From Darksidea phi (lineage: Eukaryota; Ascomycota; Dothideomycetes; Pleosporales; Lentitheciaceae), in the NCBI GenBank assembly GCA_030770425.1, contig JASJFT010000076.1, positions 1 to 64,000 of the forward strand: a stretch of DNA of 64,000 nt. Reading direction: 5' to 3'. The position numbers and the translations under genes are program-made. This document shows, in pieces, positions 1 through 64,000 of this stretch (its first letter is position 1; each line of letters starts with the position of its first letter). The notes under the pieces were generated by a model. It made no database searches and was not told where the DNA came from. It worked only from the letters and a program-made list of their open reading frames with translations.

Positions 1-3000
1 ACTATAGCTATTAGTTATTAAAGAGATAGCTACTTATTATAGCTATAAGAAGGGAATAACTATTAATAAGAAGACTAGCCTTCTACTTCTACTATTCTAG
101 GTACTATTTTCGCGTATAGAGTATACTATCTTAGTTTTTATCTTCCTATATTAAGGTTATAGGAGGTTTCTAAGTTATAAAATTAAGCTAGTAAGAGATA
201 GAAAGACGTTTAAACTACTAGGGCCCTTTAAAGGTACTTTTACTCTTATATTTCTAAAGTTCTATATAAGAGATTATAAGTTATTAATAGCTAAGTCGAT
301 TCTCTTTATAATTTATAATACTACCGATTATATCCCGTAAGATATAATACTATAGATTATACTTCTAGATAGAGAGAAGTAGAATATATAAGTAGATAAA
401 GATAGTAATATCTAGATAATAGGGATCTAAATAGAGTATAATCTAATATTAGTCTAGGTATTAGGTTATAAGTAATTATTAGAGTATAGTAATATTATAT
501 TTAAAGATATATAGATATAGTATTAGTATAAATATTAGTCTAGTTAATAATAGAGTTTATATTTATAGACTAAAATAAAGTATTCTTAATATAAACGTAC
601 TATTAATCTCTTCTAATCTTATCTACCTTTCTACGCGCGTATATCTTACTTTTCGACTACTTTAAATATTAAAAAGAAAAACTATTCTCTAATATTATAC
701 CCTCTAATATCTTTACTCGCGAAAATATAATATATATTAGCCTAGAAATATAATCTTAATCCTTACTAATATAGACTACTATCTTTTCTAAACTTAGGTC
801 CTAAGATTTATAAACTATAATAGTCTAAGTAGATACTAGAGGAAATTAAATCTAAGTATAAATTATCTAGTCTAGTATAAACTCTCTACTAATAGTAAAG
901 ACTAGTACTATAATCTAGCTATTATCTATTAAATAAAGCCTAGGACCTATATACCTATTAAATACGACTAGAATTATAAAAGGTATTATATTCTTATAAT
1001 TATCGATATTTATATCCTAAATAATATTAATAATAGTCCTAGTAGTACTATTTACTAAGCCTCTCTCTATTTAAATATTTTTAAGAAGTATTATCTATCT
1101 ACCGATATAAAGGGAAAGTTTACTAGAAAGATTACTATTATCTTTTAAAGATACTATAGCTACCTATAGGTTCTTATAAAATACTTTTATTATAACTACT
1201 AGTTAGCCCGAATCCCGTATATAATAATAATTAATCTAGCTAATCTTATACCTTTTAGTATAGATTTATATAGTACTACTAAAGGAATCTTATTTAACCG
1301 AGGAAAGTACTATACGATATCGAGTTATAAGTAGAATCTAGTTAACTTATCTTAGTTCTTTAATATAAATATATATAAGAGCTTCCCGAAAAGCTATCTA
1401 TATATCGTCTTATTATTATATAATAACGTCTAAGATAATTATATAGTAAAATTTAAGATAAAGAGCTTAATCCTTAGTATTAGTAAGATTTAGAGTATAG
1501 GAGTTATTAAATAATAGCCTACGTACGACTAAAGGAAGTTAATAAAAATCTCTAGCTAATATAATATTTACTTTAGTAAAAGAAAGTAATTATTAATCCG
1601 GCTAAATCTTATAATATTATATATATATCTAGAAGAGAATACTTAGACTAACTATAAATTTCTTATTAATAATAATATATTAGATATTCTTAAATAATAC
1701 TTAGATCTACTAAAGAGTAGTAGATACTAATAGAGAGAGATTACTACCCTATAATTAAATTAGAATCTAGAATATAGAATTAATTATTCTTCCTAATATA
1801 AGGAAGGCCGCTATACTAGTTAGTATATAATAAGTAATAAGAAGTTCTTTACTAAGGGCCTTTACGATCTTTATTAGGATAGTTAACGTTATCTTTATTA
1901 TATATATCTTACTAATATTACCTATACTATCTAAGTTAATAAGAAGTTAAAGAGAAGAACTACTCCTCTAAAAAGCTACGTTATAATTTACTAGTATATT
2001 ATATAATAGCTACTACTTAGACTAGAGGGTATTAGACGAGGTATTAGTCTAAATAACCTAATTAATAGAATAAAGATACTTCTAATTCTTCTAATAATAT
2101 AATAGGTCGAGTTCGTATATATCTTTATAAATAGGATTATCCTAGTCTTTTACTCGATTAATAGGCTAGTCTTTAATATTATTATTATCTATAATAAATT
2201 CTTATAAACCTAAATACCTTACTACTAGCTTATTAAAAGAAGAGTTATTCTCTAAATCTATATTTTTCTACTTAGAATTCTCTTCTTTAACCTCTAATTC
2301 TATAGGTCTATAATAAGCGCTAGGAATATACGTATATAAAGCTTTATACTTATAGTAAGCTTCTATATAAATAGTAAAATCCTTACTATTAATACGCTTA
2401 ATATTCTTAATTAAATAGAAAGGATAATAAAGTATTAGTATAACGCGAGTAAAGTCTTTAGTATATACTATAGGCGAATAAAAAGAATAATACTTTAAGA
2501 TATATAACTTTACTCGAGCTTAGTACTTAAAAGATAAATAGTAGGTATAATAAAGAAGAAAGTTAAGATAATTAACCCCCTTAAGTATAGCTAGTTACTC
2601 TTTATATTTAGTAAAGAGTAATTAATCTTACTAAAAAGGAACTTAGTTATTATTATCGTCTTCGAGAGTATTAGCCGTCTCTTACTACTAATTTTAAAAG
2701 ACGAAAGTAATTAGATACTCTATCTTAAGATAATAATTAACGTTAACTACTACTTAAAAGTAGTAAACTAGGGGTAAGCTAAAGAGAATATAATAGACTT
2801 CTTAGATACTATAATTCTGTTAGTTAGTAGTCCTATTTAGGAGCTTAGAAGTAAAAGAGAAGAGTACGTTTTTATTATTTAAATAAGAAAGAACTTAAAC
2901 TACTATCTCTTTATATAATAGAGTTAGTATTTCTCTCTTTATAGTATAAACTCCTATATACTCTATTACTCTAATAGTACTAGTATAGGGCTAGATATTT

Positions 3001-5380
3001 ATATTTACGTACTAGCTAAGGGCTATAATCTAGTTATATATATTAAGCTAGGAATAATTTTAGTAAGATTAAAGATAAAGATAGGTCTTTTTTAGAATCT
3101 TTTCGAATTATAGGTCTAAGTTAAGTAGCTACGGTACGTCGAAGTAATAAACCTCCTATTTAGTTACCTTATTTTTCTTCTTATAATACGAATTCTAATA
3201 ATAATAAAGATAATAGTAAGTAAAAATAGAGACTAGCTTTTTAAAGTTAAACGTTATCTACTTAAATAATAATAATAATAGTAATCTATTTTCTAGTATA
3301 TCCTAAGTATCTAATTTAAAATAGATAGTACTAATATAATATTCTTAATACTAAGTAAGTTAGTTCCTTAAAAACTTAGTACTCTAGTTATCTAGTTTAT
3401 AGTCCGGGCTAGAAGTATAGTAATAGAAATAGAGACTATAATTATAAGTACTTCTATATTCTTACTACTTATATTAATCCTATAAATTAATAATCTCGAA
3501 CTTTAACTTAATAATATATTTTTTAAATAGCTCGAATTATTAATAGAACTAGTATAATATAATATAAGGATAGTCTTAAATAAAGTCTTAGACGAGTTAT
3601 ATATACTATATAAAAGTAGTAGTTTTTTACTCTTTAAACTAAGGTATAAACTATAATAGATTATACTAATAATAATCTATAGTAGAGTATATAATAAAGA
3701 GATATAGGAAGGATAGCTAGTAAACCTATAATATAATTAATATTAGTCTTAATATTAGTCTCTAATCTAGAGAGAGTTAAGATAGAATATATTATAGCTT
3801 TAAGATTTTTATCCTTTTATATCTAATATATACGAGATCTCTAAATCGTAGTAGAGTAATAAATAATAAAATTAATTAGTCGTAGACTACTATTAGGACT
3901 ATTAAATACGGCTCTAATATCCTTTATAGTAATAGAATTAACGTCTATTATATAATTAATAAAGAAATTAACCTTAGCTATAGTCTACCTTTATAAAAGA
4001 ATATTAAATATAGTAAATCGAAATTAAAAGTAGCGTATAAATTATCTATTCTTATAGTATATAATATAATAAATATATATAAGATAATCTATTATACGCT
4101 ACTAGGGCTATATAAAATTAGTAGCGCCGGTCGAATAGAAGATAAGAAAGGTAAGACTAAGAAGAGGTTTCTAACTATTAAACTCTATAATAGACGTCTA
4201 GTAGATAGAATTTATAGTAAGATATATAGCTTCTCTTTAACCCTATATTTACTAATAGAGAGTCTTAAACTCTCTTATATCTAAAAGGAGATTAGGTATA
4301 ACTAATATATCTACCCCTATATCTTTATTATCTAAGCTAATAAGATCTAAACTACTATAATTAGACTCTACGTTATTAATAGACTCCTCTAGTATAGGTT
4401 AACTTATATATAGTCTACTAGAATTAGTTAATAGAGAAGAGGACTCTATAGAAGTACTATTAGTATTAGGTAAGATATTAGCTATATTTCTAAGTAGGAT
4501 AGATACGGCCTATATAAGTAGGATATTTATAGAAGTATAGGATAGGCTAGAATAGTCTACTTATATATTAGGTCTAGTACCTAGTACTAAGTATAGTCTA
4601 TTATTATACTTAATCTTAATAAACTAATTATTAATAAACGCGTCTATAGGAAGCTATTAAATAGTATTATAATTAATTTCGATATCGTAGTAACTAGAAT
4701 AATTATACTTTAAGAAGAATAATTACTAAAGTATAGCTAATTAACGTACCTTAAAGTTCTTCTTAAACTAATAGTTAATTATATTTCTATTATTATTATC
4801 TAATTAGGGTAGCTTAAGGATAATAATATCTAATTTAGAAGGTAAAAGAGGAAGTTTATAAAATATTCGACTAATATTTATAGTAAAATAGTAGATATAA
4901 CCCTTATACTTTTATTATAAACTATAATACTACTAAATTTCTATAAAGATATATACTTAGGCTATTAGTATCTCCTCTACGTCTATTAGAAGTAAAAGAG
5001 TAGTTAGTAATAGACTAGAGTCTATACTATTTATAGCCCCGTAAAGTAGAATCTAATTAGGGTCGTTAGAGTACTTAACTCTATTATTATAATATACTAG
5101 GTATTTATAGTTATATACCCTAATTCGAAACTAGTAATAATTATAGATAGTATATATTTATATCTACTCTTTATCTAACTCCTTATAAAACTTACTAATT
5201 AGGACTTTATCTAAGTTCGATATTATTTAGTTATTTAGATAGTCGTTCTTATCGAAGTTAATTTAGAATAGGATAGAAGGAAGATTATATATATAAGATT
5301 CGACTTCTCTAAAGTTATTAATAGTAAAGGTATATTTATTAGAACTAATATTATAATTAATATCTACGTTATTACCTAAA

Positions 5381-5620
5381 ACTAGTATAATATATTAGAG
5401 ATTAGACTAAGTAGAGTATAATAACTAAGAGGAAGATAGATCTAAAACGACGCGTTAGAAACTAGATTAAGTAGAGTATAATAGCTAAGAGGAAGATAGA
5501 TCCCGTATAATATACTAGAGATTAGACTAAGTAGAGCGTAATAGCTAAAAGAGAGGTAAAACTAGTACGACGCGCTAGAGATTAGACTAAATAAAGTATA
5601 ATAACTAAGAGAGAGACGGA
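5381..5620. repeat. 60-bp tandem repeat, four units, in the RIP block
   Basis: Units begin at 5,401, 5,461, 5,521 and 5,581 with an exact 60-bp period, plus a partial unit from 5,381. Each contains GATTAGACTAAGTAGAG followed by TATAATARCTAAGAG, with small changes. The period is 20 codons, so this may be a former protein repeat, but RIP has removed any reading frame. Confidence 0.85.
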
Positions 5621-6879
5621 TTATCGCTTACTTAAAAGATCGATTAAGATAGTAATAATAACTAAGTAGTAGAGCCCGTCTATAGTATAAAGGGTACGCT
5701 CGAAATACTTAAGCTAGATACTACTATTAATAATAGAAGTTAAGAAAGTAGACTAAGATTAAGCTACTTTAAGGGAGGAGAGAAAGTACTACCTTATATA
5801 GGAGGTTTATTATTACGACTAGTTCGAGCTCTCTTACGTCTAGCTAGGTAGTATAATAAATACTAGTACTTTTATCTACTATTCTTAAACTAATTATAGG
5901 AAGCTAGTAGAGCTTTATTATATTAAGTATAAAAGGGGCTAGTAGATTATATTAAAGATATTAGTACTAAATAGGAGTATTCTTAGTAGAAAGGGTAATA
6001 CCTATATAAAAAAAAAAGTATTAGTCTAAGTATTAGTTACTATATTAGTTATTTATATAGTATAGCGGATTTTAATAGGGTATAGCTAGAGAAGTAGTTA
6101 AAAAGTCTATAATCTTCGTAATTAGATATAGCCCTATAATAGTATAAAATAATTAGCTATTAGATATTTAAATATTATCTATCCGAATAGAGTAATACTA
6201 CTAATCTATTCTAGTAATTTCTTTAACCTATCCTAGTAATTACTACTAACTACTTATAGAACTAATAGGGATATTCTACTTTAGTAGACCTAAATATATA
6301 TACTACGCTCGTATCTCGCTCCATAATTAGTAAAAAGATAATATTAAAGATTATTAATATTAAGACTAAGTATTCTTTAAAGAAGTTAGACGCGAAGTAC
6401 TTAGAATCCTTTACTATTTAAATTAAATATAAAAAGCTAAATTATTAATTTAGACTACTTTTATTAATATCTTAATTATATCTTATCTTCTATATATCTC
6501 TTCTAGAGAAATAGATAAAGTTAAAAAAAAATTTAAACTTTAGATCTAAATTTATATAATATTTAAAGCTTAATAATAATAACTAATATAAAGTTAAAGC
6601 TATTCTTACTTATAAGATAGTTTATAATAAAAAACTCTTTCTTATAAAATAACTAGATTAGCTATATAAGAATAATATATAAAAACTTAAAATCTCTTTT
6701 AATAATTATAATAAAGTTTTTATAAAATATTAGATAAATCTAAATAATTAAATATTAGATTATCTAAAGTAGAAAGTTATTAGAAAAGTATTATAATCTT
6801 TATAAAGAAATAATAATATATATAAGAAATTCTAAAGAGGTAGATTATATAAGTAATATTAATATAAAGAAACCCCTCC

Positions 6880-6928
6880 CCTAGGAGCTTAGACTACTAC
6901 TCGGCGTAACGTTACGTTGGCTCCTAGG
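6880..6928. repeat. Inverted repeat enclosing a 10-bp palindrome
   Basis: CCTAGGAGC at 6,880-6,888 is matched by its reverse complement GCTCCTAGG at 6,920-6,928. The loop holds the perfect palindrome GTAACGTTAC (6,906-6,915). It marks the left edge of a GC-richer island inside the RIP block and might be an element terminus; that is inference. Confidence 0.5.
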
Positions 6929-7703
6929 CTAGCTATATTTTTCGTAATTCTAATTACCTTATTATATTTTAATATTTCGATATCTTACGTAATAGATAGT
7001 AACTATAGAATAATAATAGCTCCTAATTTACTAATAATACATATAGATAGTTAAACACGCCGATAATACCGAATCTTCTACCCTCCCTAGCTAGGTATCC
7101 CTATCGTCCTCCGTCCTACCTATCCCTACCGGTTCCTCCGTATTCGATCCCCTACGCTATCGTTCGTATCGTATCCACTATAGACACTAGCTTTATCTTC
7201 TACGTTAGGTATTCGCTCCCTCGATAGCCTCTTAAGAAGGCCGATTTCTTCTTCCTTAATAGTCTTCCCTATATAAGCTTTTCCTCTAGCCTACGTAGAC
7301 GGTATAGCTACCTCTAGACGAAATACCTATCCTCGTTATATAGGGCCTCGGATAGGAATATAATATAGATAACTACTAATAGCTATACGAGAATCCTATC
7401 GCCGCTCGTTCCCTTAAATATATCTAACGTATAGTTGGTTTTATACCAACGGTTATTATAATCGAGGAGCCCTATCGATAGTACCTCCCTCCTATAGCGC
7501 CGGGGATACTCCGCCGCGATATTCGAAACGTTTAGAGCGCTATACTCGAATAGACTATTATACTCTAGTACCTCCTACTAAAGGACTAGGCGAACGATCG
7601 TTGGTAAAGATATCTAGTTAGTAGGTATTAATAGTAAGTTTAAGGAAGAGGGTATATTAGTACTACTACTCTCACCGTTACTAGAAGACTAAGGATATAT
7701 AGT

Positions 7704-7767
7704 AAGGAAGCTGGCTAAGGATAAGAGATAGATATAAGGAAGCTAGCTAAGAATAAGAGATAGATAT
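7704..7767. repeat. 32-bp tandem duplication
   Basis: Two adjacent 32-bp copies (7,704-7,735 and 7,736-7,767) read AAGGAAGCTRGCTAAG followed by RATAAGAGATAGATAT. They differ at two positions. The left copy keeps a TpG that became TpA in the right copy, as RIP would do. Confidence 0.7.
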
Positions 7768-7919
7768 AGTAAGTAGAATACTAGTATTATCGCGGGTAAT
7801 TTTTATACTATAGGTAGTAGGTAGTAGTATTAGTACGCTAACTCCTCGCTACCGCTATTAGTCTCCTAACTAGGCTCTGTAGTTCGGTATTATATATTAT
7901 TTCTTATCTAGCGCCTTAA

Positions 7920-8082
7920 TATTCGAAATATTACCTCGTTACTTACGATCGATAGTACTATATATAGCTCTATAGCTCTATTATCGTATATAAGGTATAG
8001 GTATAGTACCTCTACTATATATAAACTCCTACTATATTTTATACGGACCTTCTAAAGAGACTCCTACTATATAAATTTAAAT
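7920..8082 (+). repeat. Dispersed repeat family A, copy 1 (RIP-mutated)
   Basis: This segment aligns along its length with two unmutated copies at 47,849-48,023 and 50,030-50,208. Shared landmarks are the TGTTCGAAACATC motif (here TATTCGAAATATT), the run around CTCTATTATCGT, and the ending ACTCCTACTATGTAAATCC (here with TpA in place of TpG). Most differences are the changes expected from RIP. No second flanking copy is visible nearby, so it is a lone copy. Confidence 0.8.
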
Positions 8083-11000
8083 TAAATTAATATAAAGAAA
8101 GAACTAAGAGATCTAATTAAAAGGTACCTTTAGAAACTTACTTGGGGGATACTATATAAGTAGAATAATTAATTAAGAAAAGAAATATTATCTACTTTAG
8201 TAATAAACTATAGCTTAAAGGATTTAGTAAAATTAGCCTTTATATATTATAATAATAAATAGACTAACTAATAGTAATAGTATTAGAATTAATAAGCTAG
8301 ATCTTTAATATAGATATTTATTTTATCTATATATTCTAGTAACTAAAAATCTTAACTAAGTACTATATAATCTATAGATAACTCGAGTAAGTTATATATA
8401 TTAAGTAAGAAGTTTTTAAAAAAGCTTTATAATATCTCCTTCTAAGAGGTAATAGATATTATACTTCTACTAATAATATTTCTATTAGGAATATTAGGAC
8501 TATAATAGTATTAATAATACTTATAATTAATAGTCTTAAGAGATATACTAGTTAAGAAGTTATATTTAATAAAGTAAGCCTTATAAATAGTAGAGGTTAT
8601 AAAGTTAATAAATACTAGATAACTAATACTACCTAGTCTATACTAGAGAAATTAGTATAGAAAGTTATTAAAAAGATAGTAGAATATACCTAATAGTACT
8701 AGAAGTTAAGCTTATATATTATAGTTATAGCCTAGTATAATTCTACCTTACTACTAGTATTCTTAATTAGACGCTTCTACTTAGTTTTATACTAATTCTA
8801 ACTAATATTAATATTAAAAGTATAAAATTATATATTCTACTAAATCTTTTTAAGTATATTAGAATTTATATCTTTATTATTACGAGTAACTTAGACGTTA
8901 TAATACTAAATATATTTAATAATAAAGATAAGAAGATTAAAATAGTAATAAAAAGTAGGTTTAACTTATATAAATTATTAGTAGAACTATATTAATAAGA
9001 AGAGAGAAAGACTAATATATACTACTAAGTAGATTTAATAGTAAGCTTTATACCTACTATAGGTAGTATAAATATTAGTCTTTTAGTATTAATTACTTAA
9101 GATAATCTAATAAAGCTTAACTATATTAAACTCCTATATAAACTAAAAAAGATAATTTATATACTAATAACGTATAAGAGGAAATTATAACTTTAAATAA
9201 ATAGAAAGAATATAAATATACTTAAAAAGGATAGTATTACTATACTAATTAGTAGAAATAATTATAATAAGGAATAGAATCTTAAAAGTATTAAAGAATA
9301 AAGTAGAGAAATCTAAAAGTAGATATACCTTCTTATACTTATATTAAAAAAGACTATTTTATATTTAAGCTAATAGTATTTTAAATACTTATTAATAAGA
9401 GTTTAAAATATAAAAATAAAGGTATTTAAAGAGATATAATATATAATAATTTATTATCTCTTAGATAAACGCCTATAAGAATATAATAGGGATTTTTCTT
9501 ATTAAAGTAGCTATAGATAAATAAGTAATTTAATAAAATTATAAGTTATAATAGATAATAGTTAGTAATTACTAAGTATTACTAGGTTATACTATTATAA
9601 TAGATATTAAAATTAAATTAAATAAAGTTTAGACTAGTTTTAAAGTTTTTATAAAGGTATTATAAGTAAGTAGAGTAATTATAAAAGTTATACTTAGTAA
9701 ATAGCTCTTATATAAAGATACTAAGTATCTATTAAATAAAAGTTACTAAAAATTACTTATAAGAGAAGTAGTAATATTATTACTACTAGTATAAGAATTT
9801 ATAAGAATATATATAGATTATAAGCTATAATAATAATAAATAAAAGTTATAAATATATATTAATAATAGACTAATACTTAAGTTATATATACTTTTTATT
9901 TAAATTAACTATATATTATAAAATTAGAGTTAAGAGCTATAAAGCTAGAAAGATTATAGAAATCCTTTATTAAGGTAGTAGAATATAATATAGATACTAA
10001 ATATCTAAGAGGTCTTCTTTATAAAATCGTTTTTTTCTTAGAAATAGAGTTTTTCGGGAGTATAAATATTTAGATAGACTTTTTTAAAGCTAATAAAAGA
10101 ATTAATAAAATATATTATAGTAAATAACTCTTTATAAATATCGAGATAGCCTTTAGAAAAGAAGAAGGCTATATTATATCTACTTCTATTAGAGAACTTT
10201 CGAATTATTATTAGACTAGCTATAGTTATATACTAGACCTTATATAGTTCTATATTCTACTATTATATCTTCTTAAGAATTTATCTTATCTCTATTCGAA
10301 TATAATCTTTTTATTATCTTAGTATTTCTATATCTATCTATCTATACGTATCTTATATATTCTTTAGACTTTTTAATAATCTATATCTTACCCTTAGGAC
10401 CTATACTCTAATATACTTTATTAGAAAAGTATACTCTATATTAGTAAATAGAATCTAGATAGACTACTAATATATTCTTTATCTACTCCTTACGTACCTT
10501 TACTATATATTTATTTATCTATCTCTTCGTATAGATAATATACTTAAAATAGTCTATTAAGTCTAAATATATCTTAAGAGTCTCTTCTTTATAGTTTAAA
10601 TTAAGCTTTTCTACGAGTTAATTCTAGGTAAATATATATACGTTCTATCTAATATCTTAAAAAAATCGATTATAGTACTCTAGATCCTTTAGAAATAGTA
10701 TAGAAGACCTTTTATACTTCTTCTTAGTAAGCTCTAAATTATAATATATTCTATTAGTTTATATACTACTTTTAGAAAGAATAGTATAGTCCTACTCCCT
10801 AAAAATACTATTAAATCGGAAAATATCCTCCTTATAGTAGAAGATATTAAACGTATTATTAAAATCTACTATACCCTTAATTCTCGATTTTCTAGAGGTA
10901 CTAAAATTCTAAATACCCTTTTTTAATATCCTTAATATAATCGTAACCCTTAAAAATAAATATATTAGTATTAGTACTAATAAAATAATAGCTAGAAGGG

Positions 11001-13307
11001 TAGACTAATATATTTACTAATTTTAGTATAGACGTTTTTTACCGACCTATATATCCCTATATAGCCCGATTCTAGTTCCTTATATAGCTTATTTATAGCT
11101 TAATATATAGCTAAATTCTAGCTTTTTAGCTTAATATAGTTATAAGGACCTATACGATCTTATAATCTAGAATAGACTCGGTCGGCCTTAGTATAGGTAA
11201 GCTAGAGTCTACTATCTTAATTACGTACCCTAGTTTAGACCTCTTTATATAATAAGGAATCGCTCTAAGCTCCTCTTAGTAGTAATTTATCTCTCCTATA
11301 TAATTAAGCCTATTTTATCCTCTATTATCTCTCTTTATTATACTAGTCCTACTAAGTCTTATATTCGAATCGCTCCCTCTATAGAATATACTAAATAGGA
11401 GATTAGATACCTACTATACCTTATAGGATTCTAGTAGCTTACGATTTAGTTATAAAGGACTAGAGAGAAGTTAAAAGAGTAGAATAGAAGAAAGAAGTAA
11501 TAAGTAGTAGTATAAGAGTCTTATTAGTCTTATAGATATCTTAGTCTATATATATTACGAAATTTATAAGATATATAAGATATATAATCTATTATATAAC
11601 GAGACTATATAATAACTAAATATAGCTAGCTTTCTATATATAAAAAAGCTTTATTATATTTTATTAAATATTAACTACCCCTTATTATATACCTTATCTT
11701 TAAGTATAATATATAAATAGACTTATAGAACCTATATATTTTATTAATATAATCCTAAATACGAAATTAGCTACTATATTAATTATTATTAAATTATAAC
11801 TTAAAATAATATACCCTATATTCTAATAAGTAAATATTAGAGGGATTTACTACTTACCTACGATACTTAGAATACGAATATAGCTAGAGATTATCCTATT
11901 TATAAAGGGAATATACTAGTTAATTTATCTAACTAATACTAATATATTTATCTATCCCCTAATATAAATCTAGAGATTACTATTAAGTCTATATATAGTC
12001 TATATCTCTAAGATCCCTAAATATAGTAGATTAAAGTTAGATTAGCTAATATAATAATTAAGATTAGAAGAAACCGAATATATAATAGCTCGTTTTTAAA
12101 AACTTAAAAAATTTTAAGTTCTAGCTAGCTAAGGTTAATATCTAGGATTATTTTATAGTAGAGATCGAGGATAAAGAATAAATAGGTAGATAAAGACGAC
12201 TTAAATAATATATATATATAGAGATTCTTATCTAAAAGTTTAAGTTTAAGATCTTATAAATTAAAGAAGACTTTAAGTATCTTATTCTAAGTCTTCTAAT
12301 ATCGCTCGGGATATTTAAGAACGATACGTTTCGAAGCGACCTAGATTATTATAGTAGAAATAATTTACTATCTTAGAAGGTAAGAATCGTAGATATAATA
12401 AATTTAATAGAATATTAAGTTAGAGGAGAGTAAAGGGTTAGTTACTACTTTAAGCTCCGTATTATCTTAAATAAGTTATAGTTAATTATACTAATATAAG
12501 TATATAAAATCTTTCTCTACTAAGATATTAATTATATAGCTATACTACTCTAACTATATTTAGAAATCGTCTCTTTAGAAGTACTACCGACTATAGTAAC
12601 TAGGTCTAAGTCTACTTACTATAATACTACTATATATCTAATAAGATATTTCTCTATAACTAAGAATAATTAACTTATTAGATATAATTTAAGAAGTATA
12701 TACTATTAAGCTTTATAAAAGAAGAATATTATTATTCTTATTAAAAAGATATTTATATATATAATTTATATATATACTAAATAATAACTTAAAGTACTTC
12801 TATTTTTTCGTCTATAATAATACTAAATAGAGCCGACGTAGTTTCTCCGATTATATTACCTTTAACTTTAAATATAATATTTATTAATTAAAGAGGATAT
12901 TTAGTAAGAAATTATAGCTATTATTATATATATAGAAGTATTAGACTATACCTATACTTAAGAGCTATTTATAGTACTTAGAGAATCTATAGTAGTTAAA
13001 TTTATAATAGAAAGGTTTATTAAATAACGAGGGGATTTTTCTTAAGAAGTTAAGTCGGCTATATATAATTAATACTAATAAGAGAGAAACTAAAGAATAG
13101 CTAAGTTAATTACGATAAGATATTTTTTATTAAATAAGAATTTTACTAATTATATTTTAATAGTAAGATAAGAGATAATATTACTATCTAGCTTCTATAA
13201 TTTCTTTATAAATATAATTCTCTTATTATTATATATAAGCTATAGTATTCTAGAAAATATACTTATAGATCTATATAGTATATATAAGCCTTTACTACTC
13301 TATTACC

Positions 13308-13312
13308 TCTAC
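13308..13312. repeat. Left target-site duplication (TCTAC)
   Basis: TCTAC immediately precedes the 5' LTR. The right copy after the 3' LTR is TCTGC. The only difference is TpG to TpA, the RIP change, so both descend from a TCTGC target. Confidence 0.75.
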
Positions 13313-13567
13313 TATCGCGGAGTAGACGGCTTAGGGACTAAGTATAATTAGAGATTTTACTAAACGTAAGAATTAGTCTAGTACTAATAGCTATTTATTA
13401 AATCTTATAATCTAATAGTATCTAATATAGTCTAGTAGTATTAATATTAAGGTATAGTTAGAGGTCGTTTCTATATATAAAATACTATCTTTTTTAACTT
13501 ATAGAAATTAGAGCTTTTACTTTTAGAGACTATATATTATAGTAATTTATACTAAAATTATTATAAT
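13313..13567 (+). repeat. 5' LTR of the copia element (RIP-mutated)
   Basis: Aligns end to end with 18,612-18,867. It starts TATCGCGGAGTAGACGG and ends ATTATAAT where the 3' LTR has ACTGTGACA, so the original ends were TG...CA. Nearly all differences from the right LTR are CpA/TpG to TpA changes. Confidence 0.9.
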
Positions 13568-16500
13568 AGTTATAAGCCTAGATTATAACTAATTACTCTT
13601 AAATAATAATAACTTATTATCCTCGTCGTTAATATTAATTAACGTATAGAGAGCTAATATCCTTACTATTACCCTTATTATTACTAGAAACTCCTCGGCG
13701 CTTAGAGAGTTATTATTATTAATAATAAATACTAAAGAAGATTCCGTAATAATACGTATTATTATTATTCTTAAGATTTAGAGCGACTAGTATAAATAGC
13801 TATTTATTCTTAAGAATAAGATCGAATAATATAAAGTTTAGAAATACTATAATCCTAATCTTAAAATAGTACTAGATATTAAGGAACTAATAAAACCCTT
13901 ACTTATAATATATAAAGCCGGCGCTATTAATATAACTTAGCTATCGTTTAATAATTAAATATTATATAGAGTCGAGCTTACCTAATATTAAGAAGAGAAG
14001 AAGGACTATAAATAACTAGAGAAAGGTCTAAGGATAATTAACTTAGAGATTAGTAAAATAATTATAGTAATAAACCTATATTTAATATAAAATAAGAAAG
14101 ACTTATAGAATTAACTTAAGGTACTAAAGAGGTATATTATACCTATAGATACCTTATAATATTAGGAACTTAGAGCTAAATATAGGTAACTATAAATACC
14201 CTTATATAGTAAGAAGCTAGCTAACTAGCTATATAACTAGATTAAGATTATAAATAAGTATAAGACTATTAGTCTTTTTAACGTTAAAATATCTTATATA
14301 TAGAAGGACTTTATAAAAGTATACTATACGTTTAATATTAAGTATAGTACCTTAACTCTTTAAGATATTCTAAAGGCTTAATATAATAGAGTAAAAGTAT
14401 AGTTATTATAATACTATATTACTAAGTTCGAGTTATTTCTAAAGGTAGCTAAACTAGTTATAATAACTAGATATAATACTATAATTACTACTTAACTTAC
14501 TATTACTAATATAGATAATAGTAATAGCTCTAGTAATAATAATAATAATAACTAGGAAAAGAGAAATAATAGGATTTTAAAGATATATCTCTATAGATAA
14601 GTATATTAGTAGGTTAACTACTTTATACTTAATCCTTTAGTAAAGAAATATTCTAAGAACTATACTATAAGTACTAAGGTTAAATACTAAGTTAATAAAG
14701 CTCTAAAGGCTAATTTAATACTTAAAGCTCGTATTAATAAGGCTATTAAGTATTCGATAGACTATATTAAATAGAAGATAGCTTAGTCCGCTCCTATAAT
14801 ACTATTTAGCTTTAATAATAGGGCTTATCTATTAGAACCCTTAACTTATATAGTTTATATAATTAACGATATAGTTATACTAATAGATAATCTAGTAGTA
14901 CTTACTAGAGATTAAGACGCTATACGAAATAAGTATCTCTATAATTACTAGATATTAGATTTAGGTTTAAATATATACGTCGTTAACTTAAATCTATAGA
15001 TTAGATAGAAATAAAAGTATAATACTATAGCTTATAAATATATTAGTACTAATACTAGAACTATAAAAGTTAAAGCTTAGGGTTTTATAATATTTAAAAT
15101 CTATACTCCTTATAATAGTATAATAGAGATCTAATTAATATACGTTATCCTAGTCTCTAGCTTTATTACTAGTATAATAGAATTAGGAAGGTATTATACT
15201 ATTAATATTTATTTTAACTTAAGACGCGATATATTATATTATAAGAACTAGAGTAATATACTTACTCTACTCGAGTATTTAAATAGCTACTAGCTAGTCG
15301 ACGTCGATACTATATAAAGGCCGTATATTAAGCTATTATTATTATTTATAACTAACTATTAGAAGTTATATACCCTAAAGCCTATATAATAAGTTAGTAA
15401 TTAAATTACTTATCTAATATAGGGATACCCTAGCTAGAGAATAATAGCTTATCTAATAAATATCGTCTATAGAGTCGTCGTTAATAAAACTAATAATTAA
15501 AAGCTATATAAGATATATATTAAAATAAAGCTTATAAAGTAAATCTTATATTATTAATAGAAAGACTACGTAACGTAGCTATTTAAATATATATTATTAG
15601 ATATTATTTAGCTCCTACTAATAGGAGAAGAGTATCTTAATAGAGATAAATACGGAGGCTATAATATTAATTAATATACTAAGTAGTATAAAGTAGAAAT
15701 ATTTTCTAGTTATTTAAAATCTATTATTAATTACTAGGTTATATAGACCCTATATAAAATATAATATTAATTTAAATACGACGTTATTAAAGTATAAACT
15801 AATAATAAGCGAGGATTTAATATCTTATCTAACCTATTTAAATAGGTCTACGATAACCTAGATATTATATATAAGAAGTAAGTACCCTATATAAATAAAT
15901 AAAATAGAGGTACTAAATATACTAGAGTAACGTTAGTTATATACGCGAAAGTATTATAACTTTAGACTAATCTATCTAAATTACTATTAAATAAACTATT
16001 TCTAATAATAGTATATATTCTTAATAGAACGCTATTAGAGAAGCTAAACTAGAAAATACTATATAAGCTTATCTAGGGTAGAAAGTCTTAAGTTATTTAT
16101 ATATATTCTATTAGCTATAAAGTCTATATACTAAATAGATAGCTTAAAAAAGTTAATAAACTTAAGAGTAAAGTATTAATAGGTTATCTTATTAGTTATA
16201 ATTTAACGAATATCTATTATATCTAGCTATTAATAAAGAACTAGGTAATTTAAACTCGCGACGTTATATTTAACTTAGATAGTTTTTTTAAGGACCTAGA
16301 AGACTATACTAGAAAGTTAATTATTAAGGAAATTATCGAGCTACTCGATATACCTAATATTTAGTATCCTAAGAAAATTAGTATTAATAGTCTACTAATA
16401 TTATATTAATTAATAATAAGTAAAATAACTATACTAGCTTCTCCGACTAATACGTAGATAGGAGGTAAGAGATAGTAAGATAGCTAGACGTAGTAAAATA

Positions 16501-18609
16501 AGGTTATTAAGAAGGATACTAAATTCTATAGAGAACTACTTTTACTAGTATCTTTAGCTCGCGTTAATTCTAATTCGGCCCGCGCTAGTTCTAATTAGGT
16601 AAAGAACTTTAAAAACTCTTTAAATAATACTATAATATCTTTAAATAATACTTTAACGTAATAAAATTAACTAATAAACTTATTATAAGAACTTAGTATA
16701 ACTAAAATACCTAGATATAGCCCTAATTAAACTAAAAATAATACTCTAAGAAGATAAAATCTCGATCTTAATAAGTCTAATATTATTCTAGAAGGATACT
16801 TAGTATAATTAGCTTACTTATATAATCTATATTATTAAGTATATCTATTATTCTATATAAATACTAATAATACTATATATAACTATCTATATAGCTTTAT
16901 TATAATAATAAAGTAGAATCTAGAATATAAGGTTTATTAATTATAGTTATCTAAGTCTCTAAAGAATTTTTAGTAGCTAAGTAGTTACCTATATAGTAAT
17001 TAATTCTAAGCTACTACTAATATAGAATATTATTTAGTATAAATAAAAAGATACTTTATAAAGATCTTACTTCGAGCTACTAATATTAATATAGAGGTAC
17101 TATTATTAATATAAGTATTTATCTATAAAATCGATATAAATAGCTACCTTTTAAAATTTAAGACCTAGATTATAATTTAAGATAACTTATAATAGCTATA
17201 TAGTAATATCTATACTACTATACTAGCTACTTACTTATTTTATACTCTACTCGTAATTACTAATTAGTTTAACCTAGAGTTAAAGTAATATAATATTCTA
17301 ACGACCTTTTTTAATATAAAGCTTAAGAAATATATCTATATAAGAATATTAGATAGCTTTAAGTATAACGATAAGATTCTAGAGGTACTATATATCCTTT
17401 ATAGACTTAAAGAGATACTACTATTATAGTATAACGAATTTAAGAAGACTCTAAATTAACTTAATATATAAGAAGTAGAAGGATTTTCTTATATATATAT
17501 TAATAACTAGCTAATTCTATTTATATATATCGATAATATTATTATAGCTTATTACTCTAAAAATACTAGGCTTTATAAACGTTTTAAGATAGATTTTATA
17601 AACTATTATAATATTAAGAAGTTAGATAATCTAAAGTAGTACCTAGAAATTCGAGTTATATAGAATATAGAGAAATAATTAATTTAGCTTATATAAGACG
17701 CTTATATTAATAAAGTTACTAGAGAGTTTAATATCTAATTAGATTCTTACCCTATAGAAATACTACTTATAGTAAATTAATATAAGTTATTTATTAAAAA
17801 ATCTAATAAAACGCGTATAAAATATTATTAATAACTAGTTAGTTATCTCGCGTATTTTATATAGTAAACGCGACCTAATTTAACTTATTCTTATAGTTTA
17901 TTAGTAAGTTACTTTATAAATCTAAGATAGTAGTATATAGCTCTAATTAAGTATATATAATAATATATTAATAAGATAAAATATTATACTCTATAAAGAA
18001 TAGTTATATAATATAGTAAAGTAGTTAAATATAATATAATTAATAATAAAATAATTAAATAGTCTAGAGCTACTAGTAATTTCCTAGGTATAGTAGATAT
18101 AGCGTTTACTAATAATATCTATACTTATTAGAATAGCTAGAGCTATCTATTTTAACTATTTAATATAACTATTAATTAGAAATTAGCTTAATAATATACT
18201 ATTATAAAGAGTATAACTAAGGTAGAACTACTCGTCCTAAACTTTACTAGTTTAGAGATAGCTAAATAGTTAAGGCTATTTAAAGGATTTAACCTTAAAC
18301 TTAATAAGACGTCTATTATTTAGTATAATAACTAGTAAATAGTTAGTATTACTATAAAGTAAGAGGAAAAACTTAATACTAAGCTTAAATATATTAATAT
18401 CTATTAGAGCTAGATTTAATAGGAGGTTATTTATAGCTACCTTAACGTATAATAACTATCTACTACTAAGATATCTACTAACGAACTTACTAAGATCCTT
18501 CTAAAGTAAAAGTATATATAGTTTATAAAGTAATTAGACCTCGTTAATATTAAAAGTCTAATTAAATAGGTTAACTTTAAGGGCTACGAGTACCTCTAAG
18601 CTAAGGGGG
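13568..18609 (+). pseudogene. Copia gag-pol remnants
   Basis: The internal region no longer codes continuously, but the plus strand still shows copia pol spacing. At about 15,780-15,830 there is an integrase-core-like stretch. At about 17,280-17,500 lies the reverse transcriptase core (a Leu-Tyr-x-Leu-Lys stretch before the catalytic box). At 17,511-17,549 is the YVDD-box remnant. At about 17,630-17,660 is a Leu-Lys-x-Tyr-Leu-x-Ile-Arg-Val remnant that normally follows it. Stops arise mainly where Trp or Gln codons have RIP changes. The gag start and protease were not located with confidence. Confidence 0.75.
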
Positions 18610-18611
18610 TA

Positions 18612-18867
18612 TATTACGGAGTAGATAGCTTAGGGACTAAGTATAATTAGAGATTTTACTAGGCGTAAGGATTAGCCTAGTACTAACGGCTATTTACTAA
18701 ATCTCGTAATCTAATAGTATCTAATACAGTCTAGTAGTGTTAGTATTAAGGTATAGTTAGGGGTCGTTTCTGTACATAAAATACCGTCTTTTTCAACTCA
18801 TAGAAATCAGAGCTTTCACTTTCAGAGACTGCGCACTACAGTGATTCACACTGAAATCACTGTGACA
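18612..18867 (+). repeat. 3' LTR of the copia element; RIP boundary
   Basis: Right LTR, ending ACTGTGACA and followed by TCTGC. Its first about 115 bp lacks CpA/TpG like the rest of the block. From about 18,727 CpA and TpG reappear, and the last about 100 bp looks unmutated (TTTCTGTACATAAAATACCG and onward). The end of the RIP tract therefore lies inside this LTR. Confidence 0.92.
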
Positions 18868-18872
18868 TCTGC
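18868..18872. repeat. Right target-site duplication (TCTGC)
   Basis: Unmutated partner of TCTAC at 13,308-13,312. It fixes the element's right end at 18,867 and marks the return to ordinary genomic sequence. Confidence 0.75.
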
Positions 18873-20635
18873 ACCTGCAGCTAAAGATGCAAGCAACACT
18901 CCCTCCGTCAAGTATCGAGGCTGACCCACACTCTTGTAAAGCACTAAACTTCAAGTTTAACCCCCAAGTGAACCTCCGTTCCAATTGCTTACTTGTTAGC
19001 GGGGGTGAGTTTTCGTGTTGTACACGCGTTTAGCTGTGGGGCGATTCGGCGCTGCGATGCCGGGATCGATTCTCTCAAGCCAAGGTCATCTGAACGTCCA
19101 CTCATGAAGTAGATTTTCGGATGAATTTTCTCGAGCGAATAGTATTAACTTGGTCTCCTCTCATGCCTCCCGCTCGTTCCCTTCATTGGAGTCACTACGG
19201 GAGACGACGACCCACCGCCACCGTAATCCATATTCTGCGCAGTCTCTCTGGTCGCCCACAAAGTAGTAAAAGCTCTATGGGTTAATGCTATTAGGAGGAT
19301 AACTAATAGCGTATATCCCTTAACTCTTTACTCGCCCCGTTTAAAAATATATACTTTCCCTATCGGCTTCCATGCGGAACCGGCGTCTTTTCTTATTAAG
19401 AACCCCACGTACGTGCAATAATTGCGGGACTTTCACAAATTTTGGTTTGCTATTGATGGTGGTTTGCCTACAGTGACATGGGATTTCAGATAGCCCGCGT
19501 AATAGCTCGCACCACTTGCTAAAATGCCTGGCCCTACCAACATTGCGGAGGAGGCTATTCCACCTCACACCTGCGCGCACACTCCTCACTTCTCCGCTCG
19601 CTGCCAGCTAATAATACACACGCTGAAATCTCATTGCGAGAGAAATGACAAAGTGGAAACACGCCGAACGCAGCCAGGCGCCAGCTGTTTAAAAAGACTA
19701 CCTGACCAAACCAGTAAATGGAGAATCCATGAAGAGGCATTAGAGTTGGCAACAGAAAATGTATTGGCGTTCGAGTGGTAGGAAATCCAGTGATTGGACT
19801 GGAGGATAGGTCAGAAAGTATACCGGGGCAGACTTAAAAAATATACACAATTTTGAGTTCGACTGGCTTGGGGAATCGCCTCCACGTAGTTCGATATCAA
19901 TGAAGACAATGAAGACGGTCTACAAGGTGGTGCCCGGATTTCTCGGGACTCTGAGGTATTGTCCCAAGAACTGCCCGCTCGGTCACCATCGGGCAGGAGT
20001 GTTGCCTGGGTCGCAGCTCCCAAAACAGGCGACTGCAGCCGTGCCCTACAGGCCTAATGCAGTGGCTTGTACCGTAGAGATACCTCTTAAATGTCATACT
20101 GCTCACCGGAACTTCTTCGACACAAGGCCCTTCGCTCGTAGCGGCGTTCGACGAACCATTAAACGCTCACGGTGGCCAATCACGAATCCCACGCTTTAGA
20201 GCTAAGCCTGTATAACAGTTAATTGGAAGGGGCACTGCGTGGCACTGTCACGGTGAACTGTAGTAAGGTTAAAGTAGACTCGAGCTATTTGTTTGCGAAT
20301 ATAACGTTAGATCTACACCTCTTGTCGAGAAAATCAATCAAAGCATATCCAGGGTCATTTTGTGTAACGCTTCCCACATATTCATAGCCGCGGGGTTACC
20401 GCCGGCGCCTCCCCATCCATCCTTCCAGCCCTTCCACCTCCGCTGGTTCTTGCCTTGGGTTGACCAGTATCCGCCGGATTCTTTGTCACAGCAGAATGTT
20501 TACTTAGCCCGGCCTTCTTCCCTATACTCGGTCCTCGTGACTCTTTGTGTGAGGGGCGTGCCTGGATAGGTCCTGATCTCGTGCGGTGAGTCTCCCGCGT
20601 GATGTGCTGAGTGACAGGCGCTACGGCCTTTAGTA
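18873..20635. other. Intergenic, no supported gene
   Basis: Ordinary base composition. Short overlapping ORFs on both strands show no family resemblance. An 85-bp patch at about 19,288-19,371 again almost lacks CpA/TpG and may be a short RIP-touched repeat fragment. Confidence 0.6.
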
Positions 20636-21121
20636 CTACTTACCCCTAAGTTTCTTATTTGGGGCTGTTTGCGAAGGGAGAGGCTCGCGTTTCAAGTTTG
20701 CGATCCTAGCAATGCCATGCGGTGGCGGATGATTGTCTTCGTTTTGAACCTTGTTGACCTTGACCCGAGGGGTGCGATGGTCCAAACACTGTGAGTTCTG
20801 TGGTGGAGGAATCACAGTACCTTGTTGCGGTCTGGGTAGTTCTAGAGGCGAATCTTTATGCTCTCCTGAGGGTGATGGAGCTGGCGGGAAAAGAGGAAAC
20901 CAGTTAGAAACTGAGGGTGGCTCAAGCTTCTGAACCGTGTTCTTAGCGCTTGCGATTCGGTCTAAGGTGTGTCCAGGAAAGTTTCGTCGCCCTAAGTATC
21001 CTTCCTCGATGGTCCAGAAACCCGAAGGTTGCTCAGAACGCGGAAGCTGAATGGTCTCTGGATCACCAATCTCAGAAAGGGTGAACTCCATACTTGTGAT
21101 ATCCACTTGGGTGTCTTCCAT
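20636..21121 (-). CDS. Hypothetical protein, 161 aa
   Basis: Single-exon ORF with an ATG at 21,121. The product is hydrophilic and Pro-rich (Pro runs near residues 80 and 105-110), with a basic C-terminal end (KREPLPSQTAPNKKLRGK). No membrane segment, signal peptide or recognisable domain is seen, and I do not recognise the family. The composition suggests a disordered protein. It lies upstream of nothing in an obvious operon-like relation; the next minus-strand gene (21,281-22,041) ends 160 bp before its start. It could be a fragment or a chance ORF. Confidence 0.35.
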   Translation of the reverse strand: MEDTQVDITSMEFTLSEIGDPETIQLPRSEQPSGFWTIEEGYLGRRNFPGHTLDRIASAKNTVQKLEPPSVSNWFPLFPPAPSPSGEHKDSPLELPRPQQGTVIPPPQNSQCLDHRTPRVKVNKVQNEDNHPPPHGIARIANLKREPLPSQTAPNKKLRGK

Positions 21122-21280
21122 GCTCTTTATAGGGTTAAGACCCTCGGGCTCGGGGGAGGAGGGCTCGTGTCGCCACTTCTAGGAAGTAACCCACTTCGTT
21201 CTATTAAATTCTTCTCTCCGGTCCCCACGCTCCTTCCACCACTTAGTAACTTACAGATAAGCTGAATATAGGTGGAGTTG

Positions 21281-22041
21281 TCAATACTCGTTGGAGAGGC
21301 GAAAGTACCGCGCCCTTTCTTCGGCTACTTCGACCCAAAAGATAAACTAAGGCCTAGAGATGATAAAAGATTCGGCTTCGGAAGCGGATGTATCTTCTTT
21401 AAGATGCGAGCGTGGGATTGCGGGGGAGCTCTTACCGCGACGTAGGTTCTGGCGTAAATGTAGGGCGCATGCAAGGAGGTGTTGCGTATAGAGATTTTTA
21501 GGACCAGGACCGTCTGCCTCGTATTGCTGCCATGGCCACTTCCACCCTGCAACGTCGTCGTTGGGCTGAACCCTACGTCCGGGAAACCCCACTCGGAATT
21601 CCAGACACCGAGTTGCTCCCAGCGGCGCTTGATGTTGTGACGAACGAGGACACCTAGTCGCTGAAAACCCTCCACTCCTCGCAACTTGTTGTTCGCCCTG
21701 TAACGAGACACGCGGGATTGCTCAAGGCCCGCCTCTGTGTAGTAGACGTCGCCGGGTTGTATAGTAGATTCTAGGCAGTAATGGTCGAGCTCGCCAGTGC
21801 GAATAGGTTGATGCATGATCGACTGCAGCTCTTCTGGAAGCTCGCCGCGTAGCGGTGATGGTGGTGCATCGTCGAGCTCTTCCGACTCGGTCGATTCGGC
21901 GTAGCGAGGCGGATCATCGCGCTTGAAGCGCGTGAGGGAACGGTTCCGTAGATTGTCGTTTGCAGCGAGTGCCTCGAGGAGGGATAGGGCTTGGTCGTGC
22001 AGCGCGTGGTGAAGCTGGATACGATCTAGAAATGGCGGCAT
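21281..22041 (-). pseudogene. Conserved hypothetical fungal protein, frameshift plus nonsense
   Basis: The ATG at 22,041 opens a frame with an N-terminal helical segment (MPPFLDRIQLHHALHDQ) and an acidic, Pro-rich middle. A basic segment (RRWEQLGVWNSEWGFP) follows at about 21,590. There the sensible frame shifts: the next frame continues with a Trp-rich stretch (GWKWPWQQ) and an Arg/Ser stretch (LRRGKSSPAIPRS) ending in ESFIISRP. Then a TAG at 21,347-21,349 stands where a Trp codon is expected, since the frame goes on for 21 residues to a natural TGA at 21,281-21,283. TGG to TAG is a RIP-type change. The family pattern is one I associate with uncharacterised Dothideomycete proteins; the function is unknown. 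Confidence 0.6.
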
Positions 22042-22891
22042 AACTTGGACGACGCAGTGAGTGAGTCAGTATAGGAGATGGCTGGAAGGAAGAGGGCTGG
22101 AGGGAGTTGTTGGAGTTGCGGCGACGCACAAGCACAGCGTGACAGCCAACGGTTGCTGCTGCCAAGCAACCGAGTATTGAGTCCCCTGGAGGCGACTTTC
22201 CTTGCACTTCCTGCTCTATCTGGTCCTCCGCCTTTTCCAATGCATCCAAAAACACTCTTCCACCTCGTGCCCACCAACCCTCTTGCACCCCGACAACAAG
22301 AGTTTTGTCTCCAGCTCCAGCCTCAACCGTGGTTCTAGCCCCGAGTTTATAGCGTAGCAGGACCCCTTCATCACCGCTCTAACATAAGCCCTCATCACAC
22401 TTGACAATCATAATATAGTAGTATTCGAGCCTTGAAGCCTTACTATCAAGCTGATACGTCATCTTCAGTCCCGTGGCGGCCGAGAACGACTCTAAGCGAG
22501 ATGGCCCGGAGATTTTCGAAGGTTAGCGCAAGTCTCACATAAGTATGCCAATAGTGCTAGCACTACGGAGTCGCGGGCGGTCAGCGAAGTGAGAGATCGA
22601 ACGAACACTGATATGAGCGTTATTTTGATGACAAGGCGACCGTGGATCGTGGGTCGCAGCATGTTTCGACGTCGGAGCTTTGCGGTTTCACCCACATGTC
22701 ACTTATATATGGAATGATATGGGTCTAGGTCGGAGGACGATGTGCTCTTTCAACAAGACGAAGCATCGGGTCTTCGCTTTACGGCCACTGTCACATATGC
22801 CACAATGCTATGGAATGATGAATTGCGAAGAGACATAGCCATCTACTCTGATCAGGATTCTGAATGCACTGGCTCGCCTCAGACCCAGTCT
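22042..22891. other. Intergenic, no supported gene
   Basis: Only short overlapping ORFs without coding character. It separates the broken hypothetical gene from the phosphotransferase gene; both are on the minus strand. Confidence 0.55.
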
Positions 22892-23722
22892 CTACGGCTC
22901 GAGAGCCCTCACGAGTTTCGCAAGCTCGGTCGGATTTTCGTGCATGGTTTTGTACATGCGGACATATCCAACCGTGTCAACAGCCCACTGGTCAAGAAAG
23001 ACCGGAGGGAAAAAACCACCATTTTCTAGGTCAAGCAGGGCCTCCACCGTCAAGGTGAGCGGGTCGATCATGATATTAAAAGGCCCCAGGTCGCCATGAC
23101 AGAAAACAAACTCCGGTGTAGCAGATGTCTTCGTCTTCCAGACCCCCCTCCTGTCCATCTCGGTCACCCAAGGCGGCGGGATGACAACTCCGTTAAACCC
23201 AGTCGTATGTGACTTTAGCTCACTAAACTGGGGGAGGACCACCTCCTCGATGAAAGTTATCGCCTCCATGGTCGCTAACGCCTTGCAGGCCCGGCACCGG
23301 GCTGGCTGGTGGCCATGCAGCGACGGTAGCTGGCACTTGTCTCCGATTTCGGCGAGCGGGACGCCGTCGATGAGTTCGGTTGTCACGAAGAAGCCATTTG
23401 GCCCTTCGCCAACATCGATAACCGCCGGAACCGGGATGGTTGTCCTTTTTTTGATGAACTGCAGTGCAGCAGCTTCGTTGTACACGCGCTCTCGCGGCCA
23501 TTTTTTGGCCCTGTCTATCCCCCGATAGTCCGGCAGCTTGAGCGGCTTGATTGCTTTGGTGATGGTACCGGCCTCATGATCACGTGTAATGATAGTCTGC
23601 CGCTCCTGAGTCATGTGGTCTGGAAAGGCATTGGCCCAAGGAGTGGTAATGCTTGAGGGAGAGATGACGAGATTTTGAGCGAGAGATGAGGCTCGGGGAT
23701 TTCTCGAGCGCTCAAAATCCAT
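22892..23722 (-). CDS. APH-family phosphotransferase (kinase-like fold)
   Basis: Intact single-exon ORF of 276 aa from an ATG at 23,722. It shows the aminoglycoside phosphotransferase/choline-kinase fold. An N-lobe with RERVYNEAAALQFIKKRT (about 77-94) and IPVPAVIDVG leads to the catalytic loop FCHGDLGPFNIMID (about 207-220), with the Asp of HGD and the metal-binding Asn. The second metal site is LLDLENGGFFPP (about 229-240). The enzyme would transfer phosphate from ATP to an unknown small molecule or protein; fungal members are mostly uncharacterised. The C-terminus (LVRALEP) looks complete. A related but broken gene lies at 56,726-57,490. The first about 40 residues are not part of the fold, and an internal Met at about 37 could be the true start. 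Confidence 0.85.
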   Translation of the reverse strand: MDFERSRNPRASSLAQNLVISPSSITTPWANAFPDHMTQERQTIITRDHEAGTITKAIKPLKLPDYRGIDRAKKWPRERVYNEAAALQFIKKRTTIPVPAVIDVGEGPNGFFVTTELIDGVPLAEIGDKCQLPSLHGHQPARCRACKALATMEAITFIEEVVLPQFSELKSHTTGFNGVVIPPPWVTEMDRRGVWKTKTSATPEFVFCHGDLGPFNIMIDPLTLTVEALLDLENGGFFPPVFLDQWAVDTVGYVRMYKTMHENPTELAKLVRALEP

Positions 23723-25124
23723 GGCGGAAACGCTAGATATCCCTCGTAAGTTGGCCGAATTAGTCGCTCAGCGCCGCAAGACCGGTTTGTGTAGCCAATA
23801 GGATGCAGATTCACATTGAAAACGACTTTGCAGTCAGCCTCGGTCCCGGATTGTTAAGTAACTCGGATACATCAATCCGCTAAGTCCTTTTGGCATAACA
23901 GGAAGGGATTTGGGACGAGGTTTGCGAGTCTGGGGAGGGTATCCGACAGAGGATAGTGAGCGCTGAGACTTGCATCCCTTATAGGCTATTCCGTGCGGTT
24001 CACATGTTCTTGTTGCGGGATTGGGTTATTTCCGGCCCGTAGCCATCTGACCAATCCGTCTCGCCCATCGGCCGCACCAACAGCATCTAAATTAGTCCTT
24101 TACATCATGAACCGAGTTCTCAGCTAAACCCACCTCTCAACATTCGCTCCGTATGCCCTGCACCTGCCCGCACCCTTCTCCTCGACGTTCAGCTCCGCCG
24201 TCGCCCGCGCCGCTCCAGAAACACACAGCGGATTGATGTCCTCGTAGGCGATAGTCAGCCCGCTAGCTACGGTCATGTCGGCTAACTTGGCGTGGCGAAC
24301 GGTGTCCAGAACGTACGAAGTGACGTTCCGACTTGACTGGGTGTCTGACGCGCTATTCACGACCATCCACACGATGACGGCCACCTCGCCACCCAAACAC
24401 GATTGACGCGCGCGACGTTTCTGTGCGGGCTCCACGCCATCGCCGACAGCACCGCAACGCCTCCACAAGCGCAGGGGCAGTAGAGAAGCATGTCAATGAT
24501 TCCGAATCAGGCAGCGGCGAGCAGGCTCCTCCACTACAGACACGTGTTGTCACGGAAGATGGCGAGGAGGGAGCCACAGTCGAGGACGAGCGGTCAGCGT
24601 TGCAGACTATCACCAAGAAGCTAGCGAATGCGCCCAAATCGGTCGGCTCGATTGGTGACAGCATTGTGGACTATGTTGTGCCGAGTTGGGCAATGTAGCT
24701 GCCGGCGACGGCCACCGCAATCACGATGACGAGGTCACTTCGAGCCACAGCTAGGTCATCATGAGGGTACACACAACGATCGAGGGTATATAATGGTGAG
24801 CAATCCACCTCGCTGCAACTGGGGCTTCAAATGCAAAGGGTTTTCGCACATTATGTAAGCAGACGCTGGGAGGGTGTGGCTGGAGGCTGCACCACGCAGT
24901 GATTGGATGGAGACTTTGATGGGGTTTTGGGCCCCCACCTTCCTGAGAAGGGGAGACGAGGACTTGATTGGAGGGATTACATGACTGTGGAATGGATGGG
25001 TTCGACGGAGTGGCTGTGGGATGGACGGAGTGGGTTCGACGGAGTGGCTGTAGGGGGTCTGTGCTGTGCTCCCCGGGCGGGGTAGAGGGCGTGTGGAGTG
25101 CGCTCTCCTATTCTTCTCCCTACC
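23723..25124. other. Intergenic with weak minus-strand coding traces
   Basis: On the minus strand, 24,124-24,366 and the stretch just upstream show patches of plausible protein (for example TSYVLDTVRHAKLADMTVAS) in different frames and without a good ATG. This may be a decayed gene of unknown type. The long minus ORF at 24,759-25,472 is treated as an antisense shadow of the F-box gene. Confidence 0.35.
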
Positions 25125-25171
25125 TTCTTTTTTCTTCTTTCTACCTTCTTTTTTTCTTCTTTGCGGTCGGG
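25125..25171 (+). promoter_or_regulatory. Pyrimidine-rich tract before the F-box gene
   Basis: An almost unbroken CT tract (TTCTTCTTTCTACCTTCTTT repeated in variants) ends just before the ATG at 25,172. CT-rich tracts immediately upstream of the start are typical of core promoters of filamentous fungi. It supports the choice of this ATG. Confidence 0.5.
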
Positions 25172-25432
25172 ATGGCGTCGCTGGAGAACGTACCGGTGGA
25201 GTTGTTGTTGCTTGTTGTGGAGCGTTTGAGGGGAGTGCGGGAGCTAAGTGCGCTACGGGCGGCGTCGCGAGGTTGGAAGGCGCGGGTAGATCGCGGGTTT
25301 CGGGCTTGGTTGAGGATGCAGGCGGTGGGGGTGCCGCTGCCGTCGTTCTCGTCGTCTTCCGTCGGCTTCGTGGGGAATCGAGTGCAACGTAGGTGCTCTT
25401 TTTCCCTTCTCCGCCTCGTTTGGCAGGGCTGA
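25172..25432 (+). CDS. F-box domain protein (short or truncated)
   Basis: The ATG follows the CT-rich tract. The first about 43 residues match an F-box: MASLENVPVELLLLVVERL, then a Leu/Ala-rich helix (RELSALRAASRGWKARVDRG). F-box proteins recruit substrates to SCF ubiquitin ligases through Skp1. The frame stops after 86 aa, short for the family, whose members carry a C-terminal substrate-binding part. A 38-bp GT-AG segment (25,389-25,426) could be spliced to continue in an open frame to 25,716, giving about 168 aa with two Cys-containing stretches. A 38-bp intron is unusually short, so a frameshifted pseudogene is an equal possibility. Confidence 0.55.
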   Translation: MASLENVPVELLLLVVERLRGVRELSALRAASRGWKARVDRGFRAWLRMQAVGVPLPSFSSSSVGFVGNRVQRRCSFSLLRLVWQG

Positions 25433-27279
25433 CTAGGGAGGTAGTGCTGGCGGATGAAGGAGTGTCGGTCAAGTGCGAGATCGGAGAGGGCGGTCTACAA
25501 GAGTGCTGGTTGACTAAGGAAAGTGGGCTTGCTGAGTGTCGGGTTGAATACGACTGTCAGCGTTGTGGGCTGTTGGGGGAAAGGACGGTGACGGGACGGC
25601 GTGGGTATCCACAACTGCGAAGAGACGTTAGAGAACTTTATAGGGGAGTCCTACGACACGCTGCCTCTCGTGAACACGCGCGGCGACGCCCTCTTTCCGC
25701 GAGCACACCGCTGTAGACCGACCAGCTGTCACACAGCACATACTTTTCCAATTCGACGTTCACGATAACGGAGCTTGAAGAGTAGGCTAGGTGCTTTCAC
25801 ATCTATACACTGCGGCATGTAGCATTAGAAGGACACAAGAGAACCCTACGACCGATTACATTTTCTTTATATCACCGTGTTCCCTTTTCGTAAGAGATAG
25901 TAACGATAGGGTCTTGTAATCCATCTTGCACTTCCCGAAGCCAGTACTTTGTCATCGCCGTTATAGGGGAGAGTGGTGTGTTGCAGGCTGTGCCACAACA
26001 GGGGTTGGGGTCGTTTGCTTCCTTATAATCCTTCACGCAGGTCGAGGGGTTGGAGCAGGTGCGTGTCTTACGTTTGGGGATTTGATCTGACAGCATGCGA
26101 AGAACGTCGTGCTTATTCACACATCCTGAGAAGGTTAGCACTAAGCAAGTATGGCTGCTAGCTTTGGCTGTGTTGTATCATTGCAAGTGACCAAGGTTAG
26201 CGCGCCGGAGCTGATAACGGCCGTATCCCCATGTCATTGCCCCGCTTTGCCAACATATCATCCTTCACATCATCCTTTACCCGATATGGCAGCATGACTT
26301 ATCTTCAGCCATAGTCTTGGCGATGTACAATGTTGTTGACTCACCGCAAGAGAGACCTGATCCTACCTGCCTCTCAAGCTATTTATTCCGCTCTGCATCC
26401 ATGAGCCACCTCATCAGCATCATCCTCTACCTTCTTATAAGCCATTGCGGATTGAGATACAGGGACTACTAGAGACTATACAGCAGCTTCTTCCTAACGT
26501 AGCTTAGTACCCGCTTAAGCCCTTTCCGTAGCTAGCGGGCCGCACTCTTGCGAGCCTCACACACGCGGCGTTGTATAGAGAGGATAATATTTGTTCTTCC
26601 AAAGGCGGTCAGTCTATACGGCATAAGTACTTAGCATAGGCAATGAAAGGAAGGCCACTAAAGTAAGTATACATTGCCGAAACACGCTATCTGGTGCCAT
26701 TTGACTAATATCGCGGATCTTTCGCTAGGCGCACTGTAGACGCATGTCTAAGGAAGGTAAGCTTTCTGGAAATCCTCGAAAGCATTATAGCCAAGATATT
26801 TACCTTATACGATGGTCTGGGATTCTAGTCTTAAGCCGACGGCTTCCTCTTTTGACAAATTACAAAATGAAGACATTATTGGCGGAATGAGAACTCTCCG
26901 CTTAGCACCAGCACAAACCGCCCTCCCAAAATTTAATCTGAGTAAAACTGTAGCTGCTGCTACTGCCCGCCCATACCATTACTCCCACCACATACAAAAT
27001 CAGCTGCATCAACCACCGGCATCGAGGCTACGGATCAATATCGCATATCGACTCCGAAGCTAGATATCGCAATCGGGCTTGCACACACTGCATTCATACA
27101 ACAGAATCAGCGGCGGATCAGGGCCAATACTGAGCAATCTGAAATGGCCATAAGGCTCCCCTTCAGTTGTGCAAGCAAAGGGGTTGAGTCCGAACAGGAG
27201 TCTTAGTGCGCAGAATCGAGCCGCCATTAGTGGTGGCTTCTAGGCTTACGATCTTGAGAGATCTCAGCCATTAGGCGGT
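25433..27279. other. Intergenic; possible F-box continuation to 25,716
   Basis: Up to 25,716 a plus frame remains open and may belong to the F-box gene. Beyond that only short ORFs without recognisable character are present. Confidence 0.5.
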
Positions 27280-27696
27280 ATGGAACGCGCTTGGACTCTG
27301 ATTCTGGATTCTGCACGCTGGATATGGCCCTACATCGTCATGTCCGACTCCGTCGGCGTCGCAATCGACTCTATAACAGGAAAAAACAGAGCTGTGACAG
27401 AAGGCCCGTTTATGAGCTGGGGGTACATTTTGAACATGAAGGCACATTTTATATGGAGTTCATTCGTCGCGGCGCACTGCCAACGCGATGGGCAAGGGCT
27501 TGCCCAATTTCTGGCTCGGTTAATGGAATGGGGCAGGGGAAGATTCAAGGACGGCATCGTGGGAGAGCTGGATAAGGTCCAAAGATGTGGGCCTTTTGGG
27601 CAAATAGCGTGGAGAGGAACGCCCTCTAGCAAAGTGCAATGTTCATCATTTTGTTTTAATTCCCTAGGATATTCTGGAAGTAGCTACACTAGGTAG
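27280..27696 (+). CDS. Hypothetical ORF, 138 aa
   Basis: ORF from an ATG at 27,280. The product is rich in Trp and aromatic residues and has no recognisable domain. A second plus frame over the same bases (27,291-27,575) is also open, so the assignment is weak. A poly-A run follows at 27,721. It is listed only as a possible gene or gene remnant. Confidence 0.2.
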   Translation: MERAWTLILDSARWIWPYIVMSDSVGVAIDSITGKNRAVTEGPFMSWGYILNMKAHFIWSSFVAAHCQRDGQGLAQFLARLMEWGRGRFKDGIVGELDKVQRCGPFGQIAWRGTPSSKVQCSSFCFNSLGYSGSSYTR

Positions 27697-28389
27697 CTAA
27701 TTTGAATGCTATCTAATTTTAAAAAAAAAACAGTAAATGTATTAAAATATGTAATATATATGGATTAACGTTATATCTAAGCTTGAAGTCATATCTCAGT
27801 AATACAGAAGTTCGGACTCTAGAAAGGCTAGGAGTGTGCTTGAATCTGACACGACCGGGGTTGATATTGGCCTACTCCAAGGCGAAGATATGAAGCAGTG
27901 ATGCCAAACAGGATGCCGACATGTGTCGGCCTATACTGACAACCGTTAGTCACCCGCCACTACTTCAAGTCTAGAACTTGACTGTCCCTAATCTGCCAAG
28001 CGTTTCATTTCTTTGAGTGTAGAATCCAACCTCCTATATTAAAAGCCGACGCGCGTTTGATTATTTGAAGTATCCATGGAAAAGAACATTTCATCAACCT
28101 CACATGAATGGTCCCAGCATTGATCCACTGATTGAGCAGGGAACATGAAACCAGCAGATCCCTTCGGACGTTTCCTGGCATTGTGCACAGCATGTTCGAG
28201 AAGCAGAAGACGGTGTCGAGGGTATACTAATAACACTCGAAGATGGCAGAAAAGCTAGTTAATCAGGCGAAATATTAATGCGCTATGAGAAGGAAATCTG
28301 TACATAACGCTTCCTACAAATATATTTCACGCCTGATTCCTTCAACTAGAGCTTCATTTACGGTCCTGTGGTTTGAACACAAGATGAAC
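27697..28389. other. Intergenic, no supported gene
   Basis: AT-richer stretch with an A10 run at 27,721-27,730. Short ORFs only. Confidence 0.5.
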
Positions 28390-28719
28390 TTAATGAGAGA
28401 TAATTCGTCCATACCAGCTCCATATGTTATCAGGCGTCTCAAAGTCCTCTGCCCTCCTGGCTGCACGATAGTCTTCCTCATTCATCCAAATGGTGTCTTC
28501 TTCCAGGACCACCCCAACACAAACTAATTGAGAATGCGCCAAGGGATCGCCGGAAGAGTACAAATCGTTGTTGCTACATAACGTTAATTGCCTTAAAATG
28601 TAAGGCAACTTCTCGTCAAAACGACGTTCGTCGTATTCTGAACTAAGCGCATTATGCCAGCCACACTTAACGCCCGGGGCAGCCCGTCTCATAGTAATAT
28701 CGGCTGGATTGATAGCCAT
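28390..28719 (-). CDS. Hypothetical protein, 109 aa
   Basis: The ATG is at 28,719. The product is acidic, with runs such as SSEYDERRFDEKLPYILRQL and EEDYRAARRAEDFETPDN, and looks like real protein rather than a shadow. It starts 90 bp beyond the stop of the HET-domain gene on the same strand. It may therefore be an independent small gene, a lost C-terminal part of the HET protein, or a fragment of a neighbour. I see no known domain or membrane segment. Confidence 0.4.
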   Translation of the reverse strand: MAINPADITMRRAAPGVKCGWHNALSSEYDERRFDEKLPYILRQLTLCSNNDLYSSGDPLAHSQLVCVGVVLEEDTIWMNEEDYRAARRAEDFETPDNIWSWYGRIISH

Positions 28720-28808
28720 ACGGCATCATGATGTTCAGCGAAGATAAGGGCCATGGTACTATCACAAGAATTCCATTTTCGAGATTGTACCCATCATTTT
28801 CCATGTCT

Positions 28809-30404
28809 TTAGTACTCCATGAGATCAGAATGAAGTACTTTAATATCAAGAAGAACTTGTATGTATAAGATATCCTCCAAAAGAATGACTTCCATGGACT
28901 TCAAAATTTCGTAGCGGTCTGATACGTTCCTAGGATTAAAGTCCTCCTCCGTCGGTTCCTTACTGAGGTGTCTATACACGGACCCACAAAAGCCAGTTGG
29001 TTTCAATGGCTTTCCCCTTCTTGAATTAAGTGTAGTATCACTAAGAGGGTTGTACTCAAGCTCTATGGCGCCCCCTGTTCGGAAGAGTATCCTGGCAGAA
29101 ATGGGGCTGGTCATATCCTGCGTTCCAGATTCTTTCCTGAACTCAATAAGATTGGACTCGGGAATCCAGTTATGGTTTGTCCAGATAGTTCTGATCGGGA
29201 TGGTTCTCCAACTCCAACTCTTTAGGAGGAATCCCCTGACTCGATTCGTGTGGTGGCATTCGGGAATCAAAATATTCTGCGGGAAATATAAGAGTTCTGT
29301 GCCTTCCCGTTTTGGCCACTGAGGTAGAAATGAGTCCTCGAAAACTTCGTGCGGCTCCACCCTAACATATTTGTTGGCGTTCTCAGATAAACGGCGGACT
29401 TTGATGTAAATTTGCTTCTCATCCACGCACGATCCCGGAAGAGGACGACGTATACATTGAAGCTGTGCCCAATACTCGTAGCGCTCCGGATGCGGAGTTA
29501 TACAATGCAGAGTAATGCGCAATCCTCTATTCGTCATTGCGAAGGGCTCGCTTGAATCGGGAGGTGAATAGCGGGGAAGAAGATTGCCACAGTGATGGAA
29601 ATTGGCGGGAGAGCGAGCCAAAAGTCCTACATAAGTCCAAGAAGTGGCGGATGCATCCTTCCAGGCAAATATTGTCTGATCGTCTACAGCCTTGATAATT
29701 TCCTCTTGGAGCCTGATGAAGGCGTGCTTTCCTTCGCCGTAAAGAGGTGGCATGTGCACATTGAAAAGTCCCATAAGGGAATACGCCATGTCTTCGACTC
29801 TAGTTGTCTTCCTCCTTGAAGCCCAAGACATTCTTTGAGCAACGCTGGCTTTACTGGGGTCTCCGGTCGCAAGGACAGAGCCTTGGATGTTTGTAATTTT
29901 CTTGATCGAAGCCTTGAAGTCGGATCTGTTTCCCAAACAATCCCAGGAGGCTCCGAAGAATACGACGACAGGAGGCGCAATCAACTCTTGCAAGGTCCAG
30001 CCACGAGTGAACCATCTGCTATTCGCGAATTCCGTTTCAAAACGTCTTCCGATATTGGTTTTGGCAGTAACATCCGTGAGATATGCATAGCATACCTCAG
30101 CGTTCTTGTACCACTGATACATCGAGTTGATGGCCTCGGACAATTCAGCGCTGCTCGTCTTATCGATGCAGCAGGTGTCCACCCAGAAGAACTGCAGCCC
30201 GTCCTTCGCAGCTTGCTTTCCGCAGAAGGCAAGCTTGCGATATCCCAGCTTGTTCTTGCCCATGCCTTCCGTCAAGTCTTTAAAGGTAACTTCTTCGTGA
30301 TCCGCTCCCCAGGTATGCGAAAGAATCGCATATCGTGGGATATGGCTGCCCACATATTCGACCAGGCTGAAGTCGCCGTCACCTTCAAGGCGCAAAAAAC
30401 GCAT
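28809..30404 (-). CDS. HET-domain (heterokaryon incompatibility) protein
   Basis: Intact intronless ORF of 531 aa from an ATG at 30,404. The N-terminal half has the three HET blocks in order: RYAILSHTWG (about 24-33), a block around FFWVDTCCIDK with ELSEAINSMYQWYKNAEVCY (about 72-106), and SRWFTRGWTLQELIAP (about 129-144). The block RVEDMAYSLMGLFNVHMPPL then follows, with YGEGKHAFIRLQEEII. HET proteins act in non-self recognition and trigger cell death after fusion of unlike hyphae. The C-terminal half is a variable region without NACHT, ankyrin or WD repeats, so this is the short HET class. The start fits the family, in which the HET domain sits at the extreme N-terminus. Large, fast-evolving HET families are typical of accessory regions. 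Confidence 0.95.
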   Translation of the reverse strand: MRFLRLEGDGDFSLVEYVGSHIPRYAILSHTWGADHEEVTFKDLTEGMGKNKLGYRKLAFCGKQAAKDGLQFFWVDTCCIDKTSSAELSEAINSMYQWYKNAEVCYAYLTDVTAKTNIGRRFETEFANSRWFTRGWTLQELIAPPVVVFFGASWDCLGNRSDFKASIKKITNIQGSVLATGDPSKASVAQRMSWASRRKTTRVEDMAYSLMGLFNVHMPPLYGEGKHAFIRLQEEIIKAVDDQTIFAWKDASATSWTYVGLLARSPANFHHCGNLLPRYSPPDSSEPFAMTNRGLRITLHCITPHPERYEYWAQLQCIRRPLPGSCVDEKQIYIKVRRLSENANKYVRVEPHEVFEDSFLPQWPKREGTELLYFPQNILIPECHHTNRVRGFLLKSWSWRTIPIRTIWTNHNWIPESNLIEFRKESGTQDMTSPISARILFRTGGAIELEYNPLSDTTLNSRRGKPLKPTGFCGSVYRHLSKEPTEEDFNPRNVSDRYEILKSMEVILLEDILYIQVLLDIKVLHSDLMEY

Positions 30405-30724
30405 GACAGGACCGCCAGCCAGCCCTAGCTTAGAAAGTTATTGGAATAGGCGTAAATAAGACATGCGCAAGTCGAGCAGCTAAGGTACGGTAACTATGCT
30501 AGCAAGTTTATAGGAGAACTTACGGGACCGGGTTTGGAGGGGGTAGTCGGCTAGCCAGCAACGTGGCGGGGCTTATACTGTTTATCACGTGGCGGATATA
30601 TGTGCTTAATAAGCGACTTTAAGCAGTAACGTGTTCCACTAGCAAGCTGCGTACCCTAGCACCCTGCGCAGCCCGAAAACTACCAAAAACCAGAAAAACC
30701 GCGCCTTAATATCTTAATAACCAC
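30405..30724. other. Gap between HET and kinase-like genes
   Basis: 320 bp that must hold the HET promoter and the kinase gene's 3' end. No ORF. AT-rich patches alternate with GC-rich ones; no clear motif seen. Confidence 0.5.
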
Positions 30725-31564
30725 TTAATAAAATAATCTAAAACCCAACTCGCCATCCAATTCGTCATATCGCGCCAGAACATGATGTGCTGAACGGAAG
30801 TCTCCTTTCCAGCAGCCTAAAATAATATCCCCGCCGAAAATGTTCGAGACATCGGGGAAGATGCCTTTGGCATAAAGAGCCTCAACGTGGCGGTCGACCT
30901 TGCGTTGACGGTAAATCTGTCCCTCGCGCACAGCGGGGTCGCTGTCGGGAGCCTCGTCCGGGTAATGTTCGCTGTACGGAAACGTGCCGGTGACAAGTTC
31001 CCAAAGCGTCGAGCCGAGCGCAAATAAGTCTGACCGGATCGTGTTTGGCGCTTCGTAGTCCCTCGGTAAGCAGTGCGTAGCTTTCTCGTACCCAAGCGCC
31101 GGCTGCTCGGGGTGTTGCGCTGCATTGAAGTCTCCAAGGCGGACGTTCAAGTCGTTGTCTAGAAAGAATTGGCGGAGAGAGAGGTCGGAATGTATGACGT
31201 TGTGCTTGTGGATCTTCTCGATCGCTTCAATGATCTGCCGGAACCACAGTCTCCGACGGAAAGGTGGGATTTTGCCCTCATTCTCCTTTAGGTAGGACAA
31301 TAGATCGCCATGCGGATAGTACTCGACGTCAACGTGGTTCATCTCATTGTCGCCCTTGGAAAGGCAATTTGCAATGCGAGGGTGATTGCCCAGTATGGCA
31401 TATATTGCGGCTTCGTTGCGTATAGGTTGAGTGTCGGCACTGCTGCGAGGCACCTTCCTCACGACAGATTTGTCCAGGAGATGGACCTTTCCAAAAATGC
31501 CGATGGCCATGAGGTTTTGATTACAAGGCTGTTCTAGGGTTGCAGAAGGCATAGTAGGCGCCAT
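30725..31564 (-). CDS. Protein-kinase-like protein, atypical catalytic loop
   Basis: Intact single-exon ORF of 279 aa, ATG at 31,564. It has a protein kinase fold: a weak glycine loop (IGIFGKVHLL, about 21-30), VRKVPR with the candidate ATP-binding Lys37, and a HSDLSLRQFF catalytic loop (125-134). DFN stands in place of DFG (145-147), followed by SDLFALGSTLWELVTGTFPYSE. The catalytic Asp127 and metal-binding Asp145 are present. The HRD Arg is Ser, the loop Asn is Gln132 and the DFG Gly is Asn, so activity is uncertain. This pattern recurs in a group of short fungal kinase-like proteins; the substrate is unknown. A related gene lies at 46,487-47,266. Confidence 0.85.
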   Translation of the reverse strand: MAPTMPSATLEQPCNQNLMAIGIFGKVHLLDKSVVRKVPRSSADTQPIRNEAAIYAILGNHPRIANCLSKGDNEMNHVDVEYYPHGDLLSYLKENEGKIPPFRRRLWFRQIIEAIEKIHKHNVIHSDLSLRQFFLDNDLNVRLGDFNAAQHPEQPALGYEKATHCLPRDYEAPNTIRSDLFALGSTLWELVTGTFPYSEHYPDEAPDSDPAVREGQIYRQRKVDRHVEALYAKGIFPDVSNIFGGDIILGCWKGDFRSAHHVLARYDELDGELGFRLFY

Positions 31565-33981
31565 CGTTGAGAGGATAAAAGTAACACGAGTGCAAAGGTG
31601 GCAGACGTGCCAAACTAATTATTGATTCGAAGAAAATCGCGAAGCCATTTTGGGAGCTGGGCTGCCTCGGCGAATTGCCCAATCAGAACGAGAAAGGCAA
31701 CGCGGCAACAGCGAGAACTCAAAACAACCATCATCCGTGGCTGCAACGACCTATATAGGCCATCGCATCCCACAGCGTCATTCTGGTACCTGTAGAGTCG
31801 CTTACAGCCCGCTCACCAGCACTCCAACGACAGGTGGAAATTCAAGTGATCCCTTCCGCCCAAACCCACTCGACAGAGCCTTCCCCACCCCATCCTGTAT
31901 CACGCCGCTAGAGGTCCAACGCCAAATATCCGCTACTCTCCCCCGCCGTGGCGAGCGATGAATTATATTCGCATGCGTATATTGAAGCCGTCGCCGTCGC
32001 GTGGGTTGTGCTGCCCGTGGGCATGGACTTCGTGCGCATCGCGACGGAGGAGGCTAGCCGATCGGCGGGCGTTCGCAGACAGCGGAGTCGGAATGCCGGG
32101 GGAGGGGGTTAGGGACACCAGATGCTAATTAGCGGAGTCGCAGCCGGGCGAGATGCTAGGTATATGTATGGAGCGAAGTGTGGGGATGATGAGCAGCACG
32201 ACCGGGGAATCGGCGCCAACACGGCGTATCGTAGGCCATAGCAGCATGCACGGTAAGAAACGCTAGTGAGCATGTATATGGACTGCATGCAAGACTAAGT
32301 TTCGGCTTATCATGGGGCGATTATACTAGCGTTTCCGAGTCATAGAAACCGGTGGGGAAGTCATCTTTTATTTGGTTGAGCCGATAGTACGGCCTATATG
32401 ATGTCTGCTGAAATGTGCAGTAATAGACCAAGTGTGCGTCGTCCTCATCTGAAGGGTGGCATTTTAGCGAAACAAGATGGAAATGGATTGAAGGGAAGGG
32501 ATAGAGCAATATTTCAAGATTTGCATGCATGTCATGGGGGGCAGCAGCCCGCCGCCAAATCATGCGTCATCCGCCCGCGCGAACTACTCTGGCACGGGGA
32601 GCGGCGCTTCCACTTGGCTATCCCAAATTGGGTTCGTATACAAGATAGAAGGAGTCTCAAAGATGCTGAATATCGCTCGCGAAGCAAAGGAGATATTTGC
32701 GTGACCACTTAGGTCGGAATGGAAGCGGGAAAAAACGCCGTATGGGGTAAATAACGCCTTGTAGCAAGCGCACTCTACACCAGTAGACGATACAGCATGC
32801 ATCTTCCTGGACTGTGATTTCTCGGCTTGCGTGGCATACTCTCTTGCAACAGGTCACCACGGTCATCGTTACACTAGGCAGCAATCTGACTTGCAAACAC
32901 TTGGTGCCTTTGACCAGCTATCTATTGAAGCCCGAAAGGAGGCAGCGTCTCAACTCGTCAAACCTGATGCTCACTCCACCATCGTGTCCGCAATAGAAAA
33001 CTTAACCATCTAAACCAAAACACCGCAGTGGGTTAGCTGCGGCCCTCATGCTCAGCTTGTAACTGAGATAGTCAGGGCTCTACAGCATTGAACCTCCTAG
33101 CGCGGCTCCTACGACCATGCCACCCTTGAGCGGCACACAAAGCAGGCCGACGGCAAATCGTCAGACGACACCCAAGCGTGCTTCGAGCGCCACCGCTGAG
33201 CCTGGCGACCCAACGATGACAAGGCCTCGCTCCACTTCGGTTTCTGTCCCAACCGAGACGCCCGAGAGCGTAGCGGAGAAACCAAATGCTCCCGACCAGA
33301 AAGCCGTCTCCAACACTACCAGCACGCGTATTACACCTGTCTTCCCTCAATAACTGTGTGGAGCGATCATGAAGTTGAGCAGTCGGTAAGAGTTTCGTGA
33401 CCCTTGTCTAGATGTGGGCGGGTACGTGGTCGATATGCGATGCTACGTGCTTGGAGGCTTTTATTGATGCTGGTATCTGGACGTTGCCTGAACGAAGACT
33501 GATGGGTTTGTGTTGTCGGTAGAAAAAGCTTGCGACAGCGCATGATTGGGCTCAGGTTCGCCGAGGCATCAAATTCTGACCTTAGGTGAGTAACTGGTGT
33601 GTGGCGGTCAAAATCGCCTCGCAAAAGCCCCGTCTGCAAAATCGCCTCGAAAATCCAGCGCTGCAACTTTCCGTCAGCAAGGCCACTCGCATGAGAACGC
33701 TCCGCTTTTCCGCAGCTGCGCTTGCCCGGAGTCGGTCAATTGGGTTACAGTGCTCTCGAGCAACGAGGGATCGAACTTTCCGCAGTGTAGAAAGTCCGCC
33801 CAACGTCTCGCTTGCATCTGACTGCGTTGCTCCCACAATACCTATGCCTAGGTCGAATTGATGATTACGAGGCCAGTGTCGGGAACGGGCACGTGGGAAT
33901 ACGCGTTTATTGTCTCTTAGGGGCACGCAAGGGTTGAAAAGAGCTGCTCTCGCACTCCCTGATTGCTTCCGAGGCTATCAA
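31565..33981. other. Gene-poor stretch, weak ORFs only
   Basis: On the minus strand 32,321-32,500 gives a plausible C-terminal peptide (YYRLNQIKDDFPTGFYDSE) without a clear start. A plus ORF at 33,117-33,353 is Thr/Pro/Ser-rich and may be chance. No domain could be recognised. Confidence 0.4.
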
Positions 33982-34936
33982 CTAGAATTTGATGCGACCT
34001 TTGAACAGCGCTGTAACCTGTGCATGATAAGCGAGAGCGAAACAAAGCAGATGGACAGTAGTACCTTCGTTTTCGCATCTATACTCGGACCGAGGATTGA
34101 CAACCCGTCTGATTGGAGCCGATGCATCAGCGCCGACCGGCTCCGCGTCTTGTTGGGACACCGAGACATCCTCCCTTGCAGCGGTTGTCGACCCTACAGT
34201 TGTGGCTCCCGCATCACTCGGGCTCTGCACGGCACCATCTTGCTCTTCACCCACACTGACCTCTGGAAATTGACGGATTGTGTTCGGGTATCCCGCCGGA
34301 TCTGGAGTACCTTGCAGGAGAGTCGACCCCATAGTCGTGGCTTCCGCGTCAGATGTAGACTTGCTCCTCCCAAACGACAACCGTCCCTCCCGTGCCGGTC
34401 GAGGCGCACCACCTGGTACGAGCGGGTGACTCGGAGGAGCCCCCTCCGTTGTGTTTGGCCGACCCGACGCCGCAGTATCATCGCCTTGATTCGAATCGAC
34501 CTGAGACCGATGTCATCACGTTTGTTGTGTTGTATCTGTGAAGCCTTCGTTGTGGCGAGAATTGATTCCGTAACTTCGGTGGGCGTGCGCTGTCCCCTGG
34601 TTAACAGCAGTCCTCTTTGTCTTTTCCAAGCCGCCCCTGCGGTCCGCTGTGGGACGATATAGCTGCCACGGACGGGCGGGTGGGGGTTCAGAAAGAAAGC
34701 GGTGAACTTACGTGTCAAAGTAGATTCCAACGAAAACCGCTGCGGATTTTGGCCGTTGTAGTACGTCTGAGCATCCCCATCCAAGCAGAGTTCCGTCCCA
34801 CGAGCCCTCTCAACTCCGATAGCGCAGATGACGGGATGGTGGCTGTAAGGCCTCCGTGTATCACCTGTTGAAGGCGGCCATGTGCAAACGCGAAAACAAC
34901 CGATAGACTGGCCAAGAATGGGAAAGCAATCTCCAT
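33982..34936 (-). pseudogene. Possible decayed secreted or membrane protein
   Basis: An ATG at 34,936 opens a peptide that looks like a signal sequence (MEIAFPFLASLSVVFAFAHG). The frame closes at 34,715. A good donor (GTAAGTTC) lies just beyond. A candidate acceptor (GGTCTCAG) near 34,500 leads into an open Ser/Thr/Pro/Glu-rich frame running to 33,982 (for example GDDTAASGRPNTTEGAPPSH), which resembles a disordered tail. The frames do not join cleanly, so the gene is either broken or spliced in a way I cannot settle. No family recognised. Longer ORFs over this region on both strands look like shadows. Confidence 0.3.
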
Positions 34937-35553
34937 GGCAAGATGCCGCTGGGTCAAAATAGACCCAAGAGAGGATCGAGGGACGTGGCCAAGAAGGCTG
35001 GCTTCGCAACAACCGGTCATGGTTGCTGCTGCGAGAAGACAGATAGTCCGGAACGAAGAAACGGCGACAGCAATCCATCTATTGGAGGCTGGCCTCGGCC
35101 GGTGTTCCGTGGCCCGAAAAGTACAACTTGTGCCGTGCTTTCATAACGCATAAAGTCTTCTAAAGAAGTACCAAGCGAAAGCTGCTGCAACGTCCTGCAG
35201 GTTCGGCGATGTATGCGTATATAGCCTATGTCGCTACAACCTTGGGATACAGCAAAGTTTACATCGGGCCAACGCCAGGTCCACGCGCAGGTCAATCTGT
35301 GTCAGTGCTTGACCTGGTTGTACCATGGACCTTGCTGGAAACGAGGCGTTGAGGAGCTTTTCGCCGGTAGTCAGGCGACAAATTGGGATTTTTGGTGTGG
35401 GCATAGATTAGGCAGCCAGGAAGGACAAGCGACGGCAACGATGCGGTCGATGCGGCGTGGACCTGTCCGAAAAGGAAATACCGGTCGATCATAGCGGCCG
35501 CAGGAGGAGTTGCAATTGATCGAGGCCAGGCGCTCATACAAGCTCCGGACCGT
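34937..35553. other. Intergenic, no supported gene
   Basis: A plus frame (35,228-35,494) is in phase with the following pseudogene, separated only by a TAG at about 35,495. Its residues lack the strong GC-ending codon bias of that gene, so I leave it out. Confidence 0.4.
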
Positions 35554-36390
35554 GATGGTGACCGACAGCAGGATGACGGAGCCGGACCAGGCGCAGAGGT
35601 ATGTCAGAAAGAACCCCGATGGCACCGTCTCGGCCACCACCGCCGCCATATTGCCAAACCTGCCCGTGCACGAGTTCATGCTCGCCATCGGGACCGGGAA
35701 GCCCGACACCAAGCTGAGGCCCGCACTGTACTCGGACGTCATCATCACTGGCAAGAACAGGGACTGGACCATGAGCCAGTGGGTGATCAAGGACGCCATC
35801 ATGGAGGCGGTCGAGGTCGAGGTCAAGAAGAGGGGCATGGCCGGGCCCGCGAGGCAGGCCAAGAGGACGATCGGCGCCCAGTTCGCGAGGTTCGGCCTGC
35901 CCATCATGTCGCTGGGTCCCGTGTTCGAGACATTGGCCTCCACCATGCCCGGGCTCACGGACGACTTGTCGATCACGAACGGGTACTACTGGCACAAAGC
36001 GTCGTGGGGCATGACCGCGAGCGTGGCCACATTCGTGTGCGAGAACCAGAACGGCGACAGTCCGGGACGGCCCTCATGTTCGCGATCAGCTGCCGAGGCA
36101 TGAAGACGATCAACATGATCTCCACGCCTGAGTCCATCCACGTGCTAGGCGCCTACTCCAAGTCCGTGTGCACCAAGATGGCACGGCGTCATCCGTCCTC
36201 TTGAAGAACTCCACGAAGCTGAAGCTGCAGCCGTCCATCGACACATTCACCCCCCCCCCCCGCCTATTACCATGTATGGGAACGTGTCCGTGCAGTACTG
36301 CAGGGCGCCGGGGCACATCGGGTTGTTTACATCGTGCCTAGTCGAGGTTTTGACAGTCTTCGATCCTCCCTGTGTGATGAAACTGCCAGC
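35554..36390 (+). pseudogene. Unrecognised gene with strong GC3 bias, frameshifted
   Basis: From an ATG at 35,554 the frame uses almost only G/C-ending codons, unlike its neighbours, and gives coherent protein (LPNLPVHEFMLAIGTG, DWTMSQWVIKDAIMEAVEVE, GMTASVATFVCENQNGD). At about 36,060 the sensible frame changes (continuing TALMFAISCRGMKTINM). At about 36,180 it changes again (SSVLLKNSTKLKLQPSID), running into a 12-C homopolymer at 36,250-36,261 and a further open stretch to about 36,390. At least two indels have broken it. The start is uncertain, since the frame is open upstream to a TAG at about 35,495. I do not recognise the family. The codon usage suggests a different history, perhaps transfer; that is inference. 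Confidence 0.5.
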
Positions 36391-37359
36391 TGCATGCCAG
36401 AGCGCATAGGCACGTCGATACCTCCAAGATTATCAAGCAGACATGAGGTCTGATGAGAACTCGGCGTGACAAATCGGAAACGGATTCCGAGCTAGCACGT
36501 CTGTGTAGTTCCTCCAGCCTTGCAGCATGCGGTATGACTGACTAAAGGAGCTCTCGGGTCTAAAGCGGCCAGAGCCGAGGAACGTTCTCGGAGGTTGTTC
36601 GATCGAAGGCTCCAGGAGAAGTGACAACTTCCAAAAGGCTTCGTCGTGCTTTGCGTAAAGCCTCCGAATTGGCTCAAACTTTGGAGGGAAAGTTCCGTAT
36701 GGTTCTTGTTCAAGACTGCGAGAAAACATTCGTGACTGTAGTTTGTCGGTACCTGCACAGACAGTGGATGGTCTTTGGTACAGTCGTCTTCCAATCCGTG
36801 CCGGCATTGGCAAGACAGTGTTTTGCCCTTGGTGCTATGGTATATCGAGCCGTGTCCACACCTGCCAGAAGAGTGCGTTATCGATGCCATTATGGTAGTC
36901 AGACGTGGGACAGGCTGATGCTCGCCCGGTATGAGACTGCCAATATCGAACCGCGTGTCCCGGTGAGTTGTGGATTAACTCTCGCTTTGCACAGAGGGTA
37001 GAAGACGGTTTTACGAGGTCGTTGGATGCGATGCGAGGATCTTGGACGAAAACCGAGGCTCTTGGACATGATGCGAGGTTTCTAAAGGTCGAGCCAAACC
37101 ATTGACCGAACCGAGCTCACGAGACCCTCAGGACGCTCTGCAAGCATGTCAGTAAGAAGAGCACTAATGAAGGGGATATATGTCGACTCACCTCATGATG
37201 AGAGAGAATGAGCCCGATGCGGGTAGGGATCAAGCTGTAAGAAGCTTTGCTTTTCCCCATGCCCGCCCACCACCCAACCTCCGGCTTGACCCACAAGGGG
37301 GTGCCGGCCATTTGCCTCCATTTCCGGACCCAAGTGGTCACCTTGGCGTGTTTGCCACC
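36391..37359. other. Intergenic, weak ORFs
   Basis: A minus frame (36,433-36,807) gives passable protein (FPPKFEPIRRLYAKHDEAFW) but overlaps two other open frames. No gene can be supported. Confidence 0.4.
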
Positions 37360-37710
37360 TCACTGAAGTTTGCCCCAAGTGCTCTTTTTTGCGGCGTCGA
37401 AGCCCGCGGGCGTTGTCGGCGAGCTCTTGGGCGGGACTGGTTGAGTCCTACGACTCGAACCAGTGCTTCGTGAGGTTTGCTCTGTAGGGCCAGAGCACCA
37501 CTCTTCATGCATTTGACGGTATCGGCCATGAACGAAGCCGAAGAGGACGGGCGCTATGATGGCGAACACCACCACGCAGATGATCGTGGTTGTCCTCTTC
37601 GGCTCGAACTGGCTCAACAAGAAGAGGGCGAGGCCAAACCAGAGCGACAAGGTCCGCATGAGTAGGTCCGGTGCCGTGGAGTCCAGCAGGAATTGTCGTA
37701 GAGATGTCAT
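37360..37710 (-). CDS. Small membrane protein, 116 aa
   Basis: ATG at 37,710. Two hydrophobic segments lie close together: LLMRTLSLWFGLALFLLSQF (about 16-35) and IICVVVFAIIAPVLFGFVHG (about 43-62). They are followed by a hydrophilic Ser/Thr/Pro-rich tail ending KKSTWGKLQ. The layout is a two-pass hairpin with a cytosolic tail. No family recognised. The tail could extend into another exon, but no convincing donor was found. The function is unknown. Confidence 0.55.
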   Translation of the reverse strand: MTSLRQFLLDSTAPDLLMRTLSLWFGLALFLLSQFEPKRTTTIICVVVFAIIAPVLFGFVHGRYRQMHEEWCSGPTEQTSRSTGSSRRTQPVPPKSSPTTPAGFDAAKKSTWGKLQ

Positions 37711-38023
37711 TTTGAAGAAAATGATTTGATAACGTTGTTGTGAGAAAATTGTTCGAAAGCGAATACTTTGTAAGTATGTTGTGGAGAAAAGAAATCAGAA
37801 AGGCCTCGGAGCAGGATAAATAGCACGACCGTCCGCCGTCCTTGCCTGCTACTGTCGTCATGTTGACCAAAACACGATACAGGAGCACTTTCTCTATACG
37901 GGGGCGGACGAAGATGCGGAAGGTAGATTCAAAGTCGACTTGCGACGTTGATGGTCCCTTCCTATTAGCTTTGTGTACGTAATCAGACAGAAGCTGACTT
38001 TTTCCGTATTTCCTGAATAAGAC
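37711..38023. other. Short intergenic gap
   Basis: About 310 bp between two minus-strand genes. No distinct feature. Confidence 0.5.
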
Positions 38024-38500
38024 CTACTGCTCAACTGTAAGTAACTGCATATCCAAAAGTGCGCCTGGCACAATGCGCGCTTCTTCCTCAGACTTACCTG
38101 CACAACCAGTCATTAAACCAATGAAAAGCAGCAACATCAAACCAATTCCGACGTATCCTGCACATTGGTTGTTCGTGTCGTAAATATGCTCGGGATCGGC
38201 ATTATCTTCCGACTCCTGTTCATGGTCCGCAAAGTCATAGACCTGCGCTGTGGGTGGAGAATGATGCGTGCCCATCACTTCTGTGTTTCTTGGAAGTGCT
38301 CGCATGTGAGGAAAGTCAATATCGATCATTGTAGCATTGCTGGGCTGGAAACTTTTAGCTTGCTTGTGGTTGGAGAAGCGGGCTAAGGAGTTATAAGTGC
38401 GTACGGAGTATTGTAATCTATTTTCTGCCTCATAGGGAGGCGGTGCGTTGGATGTGTATGGCGGCGGCGGCGCGTCAGGGGTGTCGTTGCAAAATTCCAT
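38024..38500 (-). CDS. Single-pass membrane protein with PPxY motifs
   Basis: ATG at 38,500. The N-terminus carries two Pro-rich PY motifs (APPPPYTSNAPPPYEAE, about 10-26), the kind recognised by WW domains of Rsp5-type ubiquitin ligases. Then comes a hydrophilic region and one membrane segment (YVGIGLMLLLFIGLMTGCAG, about 115-134). A textbook donor (GTAAGT at 38,097) and acceptor (TTACTTACAG, ending 38,035) bound a 63-bp intron that lacks stops and is a multiple of three. Both spliced and unspliced forms end at the same stop; splicing would remove 21 residues and leave the tail CAVEQ. Domain reading is by motif only; no family recognised. Confidence 0.55.
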   Translation of the reverse strand: MEFCNDTPDAPPPPYTSNAPPPYEAENRLQYSVRTYNSLARFSNHKQAKSFQPSNATMIDIDFPHMRALPRNTEVMGTHHSPPTAQVYDFADHEQESEDNADPEHIYDTNNQCAGYVGIGLMLLLFIGLMTGCAGKSEEEARIVPGALLDMQLLTVEQ

Positions 38501-40182
38501 TCTGACTTGTTCGGGCGCTTAGTCGCGAGATCCGGTAAATAGAGGAGGTGTGGACGACGAATATTAGAAAGTAGATGGCGAAGGATTGATTTGTGGTTGT
38601 GCTTGAGGAAGCCTCACTCGGGAACTTTGGCATATTATATAGCCCGCGAAGGATCATACTAAATATTGATATGAAATTTTTTCCATTGCGTTCCACGGAT
38701 ACTTCCACGTAGCCTGGCGAAATCATTTGGTACTTTGGTTAGATACACTGTTTGAGCGCCAAGCAGGATGACTGTTGGGCATGGCAATCCGTGGTTGAGA
38801 AGATGTGGAAACGAGCTCATCACGACCCGAAACGTTCTTGGTCTTCTGCGCTCCTGTCTCGGAATTGTTCTCCGCCAAGTGAATCTGAAAGTCTCCTACT
38901 CGGCCTCGAGATAGGTGATATTGAATCTGTTGTATTTGTCAATTTCTATTCGTTCTTCGCGATCCTTTCCTGCAATTACTAGCCGCCAATCCGTCTGTGG
39001 CCTGCCATGTAGCTGTCAAGCTCTTACTTCAAACGGTCTCGCTCCGGGTGCATGTGCTATTCGATGCATAATATACGATGCAAATGTCTGCTAGTATAGG
39101 GGTATTTGGTATATTTAGTAATTAGTCGTAACCTCGGTTCATGCTTATAGGCCGAGCTTATAAGTGACGCCGCATCTGGACTTGACGCGTACGCTGCAAC
39201 AACTGTATCAGGCACCATGCGTAACGTAAGTACATATCACTCGATATTATTACATTTCCATCTGACCTTTTCAAAGCTTATTGGAGTGTTCGATTATCTC
39301 CAATAAAACGAAGTCATAACATGCCGGAGACGGGTTGCGCACGCCATAGGCCAGGAGCTTGAGCGAGCCGAGGCCCTGGACGCAGGCATGTATGGCGCAT
39401 CAAACAGTTTCTTTCCAATTCTGCACAGGCAACAGTCGCTGGGTCGACGATTTTGCTCGAAATCGGCCGGCTGATGTTATTGAACAATTTCGGACTGCTA
39501 TCACTTCAAGCATGCCCAAAAGGGCACAGTTGCCGAAAGACTTGAAGGAGACCGAGAGCAAGACCAAGAACATGACTATTCCAGGCTTCGGATAGAGTAG
39601 TTCGAAAATCGCAGGCCATGAATAATACCTAGGCTAAATCGAGCAATTTGCGCGTGGTTGTTGCGTGTTATGTCGTCGACACTTAAGCGAAGGACTTGAA
39701 ACTATGCGGGAGGATTGAGACGCATAAAGCTGGCTTCATTATTAAGCTGATCACGATGCCAGGGTGGCTTCAGCGCCGTATAGATATTCTTGCTAGTGCC
39801 ATGCATTATCCTGACCGTGTACAGGTCAGCCTGTAGTGGTTTTCGGCAATACCGAGAAACAGGCCGACAACATGCCAACAAAATGACGGGCGGTTTATCC
39901 GATATTGCGTGCCCAATATTGGCAGGTACTCAGACCGTGTTGGATCACGTGCTCACCGAACACCATCAAAGCCGATACCCCAAGTCAACCCATTATCATG
40001 CGTCGCTTTATCTTTTTAAATCTTAGGTCTAGTACGCCGATCCTCTTACAGGGCTGCAAGGCGCTCATTAAGTCTACTTCAGACACCCTCTTTTGCAACG
40101 CTGATTCCTCGTCCTGAGCATGCGCAACACAATACTTGCAAAAATACAACAGCGCTCAATTTCCGAGCTGCCCTGTCTACCA
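38501..40182. other. Intergenic, no supported gene
   Basis: Short ORFs without recognisable character. At 39,217 an ATG is followed at once by a strong donor (ATGCGTAACGTAAGT), but I could not build a gene from it. Confidence 0.4.
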
Positions 40183-40205
40183 GCGCAGCTCTAGTTAGGA
40201 TTCCA

Positions 40206-40445
40206 TTGGAAGATCTTTCTGAAAAAGACGGCAAGAGATATTCTCCTTTCTCGGGTCCACTGGGCGCGATACGCAGAAGTATCCAGTATCGCAAGCATAA
40301 GAAATGGGTTCTATTGATCTATCGCTCCGATTACAGCTCTGATGACACATGGATCAAATTTCTCTCGAACGTGCACCCCGATGTCAAAACAGGCCTCGAA
40401 ATACTGAAAGGAGATGATCTGGGAGATGTCTGTCGGGCACCATAG
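40206..40445 (+). pseudogene. Fragment of a fungal hypothetical protein
   Basis: An open frame without its own ATG gives KKWVLLIYRSDYSSDDTWIK and downstream residues up to the stop at 40,445. A segment of this kind (aromatic VIYR-x-x-Y, then Asp-Asp-x-x-Trp) recurs in uncharacterised ascomycete proteins. The frame is open further upstream but without a start, so this is probably a truncated remnant. Function unknown. Confidence 0.35.
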
Positions 40446-41069
40446 AAATGACGACTATGGAGGACAGAGAGACGCTTGACGGTGCGACTGTAGACTAAGT
40501 GCGTGATAACTTCAAGGAATGGGTCCGAAGTGAAGTAGTAAAACGCGAACTAAGTGCCGATTCGGAGCGCTGTTGTCTTACCTTTAGATACCCTCGATAC
40601 ACATACTGTATCTAAGTCGATACGGCTGTTCTGGACTCTGTTGTTAATTGCGCGCCTTAGCTTCTATATTTCGACTGCGAAAAGATTGCATATGTCAATC
40701 TCGTGCAACTTCAGTTAGAGGACTTTTGTGAAAGGCCCTCGGGGGGCTTTTCGCCTGAGGAGGAAGGAGAGGGAGAGGGAGAGGAAGAAGTGGATTTTGA
40801 TGAGAATTTTGTGAAGCTACCACTTCATTATCTTAGGTAGAATTTATAATAGGCTTCTTATACATTTACATTATACCTAGACTCTCTATTATATATATAG
40901 TGTACTAGAGCCTATTAGCCTATACTTAATTATACCGTATCTTGATATATTTTACTGTCTAGCTACTACTCAGTATTCTTTTAAGTAATAATCTCCTCTC
41001 TCCCCCTCTCTCTATCGTTATTGAGATATCCTACCTCTAGATCTACTTCTTTTTATACGATTTATATAT
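40446..41069. other. Intergenic; GA-rich run and AT-rich patch
   Basis: A purine repeat (GGAGAGGGAGAGGGAGAGGA, about 40,762-40,784) is followed by an AT-rich patch at about 40,838-41,060 with few CpA/TpG, perhaps a partly RIP-mutated repeat next to family B. No gene. Confidence 0.5.
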
Positions 41070-41350
41070 GCTCAACATCATGGCACGTGCCTCGTCCTCT
41101 CCATGAGGCTCAGAACGTTGCGCTACGGCACGCGCCACGCCCTCTTTTTTAAGGCTCGGGCCGTTGCTCTCGCAGTCATACCGTGAGACCTCAAGCAATC
41201 ACAGGTAATAACTGCAACCAACAACCTTCTTACCTTTCAAGGTTTTCAGGACGAAATGCCTTTTGTATCACTTTTTTGGGGTATTCCGCGAGTTTGGCGA
41301 CGCGATGGCTGCTATTCATTCCATACTATTTATATATTATCAGTAGTATC
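41070..41350 (+). repeat. Dispersed repeat family B, copy 1
   Basis: Shares with 51,845-52,030 the start GCTCAACATCATGGCACG. The pair also shares a middle part (TTTCAAGG/TCTCAAGG, then GGACGAAATRCCTTT) and the end ATTCCGCGAGTT followed by GACGCGATGGC and GCTA. The two copies are in the same orientation and diverged by substitutions and indels. Element type unknown. Confidence 0.7.
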
Positions 41351-41447
41351 CGCACCGCCTACTTGTGGTGATGTGGCAAGTATGGTCATCGTCATTCAGC
41401 CTATGTCTTTCTACCATGACATATCGAAAGGTGTGCGTCTTCCCCAG

Positions 41448-43657
41448 CTAGGGCCCTAACAGCCTCACTTGACTGCCATCTGTATCCTGGCGCTCCATCA
41501 CCCTCAGACTGCTCGCCCCACTCTTCAAGCGGTCCATCTCGACCTCCTCGCCCTCATTGTTGTTCGCCCCTCTACTAAAGACTTCGTAGCTATCCGCTCG
41601 ACTCCACTTCCCTCTTAGGCTCAGCATCGTCAAATTGAAGAGATGCCCATATTCCACAAGAGTTGGCACATTGTCCTCTCTGCCGTTCCACGGTCCAATC
41701 CCTCGCCCCTCCGCTGCCATCCTCTGCAGTTGAAACGCACTGGTTTCGATCCACTCAAGCCTCTTATGCGACCCCTTGCCAGTCCGTTTCTGGAAGTAGC
41801 TCACGATGGTCGGGAGCCAGATGTTGAGCGCAATGATGGTGAGTCCAAGTGCAAGAACCAAGAAGAGGCCCAGGACGCTGAATGATTGGTGTGATTGGGA
41901 TCGTACCTTGATTTTGTGGCAGAGCAGTTTCATGTGTTCGTCGTTAGGTTCATCGATGTACTTTAAGGTGGGTATACCAGGACCGACGTCGAATTCAGGA
42001 GGCCTCGCATAGGTGTATGTTGCGCGCTGTAGCACAGCGAGCGATGTATTCATCCAATTGGTGACCTCTCTGTGCCACTGGTCGGACGGAAGAGATGCCG
42101 AGAGGACAGAGTCAATGCTGTCGAACCAAAGATAATCATTGGCGATAAGATTCTCGCGCCCGACGGACAAGAGCTGGAAATTGAGTTGTGCCATCCATCC
42201 AACCTTCCACAGAAGCCTAAAGAGAGCCAGTTGTGTAGGGTTCAGGCCTGTTGCGCTTTCTGGATCTATGCCGTATATGCCTGTGACAGGGGAACAATAA
42301 CTTCCGTCCGCAGCACAGAGTTGATAACGCTCTTGACATCCCATGAAAGATATCGCGTTTGTGGCTGTGAAGATATCCACGCCAGACAGAATTTCCCATC
42401 TGGTAAGATTCTGAGCGTTGAACCAAGGATCCTCAACCGGAGTGCGGTAAGCGATTCTATTGATGAGTCCAATGAGCGTGAAGTCGGAATCCGAGGACTG
42501 TAGCTCAGGGATGGGTTCGATATGGGGAGCTTGGTAGCCTTGATAATTGACAAATGCCGAGAACGATCTATTGTTCAGTAAGCGTGGGAAAAGCTTTGGT
42601 GCCTAGGGTATCATTGGAAGCAGCAGAGCGTACTCACTTCACGTTGTATGGCTGATCCCCCCAAAACAGATAATTGCGCGATACACATGCTGTAATTCCT
42701 GAAACCGGCATTCTGGTTGCACCTAGTCTGTAGCATCTTGCTAGATCCGTTGAATTAGGATTGGTCGGATCAAATGGAATTTCCTGCCAATCATCGGCGT
42801 ACTGTTCTCCCGCGAGTGGGACGCAAGTAAGGACCTTGCGCATAGATATAGCATCTTCCGGTCGCGTATTAATGCCTAGATGCTCGTCGGAGAGAAGGTG
42901 GCCTGTATCCAAGGTGATAGCCGAGCCATTGCAAATTTTTTCGTCAAAGGGGCATGGTGCGGAAAGGCCGGTATTGTACGGAAGTGCGCTTTGCTTATAT
43001 GACGCGCAGATTGTTGAGTTGGTCCCCATCTGAGCGTAGCATACCCGAGAGTAAGCCGCGCTTCGTCGATAGCCATGCCGAAGCATCACAACTAGGGAAT
43101 TGAAGGTCTCAAACGATTCCTCGTCCGTGAGATCATTTGGGGGGATTTCTCTCATCCATCCACACTTCCCTGGTATAGCCTGTACTTCGTCACCTCTTTG
43201 GATGAAGCGTGACGATAGAGTACTAGCCGCCCATATACCAATACTGTGTAATGCCGCGAGGGTGATGAGCCACAATGTCCGCCTGTAAGCCTCGAACCGT
43301 GCGCCTTTATGTGCGAGACCTACAGTAAGCAGTTTCCCGATAAAGCTGGACTCGGATTCAGAATTGCGGAGGACGAGCTGGAAGTGATGGTACATATCAT
43401 CCTGAAGCTGGGATGAAGTATTCACTTGATGGATGGCGAAACATAGTATTCCCCAGAGATAACTACCTGCAAGCTTAACAAACAGGGCCAGGAAAGCAGC
43501 GAGGATCAGGGCCCATTCCCTAGGAAGAGTTAGGGTGGAGCCGTGGACGGAGTCGGAGCCTATGCAAATTAGATAGAACCGAAAGGGCAGGGGTCAACAG
43601 ACTCCAGTTGACCCAGAATCCGCAACGGACCACGTCACAGCCTTCCCACCATCGCAT
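41448..43657 (-). CDS. Large fungal transmembrane protein, three exons, 698 aa
   Basis: The gene model is built from frame and splice signals. Exon 1 is 43,657-43,603 (start MRWWEGCDVVRCGFWVNW), followed by a 43-bp intron. Exon 2 is 43,559-42,638, followed by a 70-bp intron with donor GTGAGT and acceptor CAATAG. Exon 3 is 42,567-41,448. The lengths sum to 2,097 bp, exactly 699 codons. Membrane segments are seen near residues 35-60 (WALILAAFLALFVKLAGSYL) and about 115 (TLWLITLAALHSIGIWAAS). The last is at the start of the C-terminal third (SVLGLFLVLALGLTIIALNI). Between them lies a Cys-rich, N-glycosylation-site-bearing, presumably extracellular domain, and a cytosolic tail follows. The layout matches a large uncharacterised family common in Dothideomycetes and Eurotiomycetes; function unknown. 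It appears intact. Confidence 0.88.
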
Positions 43658-46486
43658 GTTGAAGTGAGGGGAGTTCGTTATGACGAAGCTCGAATCGTTG
43701 TATCAGCGTTACGGTCGAATGAAGAAACTAGTGTTAAGGAATGGCGCAGAGCGAGGTGAAGCAAGCGTACACATAGAAACAGGAATTCGGATTGAACAGA
43801 TTTGGGCTGAACGGAAGCTTCTCAGCTGTGAATTCATTTTGGCGGATTAAGCCGTCTATAGCCGCCCGACGCTAAGCTGGACTGTTGTATGGTGGAGGTC
43901 TCGCCAGCCGCAAGCCTTCAAACTTGGCAACGCCAATGGTTCCGATCACAACACCTTTAGCGATGCAATCTAGAACCGCCAAGTCAAAAATTTCAAGATT
44001 ATTTGTGGCAGTTTGATGCGTGCTGTTCGTTGATCGAACCAAAGGCGCTGCTGTTAATGCTTCTTGTAGGTCAGCGCGGGATGCGGGCGCATAACCTCAA
44101 CGAGGCTTTGAGCGACTTCGAGGGCCTCAGCCGTAGGGCGCTAATGACTCCCTCGGCTACCCCTCTGTTTTCGACAATCGTCTTGACCACCTGAGCGATC
44201 AGACCTCTCTTCGTGCCGCCTCTTGGGGGAGTCCAGATACCAGAGCTTGCGAGGAGTTCACGCTGGGTCAGCGCATCCGCGCTTGACATGGGCGCTTGAC
44301 CACCCGCAACAGAGTTCATTGAATTGGGAACTGCTGGCCGGGGTAAGGTAAGATAGAGGGTCGATAGCACGAATGACACGATGCGGGCACCGGAAAGTCG
44401 TGTTCGCGCAGGCGATAGCAAGCATGGCAGGCGAGTATGATCATAGGTGTTGTTTTTGACACGTACACATATTCAATCAAAATCACTTAATGCCCTCCAG
44501 CCTTGCTTTTAAACAGGTGCCATGAAAAAACGAGAGAGAAAAGCATGACGGTACAGGTTGGAACTGCACATCTCCTGTCTGCGATGATGCGTCGCCAAGC
44601 TCCACCCCGCATTTTGACACTAGACCCAATATGGTTGATGCACCCGCGTTGCCTTGTGACGGTCGAAACAATGTCCATTTTGCGACCGATTACATGCTCG
44701 TTCTGAACATCGAGCGCATAATTGTTAATGAGATGACTTTGATTGCTCAAGGGCAGCTATGACACCTAGGTAGTTGATGTTGCCGATCGCCATGCGGCTC
44801 CTCTCTTGACATCCGAATTTTTCGGTCAATGCTCAAAGCCTCTCATTGGGAACATCAACAATGGCGAGCTTTCGCTGTATGAGCTGAGAGTTGAATGTAT
44901 GCATGGTTCGCGGTATCAAAGCTTATTGGTGTAGCACAGAGAATGCCAAGATCGTGGACACGTATGCAGCTAGGATGAAGTCCAATGCCTGGGTTAGCGC
45001 AACCTTCAACTCAGGCCCAAATCAAGCAGCGACCGTCTGTTGATTTCTCAAAAATGCGATAGAAGTACGGTGTGTGTACACTGCCTGATCGATGATCCAG
45101 TCGCCTCAGGGCATCCCAAACAGCCTGGCAGCTGGCGCCCCTCCCTCCTTCACGTCTTCTTCTGTCCCTGCCACCCTGCGTCTCTCGAATGCGCCGCCGT
45201 TGAAATCTGCACTCCGTACCATGGTCGCCTCCCCTCCCTCTTCATGGAGCCCCCCGCTTGGCCTTATCGCACGCTTGCGAGGAGCCCCAGGACGTGCGGA
45301 TTCTGTCCGCTGCACCGCACCGCACTCCAATGACGAGGATAACCTGTGCATGGGGTTTGTTTTTGGCGCCCCTCCGGTCTGCACGCATGGATAGACCCCA
45401 CCCGCCGTCTCTTCCTCCCTCTCCAAGCTTAGCTTCCAGAAAGCGCGCGTCCCGCTCTCTTCTATCCTTCATCTCTCCCTCGATCCAGACATTCAAACGA
45501 ATCCTCGCTCGCTTTCACAACACGATCGCTGCCCGCACTCTCACTCCCCGCTATCCCTACTGGTCCTCGGGATCTCGAGTCCCTCCTTCACCGAATCCCA
45601 CGTCGCATCTATTCCCATCCCACGATAGTAGCCGCTCATAGACGGAATAGAAGGATGGCGGCCGATGCGGTGCAGAACTGCGGGCTCGGCTGGAGGCGAT
45701 CGACCCAGGGGATGAGAACTCCAACCCTGGCTTGGTGCCAGAGATCGAGCGCTGATTGGCCACTTCCGAATCCCTGCGCTGACCCGCCCGAACGCACCCT
45801 CGCAAACTCACCGTTATATTACAGGATATATATGTGGCTATATGGGGCCGTTTATGTCAAGATCTTCGCTACCTCTCCACACACCTGCAGATTGCGCGAG
45901 GTTAGGAGACTCTTATCAGCCCCGGGGGCTTAGCTGCGTTGATTTCCTCGTCCGGTTCATACAATTACCATCACTGAAACACGCACATCAACCCATCTCG
46001 CTACGTCTCACATCATCTCCTCCTATCTTGCGTTCAATCCTCTCGCGCCTCATGGTCTCATTAACTTCCTCCTACGCTTACCTTTATTCCGTAAACTTAG
46101 CTGTTCCTATACATCTGTGTGTACCGTTAGACAAACTCTCCCTATCCGACTGGCAGAGGGTGAGCATGTAGGACCTTTCCCGCCTACTCTTGAAGATCCA
46201 AAAACGATATAGGATTGCGTTGGATGTCCGTCGGAGCAGTGGCGACATGTGCCGACATTTGTGGGGTTAGACCACAATACGTAGACTCCCAAGGTTACGA
46301 TGTGTTTGGATTCCTTGGCACATCCATTGTAAATTTTGGACCTTCCCACCGCCATCCCTGGCTTATCGGCCGTGGGCGTGGCGCAGTTGCTGAGTCAACT
46401 AGCGCGCTCAAATCACCGGACCGCAATTGCAACCCATCATTTCTTAGTCTACTCTCTTACACTTTGGTGACTCTTAAAAATCCGCA
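43658..46486. other. Long gene-poor stretch
   Basis: Overlapping ORFs occur on both strands at 45.0-45.9 kb but have no consistent coding character. A minus ORF at 44,071-44,421 lacks an ATG. No RNA gene was recognised. Confidence 0.45.
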
Positions 46487-47266
46487 ATGGAGGTGCACCG
46501 CGCCTTGCAGGGCAGCCTACATGATCTCCCAATCCTTTTGGTCTTCGAACTTCCCGAGTCGGCCGTAGTCAAGGTGCCTTGCGGCTCTGATCAAAGCAAA
46601 GAGGAACTTGCCATCGAAAGCACCATCTACAATCGTTTAGGCTCCCATCCCAACATTACCAAGTTCCTCTACGCATACAACGGCATGATTGTCCTCGAAC
46701 ACCTCCAGTATCCCCTCCGCAGGCGGCTTTGGGACCTACGTGATGCTGGAACACTACCCCCGGCTAAAGACGTTGTACGATGGGCTATCCAAATTTCGCA
46801 AGCTCTCCAGTATGCTCGCTCGCGCTACGTTTTCCAGGTTGACATCGGCCCGCATAATATCCTGTTAGACTGGTCTGAGGACGCGAAGTTGTCTGATTTC
46901 GCCGGGTCATCAATTGACGGTTCCGCGCCTACAGTATTACCTAGCCCGCACTCAGAGCACCCAAACATACCAAGTATAAAACCTTCAATACAGTCTGAGA
47001 TGTTTGCGCTTGGCTCCACGCTATACGAGGTGGAGACAACACAACGACCATACCACGATAAAAGCGAGAAGGAGATCCAAGAATTGTTCGGGGCGGAAGA
47101 CTTCTCAGATACGAGCGCGTTAATGCTAGGCGAGGTTATAAGCAAGTGCTGGAGGGTGGAGTATAAAGAGCTTGGCGAGGTAGTGGACGATATCACGCAT
47201 ATTCAGAGTAAATATGTGAACGCGGTGGAAGAGCGGCGCGAAATTGTCTGGTGGAAGCAGAGCTAA
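46487..47266 (+). CDS. Kinase-like protein, degenerate catalytic motifs
   Basis: Intact ORF of 259 aa from an ATG at 46,487. The kinase fold shows as AVVKVPCG with candidate Lys29, then a hinge-like MIVLEHLQYPLRRRL. The catalytic loop is FQVDIGPHNILLDW (about 116-129), with Asp119 and Asn124 kept but HRD changed to QVD. DFA replaces DFG (137-139), followed by SEMFALGSTLYEVETTQRPY. The glycine loop is missing or unrecognisable, so the N-lobe is short. Such short kinase-like proteins are common in filamentous ascomycetes and mostly uncharacterised; activity is uncertain. It is distantly similar to 30,725-31,564 on the other strand. It sits 830 bp upstream of the diterpene cyclase relic, with no evident link. 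Confidence 0.78.
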   Translation: MEVHRALQGSLHDLPILLVFELPESAVVKVPCGSDQSKEELAIESTIYNRLGSHPNITKFLYAYNGMIVLEHLQYPLRRRLWDLRDAGTLPPAKDVVRWAIQISQALQYARSRYVFQVDIGPHNILLDWSEDAKLSDFAGSSIDGSAPTVLPSPHSEHPNIPSIKPSIQSEMFALGSTLYEVETTQRPYHDKSEKEIQELFGAEDFSDTSALMLGEVISKCWRVEYKELGEVVDDITHIQSKYVNAVEERREIVWWKQS

Positions 47267-47848
47267 GGCACACTGCTGACCCGCCACTATCGTGCGGCTA
47301 AATACATATACAGACGTACTTTTATCTCCTTCAGCATCCCTCTCGGCGCTATTTACTTCCGTTATCGTCGGGCCGCGTCGCTGGGATGGCTTTATAGGAC
47401 GCGACGTCCTGTTCACCGATGGGACATCCGCAAACGCTGCATTCAGGCAAATGTCAGGGCGCCCACGCTGGGGGTGGCTGTGGAGCAGCCATGTGAGAGG
47501 GGTGTAGAGGTTGTTGAGTGTTGGTGCGGATGCTTGGGCGGGACTAGCGCACCGGTGCGCTGGAGAACCAACAAACTCCCACCACGAATCATCAACAGCG
47601 AACATCAAAAACAGCGATCCAAATCTTCCTCCAACCCTCCAGCTAGAGAGTGGGCTTCGTACCCTGCGACAAGTAGCGATGCACATAGTGCAGGCTTCGC
47701 TGTTACTTTGAGCCGGAACAAGTGTCGCGTTCGGCCTTGGCATGACAGAGACCGCAATCAAAATCCGTTGCACAGAGGACGGAGACTAGCCATCTGCGTC
47801 CTGGTCAGCATCATAGAAATCCCTGAGCCGCTGTTGGTCTCCCAACCA
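47267..47848. other. Intergenic between kinase-like gene and repeat A
   Basis: The minus ORF at 47,126-47,773 runs antisense to the kinase gene's end and shows no domain. Nothing else seen. Confidence 0.45.
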
Positions 47849-48023
47849 CCTCCATGTTCGATGTTCGAAACATCGCCTCGTCGCTCACGATCGACAGTAC
47901 TGTGTACAGCTCTACAGCTCTATTATCGTGTAAAAGATATAGGTATAGCACCTCTACTGTGTACAAACTCGTATTATGTTTTGTACGGACCTAAACACGG
48001 ACTCCTACAATGGAAATCCAAAC
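47849..48023 (+). repeat. Dispersed repeat family A, copy 2
   Basis: Starts CCTCCATGTTCGATGTTCGA and ends near GGAAATCCAAAC. Matches copy 3 (reverse strand, 50,030-50,208) over almost all its length and copy 1 in its RIP-mutated form. Contains GTTCGAAAC, which fits a pol III B-box consensus (GWTCRANNC). It lies just upstream of the diterpene cyclase pseudogene. Confidence 0.8.
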
Positions 48024-48097
48024 TAGAATAAAAATAAAAAGGATCAAAAACTCTGACAAGAGCATTACTTGCACCGGGTAGCGGTCGACCTTATTCA

Positions 48098-51000
48098 ATG
48101 CCACGAGAAGTCCCCGACTGCATCCCAACGAAAACGGAAGAAGCTCTCGCCCGATCTGTATCGTTCAGTCCAGCAATCCATGGCTCAGCATGGCTCTCGA
48201 TGGAGTATATACCGGACGATTCTAGCCGGTTCCCACAATGCTTCGAACACCTTCTCGAAAACACACCGCGACGACGACACATGGACCTCTTACGGATCGC
48301 AGATAGATGGCATAGCATAATAAACACGTCGGCATCAATACTTGCTTTGGTGGAGCGACTCAAGAGAACGTCAATCAACTCAGAGAAGGACTCACTACAA
48401 CCCAGAGTTGAAAAAGCCATGAATGGCGTCCAAGGACTATTGTAAGAGTAGGGTGCAGACAAGACGGTACTACACGTTGGCCTCAAGATTCTGGTGGCTA
48501 GTCTGCTGCGGCAACTTGAGGCATTTGATATCGAGTTTGATATCCCAGGCCAGCCAAAGCTCATGGTAGTCTATGAGCGGAAGATGGCGAAATTCACCCC
48601 AATGATAGTCTATGCGCCTGTGCAGTCTACCATTCTACATTCAATTGAAGCATTAGCCGGCATGATCGACTTTAGCAAAGTACGACATCATTGTACCGAG
48701 GCTTCAGGTATAATAGGTTCCCCATCGGCCACCGCTGCATATCTGATCCGTGCTAACGAATGAGACGAGCGAGCAGAGACCTACCTGGCGCAAGTCCTTG
48801 ACCTATATGGAAAGAACGGCGAAGTCCCCAGCGCATTCCGAACCTCAATCTTCGATGTTTCGTGAGCTTTCTCTAATAGTCTTTCTCGGATGAATGTCGC
48901 AACACGCATGGACCGTGACGGCATTTTTCATACTGTCTTGTTCTTCGAGCGCACGGTTGTGGAGCAGAAGGGTATGGTTGGATTTGCACCTAATTTGCAC
49001 CTAGACTACTACCCGACTCAGATGACACGGCTCGCACACTCATGACACTCAAGGCATCGGGCGCTACACTTGAACCTACTCCGTTAGTCGCAAGATTCAG
49101 AACAGCGACCACTTTCGGACCCACGAACTTGAGCGCAATCCATCCGTCGGCGCCAACTGTAACGTCCTGCTAGCTCTGCTCGAGCTTGACACAGTCGACG
49201 GCTATGTGGCGCTAATTACCAAGATTTTGACATTTTGCTTGGAGCTTGGAGCTCTGGTGGTGTGCCTGACAAATGGAACATCTCACCCCAATACATTTGC
49301 ATGCTGCTGACAGAGGCTTTCGTTAATCTCCTGAAGCGATACGACAAGGATCAAATCCAGGATCCGCGTTCCTCGATTGCGCCGAAACAGATCCCTGTTG
49401 CGCTCTGCCAGATCCTACTTCGAACTTTTGGAGCTCAACAGACCCCCGGGTCATGGTCGACCTCCTTGGAAGAAACGGCACACAGCATTGCCATGATCAC
49501 ACATTGTCAGCATCTCCCCTTAAACCAATGCCTAATCTCTCAATTTGACAAAGCTTTTGCATCCGCCCAGGCATTCATTAATACGCCATATCCCAACGAC
49601 CAAGTGAATCACTACGTCTAGGTCGAGAAGCCCGCTCATGAATCCCACTTCCTCAAGCTAGCCTACTGTAGTATGACAATGCATACTAAGGACGCCCGAC
49701 CTAACCGGAATTGGAGCTCAGAAATTACATCGAGCTTCCGCACCCTAGATTCATACATAGGAAGACGGGTATGCTCCTAGCCGCTCTACCCATCTTCCCA
49801 AGATCACAAATCGTATCCACCGACCTTATTCTTCTTAAAACGATGTATGTCGCGAAGAGCTTGAAAGAGGCGCGACACTCAGTTATGGAAGGAGGCTCGA
49901 TTAGCTTTACGAAAGATAAGTACTCGGATTACGTTCCGGTTATTTAGCTAGCATGCAACAGCATCGGAGAGAATACGCTGAAAGACTAGATTATAAGGGA
50001 TATGGTCTTATTAGTAATGTGCAACTATCAATTGGTTTGGATTTACATAGTAGGAGTCTCTTTTGTAAAGTTTGTACACAGTAGAGGTGCTATACCCACA
50101 CCTTATACACGATAATAGAGCTGTAGAGTTGTACCCAGTACTATTGATCGAGGGCGACGAGGTGATGTTTCGAACATCGAACATGGAGGCGACGAGCAAT
50201 GACATGTGAATGTTCAGCTATCGTATTAACGAGTATATAGAGTCAGCCATCGTTGAACTTCCTAATGAGGAGCTGGACTATTTGTGCGCACGCATTCGAT
50301 TCGAATGCGGGCTGGCGAAGGCCTCATCGCCGTCACATGAGGACTCGGGCAGTGGGTATACGGATGAGCCATCGACTAAGCAAAGGAAGCTTAGCACAGT
50401 GGTAGGTGGCATTAAGAGTATGCCAACTACTAGCGACAATGACTACCAGGAGGATTGCGAGAGTGCATGTAGGCCAAATTCACTCGAGCTTATCGTTGTG
50501 GTCCTACGGAAATATATATCCTACGTCTTGCGACATCCTTCGGTTCTTCAAGCACCATCCTAGAACCAGCACTCCCTTGCCATTAAGCTTCAAAATTACC
50601 TCATCGGCCAGATCAACCACAACAGAGCTAATCGAGCCTCCAGCTCTTCGAAGGCTGGTACCAAGTACCACGGCTACACATCAGCCGAGATAGCTCGATC
50701 CACATATTAGATGTAGATCAATACTACCGGTGCAGATGATACGAGTTGCGAGATCTCATGGCACTTCTTCGTCTGCCTCGTTAGCAAGGCTGGGGAGTCT
50801 TGCCTGGATGGCATGCTGGCTAGGTACTACGGCAAGAGCTTCGTCAGGCATCTGACAGTTTTATGCAGGCTGTGCAATGACTTAGGCTCAGCGACGAGGG
50901 ATGCAGAGGAGGACGACTTGAACAGTGTCGTCTTCGCTGAGTTCGCAACGGATGCTAATGGAGCCTCCGAGCTCCCGGGTATGGCCACAAGCGAGAAGGC

Positions 51001-51157
51001 ACAAGAGCATCCCATGGAAATTGCGGAATTCGAGAGGGCACAGATGAAGCTTTCTTTGGACATGCTGCAGAGGACCATAGATGATGGAGCAATGGTGAAG
51101 CGGAGCCGAGTATTCGTGAATGTGGCGGATAGCTTTGGGCAGGTCTACTTTGTGTAA
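48098..51157 (+). pseudogene. Bifunctional diterpene cyclase (CPS/KS-type) relic
   Basis: Fragments in order match fungal copalyl diphosphate/kaurene-type synthases. An N-terminal FSPAIHGSAWLSME and FPQCFEHLLEN come first (48,160-48,260). Then VGLKILVASLLRQLEAFDIE and GSPSATAAYLIRANE follow (48,475-48,760). The class II acid motif Asp-Ser-Asp-Asp is at 49,015-49,026. Then come DKWNISPQYICMLL and GSWSTSLEETAHSIAMI (49,270-49,500). The class I domain has NEYIES (50,228-50,245), KYISYVLRHP and the NSE-like CNDLGSATRDAEE (about 50,873-50,911). In-frame stops are at 48,443 (TAA), 48,449 (TAG), 48,761 and 48,863 (TGA) and 49,619 (TAG). At least four frameshifts and the family A insertion at 50,030 also break it. 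Without the insertion the length (about 2.87 kb) fits the usual about 950 aa. The product is unknown; the first Asp of the class I motif reads Asn. Confidence 0.88.
50030..50208 (-). mobile_element. Dispersed repeat family A, copy 3, inside the cyclase gene
   Basis: A 179-bp copy in reverse orientation lies within the class I domain of the cyclase relic. It is flanked by imperfect 14-bp direct repeats, AATGTGCAACTATC (50,016-50,029) and AATGTTCAGCTATC (50,209-50,222), 12 of 14 identical. With one repeat and the element removed, the flanking codons join in frame. The long target duplication, small size and B-box-like GTTCGAAAC point to a SINE-like retroposon rather than a solo LTR, but no A box or terminal A-run is clear. 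Confidence 0.7.
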
Positions 51158-51844
51158 GATATTGTGAGTTGTAATCAGCCGAAGACCAAATGAAGTCTGG
51201 GCCGATTTCTCGAGAGATGCGATATGGAGATGAGGGATAAGCGAACCCAAGGTAAAAGATTTTTAGTCTCATTCTAGATATATAATTGAAGGGTTTATAC
51301 TAGACCTCTGTTTTCATGCAGATTGAAGTTAATGTTCTTTTTTTCCATTAAGATCTTATAAATTCTAAGGATATATGTATTATGCATCGACAAGATGAGC
51401 TGACCGAGGTCACCGGAAAGACTATTGGTGTACTTCAGGGCCTTGTCCGTAAACGGGAGTAAGACATGACGATGTAGTAGCGCGCCCGTGGCGACGCCGC
51501 CTCCGGTTGCGTAGCTACGTTGGAAGTTATAGAACGGTCGAGGAACGCGGACGACTTTCGAAGTAGCGCTACGCGCGCTTTGTGGGGTCAAAAGATAAAG
51601 ATGAGTGATGTCGTAGGCGGAAGGGTAGCTGCGTAGGTACCTGGATAGATCGATGCGACTATAAAGGATGGAGGGCAGAGGTGGGAGATAGGACAGAGGG
51701 TGGAAATAGGATGGTGGAAATAGGACGGTGGAAATAAGACAGAGGGTCCAGGCTGAGCACGGACCAATGAAGAAGTTTCTATAGGATGTTAGCAGCCGGT
51801 TATATTTCAGCTGCTCTCAAGTCTGGTAGACTATCGTCGCTACC
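51158..51844. other. Intergenic with a 14-bp tandem repeat
   Basis: Three units of about 14 bp (GTGGAAATAGGAYG) run from 51,700 to about 51,741. Otherwise no gene; the minus ORF at 51,295-51,591 has no ATG. Confidence 0.5.
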
Positions 51845-52030
51845 GCTCAACATCATGGCACGCGACACGCCCGCTTTCTTGAGGCCCGTGACGACCCCTT
51901 GATTTCAACTCCTTTGTATCTCAAGGTACGCGGGACGAAATACCTTTGTGTACCGCCTCTTTCAATTATTCCGCGAGTTGGACGACGCGATGGCCGCTAC
52001 GCATTCGATATTACGTATCGGCAGGATTGT
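51845..52030 (+). repeat. Dispersed repeat family B, copy 2
   Basis: Same order of landmarks as 41,070-41,350: GCTCAACATCATGGCACG at the start, TCTCAAGGTACGCGGGACGA in the middle and ATTCCGCGAGTTGGACGACG near the end. About 90 bp shorter through an internal gap. Confidence 0.7.
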
Positions 52031-52386
52031 CTCTCGAAAACCCCTCAACACTAAAAATATATTGACGTTTAGAGGCATGTGAGCAGGCTGGCCATGTGGT
52101 CCGGCCCTATTCATGTGAAAGTGAAGGAGGCCTCAGGGCGAATGACAAGCGCCATACTACACATTATGTGTGTACGTAATCGCGTTCGCGCTAGCACCAC
52201 TTGTTTAAGGCTGCTGCTGTAAGAGTTCCAGACCTCTCCTCAGTTAATACAAAATGCATTCATGCCGCATATCGACTTTCTTCCAGGAAGACTCCCCGCG
52301 CCAAGCTGATAGCTTAGTCATCATCCGCCGTGCCATCCGATTCCGTTACCGCACCCCTCCCCTGTCCACGCCGCGTCGCACCCGCC

Positions 52387-53733
52387 ATGGCACAGACCCC
52401 CGGAATGTTTGTCGGTCCCCAACCACCGGTCCCCATGCAGTCGCACGATCCCGCGGGCTCCAATAGCGGCCGGTCTTTCTCCAGCGCAACGTCAGAATGG
52501 CTCAGGGAGCTCTACTGTGGCACATGTTGGTTCTGCGAAGCACCCACACAATTGGATTGCGCCCATGTCATTCCCGTGAGGGATAATATCAACTTCACCG
52601 CGCTCTTCAACCTGGGTCTTGTCAGCATCAGCCGCCTTGGTGATTTCGACAACGCGCTCCCCCTGTGCACCAACTGCCATCTCAACTTTGACCACCAGTA
52701 TCGGCCGCGGCTAATCATTTACCCTTACCATCTGGCCTTCTTTTTTGAGAGAGAGCAACAGTGGCAACGCGACTTCCCTTTCACTAAGCAGCCGCGTCCT
52801 ATACCCACTGTAACTGAATATCAGGCGCATTGCGAACGACAGCACGACACCAGCCAGGGCATCATGCAAGCGGTCGGTGGACTGTATATGGCCTTTATGG
52901 ATATAAACTTTCTGCCACCGACCACGCTTCCCTACCGTGTTCGCGTGCGGCAGTGGCACGGCGACCCAATGGCCATGATCTATCGTGCTATTCAGGCTGC
53001 CGTGCGCATCGCATCCCCGGTGTCTCTACCTGAAAGCATCCGCGACTCGCTCCTGCGCCTTCATGCTCTCTACGAGCAAGGTAACCAGCTGCTAAAACAG
53101 GAGTGGCGCATAGAGGCCGCAACCGTCTCACACCCTCCTGGACCTGTCGACCTTGGTCTATCAATCTCCAACCCTTCTTTCCACAACCCCGGCCTTGGCC
53201 CTCACCCTCGAGGTCCAGGGCCATTGACCTCATTTCAAGCGCCTCCCCCTTTCAACCCAGCTGCCACGCTTGTCTGGCCTAACATACAAGCCCCACCCAC
53301 CCTGTTCGCCGCCCTACCTTCCCTATCTTCGACCACCTCACCGACCACCAACAACAAGAGGAAGCGCAGTGACCCTTCCGATCACAGCACCGAGTACACA
53401 GCGCAACGCGGCTTAATACGGGCGCCGCTTACAAAGGAGGCGCTTCAAACCTTTGAAGATACACAGGCAAGAGCGGACAGGTCGCAAGCAGTCTTGCGTG
53501 GTCTTAATCGCGATGGAGGGCACGAAGAGAGACCGCTAGAGGATGCACAGGACGTCGGGAAAAATACTTTTGTCTCGAAGAGTGCCTCGGATCCTGAAGT
53601 GATGCCATTTACAAGCGGCAGCAGACAGATGTGGCGCTGGTGCGGCCCTAGCGGGACTAGCATCGATAACATCGAGCGCTGGAAGAGGTATCGGATGATA
53701 TACGGGAATCGGAGATGCATTACTTGGTGTTAG
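52387..53733 (+). CDS. HNH-nuclease-domain protein
   Basis: Single-exon ORF of 448 aa. I take the ATG at 52,387 (context GCCATGGCA); the frame is open upstream but only with non-ATG codons. The HNH core is in the first quarter: CGTCWFCEAP (Cys47, Cys50), LDCAHVIPVRDN (His60), then DFDNALPLCTNCHLNFDH (Cys94, Cys97, His98). This gives a zinc-anchored bba-metal layout. The rest is a helical region (about 110-240), a Pro-rich linker and a basic NNKRKRSDPSD run that could be a nuclear signal. HNH proteins of this form are common in ascomycetes, and their targets are mostly unknown. The adjacent cyclase relic and family B repeat give no functional hint. It appears intact. Confidence 0.85.
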   Translation: MAQTPGMFVGPQPPVPMQSHDPAGSNSGRSFSSATSEWLRELYCGTCWFCEAPTQLDCAHVIPVRDNINFTALFNLGLVSISRLGDFDNALPLCTNCHLNFDHQYRPRLIIYPYHLAFFFEREQQWQRDFPFTKQPRPIPTVTEYQAHCERQHDTSQGIMQAVGGLYMAFMDINFLPPTTLPYRVRVRQWHGDPMAMIYRAIQAAVRIASPVSLPESIRDSLLRLHALYEQGNQLLKQEWRIEAATVSHPPGPVDLGLSISNPSFHNPGLGPHPRGPGPLTSFQAPPPFNPAATLVWPNIQAPPTLFAALPSLSSTTSPTTNNKRKRSDPSDHSTEYTAQRGLIRAPLTKEALQTFEDTQARADRSQAVLRGLNRDGGHEERPLEDAQDVGKNTFVSKSASDPEVMPFTSGSRQMWRWCGPSGTSIDNIERWKRYRMIYGNRRCITWC

Positions 53734-54164
53734 GGCTACTGGGGCTTGATGGCGCAGTTTTACTTCTTTACCCCTGCTTAGGATAGCTTTGTTCATTCTG
53801 TCTGTGCGCCTCGTGAAGTTGACATTGTGATGAATGTATCGTCGTCTACAGTTGATGGCGACTATCAAGCACGACAAGAGCCGAGCTTATAGGGCGAAGG
53901 AGTTGGCATCTATTCTATTGCCCGGCAACTAATTGCTATCACTGCGTGTGAAATGTAGAGCTAGAGTGATGAATTTTGCGCGAACCTGTTTACGTTCAAC
54001 TTCTAACCATTCCTTAACGTTAAGCAAAGAGGAATTCATGCATTTGACCAGTCGCATCAAGAACATGTCGATCAAGAAGGTAAACAGGGGAATAGGCGAA
54101 ATACAGACGCCAGAAATGTCCTGGGTTAATACGATACGATGCACTAAACCTCCCTCTTGCTCCT
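53734..54164. other. Intergenic between convergent genes
   Basis: 430 bp between the 3' ends of the HNH gene and the AIM9-like gene. Short ORFs only. Confidence 0.5.
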
Positions 54165-55955
54165 CTACGCGTCAAGCTCCAAAACCCACCTCGTCTTCCT
54201 ATCAAACTCATCCCTCTCCTCGCCTTCCAACCCCGCCAAGCGCCCTTCCCGCAACTCCTTGATCAGTCCAACCGCCTCCGCAAACGTCTCATTCGACGTA
54301 TATCCCTCATCCGTCAAAGTCCCACTCAACTGCTTCCAAAACTCCTGGCTCTGATTGAAAGTCTTGACCTCTTCATCATGCGTCTGTAGCTCTTCCGCGG
54401 AGAATCGATATGGGCATGGCTGGTCGGTATAAAAGTGCGCCCACTCTCTAGCTAGAATGTCAGCGCTGTTTAAGCATCGAGTGGATGTTCCGGACGAGCA
54501 TCTCATACCTTTCCACACTAATCAAACATTGCTGTAATGGGTAGAGACAATTGTCCCAAGTAGCTCCGGCGAAAGCATCGAGCTGCTTAAGCGTTTTGCC
54601 GCAGTCCGTGTTTCATAGGCATGGATTAGGATGGACTGGGAGACTTGATATCGCAACCGATCCTTAGTCCCCTCGTCCAGCTCTTTAAACCCGTCTGGCA
54701 ACTTCATCATCATCTCGACTCCATAATCTAAAAGCGGCGGCGGGTTGGCACCGATGAATACCGGTGTAGTCCACGCGCCCTGCCAGTCGATAATTGATGA
54801 AATCCGCCCTCGATCGTCGATGTAGATATTTCCGGCGTGAAAGTCTGGATGCCATATTCGAGGCGAGACGAGTTCAGGGTCGTTGGGGATGATATGGGGG
54901 ATTGTAGATAGGTATTTGTGTAAAGCAGCGATATGGGCTTCCGGTGAATGTTGCTCTGGACTCGTATATTGCAATGCATTCTCGGTCGCTTTCCGGGGAT
55001 CTGCGAAGGTTTCAATCCAGGCTATCTCGCGCTTAGCAACCGACTCGAGATACTCTCTTGAAGAATTCCCTAGGGGCATTGTAAGCTGGATGGAAGATTT
55101 CATGGGTCTGAGAGGCTTACAGGGGCCTTGATACTGATGCAAATTACTGCGTTCCTTTTCCCAGAACTCTTTTCGAACGGTGGGGCCGATGCAGAAACGA
55201 GATTGAATTTGATGACGAATGTCTCCAAGACCAGTTTCGCAAATATCAGCAGGCTCACATCCTGAAATACCGCTGTCATTGAAATACAATGAGCCTATCC
55301 TGTTGATGCGTGTTGGCCATGCTAGCTACAAACTTTAAGGGACAACGTGCCTGTTGAAAGATATCGAAAGCAATTTTCTTTCCATGTCCACGATTTCGTA
55401 GATGATATCACATTTGGTTCGTAATTGTAGATCCACCCATACTTTGTAGAGGGGCGAACCTTTTGCTTCTTCCATGATAATGTATTCTGCCTTGACGGGG
55501 TTTTGGTCGGTAGCAGACCAAGCAAGAACTTTTGGCACAGGTAAACTCAAGATCGTCCTAGCAAACTCCATAGTAGCCACCTCCGATGATGTTGTAAGTA
55601 GTGGCGGACCAGCGTTAGGATGTGGGATCTTAGCTATCAATCTCTGGCCATTTTCCAATGTAAGGCGGTAGGCCTTATTGTAGTTACCCTCTCCGATTTT
55701 CTCTAAAGATACGCATTGGCTCGCTCCCACAGCCTGATAGGCTGCTTTCTGCAGACTATGGACGTCGAAATATCGGTATCGAGCTTCCAGATGCTCGCGT
55801 TCGTTCCAGAGCCATCGCCCGCTCGTGTAGCGAAAAAAAGGATCCATATCAGTCGGAGGCTGAAACGACATCTGATGGTTATGCCTCCGGGGGCGAAGGA
55901 AGCGAGTGGAGTTCGATTTTGCAATTTCAGTGAAGAAGGTTCGGATAAACGCCAT
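54165..55955 (-). pseudogene. AIM9-like APH-family phosphotransferase, frameshifted
   Basis: Three exons can be laid out. Exon 1 is 55,955-55,351: a basic, possibly mitochondrial N-terminus, then MDPFFRYTSGRWLWNEREHL and VATMEFARTILSLPVPKVLA. Next comes a 51-bp segment (55,350-55,300) that fits a GC-AG intron, restoring SFNR joined to IGSLYFNDSG. Exon 2 is 55,299-54,509 with the catalytic HPDFHAGNIYID and IIDWQGAW. Then a 61-bp intron (54,508-54,448; donor GTATGAG, GCTGAC, acceptor CTAG) restores VER joined to EWAHFY. Exon 3 is 54,447-54,165. Near 54,600-54,620 the frame breaks: the upstream frame reads ETRTAAK, while the family pattern (KTLKQLDAFAGATWDNC) is in another frame. It is therefore a pseudogene unless the frameshift is a sequence error. 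The family includes yeast Aim9; substrate unknown. Confidence 0.8.
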
Positions 55956-55961
55956 TAAGTA

Positions 55962-56294
55962 TCAGAAAGTGGTCGGGAAGTAAGGAACACCGCAAAGCGG
56001 TTTGTAGATGGGTAGGCTTAGAGCAGCACAGATATACCTTCGATATAGCTCTCTTAACGCCCCCTTCGTCAACCAAAGCTTCAATAGGTTATCCGAAAAT
56101 GCCGGTGGTGGTTGAGATCCACTAAGATGGCTAAGCCTCCGCTTCTTGACGGTCTGTTCGGGTGGCTCCGAGCGTTGACGTTTGTGCGGAGTGATTATCG
56201 ATCCTATGGACGTCGAATCGTGCATCCTGTTCTTAGCGGCGGCAGATGAGTCAGCTGTCTGCTTTGGTGCCACCCTCCCGCTCGCTGCCAACAC
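55962..56294 (-). pseudogene. Fragment of a recurrent fungal hypothetical protein
   Basis: Open frame of 110 codons whose core (HKRQRSEPPEQTVKKRRLSH, then FSDNLLKLWLTKGALRELYRR) resembles a short motif that recurs in many ascomycete hypothetical proteins: a basic stretch, then a Phe-x-Asp-x-Leu helix ending in ALRE. It ends 7 bp before the AIM9-like gene starts on the same strand. It is probably a truncated remnant; function unknown. Confidence 0.4.
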
Positions 56295-56725
56295 GATGCC
56301 GCAGAGGCTTATACGTATGGTCGGGTATGTCTGACGACAGTGCCATCGATTTCCGCATCATTTGTTACCCATATCACCTCTGCAACTTCACATCGCCCTC
56401 CACCCCGCACAACAAGATTGAGCTCGATGGAGCTTTCCAGCGCGCGCAGCACCATCGAAATATTTAAAGATGCAGGTAAGACATTCGACTTGTAGTGAAT
56501 ACTTGGTACCTGGCTGACAAACTTATGCAAATACTACCCTAGTTTCTAGTCTCGCAACGGAAGCCGTTCCACTCAAATTTGACACACTTCCACGCACAGA
56601 TCAAGCAAGCCATGGCTATCATAGTAAAACGTCGATAGAGCTGTCATCCGAGGCATATGATTTGATGGACGGGAACATGTAGTGCCACCAAATGGATGGA
56701 ATGTGATAGCCAGCGTCGGACTCCG
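56295..56725. other. Intergenic, no supported gene
   Basis: Short ORFs only, between two minus-strand remnants. Confidence 0.5.
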
Positions 56726-57490
56726 CTATGTTTGCAACCTAGAGGTCATGTGCTTAGAACAATAATCATTACTTATGAAATTGACAACGTACTGCCTGGA
56801 CAGCACGAAATCCACCAGTTTTTGTGCATCATCCTCTTCGCCACAGATTGCAGAGGAAGGGCCGTACCGTTCGAAGAAACGGCGCTCGAAAAACTCTGGG
56901 AAAAACCCGGCATACTCCCAGTCAATGATGGCCGTAATCTTGAGTGAATCTGGGTCGACAATGACGTTATGCTGGGAGAGGTCGTTGTGGCAAAAGACAA
57001 ATTCCTCAGTCTCAGACCTTTGGAGTTTCCAATCATCTCGAAATGTTATTCGAGACGCTCGATAAGGGAGAACAAGATGGCCGGACGGCCCGCCTATTCT
57101 CGAAGATTTTAGACCACGTAAGGTCTGAAGATAGCCTTCCAGCTCTTACACCACGATGGCCCTCTGACTTTCGTCGAGTGATTCCATTCCAACGCCGCGA
57201 ACATATTCCATTACGAGATACACCGCTCCGTCATCTTCGAAGGCGCAGTGAAGGTGTGGAACCGGAATATCCGAATTCTCTCGAATGAATCTTAGACATG
57301 CGGCTTCGTTGAGGAGTCGTTCTTTGCTTTGCCTTGGGACATGGATTGTGCCTTTAAATTGGCTCAGCTGCCATTCGTGAGGACGTAGCGACCGCTTGAT
57401 AAACGTCGTATCTACATGGTAGTATTTCCTCTCCGCAGTAATACCTATGCAGTTCTCCTCTCTCGCGAGCATGTCGTTCGTGACGACCAT
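56726..57490 (-). pseudogene. APH-family phosphotransferase with one in-frame stop
   Basis: From an ATG at 57,490 one frame runs 254 codons to a TAG at 56,726-56,728, broken only by a TAA at 57,146-57,148. The first part has ERLLNEAACLRFIRENSDIP and VYLVMEYVRGVGMESLDESQ. After the stop the frame continues at once with ELEGYLQTLRGLKSSRIGGP. The catalytic loop FVFCHNDLSQHNVIVDP follows, then the metal site IIDWEYAGFFPEFFE. All catalytic residues are kept. CAA to TAA is a RIP-type change (GTGCAAGAG to GTGTAAGAG), so the loss looks recent. It shares the DxxxL...GFFP spacing with the intact gene at 22,892-23,722. Readthrough or sequence error would make it functional. Confidence 0.85.
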
Positions 57491-57548
57491 AGTGACGGTT
57501 AATGGGTTGAAAATACCACGTTGCAGCGTTGAGGTAAGAGCCGAAAAG

Positions 57549-57621
57549 CTTAACTATATGCGGCAAGCCGCGCTTAACCATATGCGGCAAGCCGCGCTTA
57601 AGTATATGTGGCAAAGCCGGG
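57549..57621. repeat. 24-bp tandem repeat, three units
   Basis: Units at 57,549, 57,573 and 57,597 follow CTTAACYATATGCGGCAAGC with a CGCG end; the third is diverged. Each has the hairpin-forming GCGGCAAGCCGC. The period equals 8 codons. It lies 60 bp upstream of the broken phosphotransferase start. Confidence 0.8.
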
Positions 57622-57719
57622 GTAGGCAACAACAATTGCGCCAGATAACTTCTGATAAATGCCAGTTTTCACCCCTCTTTAGGCCTTTAACTGCGATTTT
57701 GTCTACCTATCTTCCCATA

Positions 57720-57812
57720 ATGCCATCCGAAATTGTTACGCGCAAGAGCTGTGGAAAGAGTGTCTCAAGCACCCAAACGGAATGTCCGAATTGCGGCCAA
57801 CCTCCACATTAA
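57720..57812 (+). CDS. Possible 30-aa zinc-ribbon peptide
   Basis: A short ORF from an ATG at 57,720 encodes a peptide with CGKSVSSTQTECPNCGQPPH. Its Cys spacing (Cys, nine or more residues, Cys-x2-Cys) resembles half of a zinc ribbon. The frame is open far upstream without another good ATG, so it could be the tail of a lost gene. Weak. Confidence 0.25.
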   Translation: MPSEIVTRKSCGKSVSSTQTECPNCGQPPH

Positions 57813-58415
57813 GGTACCCAGGCTAGGTCATTAGAATGAGCTGTACTGACTACGTTCCTTGGTCCTAGGCCCCGGCTACTATTTCATTGACCGGCGAACG
57901 ACCTCCGAAACCATGTCGAACGTATTCGGTGACTTGTGTGAGCAGGCTATGCGGCCGTTCGAACCGCTCATAGCAGAGTTGACGCCCACTGCGATGCCAG
58001 CAGCAGCATCTAGAGGAGTACAAAACTGAAATAATGGCGTTTTTGGCGTTCTTTTATTTATATTCGCCGGAATCACCTTTGGATTGGTCGTTTAGGGGTG
58101 GGGGCTAGGTGTTCCGTCGGGTGCTTGCACGAGGAAGGAGACAAACTCGGAAGCGGTGAAGAAATCAACACTCACATCTGAATACTTCTCAGCCCTCCGA
58201 GCGTATTGAATCACACTGCCACATTCATTACCATGTACAAGGCACCACACCGTGACATGGCCACAATCCTACCTTACTTCCTTAACCATCAATGAGTCTG
58301 AACTGAACTGGGGGCTATAGCTTTTATGCGCTTCGCAACTTCCCGTGCTCCAGTAACGCACCCTTCCGTCGACCTCTTATTGAGACCTGAAGTGTATTGG
58401 ACGTGGTTCCTCCGA
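57813..58415. other. Intergenic, no supported gene
   Basis: Nothing beyond short ORFs. Confidence 0.5.
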
Positions 58416-58877
58416 TCACCTAATCAGCTCAAACGGCTCGTCACTCAGTCCTAATTTTCGCCGTACAGCGCAGCAAGTCCAGTAGTAGGACAACCAAATC
58501 AGCACTGGCCCTCCGCGAACCAGTTCATGACATCTCGCTCCCCGTAGATGGGGAGCGTCCCCTCGCATCACCTTTCGAATACGGCTTGCGCTGTTGGGTG
58601 GAAGTCTGGGGCTTAACCGAAGCAAATCGTCATCGTTGGCCGATGTGGCATTGGCGAATTCTTGTAGGAGTAAACGGCGAGCGCATAAGAACCCTTTAAT
58701 AGGCGCTGGGCCTTGGTAGATCCGGATGGCAGGCAGGATTGCGTCCCGGAGAACTACGTCGCTTAAGAGAATGGATGCGCCACACGAGTTAAATGTCTCT
58801 GTTCGCAATTTTCTGTGCCAGCTGACTGTAGAATTGATGCGCGTACGGTACCCCTTCAAGGGTCGTTCCGGGACCAT
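58416..58877 (-). CDS. Hypothetical protein, 153 aa
   Basis: ATG at 58,877. The sequence is mixed and somewhat basic, with LRDAILPAIRIYQGPAPIKG and a hydrophobic patch near the end (GGPVLIWLSYYWTCCAVRRK). No known domain, signal peptide or repeat is recognised. It stands alone between two gene-poor stretches. It could be a gene remnant or a chance ORF. Confidence 0.3.
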   Translation of the reverse strand: MVPERPLKGYRTRINSTVSWHRKLRTETFNSCGASILLSDVVLRDAILPAIRIYQGPAPIKGFLCARRLLLQEFANATSANDDDLLRLSPRLPPNSASRIRKVMRGDAPHLRGARCHELVRGGPVLIWLSYYWTCCAVRRKLGLSDEPFELIR

Positions 58878-60252
58878 AGACTATGTGCCGATGGCGTAAG
58901 AAAGCGATACATTATGTAGCGGCCGTAATATCATGACATACACAGTTGAGACGCCCATCAATACATTCCCCGGGCTTACCAGTTGTCTACTGTACTATGT
59001 ATCCATACACATAAAGCACAACACTACCACTTCGCAATGTTCGTTTATCAGATCTTGCCTACCTACCCAACCTCTCGATTAGTTACTGCACTCATGATTA
59101 CGGAGTGATTACTTCTGCTAAGCGATGAATTAAATGCCCACTTACATTGCGGCGACCTCTGCTCCCTGTGCGTCTTAACCTCGATGCTGGTAGCCGTGGG
59201 TTTTGGGCAAGCGCCCTGACAGAGACTGGTTGACGGTTCGGCACCTTGAAGTCAGTCGCGAGCCACTGGGTTAAGTTTACCGATAGAAGCGGGATGAGGT
59301 TGACGGCAAAGGTCGACCAGCTTCAATTCGGTGTATTGCATCACGAAATTGGGTAGGAAGTCTTTGGTTTCGCGAATGGGAGAGTTGTGGTTTGACGGTA
59401 CGGCAGTTATGCCTCGCGATGGAGATCGGGTAAAATGGGCCGCGCGCTTATGGGGGCAGTGCTCAAGGCCATGCCTGTCACTTGGCATCTGCGCATCCAT
59501 CACAAGCAGCACCACCTCCATCACCTCATCACTCTCCTCGTCATACCTCCGCCGTATCGCCATCCAGATATCGTCGTTCAGTAGCTCGCTGACCAGCCCA
59601 GCACGCCGTACTCCCCCTCCGCCGTTGCACATCGAAAACGCGGCCGCGCGACTAGCAATCGGTCTTCCAAGCAACGGCGGCCGTTGCAACCTACAATCGC
59701 GAACATGCCCCCGCAGCCTCCGACAAGACAAACGCGGCCGTAGTCCCAACGGAAGCAAGGGAAAATTTATTTGATAAGGATAGCGATGGCGGTTGGGAAG
59801 AGGGCGGAATACCAGCCCTGAGGGCAGGGCGATCGCGCGGCCGCACTACCTCTCCGCCCCGGCCGCGACTGGCAGACACTTAATTCTTCCCAGTCGCTTG
59901 TATAAGTCGAATACACCGATACCGCCTCTTCTACTATCTCAGGAACGTTCAGCAAGCGGGATCCGAGCCCTCCGAAAACCCTCGCTGATCTGAAGGTCCC
60001 GAACAAGCCGGTAGAGTACGTATCAGACGAGAACACGGTGCGAAGGAAGGAGACATGCGGCGCTTGTGCAAAGGGAATGGTTACATCTCAAAGACTGCTC
60101 TAGGTGGCAATGTCTTGGTCTTGCGTTTAATCATCCGCAAGAACTCCCTTCCACACCCGCCGCATTCACCATCTCAGCTTAGGCAGCCTCTGGTCAAACC
60201 TCACACGCTGGCCAGTCAGCAGCAACCGCCGGCGAGTAGCGCAGCGCACTGT
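58878..60252. other. Gene-poor; weak minus-strand traces
   Basis: On the minus strand at 59,880-60,036 a peptide (SDTYSTGLFGTFRSARVFGG) looks protein-like but has no ATG, and downstream frames switch repeatedly (59,252-59,879). A decayed gene is possible; no family recognised. Confidence 0.35.
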
Positions 60253-61290
60253 TCAAGGCCTGTCCGATTGCATGCCGGCAATTCTCCCCATACGACACGC
60301 TCGGTGCATGATGTGAATGCGCAAACTGCAGCATATCGCATTCCCACTCTCGATCGTCGGGTGGCCTTGCAAGTACCGCTCAAGAGCCAAGCACTGGTAC
60401 CCTACCTGGTTTGTACTAGACGCTGTGTGAGGTCTGCACAGAGCGGGCGTATCGTTAATAAGTAGAAGTTTGCCGCTATAAAGCGCTGCTCTCGGAGCCA
60501 CGAAGTCGGTGATTGACTGGATGAATGTGCGTTTGATCGTTTTAAGGACTTCGCGGTAGGGGCCCGAAAGCAGATGAGCGCGTTGCGGCTGCCTTTCCCA
60601 TGCTGAAGGCTGGACCATGCCTCCAGGCGCGATGCACTGTCGCACTCGGCCGTCTTTGTCGGTCATGATATCGTCGTGGGAGGCTACGTCTTCGTCGGTG
60701 TACCAGAGGAAATTGACGAGTTTGTTTCCCCGTCCAGACTTCCTCTCGGTCCAGGTGTCACGTATTTTGTTTCTGTTAGTGCATGGGGAATGGATTCGTT
60801 CGTGGCTATTCCCACCAGGGCGGGGCCGTCGTTTGTGAGATTGAACGCCGCGTTCCTTTCAAACACCTGTAGCATATCCTGCGACACCTCGCTCTCCGGG
60901 ACGGTGCCTCGCCACCCCGCGTAGGCTGAGTACTGTCGTTGGGATTCTGGGAATACCTTTTGTCAGATCGCCGAGTTGGGCCCTTTTAGCACCCAGCACA
61001 AGGTCGGCCGTTCGTTATTGGACGCTGTCCCCCTCTTTTTGAAAGTCCACAACCGCTTGTTCACCTTGCACATCGACAGAGGTGACCTTGGTCGGCGCCC
61101 AAACGATTCCTTGCCCGGACCCCTCATACTGCACAGGTAGAGGGTCTAGGTAGTATTCACTCGCATAGCCATTAAAGTTGGCGCGCAACCTCCAACATAG
61201 TGCGCCCCAACTTGTGAGAAGTCGAGGTGCTTTGAAATAGTGCGACACGAGCCCACTCTGCTTCAGGAACTGCAGCCGCTCACACTTCAT
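60253..61290 (-). pseudogene. FAD-dependent aromatic monooxygenase relic
   Basis: Minus-strand fragments in order match class A flavoprotein monooxygenases. LTSWGALCWRLRANFNGYAS and SEYYLDPLPV lie at 61,015-61,290. A decayed ADLVLGA site is followed, after a frameshift near 60,960, by FPESQRQYSAYAGWRGTVPE (about 60,905). After a further shift near 60,740 comes KLVNFLWYTDEDVASHDDIM, then VRQCIAPGGMVQPSAWERQ. The FAD-ribityl site LLLINDTPALCRPHTASSTN has ND in place of the usual GD. The WRGTVPE box is typical of the 2,6-dihydroxypyridine hydroxylase-like group. The N-terminal GxGxxG dinucleotide fold is not visible, so the 5' end is lost. Adjacent and divergent is a carboxymuconolactone-decarboxylase-like relic. 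Confidence 0.78.
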
Positions 61291-61487
61291 GGTGGAATCG
61301 GTCGAGATGCGATCGAAGCGTCAAGGAAACTCGAGCGTGTCGGCCGCACAGCGCACAACCGCCATATCGCTCTCGCAAACGTCGCCGGCTTGTTCGAGAA
61401 TGTGAATGTTGACACCATCTGGTACGCGACCTCGCCGCATCGTCGCCTCACTGGTAGGAGAGATGCATACTCATTCCCAGAAGCTAC

Positions 61488-61899
61488 ATGCTGCACATCA
61501 CACCCCGCGCATTCGAGCCGCAAAAGTCCATCTACAGCCACGAGGCATTACCCGCTCGCACCCGTCAGATGGGCATTCCCGCCGTGGCGGCGACGTTCGA
61601 TGCGCTGTATGTCATCTACTGTCACACTGCCATGTCGGCCAAATTGGGTGTTACGGACGAGCAATTGTACGATGCCGTCTCTGGCCGGACTCCCACATGG
61701 ATCTCGGAAGAGGAGATTGTGACGTATGAAAACGGCGTTGTTGCTGGGGAGAGATCGGAAGGCGCCGAGCGACAAGGATTTCGAACGGGCCGAGCGGATC
61801 CTGGGCCGCGTAGGGGTAGCGGTTTTGGCCCGTGTTGTTTCCGGGTATCTGTACGTCTGTACATTTGTTGGTGTGGCGGGGCCGAATCCTGGAGTTTGA
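61488..61899 (+). pseudogene. Carboxymuconolactone decarboxylase-like (AhpD-fold) relic
   Basis: From an ATG at 61,488 the frame gives ALPARTRQMGIPAVAATFDA, then ALYVIYCHTAMSAKLGVTDE and ISEEEIVTYENGVV. This resembles the helical core of the carboxymuconolactone decarboxylase/AhpD family. Near 61,755 the frame shifts. The next frame gives PSDKDFERAERILGRVGVAV and ARVVSGYLYVCTFVGVAG, ending at a TGA (61,897-61,899), the expected last two helices. One indel thus separates two good halves. The N-terminus may begin further upstream. Family enzymes act on ring-cleavage products of aromatics or as peroxidases. The divergent FAD monooxygenase relic suggests a former catabolic pair; inference. Confidence 0.6.
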
Positions 61900-62399
61900 C
61901 CAGACATGGCCTGAGGCGTGATAGGGCGAAATGTTTCGCTGCATGCTCGAGCGATAACTCTACGCGATGCAGTCATGCAGAATGAGCGAAGGCGGCCTTT
62001 TACGCGCGGCCGTCTTACAGAGCGATGATGTGCTCCCCGAGCTTTGCCGAAAAGGATATAATTTGAATTACCGATGCTATAAGTCACGTTATGACTCCAT
62101 TACTAGTCTGCGAACAGCAATGTCCTATGCCGCAGAGTGAGTAGACACATCTCTCGTAGACGTAGATGGCAATGGGTTATGCAGTGTACCCCGAGAATAA
62201 ATCAAACCCTTGATTTGGCCCGTCTTTTCATTTCGACAAAGTCTCCATCGGTCAAGGAGAATCGCACCTGTTAACACGATGAGTGCAGCAGAGGTCAGCC
62301 AGCCTCTGTCTATCGTTGGCTTAGGTGTGGTGCCTTTTCATCTTTTCGACTCCCTCACTACCTCCCGACCATGTCGCCTTCCACGCGGCTCCGACACGC
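61900..62399. other. Intergenic, no supported gene
   Basis: Short ORFs only; leads into the repeat-rich right end. Confidence 0.5.
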
Positions 62400-62572
62400 G
62401 TGGAAGCGCGATCGCGCCAACTGTTTCTGCAGCGAGAGAAAAAAAAATTGTGTATACGGTTCACGAACGTCATGATCCGTGGATGGCTTTGGCTCGCTAC
62501 CAAACTTGACAATGACTCTTTTCTCAATAACTACAGTATATTTCAAGTATGGGTTATAGCGGGACCAAGTTT
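62400..62572 (+). repeat. Direct repeat C, copy 1
   Basis: Begins around the palindrome CGCGATCGCG (62,407-62,416), followed by CCAACTGTTTCTGCAGCGAG, and includes TTGACAATGACTCTTTTCTC. Repeated in the same orientation about 236-241 bp downstream. Confidence 0.75.
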
Positions 62573-62635
62573 GAAGATGAGTACTGTATATAAGAGCCGT
62601 GTACCAGGTTAGCGACTGTGTTGGAGCGCAAGTAC

Positions 62636-62807
62636 TTTATATCGCGATCGCGTCAACTGCTTCTGCAGTGAGAGTATTTTGTTTGTATGTATATGTGTGC
62701 GGCTCAAGAGCCTGCTCATGAACCGTAGATGACTTTCACTGGCTACCAAGGTTGACAATGACTCTTTTCTCAACAACCATACTTCAAGCATGGGCATAAA
62801 AGGGACC
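62636..62807 (+). repeat. Direct repeat C, copy 2
   Basis: Diverged copy of 62,400-62,572 with CGCGATCGCG at 62,643-62,652 and TTGACAATGACTCTTTTCTC; ends at the shared GGGACC. Confidence 0.75.
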
Positions 62808-63250
62808 TACTTGCCTTTGCGAATTGTTCGTTCATCTCCACCACTCATCAATCGAATTGAATCGAACCGGACTCAGTGACCAGTCTTTCTTGTTCAAGAT
62901 ATTGAATCCTTCTACTTCTTTCAAGAGTGTGGGAAGCGCTATTATGCGGCAGGTCCGGTCGCGGCGCAGTACCAAAGAGATAGTATAGGACAGCGCTATT
63001 CGACGCGTTGTAGAGAATGGATCACGAGACGCGTTCACGTTTTGGAGTTAGAGGAAGTACACGGGTTAGTGTTGCGTCAGGCTAGAATACGATATACTAA
63101 CTCAGCGACCTCCTTAGCAGCAACCGTGGAAGCATACATAAGGGAGCCCGTAGCAATTCTTGTCGGTACAACTCGCGTATATCAGTTTTCTAAAATCGCT
63201 GCGGCCAAAATAATACCTGAGATATCGATGGGCCCGGCATCGTAGTACAA
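62808..63250. other. Intergenic, no supported gene
   Basis: Between repeat C and the terminal tandem array; short ORFs only. Confidence 0.5.
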
Positions 63251-64000
63251 AGAACTACGATGGCCGCTTATGGGCTTTGAAAAAGAAGGTGTCGAAGCTC
63301 ATGGGGAGCTTGGGGCTGGAAGAACGAAAGTGACGAGACGATGGGGTCGGAACAACTCTATGTTTGCGAGTTACTGGAGTTGCTCCTCCAATTTTTTTCG
63401 ATAAAACTTCTGGGTTTAAAAACCTATAGCGCGACTAGGTCATGGGGGAGGGTTGGGCTTCGAAGACTTAAAGTGACGAGAAGATGGTGTCGAAACAACT
63501 TTATGCTTGCGAACTGGAGTTACCCCTCCGAAAACAATTACTAAAACTTCTTGGCTCAGCCATCCATGGCGCGAATTGACCTGGCGGAGGCTTATGTCTC
63601 TGAAAAGCGGAAGAGACGAAGTAAATATGGTCGAAAAAACTCTATGCTTGAGGGCTACTGGAGTGCTTTTGAAGCGATGTCACGACAAGCTTATGGTAGG
63701 GGAGACTGGGCTCGAATACCGACCAAAACAAGAGCATGGGTGGAAATGTTATGCTTGCGAGCTGCTGAGTTGCTCTCCTCCGAAAACGGATCAATCAAGC
63801 CTCTCAATGTCTTTAAAAACATGGCGTGCCAAGCTCATGGGGGGTGGGGAAGACTGGGCTCGAATACCGACCAACACAAGTGCATGAGGTTCAAACTCTA
63901 TGCTTGCGAGCTGCTGGAGTTGCTCCTCCGATAACCTTCAATCAAGTGCTCAAAACCCCAGTTCATGGGTTTAAAAGTTAATAGCACACCGAGTTTATTC
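63251..64000 (+). repeat. Degenerate tandem array, unit about 145 bp
   Basis: The landmark ACTCTATGCTTGCGAGCTGC, followed by TGGAGTTGCTCCTCC, recurs in variants near 63,355, 63,499, 63,642, 63,748 and 63,895. Spacings are about 144, 143, 106 and 147 bp. A second landmark (CATGGGG...GGGCTCGAATACCGACC) lies between them. The array continues to the window end. A unit near 144 bp is 48 codons, and a plus frame stays open over parts of it (63,551-63,934), so a former repetitive protein is possible. Confidence 0.75.

Follow-up and report, generated by a model that had tools for sequence, protein, structure and literature searches.

A decayed bifunctional diterpene synthase gene of Darksidea phi and its intact, P450-flanked homologue in the same genome

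Results

The window, the whole stretch of DNA analysed here, comprises positions 1-64,000 of contig C452 of the Darksidea phi assembly (51.35 Mb, 477 contigs). It carries a pseudogene of a fungal bifunctional diterpene synthase, which begins with an ATG at 48,098-48,100, ends with an in-frame TAA at 51,155-51,157 and is divided by a dispersed repeat (Table 1). A homologue of 954 aa, encoded by a single stop-free exon, lies elsewhere in the same genome (C56:13,968-16,832).

Table 1. Features of the diterpene synthase relic and of the associated repeat, in window coordinates
Feature	Position	Strand	Basis
Fungal bifunctional diterpene synthase (CPS/KS type) pseudogene, single exon, ATG to TAA	48098..51157	+	C56 homology and alignment
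5' part: class II (beta-gamma) domains and beginning of class I (alpha) domain; broken by premature stops and changes of frame	48098..50028	+	C56 alignment; PDB match of piece 49190-49621
Class II DxDD motif, DSDD in the relic (DADD in C56)	49015..49026	+	Sequence and alignment
Dispersed repeat insertion interrupting the class I motif region	50029..50208 (about)	+	Genome search, alignment
3' part: remainder of class I (alpha) domain, with NEYIE near its start (DEYME in C56)	50209..51157	+	C56 alignment
Class I NSE-type motif, NDLGSATRDAEE in the relic (NDFGSMARDREE in C56)	50876..50911	+	Alignment
Further copy of this repeat (91%), just upstream of the relic and in opposite orientation to the inserted one	47849..47969	-	Repeat search

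When the genome was searched with residues 3-954 of the C56 protein (952 aa), three matches were found in the window, on one strand and in collinear order: 48,068-49,753 (E 8.1e-124), 49,756-50,034 (E 4.6e-19) and 50,201-51,184 (E 3.9e-63). An alignment that allows for frame changes covers query residues 2-945 of 952, with 449 of 935 codons identical (48%). This near end-to-end agreement bears out the proposal of the initial annotation that the locus is what is left of a full-length CPS/KS-type cyclase, and the relic is an ordinary pseudogene, a dead member of a known family.

Individual pieces of the relic are less readily named. The open piece 49,190-49,621 alone matches the copalyl diphosphate synthases 8v0f and 9q3i among PDB sequences (E 1e-6). 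The class I half is weakly recognised by itself: the last piece (50,717-51,157) has terpene-synthase C-terminal matches in Pfam at E 0.004-0.005, below the cut-off, and none among PDB sequences, and the other pieces of the ten scanned match no terpene-synthase family in Pfam. The intact C56 protein likewise matches no Pfam model at E 0.01, and NCBIfam returned no family for the C56 protein, two relic pieces, or the homologues P0001 and P0055. Family assignment therefore rests on homologues named ent-kaurene synthase (the NCBI name of many fungal bifunctional diterpene synthases), on motifs and on fold.

With regard to fold, the predicted structure of the C56 protein (42 aligned sequences, mean pLDDT 89.4, pTM 0.89) has as its top Foldseek match the class II domain of the Penicillium enzyme 9q3i (TMt 0.88 for the class II part), followed by a Mycobacterium diterpene cyclase and then abietadiene synthase. 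The three-domain abietadiene synthase 3s9v aligns with the model over 958 columns at an rmsd of 24, indicating that the domains of the model are set differently; the type I diterpene synthase 9m25 of Streptomyces matches weakly (E 1.1e-3). We considered whether the relic might be a copalyl diphosphate synthase fused to a prenyltransferase, as we take 8v0f (presumably also from Penicillium) and 9q3i to be. The class II cyclase domain of these enzymes is matched both by the relic piece and by the C56 protein, but the latter only over residues ~15-535. The C-terminal part of the C56 protein carries an NSE-type class I motif, as does that of the relic, whose last piece has no PDB match, and the fusion was rejected.

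Both the intact DSDD and the NSE-like motif described by the initial annotation are present in the alignment with C56. The class I DExxE motif, which that annotation did not mention as the site of the repeat insertion, is not intact: it is split by the repeat, and its 3' side has diverged from that of C56. A DExxE site was not found in 11 cases in a survey of fungal diterpene synthases, as excerpted (PMC4617483). We read the altered motif of the relic as probable decay, such that membership of the family is claimed for its ancestor and not for a working enzyme. The relic has HVGLKI and DSDDTAR and C56 has HVGFEI and DADDTAR, whereas the Fusarium fujikuroi row in Table 1 of the survey, in the part drawn on here, reads NHIGVEF and DVDDTAK (PMC4617483). 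In this respect, the relic and C56 resemble the Aspergillus and Trichoderma rows of that table and differ from the row of the gibberellin producer. Of the labdane-, kaurane- or gibberellin-type products allowed by the initial annotation, which held that the product could not be told, the gibberellin type is thus disfavoured by motifs alone; that the product is not to be told from these data still holds.

The relic as it stands cannot make a full protein. Its aligned codons include ten stops, the last of which is the presumed natural end and nine of which are premature; five further stops lie in inserted codons, and there are seven frame changes. The earlier count of about five stops was too low, and its several indels and one inserted repeat are both borne out. 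Among 142 comparable near-invariant residues (the same in at least 95% of 61 rows), 115 are kept in the relic and 27 lost. Could the gene be intact and its breaks mostly errors of sequencing or assembly? The assembly is in 477 contigs, and base-calling indels might in principle account for seven frame changes, but such errors fit poorly with a 180-bp repeat inside an active-site motif, aligned codons that hold nine premature stops, the loss of 27 near-invariant residues, and a C56 gene in the same assembly that is open over 954 codons. We consider this explanation very improbable.

The ~180-bp repeat occurs at no fewer than 40 places in the genome (best 40 of 654 candidates; of 42 rows, two are additional pieces of a place already counted), and may be a MITE, a SINE-like element or a solo terminal repeat. 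The inserted copy is flanked on both sides by an 18-base stretch that is similar at 12 of 18 positions by eye and may be what is left of a target-site duplication.

Six of the nine premature stops stand at positions where C56 has Trp (four TAG and two TGA, within 48,761-50,716). Simulation predicts 0.8-2.3 stops at Trp sites; of the 1000 runs at each setting, 0 to 0.5% reached six. Six stops can be derived from the C56 codon by one change, which in every case is G-to-A (6 of 30 opportunities, with C-to-T at 0 of 43); more than one change separates the remaining three premature stops from C56. This excess may in part reflect ascertainment bias, since conservation reveals the ancestral codon at most Trp columns, whereas many codons for Gln have diverged. 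A concentration of stops at Trp codons is also the pattern that a reassigned codon would leave, which speaks for a functional gene with introns, recoding or stop read-through. However, the Trp-site stops are of two kinds, the remaining three premature stops fall at Asp, Ser and Ala positions, TGG is retained at 7 of 15 Trp codons, and seven frame changes are left over. Nor do introns explain the unmatched stretches, which are at most 24 bases, and so too small, outside a 196-base stretch that holds the repeat. A functional gene of this kind is scarcely credible.

A further possibility is that, once duplicated, the copy suffered light repeat-induced point mutation (RIP). In support of this, CpA-to-TpA changes are commoner from C56 to the relic (50/240) than in reverse (27/211; Fisher p 0.024), while all other C-to-T changes show no excess (141/564 versus 133/537; p 0.94); four of the six Trp stops are TpG-to-TpA changes; and positions 1-18,000 of the window are strongly RIP-like (TpA/ApT 1.56, substrate index 0.01, GC 23%). 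Against this, the p of 0.024 is one among several comparisons and the excess is not significant on either strand taken singly (p 0.08 and 0.21). The relic's own indices are ordinary (0.76 and 1.26, compared with 0.58 and 1.36 for C56 and 0.76 and 1.18 for the window at 52-64 kb), none of 38 aligned Gln codons of C56 has become a stop, and CpC changes are also up (52/177 versus 33/161), which RIP does not predict. Moreover, RIP has a threshold, and the relic and C56 are too different from one another for RIP between them. Damage by RIP is therefore judged unlikely, and the Trp stops are best regarded as a mild oddity and a weak hint of light RIP.

Apart from its breaks, the relic bears the marks of past constraint. 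It differs from C56 at 1238 of 2805 aligned bases (365, 284 and 589 at codon positions 1, 2 and 3), or 39/30/63% by position, indicating that most of the divergence built up under constraint; dN is 0.44 (NG86; dN only). In neutral simulations with transition weights of 1 to 8, nine stops required a median of 221-308 random changes, or 0.08-0.11 per site. Taken together with the retained near-invariant residues and the substitution pattern, this simulated accumulation of stops suggests that death came rather late and that the gene would have been functional during the greater part of its separate history.

To place the relic among its relatives, we used the best 120 of the 228 proteins that the C56 protein retrieved at E up to 0.001 (the best 7998 candidates scored). 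Within these 120, the top homologue of C56 is P0001, a predicted protein of Polyplosphaeria fusca (74% identical); many of the set are named ent-kaurene synthase, and 118 others are 34-48% identical to C56. Summed tblastn scores of C56 and these 120 against the relic are highest for C56 (692 bits), followed by P0001 (671) and P0002 (594), and none of the 120 is closer to the relic than C56 by this measure. C56 and P0001 are thus its nearest kin by score; the C56 gene is open throughout and the relic is not. For each of three open pieces of the relic, a tree was built together with C56 and 60 of the 120 proteins, 61 homologues in all. In the trees of pieces B and C, the relic groups with C56, P0001 and P0002 (SH-aLRT 95), whereas for piece A it falls only in a seven-row set (SH-aLRT 86) that also holds P0003, P0004 and P0006; by identity, the relic comes closest to P0004 in piece A and to P0026 in piece C. 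The end branches of the relic are long (0.69-2.1), and long branches can falsely push a row outward, so that its position beside C56, P0001 and P0002 is supported but soft, as read from these piece trees.

These relationships bear on whether the gene was acquired by horizontal transfer instead of arising by old duplication. A published tree, in the portion drawn on here, suggests transfers of fungal diterpene-synthase genes (PMC4617483), and outside the gene blastn found no DNA common to the surroundings of the relic and of C56, which leaves room for such an event. However, the nearest kin by score are a gene of the same genome and one of P. fusca, and nothing requires transfer, which we regard as distinctly unlikely. 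Under the preferred reading, an old duplication, the relic would have split from the lineage of C56, P. fusca and P0002 before those three separated.

The C56 protein has at least 25 matches on at least 11 contigs among the best candidates in the genome. Four of the 11 loci, those on C56, C446, C401 and C2, look intact. The latter three would have introns and show no stops in matched columns; on C2, stops are confined to insertions 15-16 codons long. By simple pattern matching, DxDD was found on C446, C401 and C2, and a class I motif on C401 and C2 but not C446. The NSE pattern matched at none of seven loci tried, so that 'intact-looking' refers to reading frames, not motifs. Elsewhere, C37 and C28 are incomplete with stops in matched columns, C284 and C35 hold C-terminal parts (that of C35 showing 87% identity across 255 residues with the Periconia macrospinosa protein P0108), and C357 and C17 give short matches. 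The short remnant on C17 (40,467-42,469) lies ~500 bp from a P450 match. At C5:134,045-140,585, terpene-synthase and polyprenyl-synthase matches are separated by ~0.7 kb, and a P450 lies 4 kb further on, which looks like a chimeric terpene synthase cluster.

The intact C56 synthase has two P450 genes (C56:1,875-2,774, Pfam E 5e-27; and C56:7,353-9,224, E 9e-24) and an MFS gene within ~12 kb, and further neighbours include a HAD hydrolase and AMP-binding/PP-binding frames. C56:1-17,000 is likely a working diterpenoid cluster. That C56 lacked a P450 was considered and rejected: both genes were found by tblastn and Pfam, having been missed by a PF00067 search (best 92 of 375 candidates). A polyprenyl-synthase family search of the genome gave nine matches, none on C56 or C452, and four polyprenyl synthases searched against C56 gave nothing below E 0.05 in 8,000-27,900 or below 0.1 in 1-8,200.

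The relic, unlike the C56 gene, is not accompanied by two P450s and an MFS gene. In agreement with the initial annotation, which saw no P450 or GGPP synthase neighbour, tblastn of the window with 13 P450 and 4 polyprenyl-synthase queries gave no convincing match for either family, within the reach of a search that could miss decayed remnants; the best hit had an E of 0.009, with 15 of 47 residues identical, in a 59-aa frame without a Pfam match at E 1. For 12 loci the P450 query was the longest open frame, which at some, L054 among them, differs from the P450 frame; in a control, queries taken from a different locus recovered 11 of 11 other loci. The MFS, HAD and putative methyltransferase (recognised by eye, not named by Pfam) neighbours of C56 likewise matched nothing in the window at E 1. 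Of ten open frames scanned with Pfam from 33.8 to 60.9 kb, five had matches (a kinase, an HNH match, two APH pieces and an FAD-binding-like match) and five had none. The APH pieces are adjoining frames at 54,522-55,961 on the minus strand that hold different parts of the phosphotransferase domain, as an intron or a broken gene would leave. Rfam gave no matches in the window and ARAGORN no tRNAs. The AT-rich block at 1-18,000 gives way to normal GC between ~18 and 20 kb.

Discussion

We describe a relic that is almost certainly a dead paralogue in a multi-copy diterpene-synthase family, constrained for most of its separate history and then broken. It resembles the fungal bifunctional diterpene synthases (CPS/KS, di-TPS) in length, domain order, DxDD and NSE-type motif, as well as in its intronless layout, which some of them share, as far as excerpts of the survey of Fischer et al. 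(2015) describe them (PMC4617483); it differs in being broken in many places, with DExxE split and altered. By analogy with that family, the ancestor would have been a single-exon class II/class I enzyme whose DxDD site cyclised GGPP to a copalyl-type diphosphate, an intermediate that DExxE/NSE would then have ionised. Purifying selection would have acted on its lineage through most of the time since the split, until function was lost, and stops, frame changes and the repeat insertion would have gathered thereafter.

The initial annotation held that this lineage once could make a cyclic diterpene. The 'once' does not stand, given that the same genome has an intact homologue with P450s on C56 and three more intact-looking synthases, and loss of the pathway from the lineage is rejected in view of the C56 gene. 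The relic is one dead copy; an intact, P450-flanked member is present in the same genome, and the chemistry is not lost.

The family is large by comparison with the 2015 survey, which in the part excerpted reports a single copy in 39 of 48 fungal species and three at most (PMC4617483). In Magnaporthe oryzae, the portion consulted of another report describes six kinds of di-TPS across strains (MoDiTPS1-6; 59 enzymes in 14 genomes), some inactive by assay, and its authors raise pseudogenes as an outcome (PMC10512213). That expanded set with inactive members is like the one described here; from what the same portion gives, inactivity was shown there by assay (PMC10512213), whereas the relic is visibly decayed in its sequence. 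Among open-access titles and abstract openings, we found nothing on this relic or on 11 such loci in one fungus. A more ambitious account would combine an unusually large birth-and-death family (11 loci, four intact-looking and seven damaged or partial) with loss of the relic partly through mild RIP-like G-to-A changes at conserved Trp codons (the six of nine stops) and through a repeat in the class I catalytic motif; as a whole, this is quite improbable.

Altogether, the relic adds to the known cases in which fungal diterpenoid metabolism has lost a gene. By itself it settles no open question, the large family and the Trp stops being minor points of interest. More usefully, it points to the C56 gene with its P450s, together with the three intact-looking synthases, as targets for product discovery.
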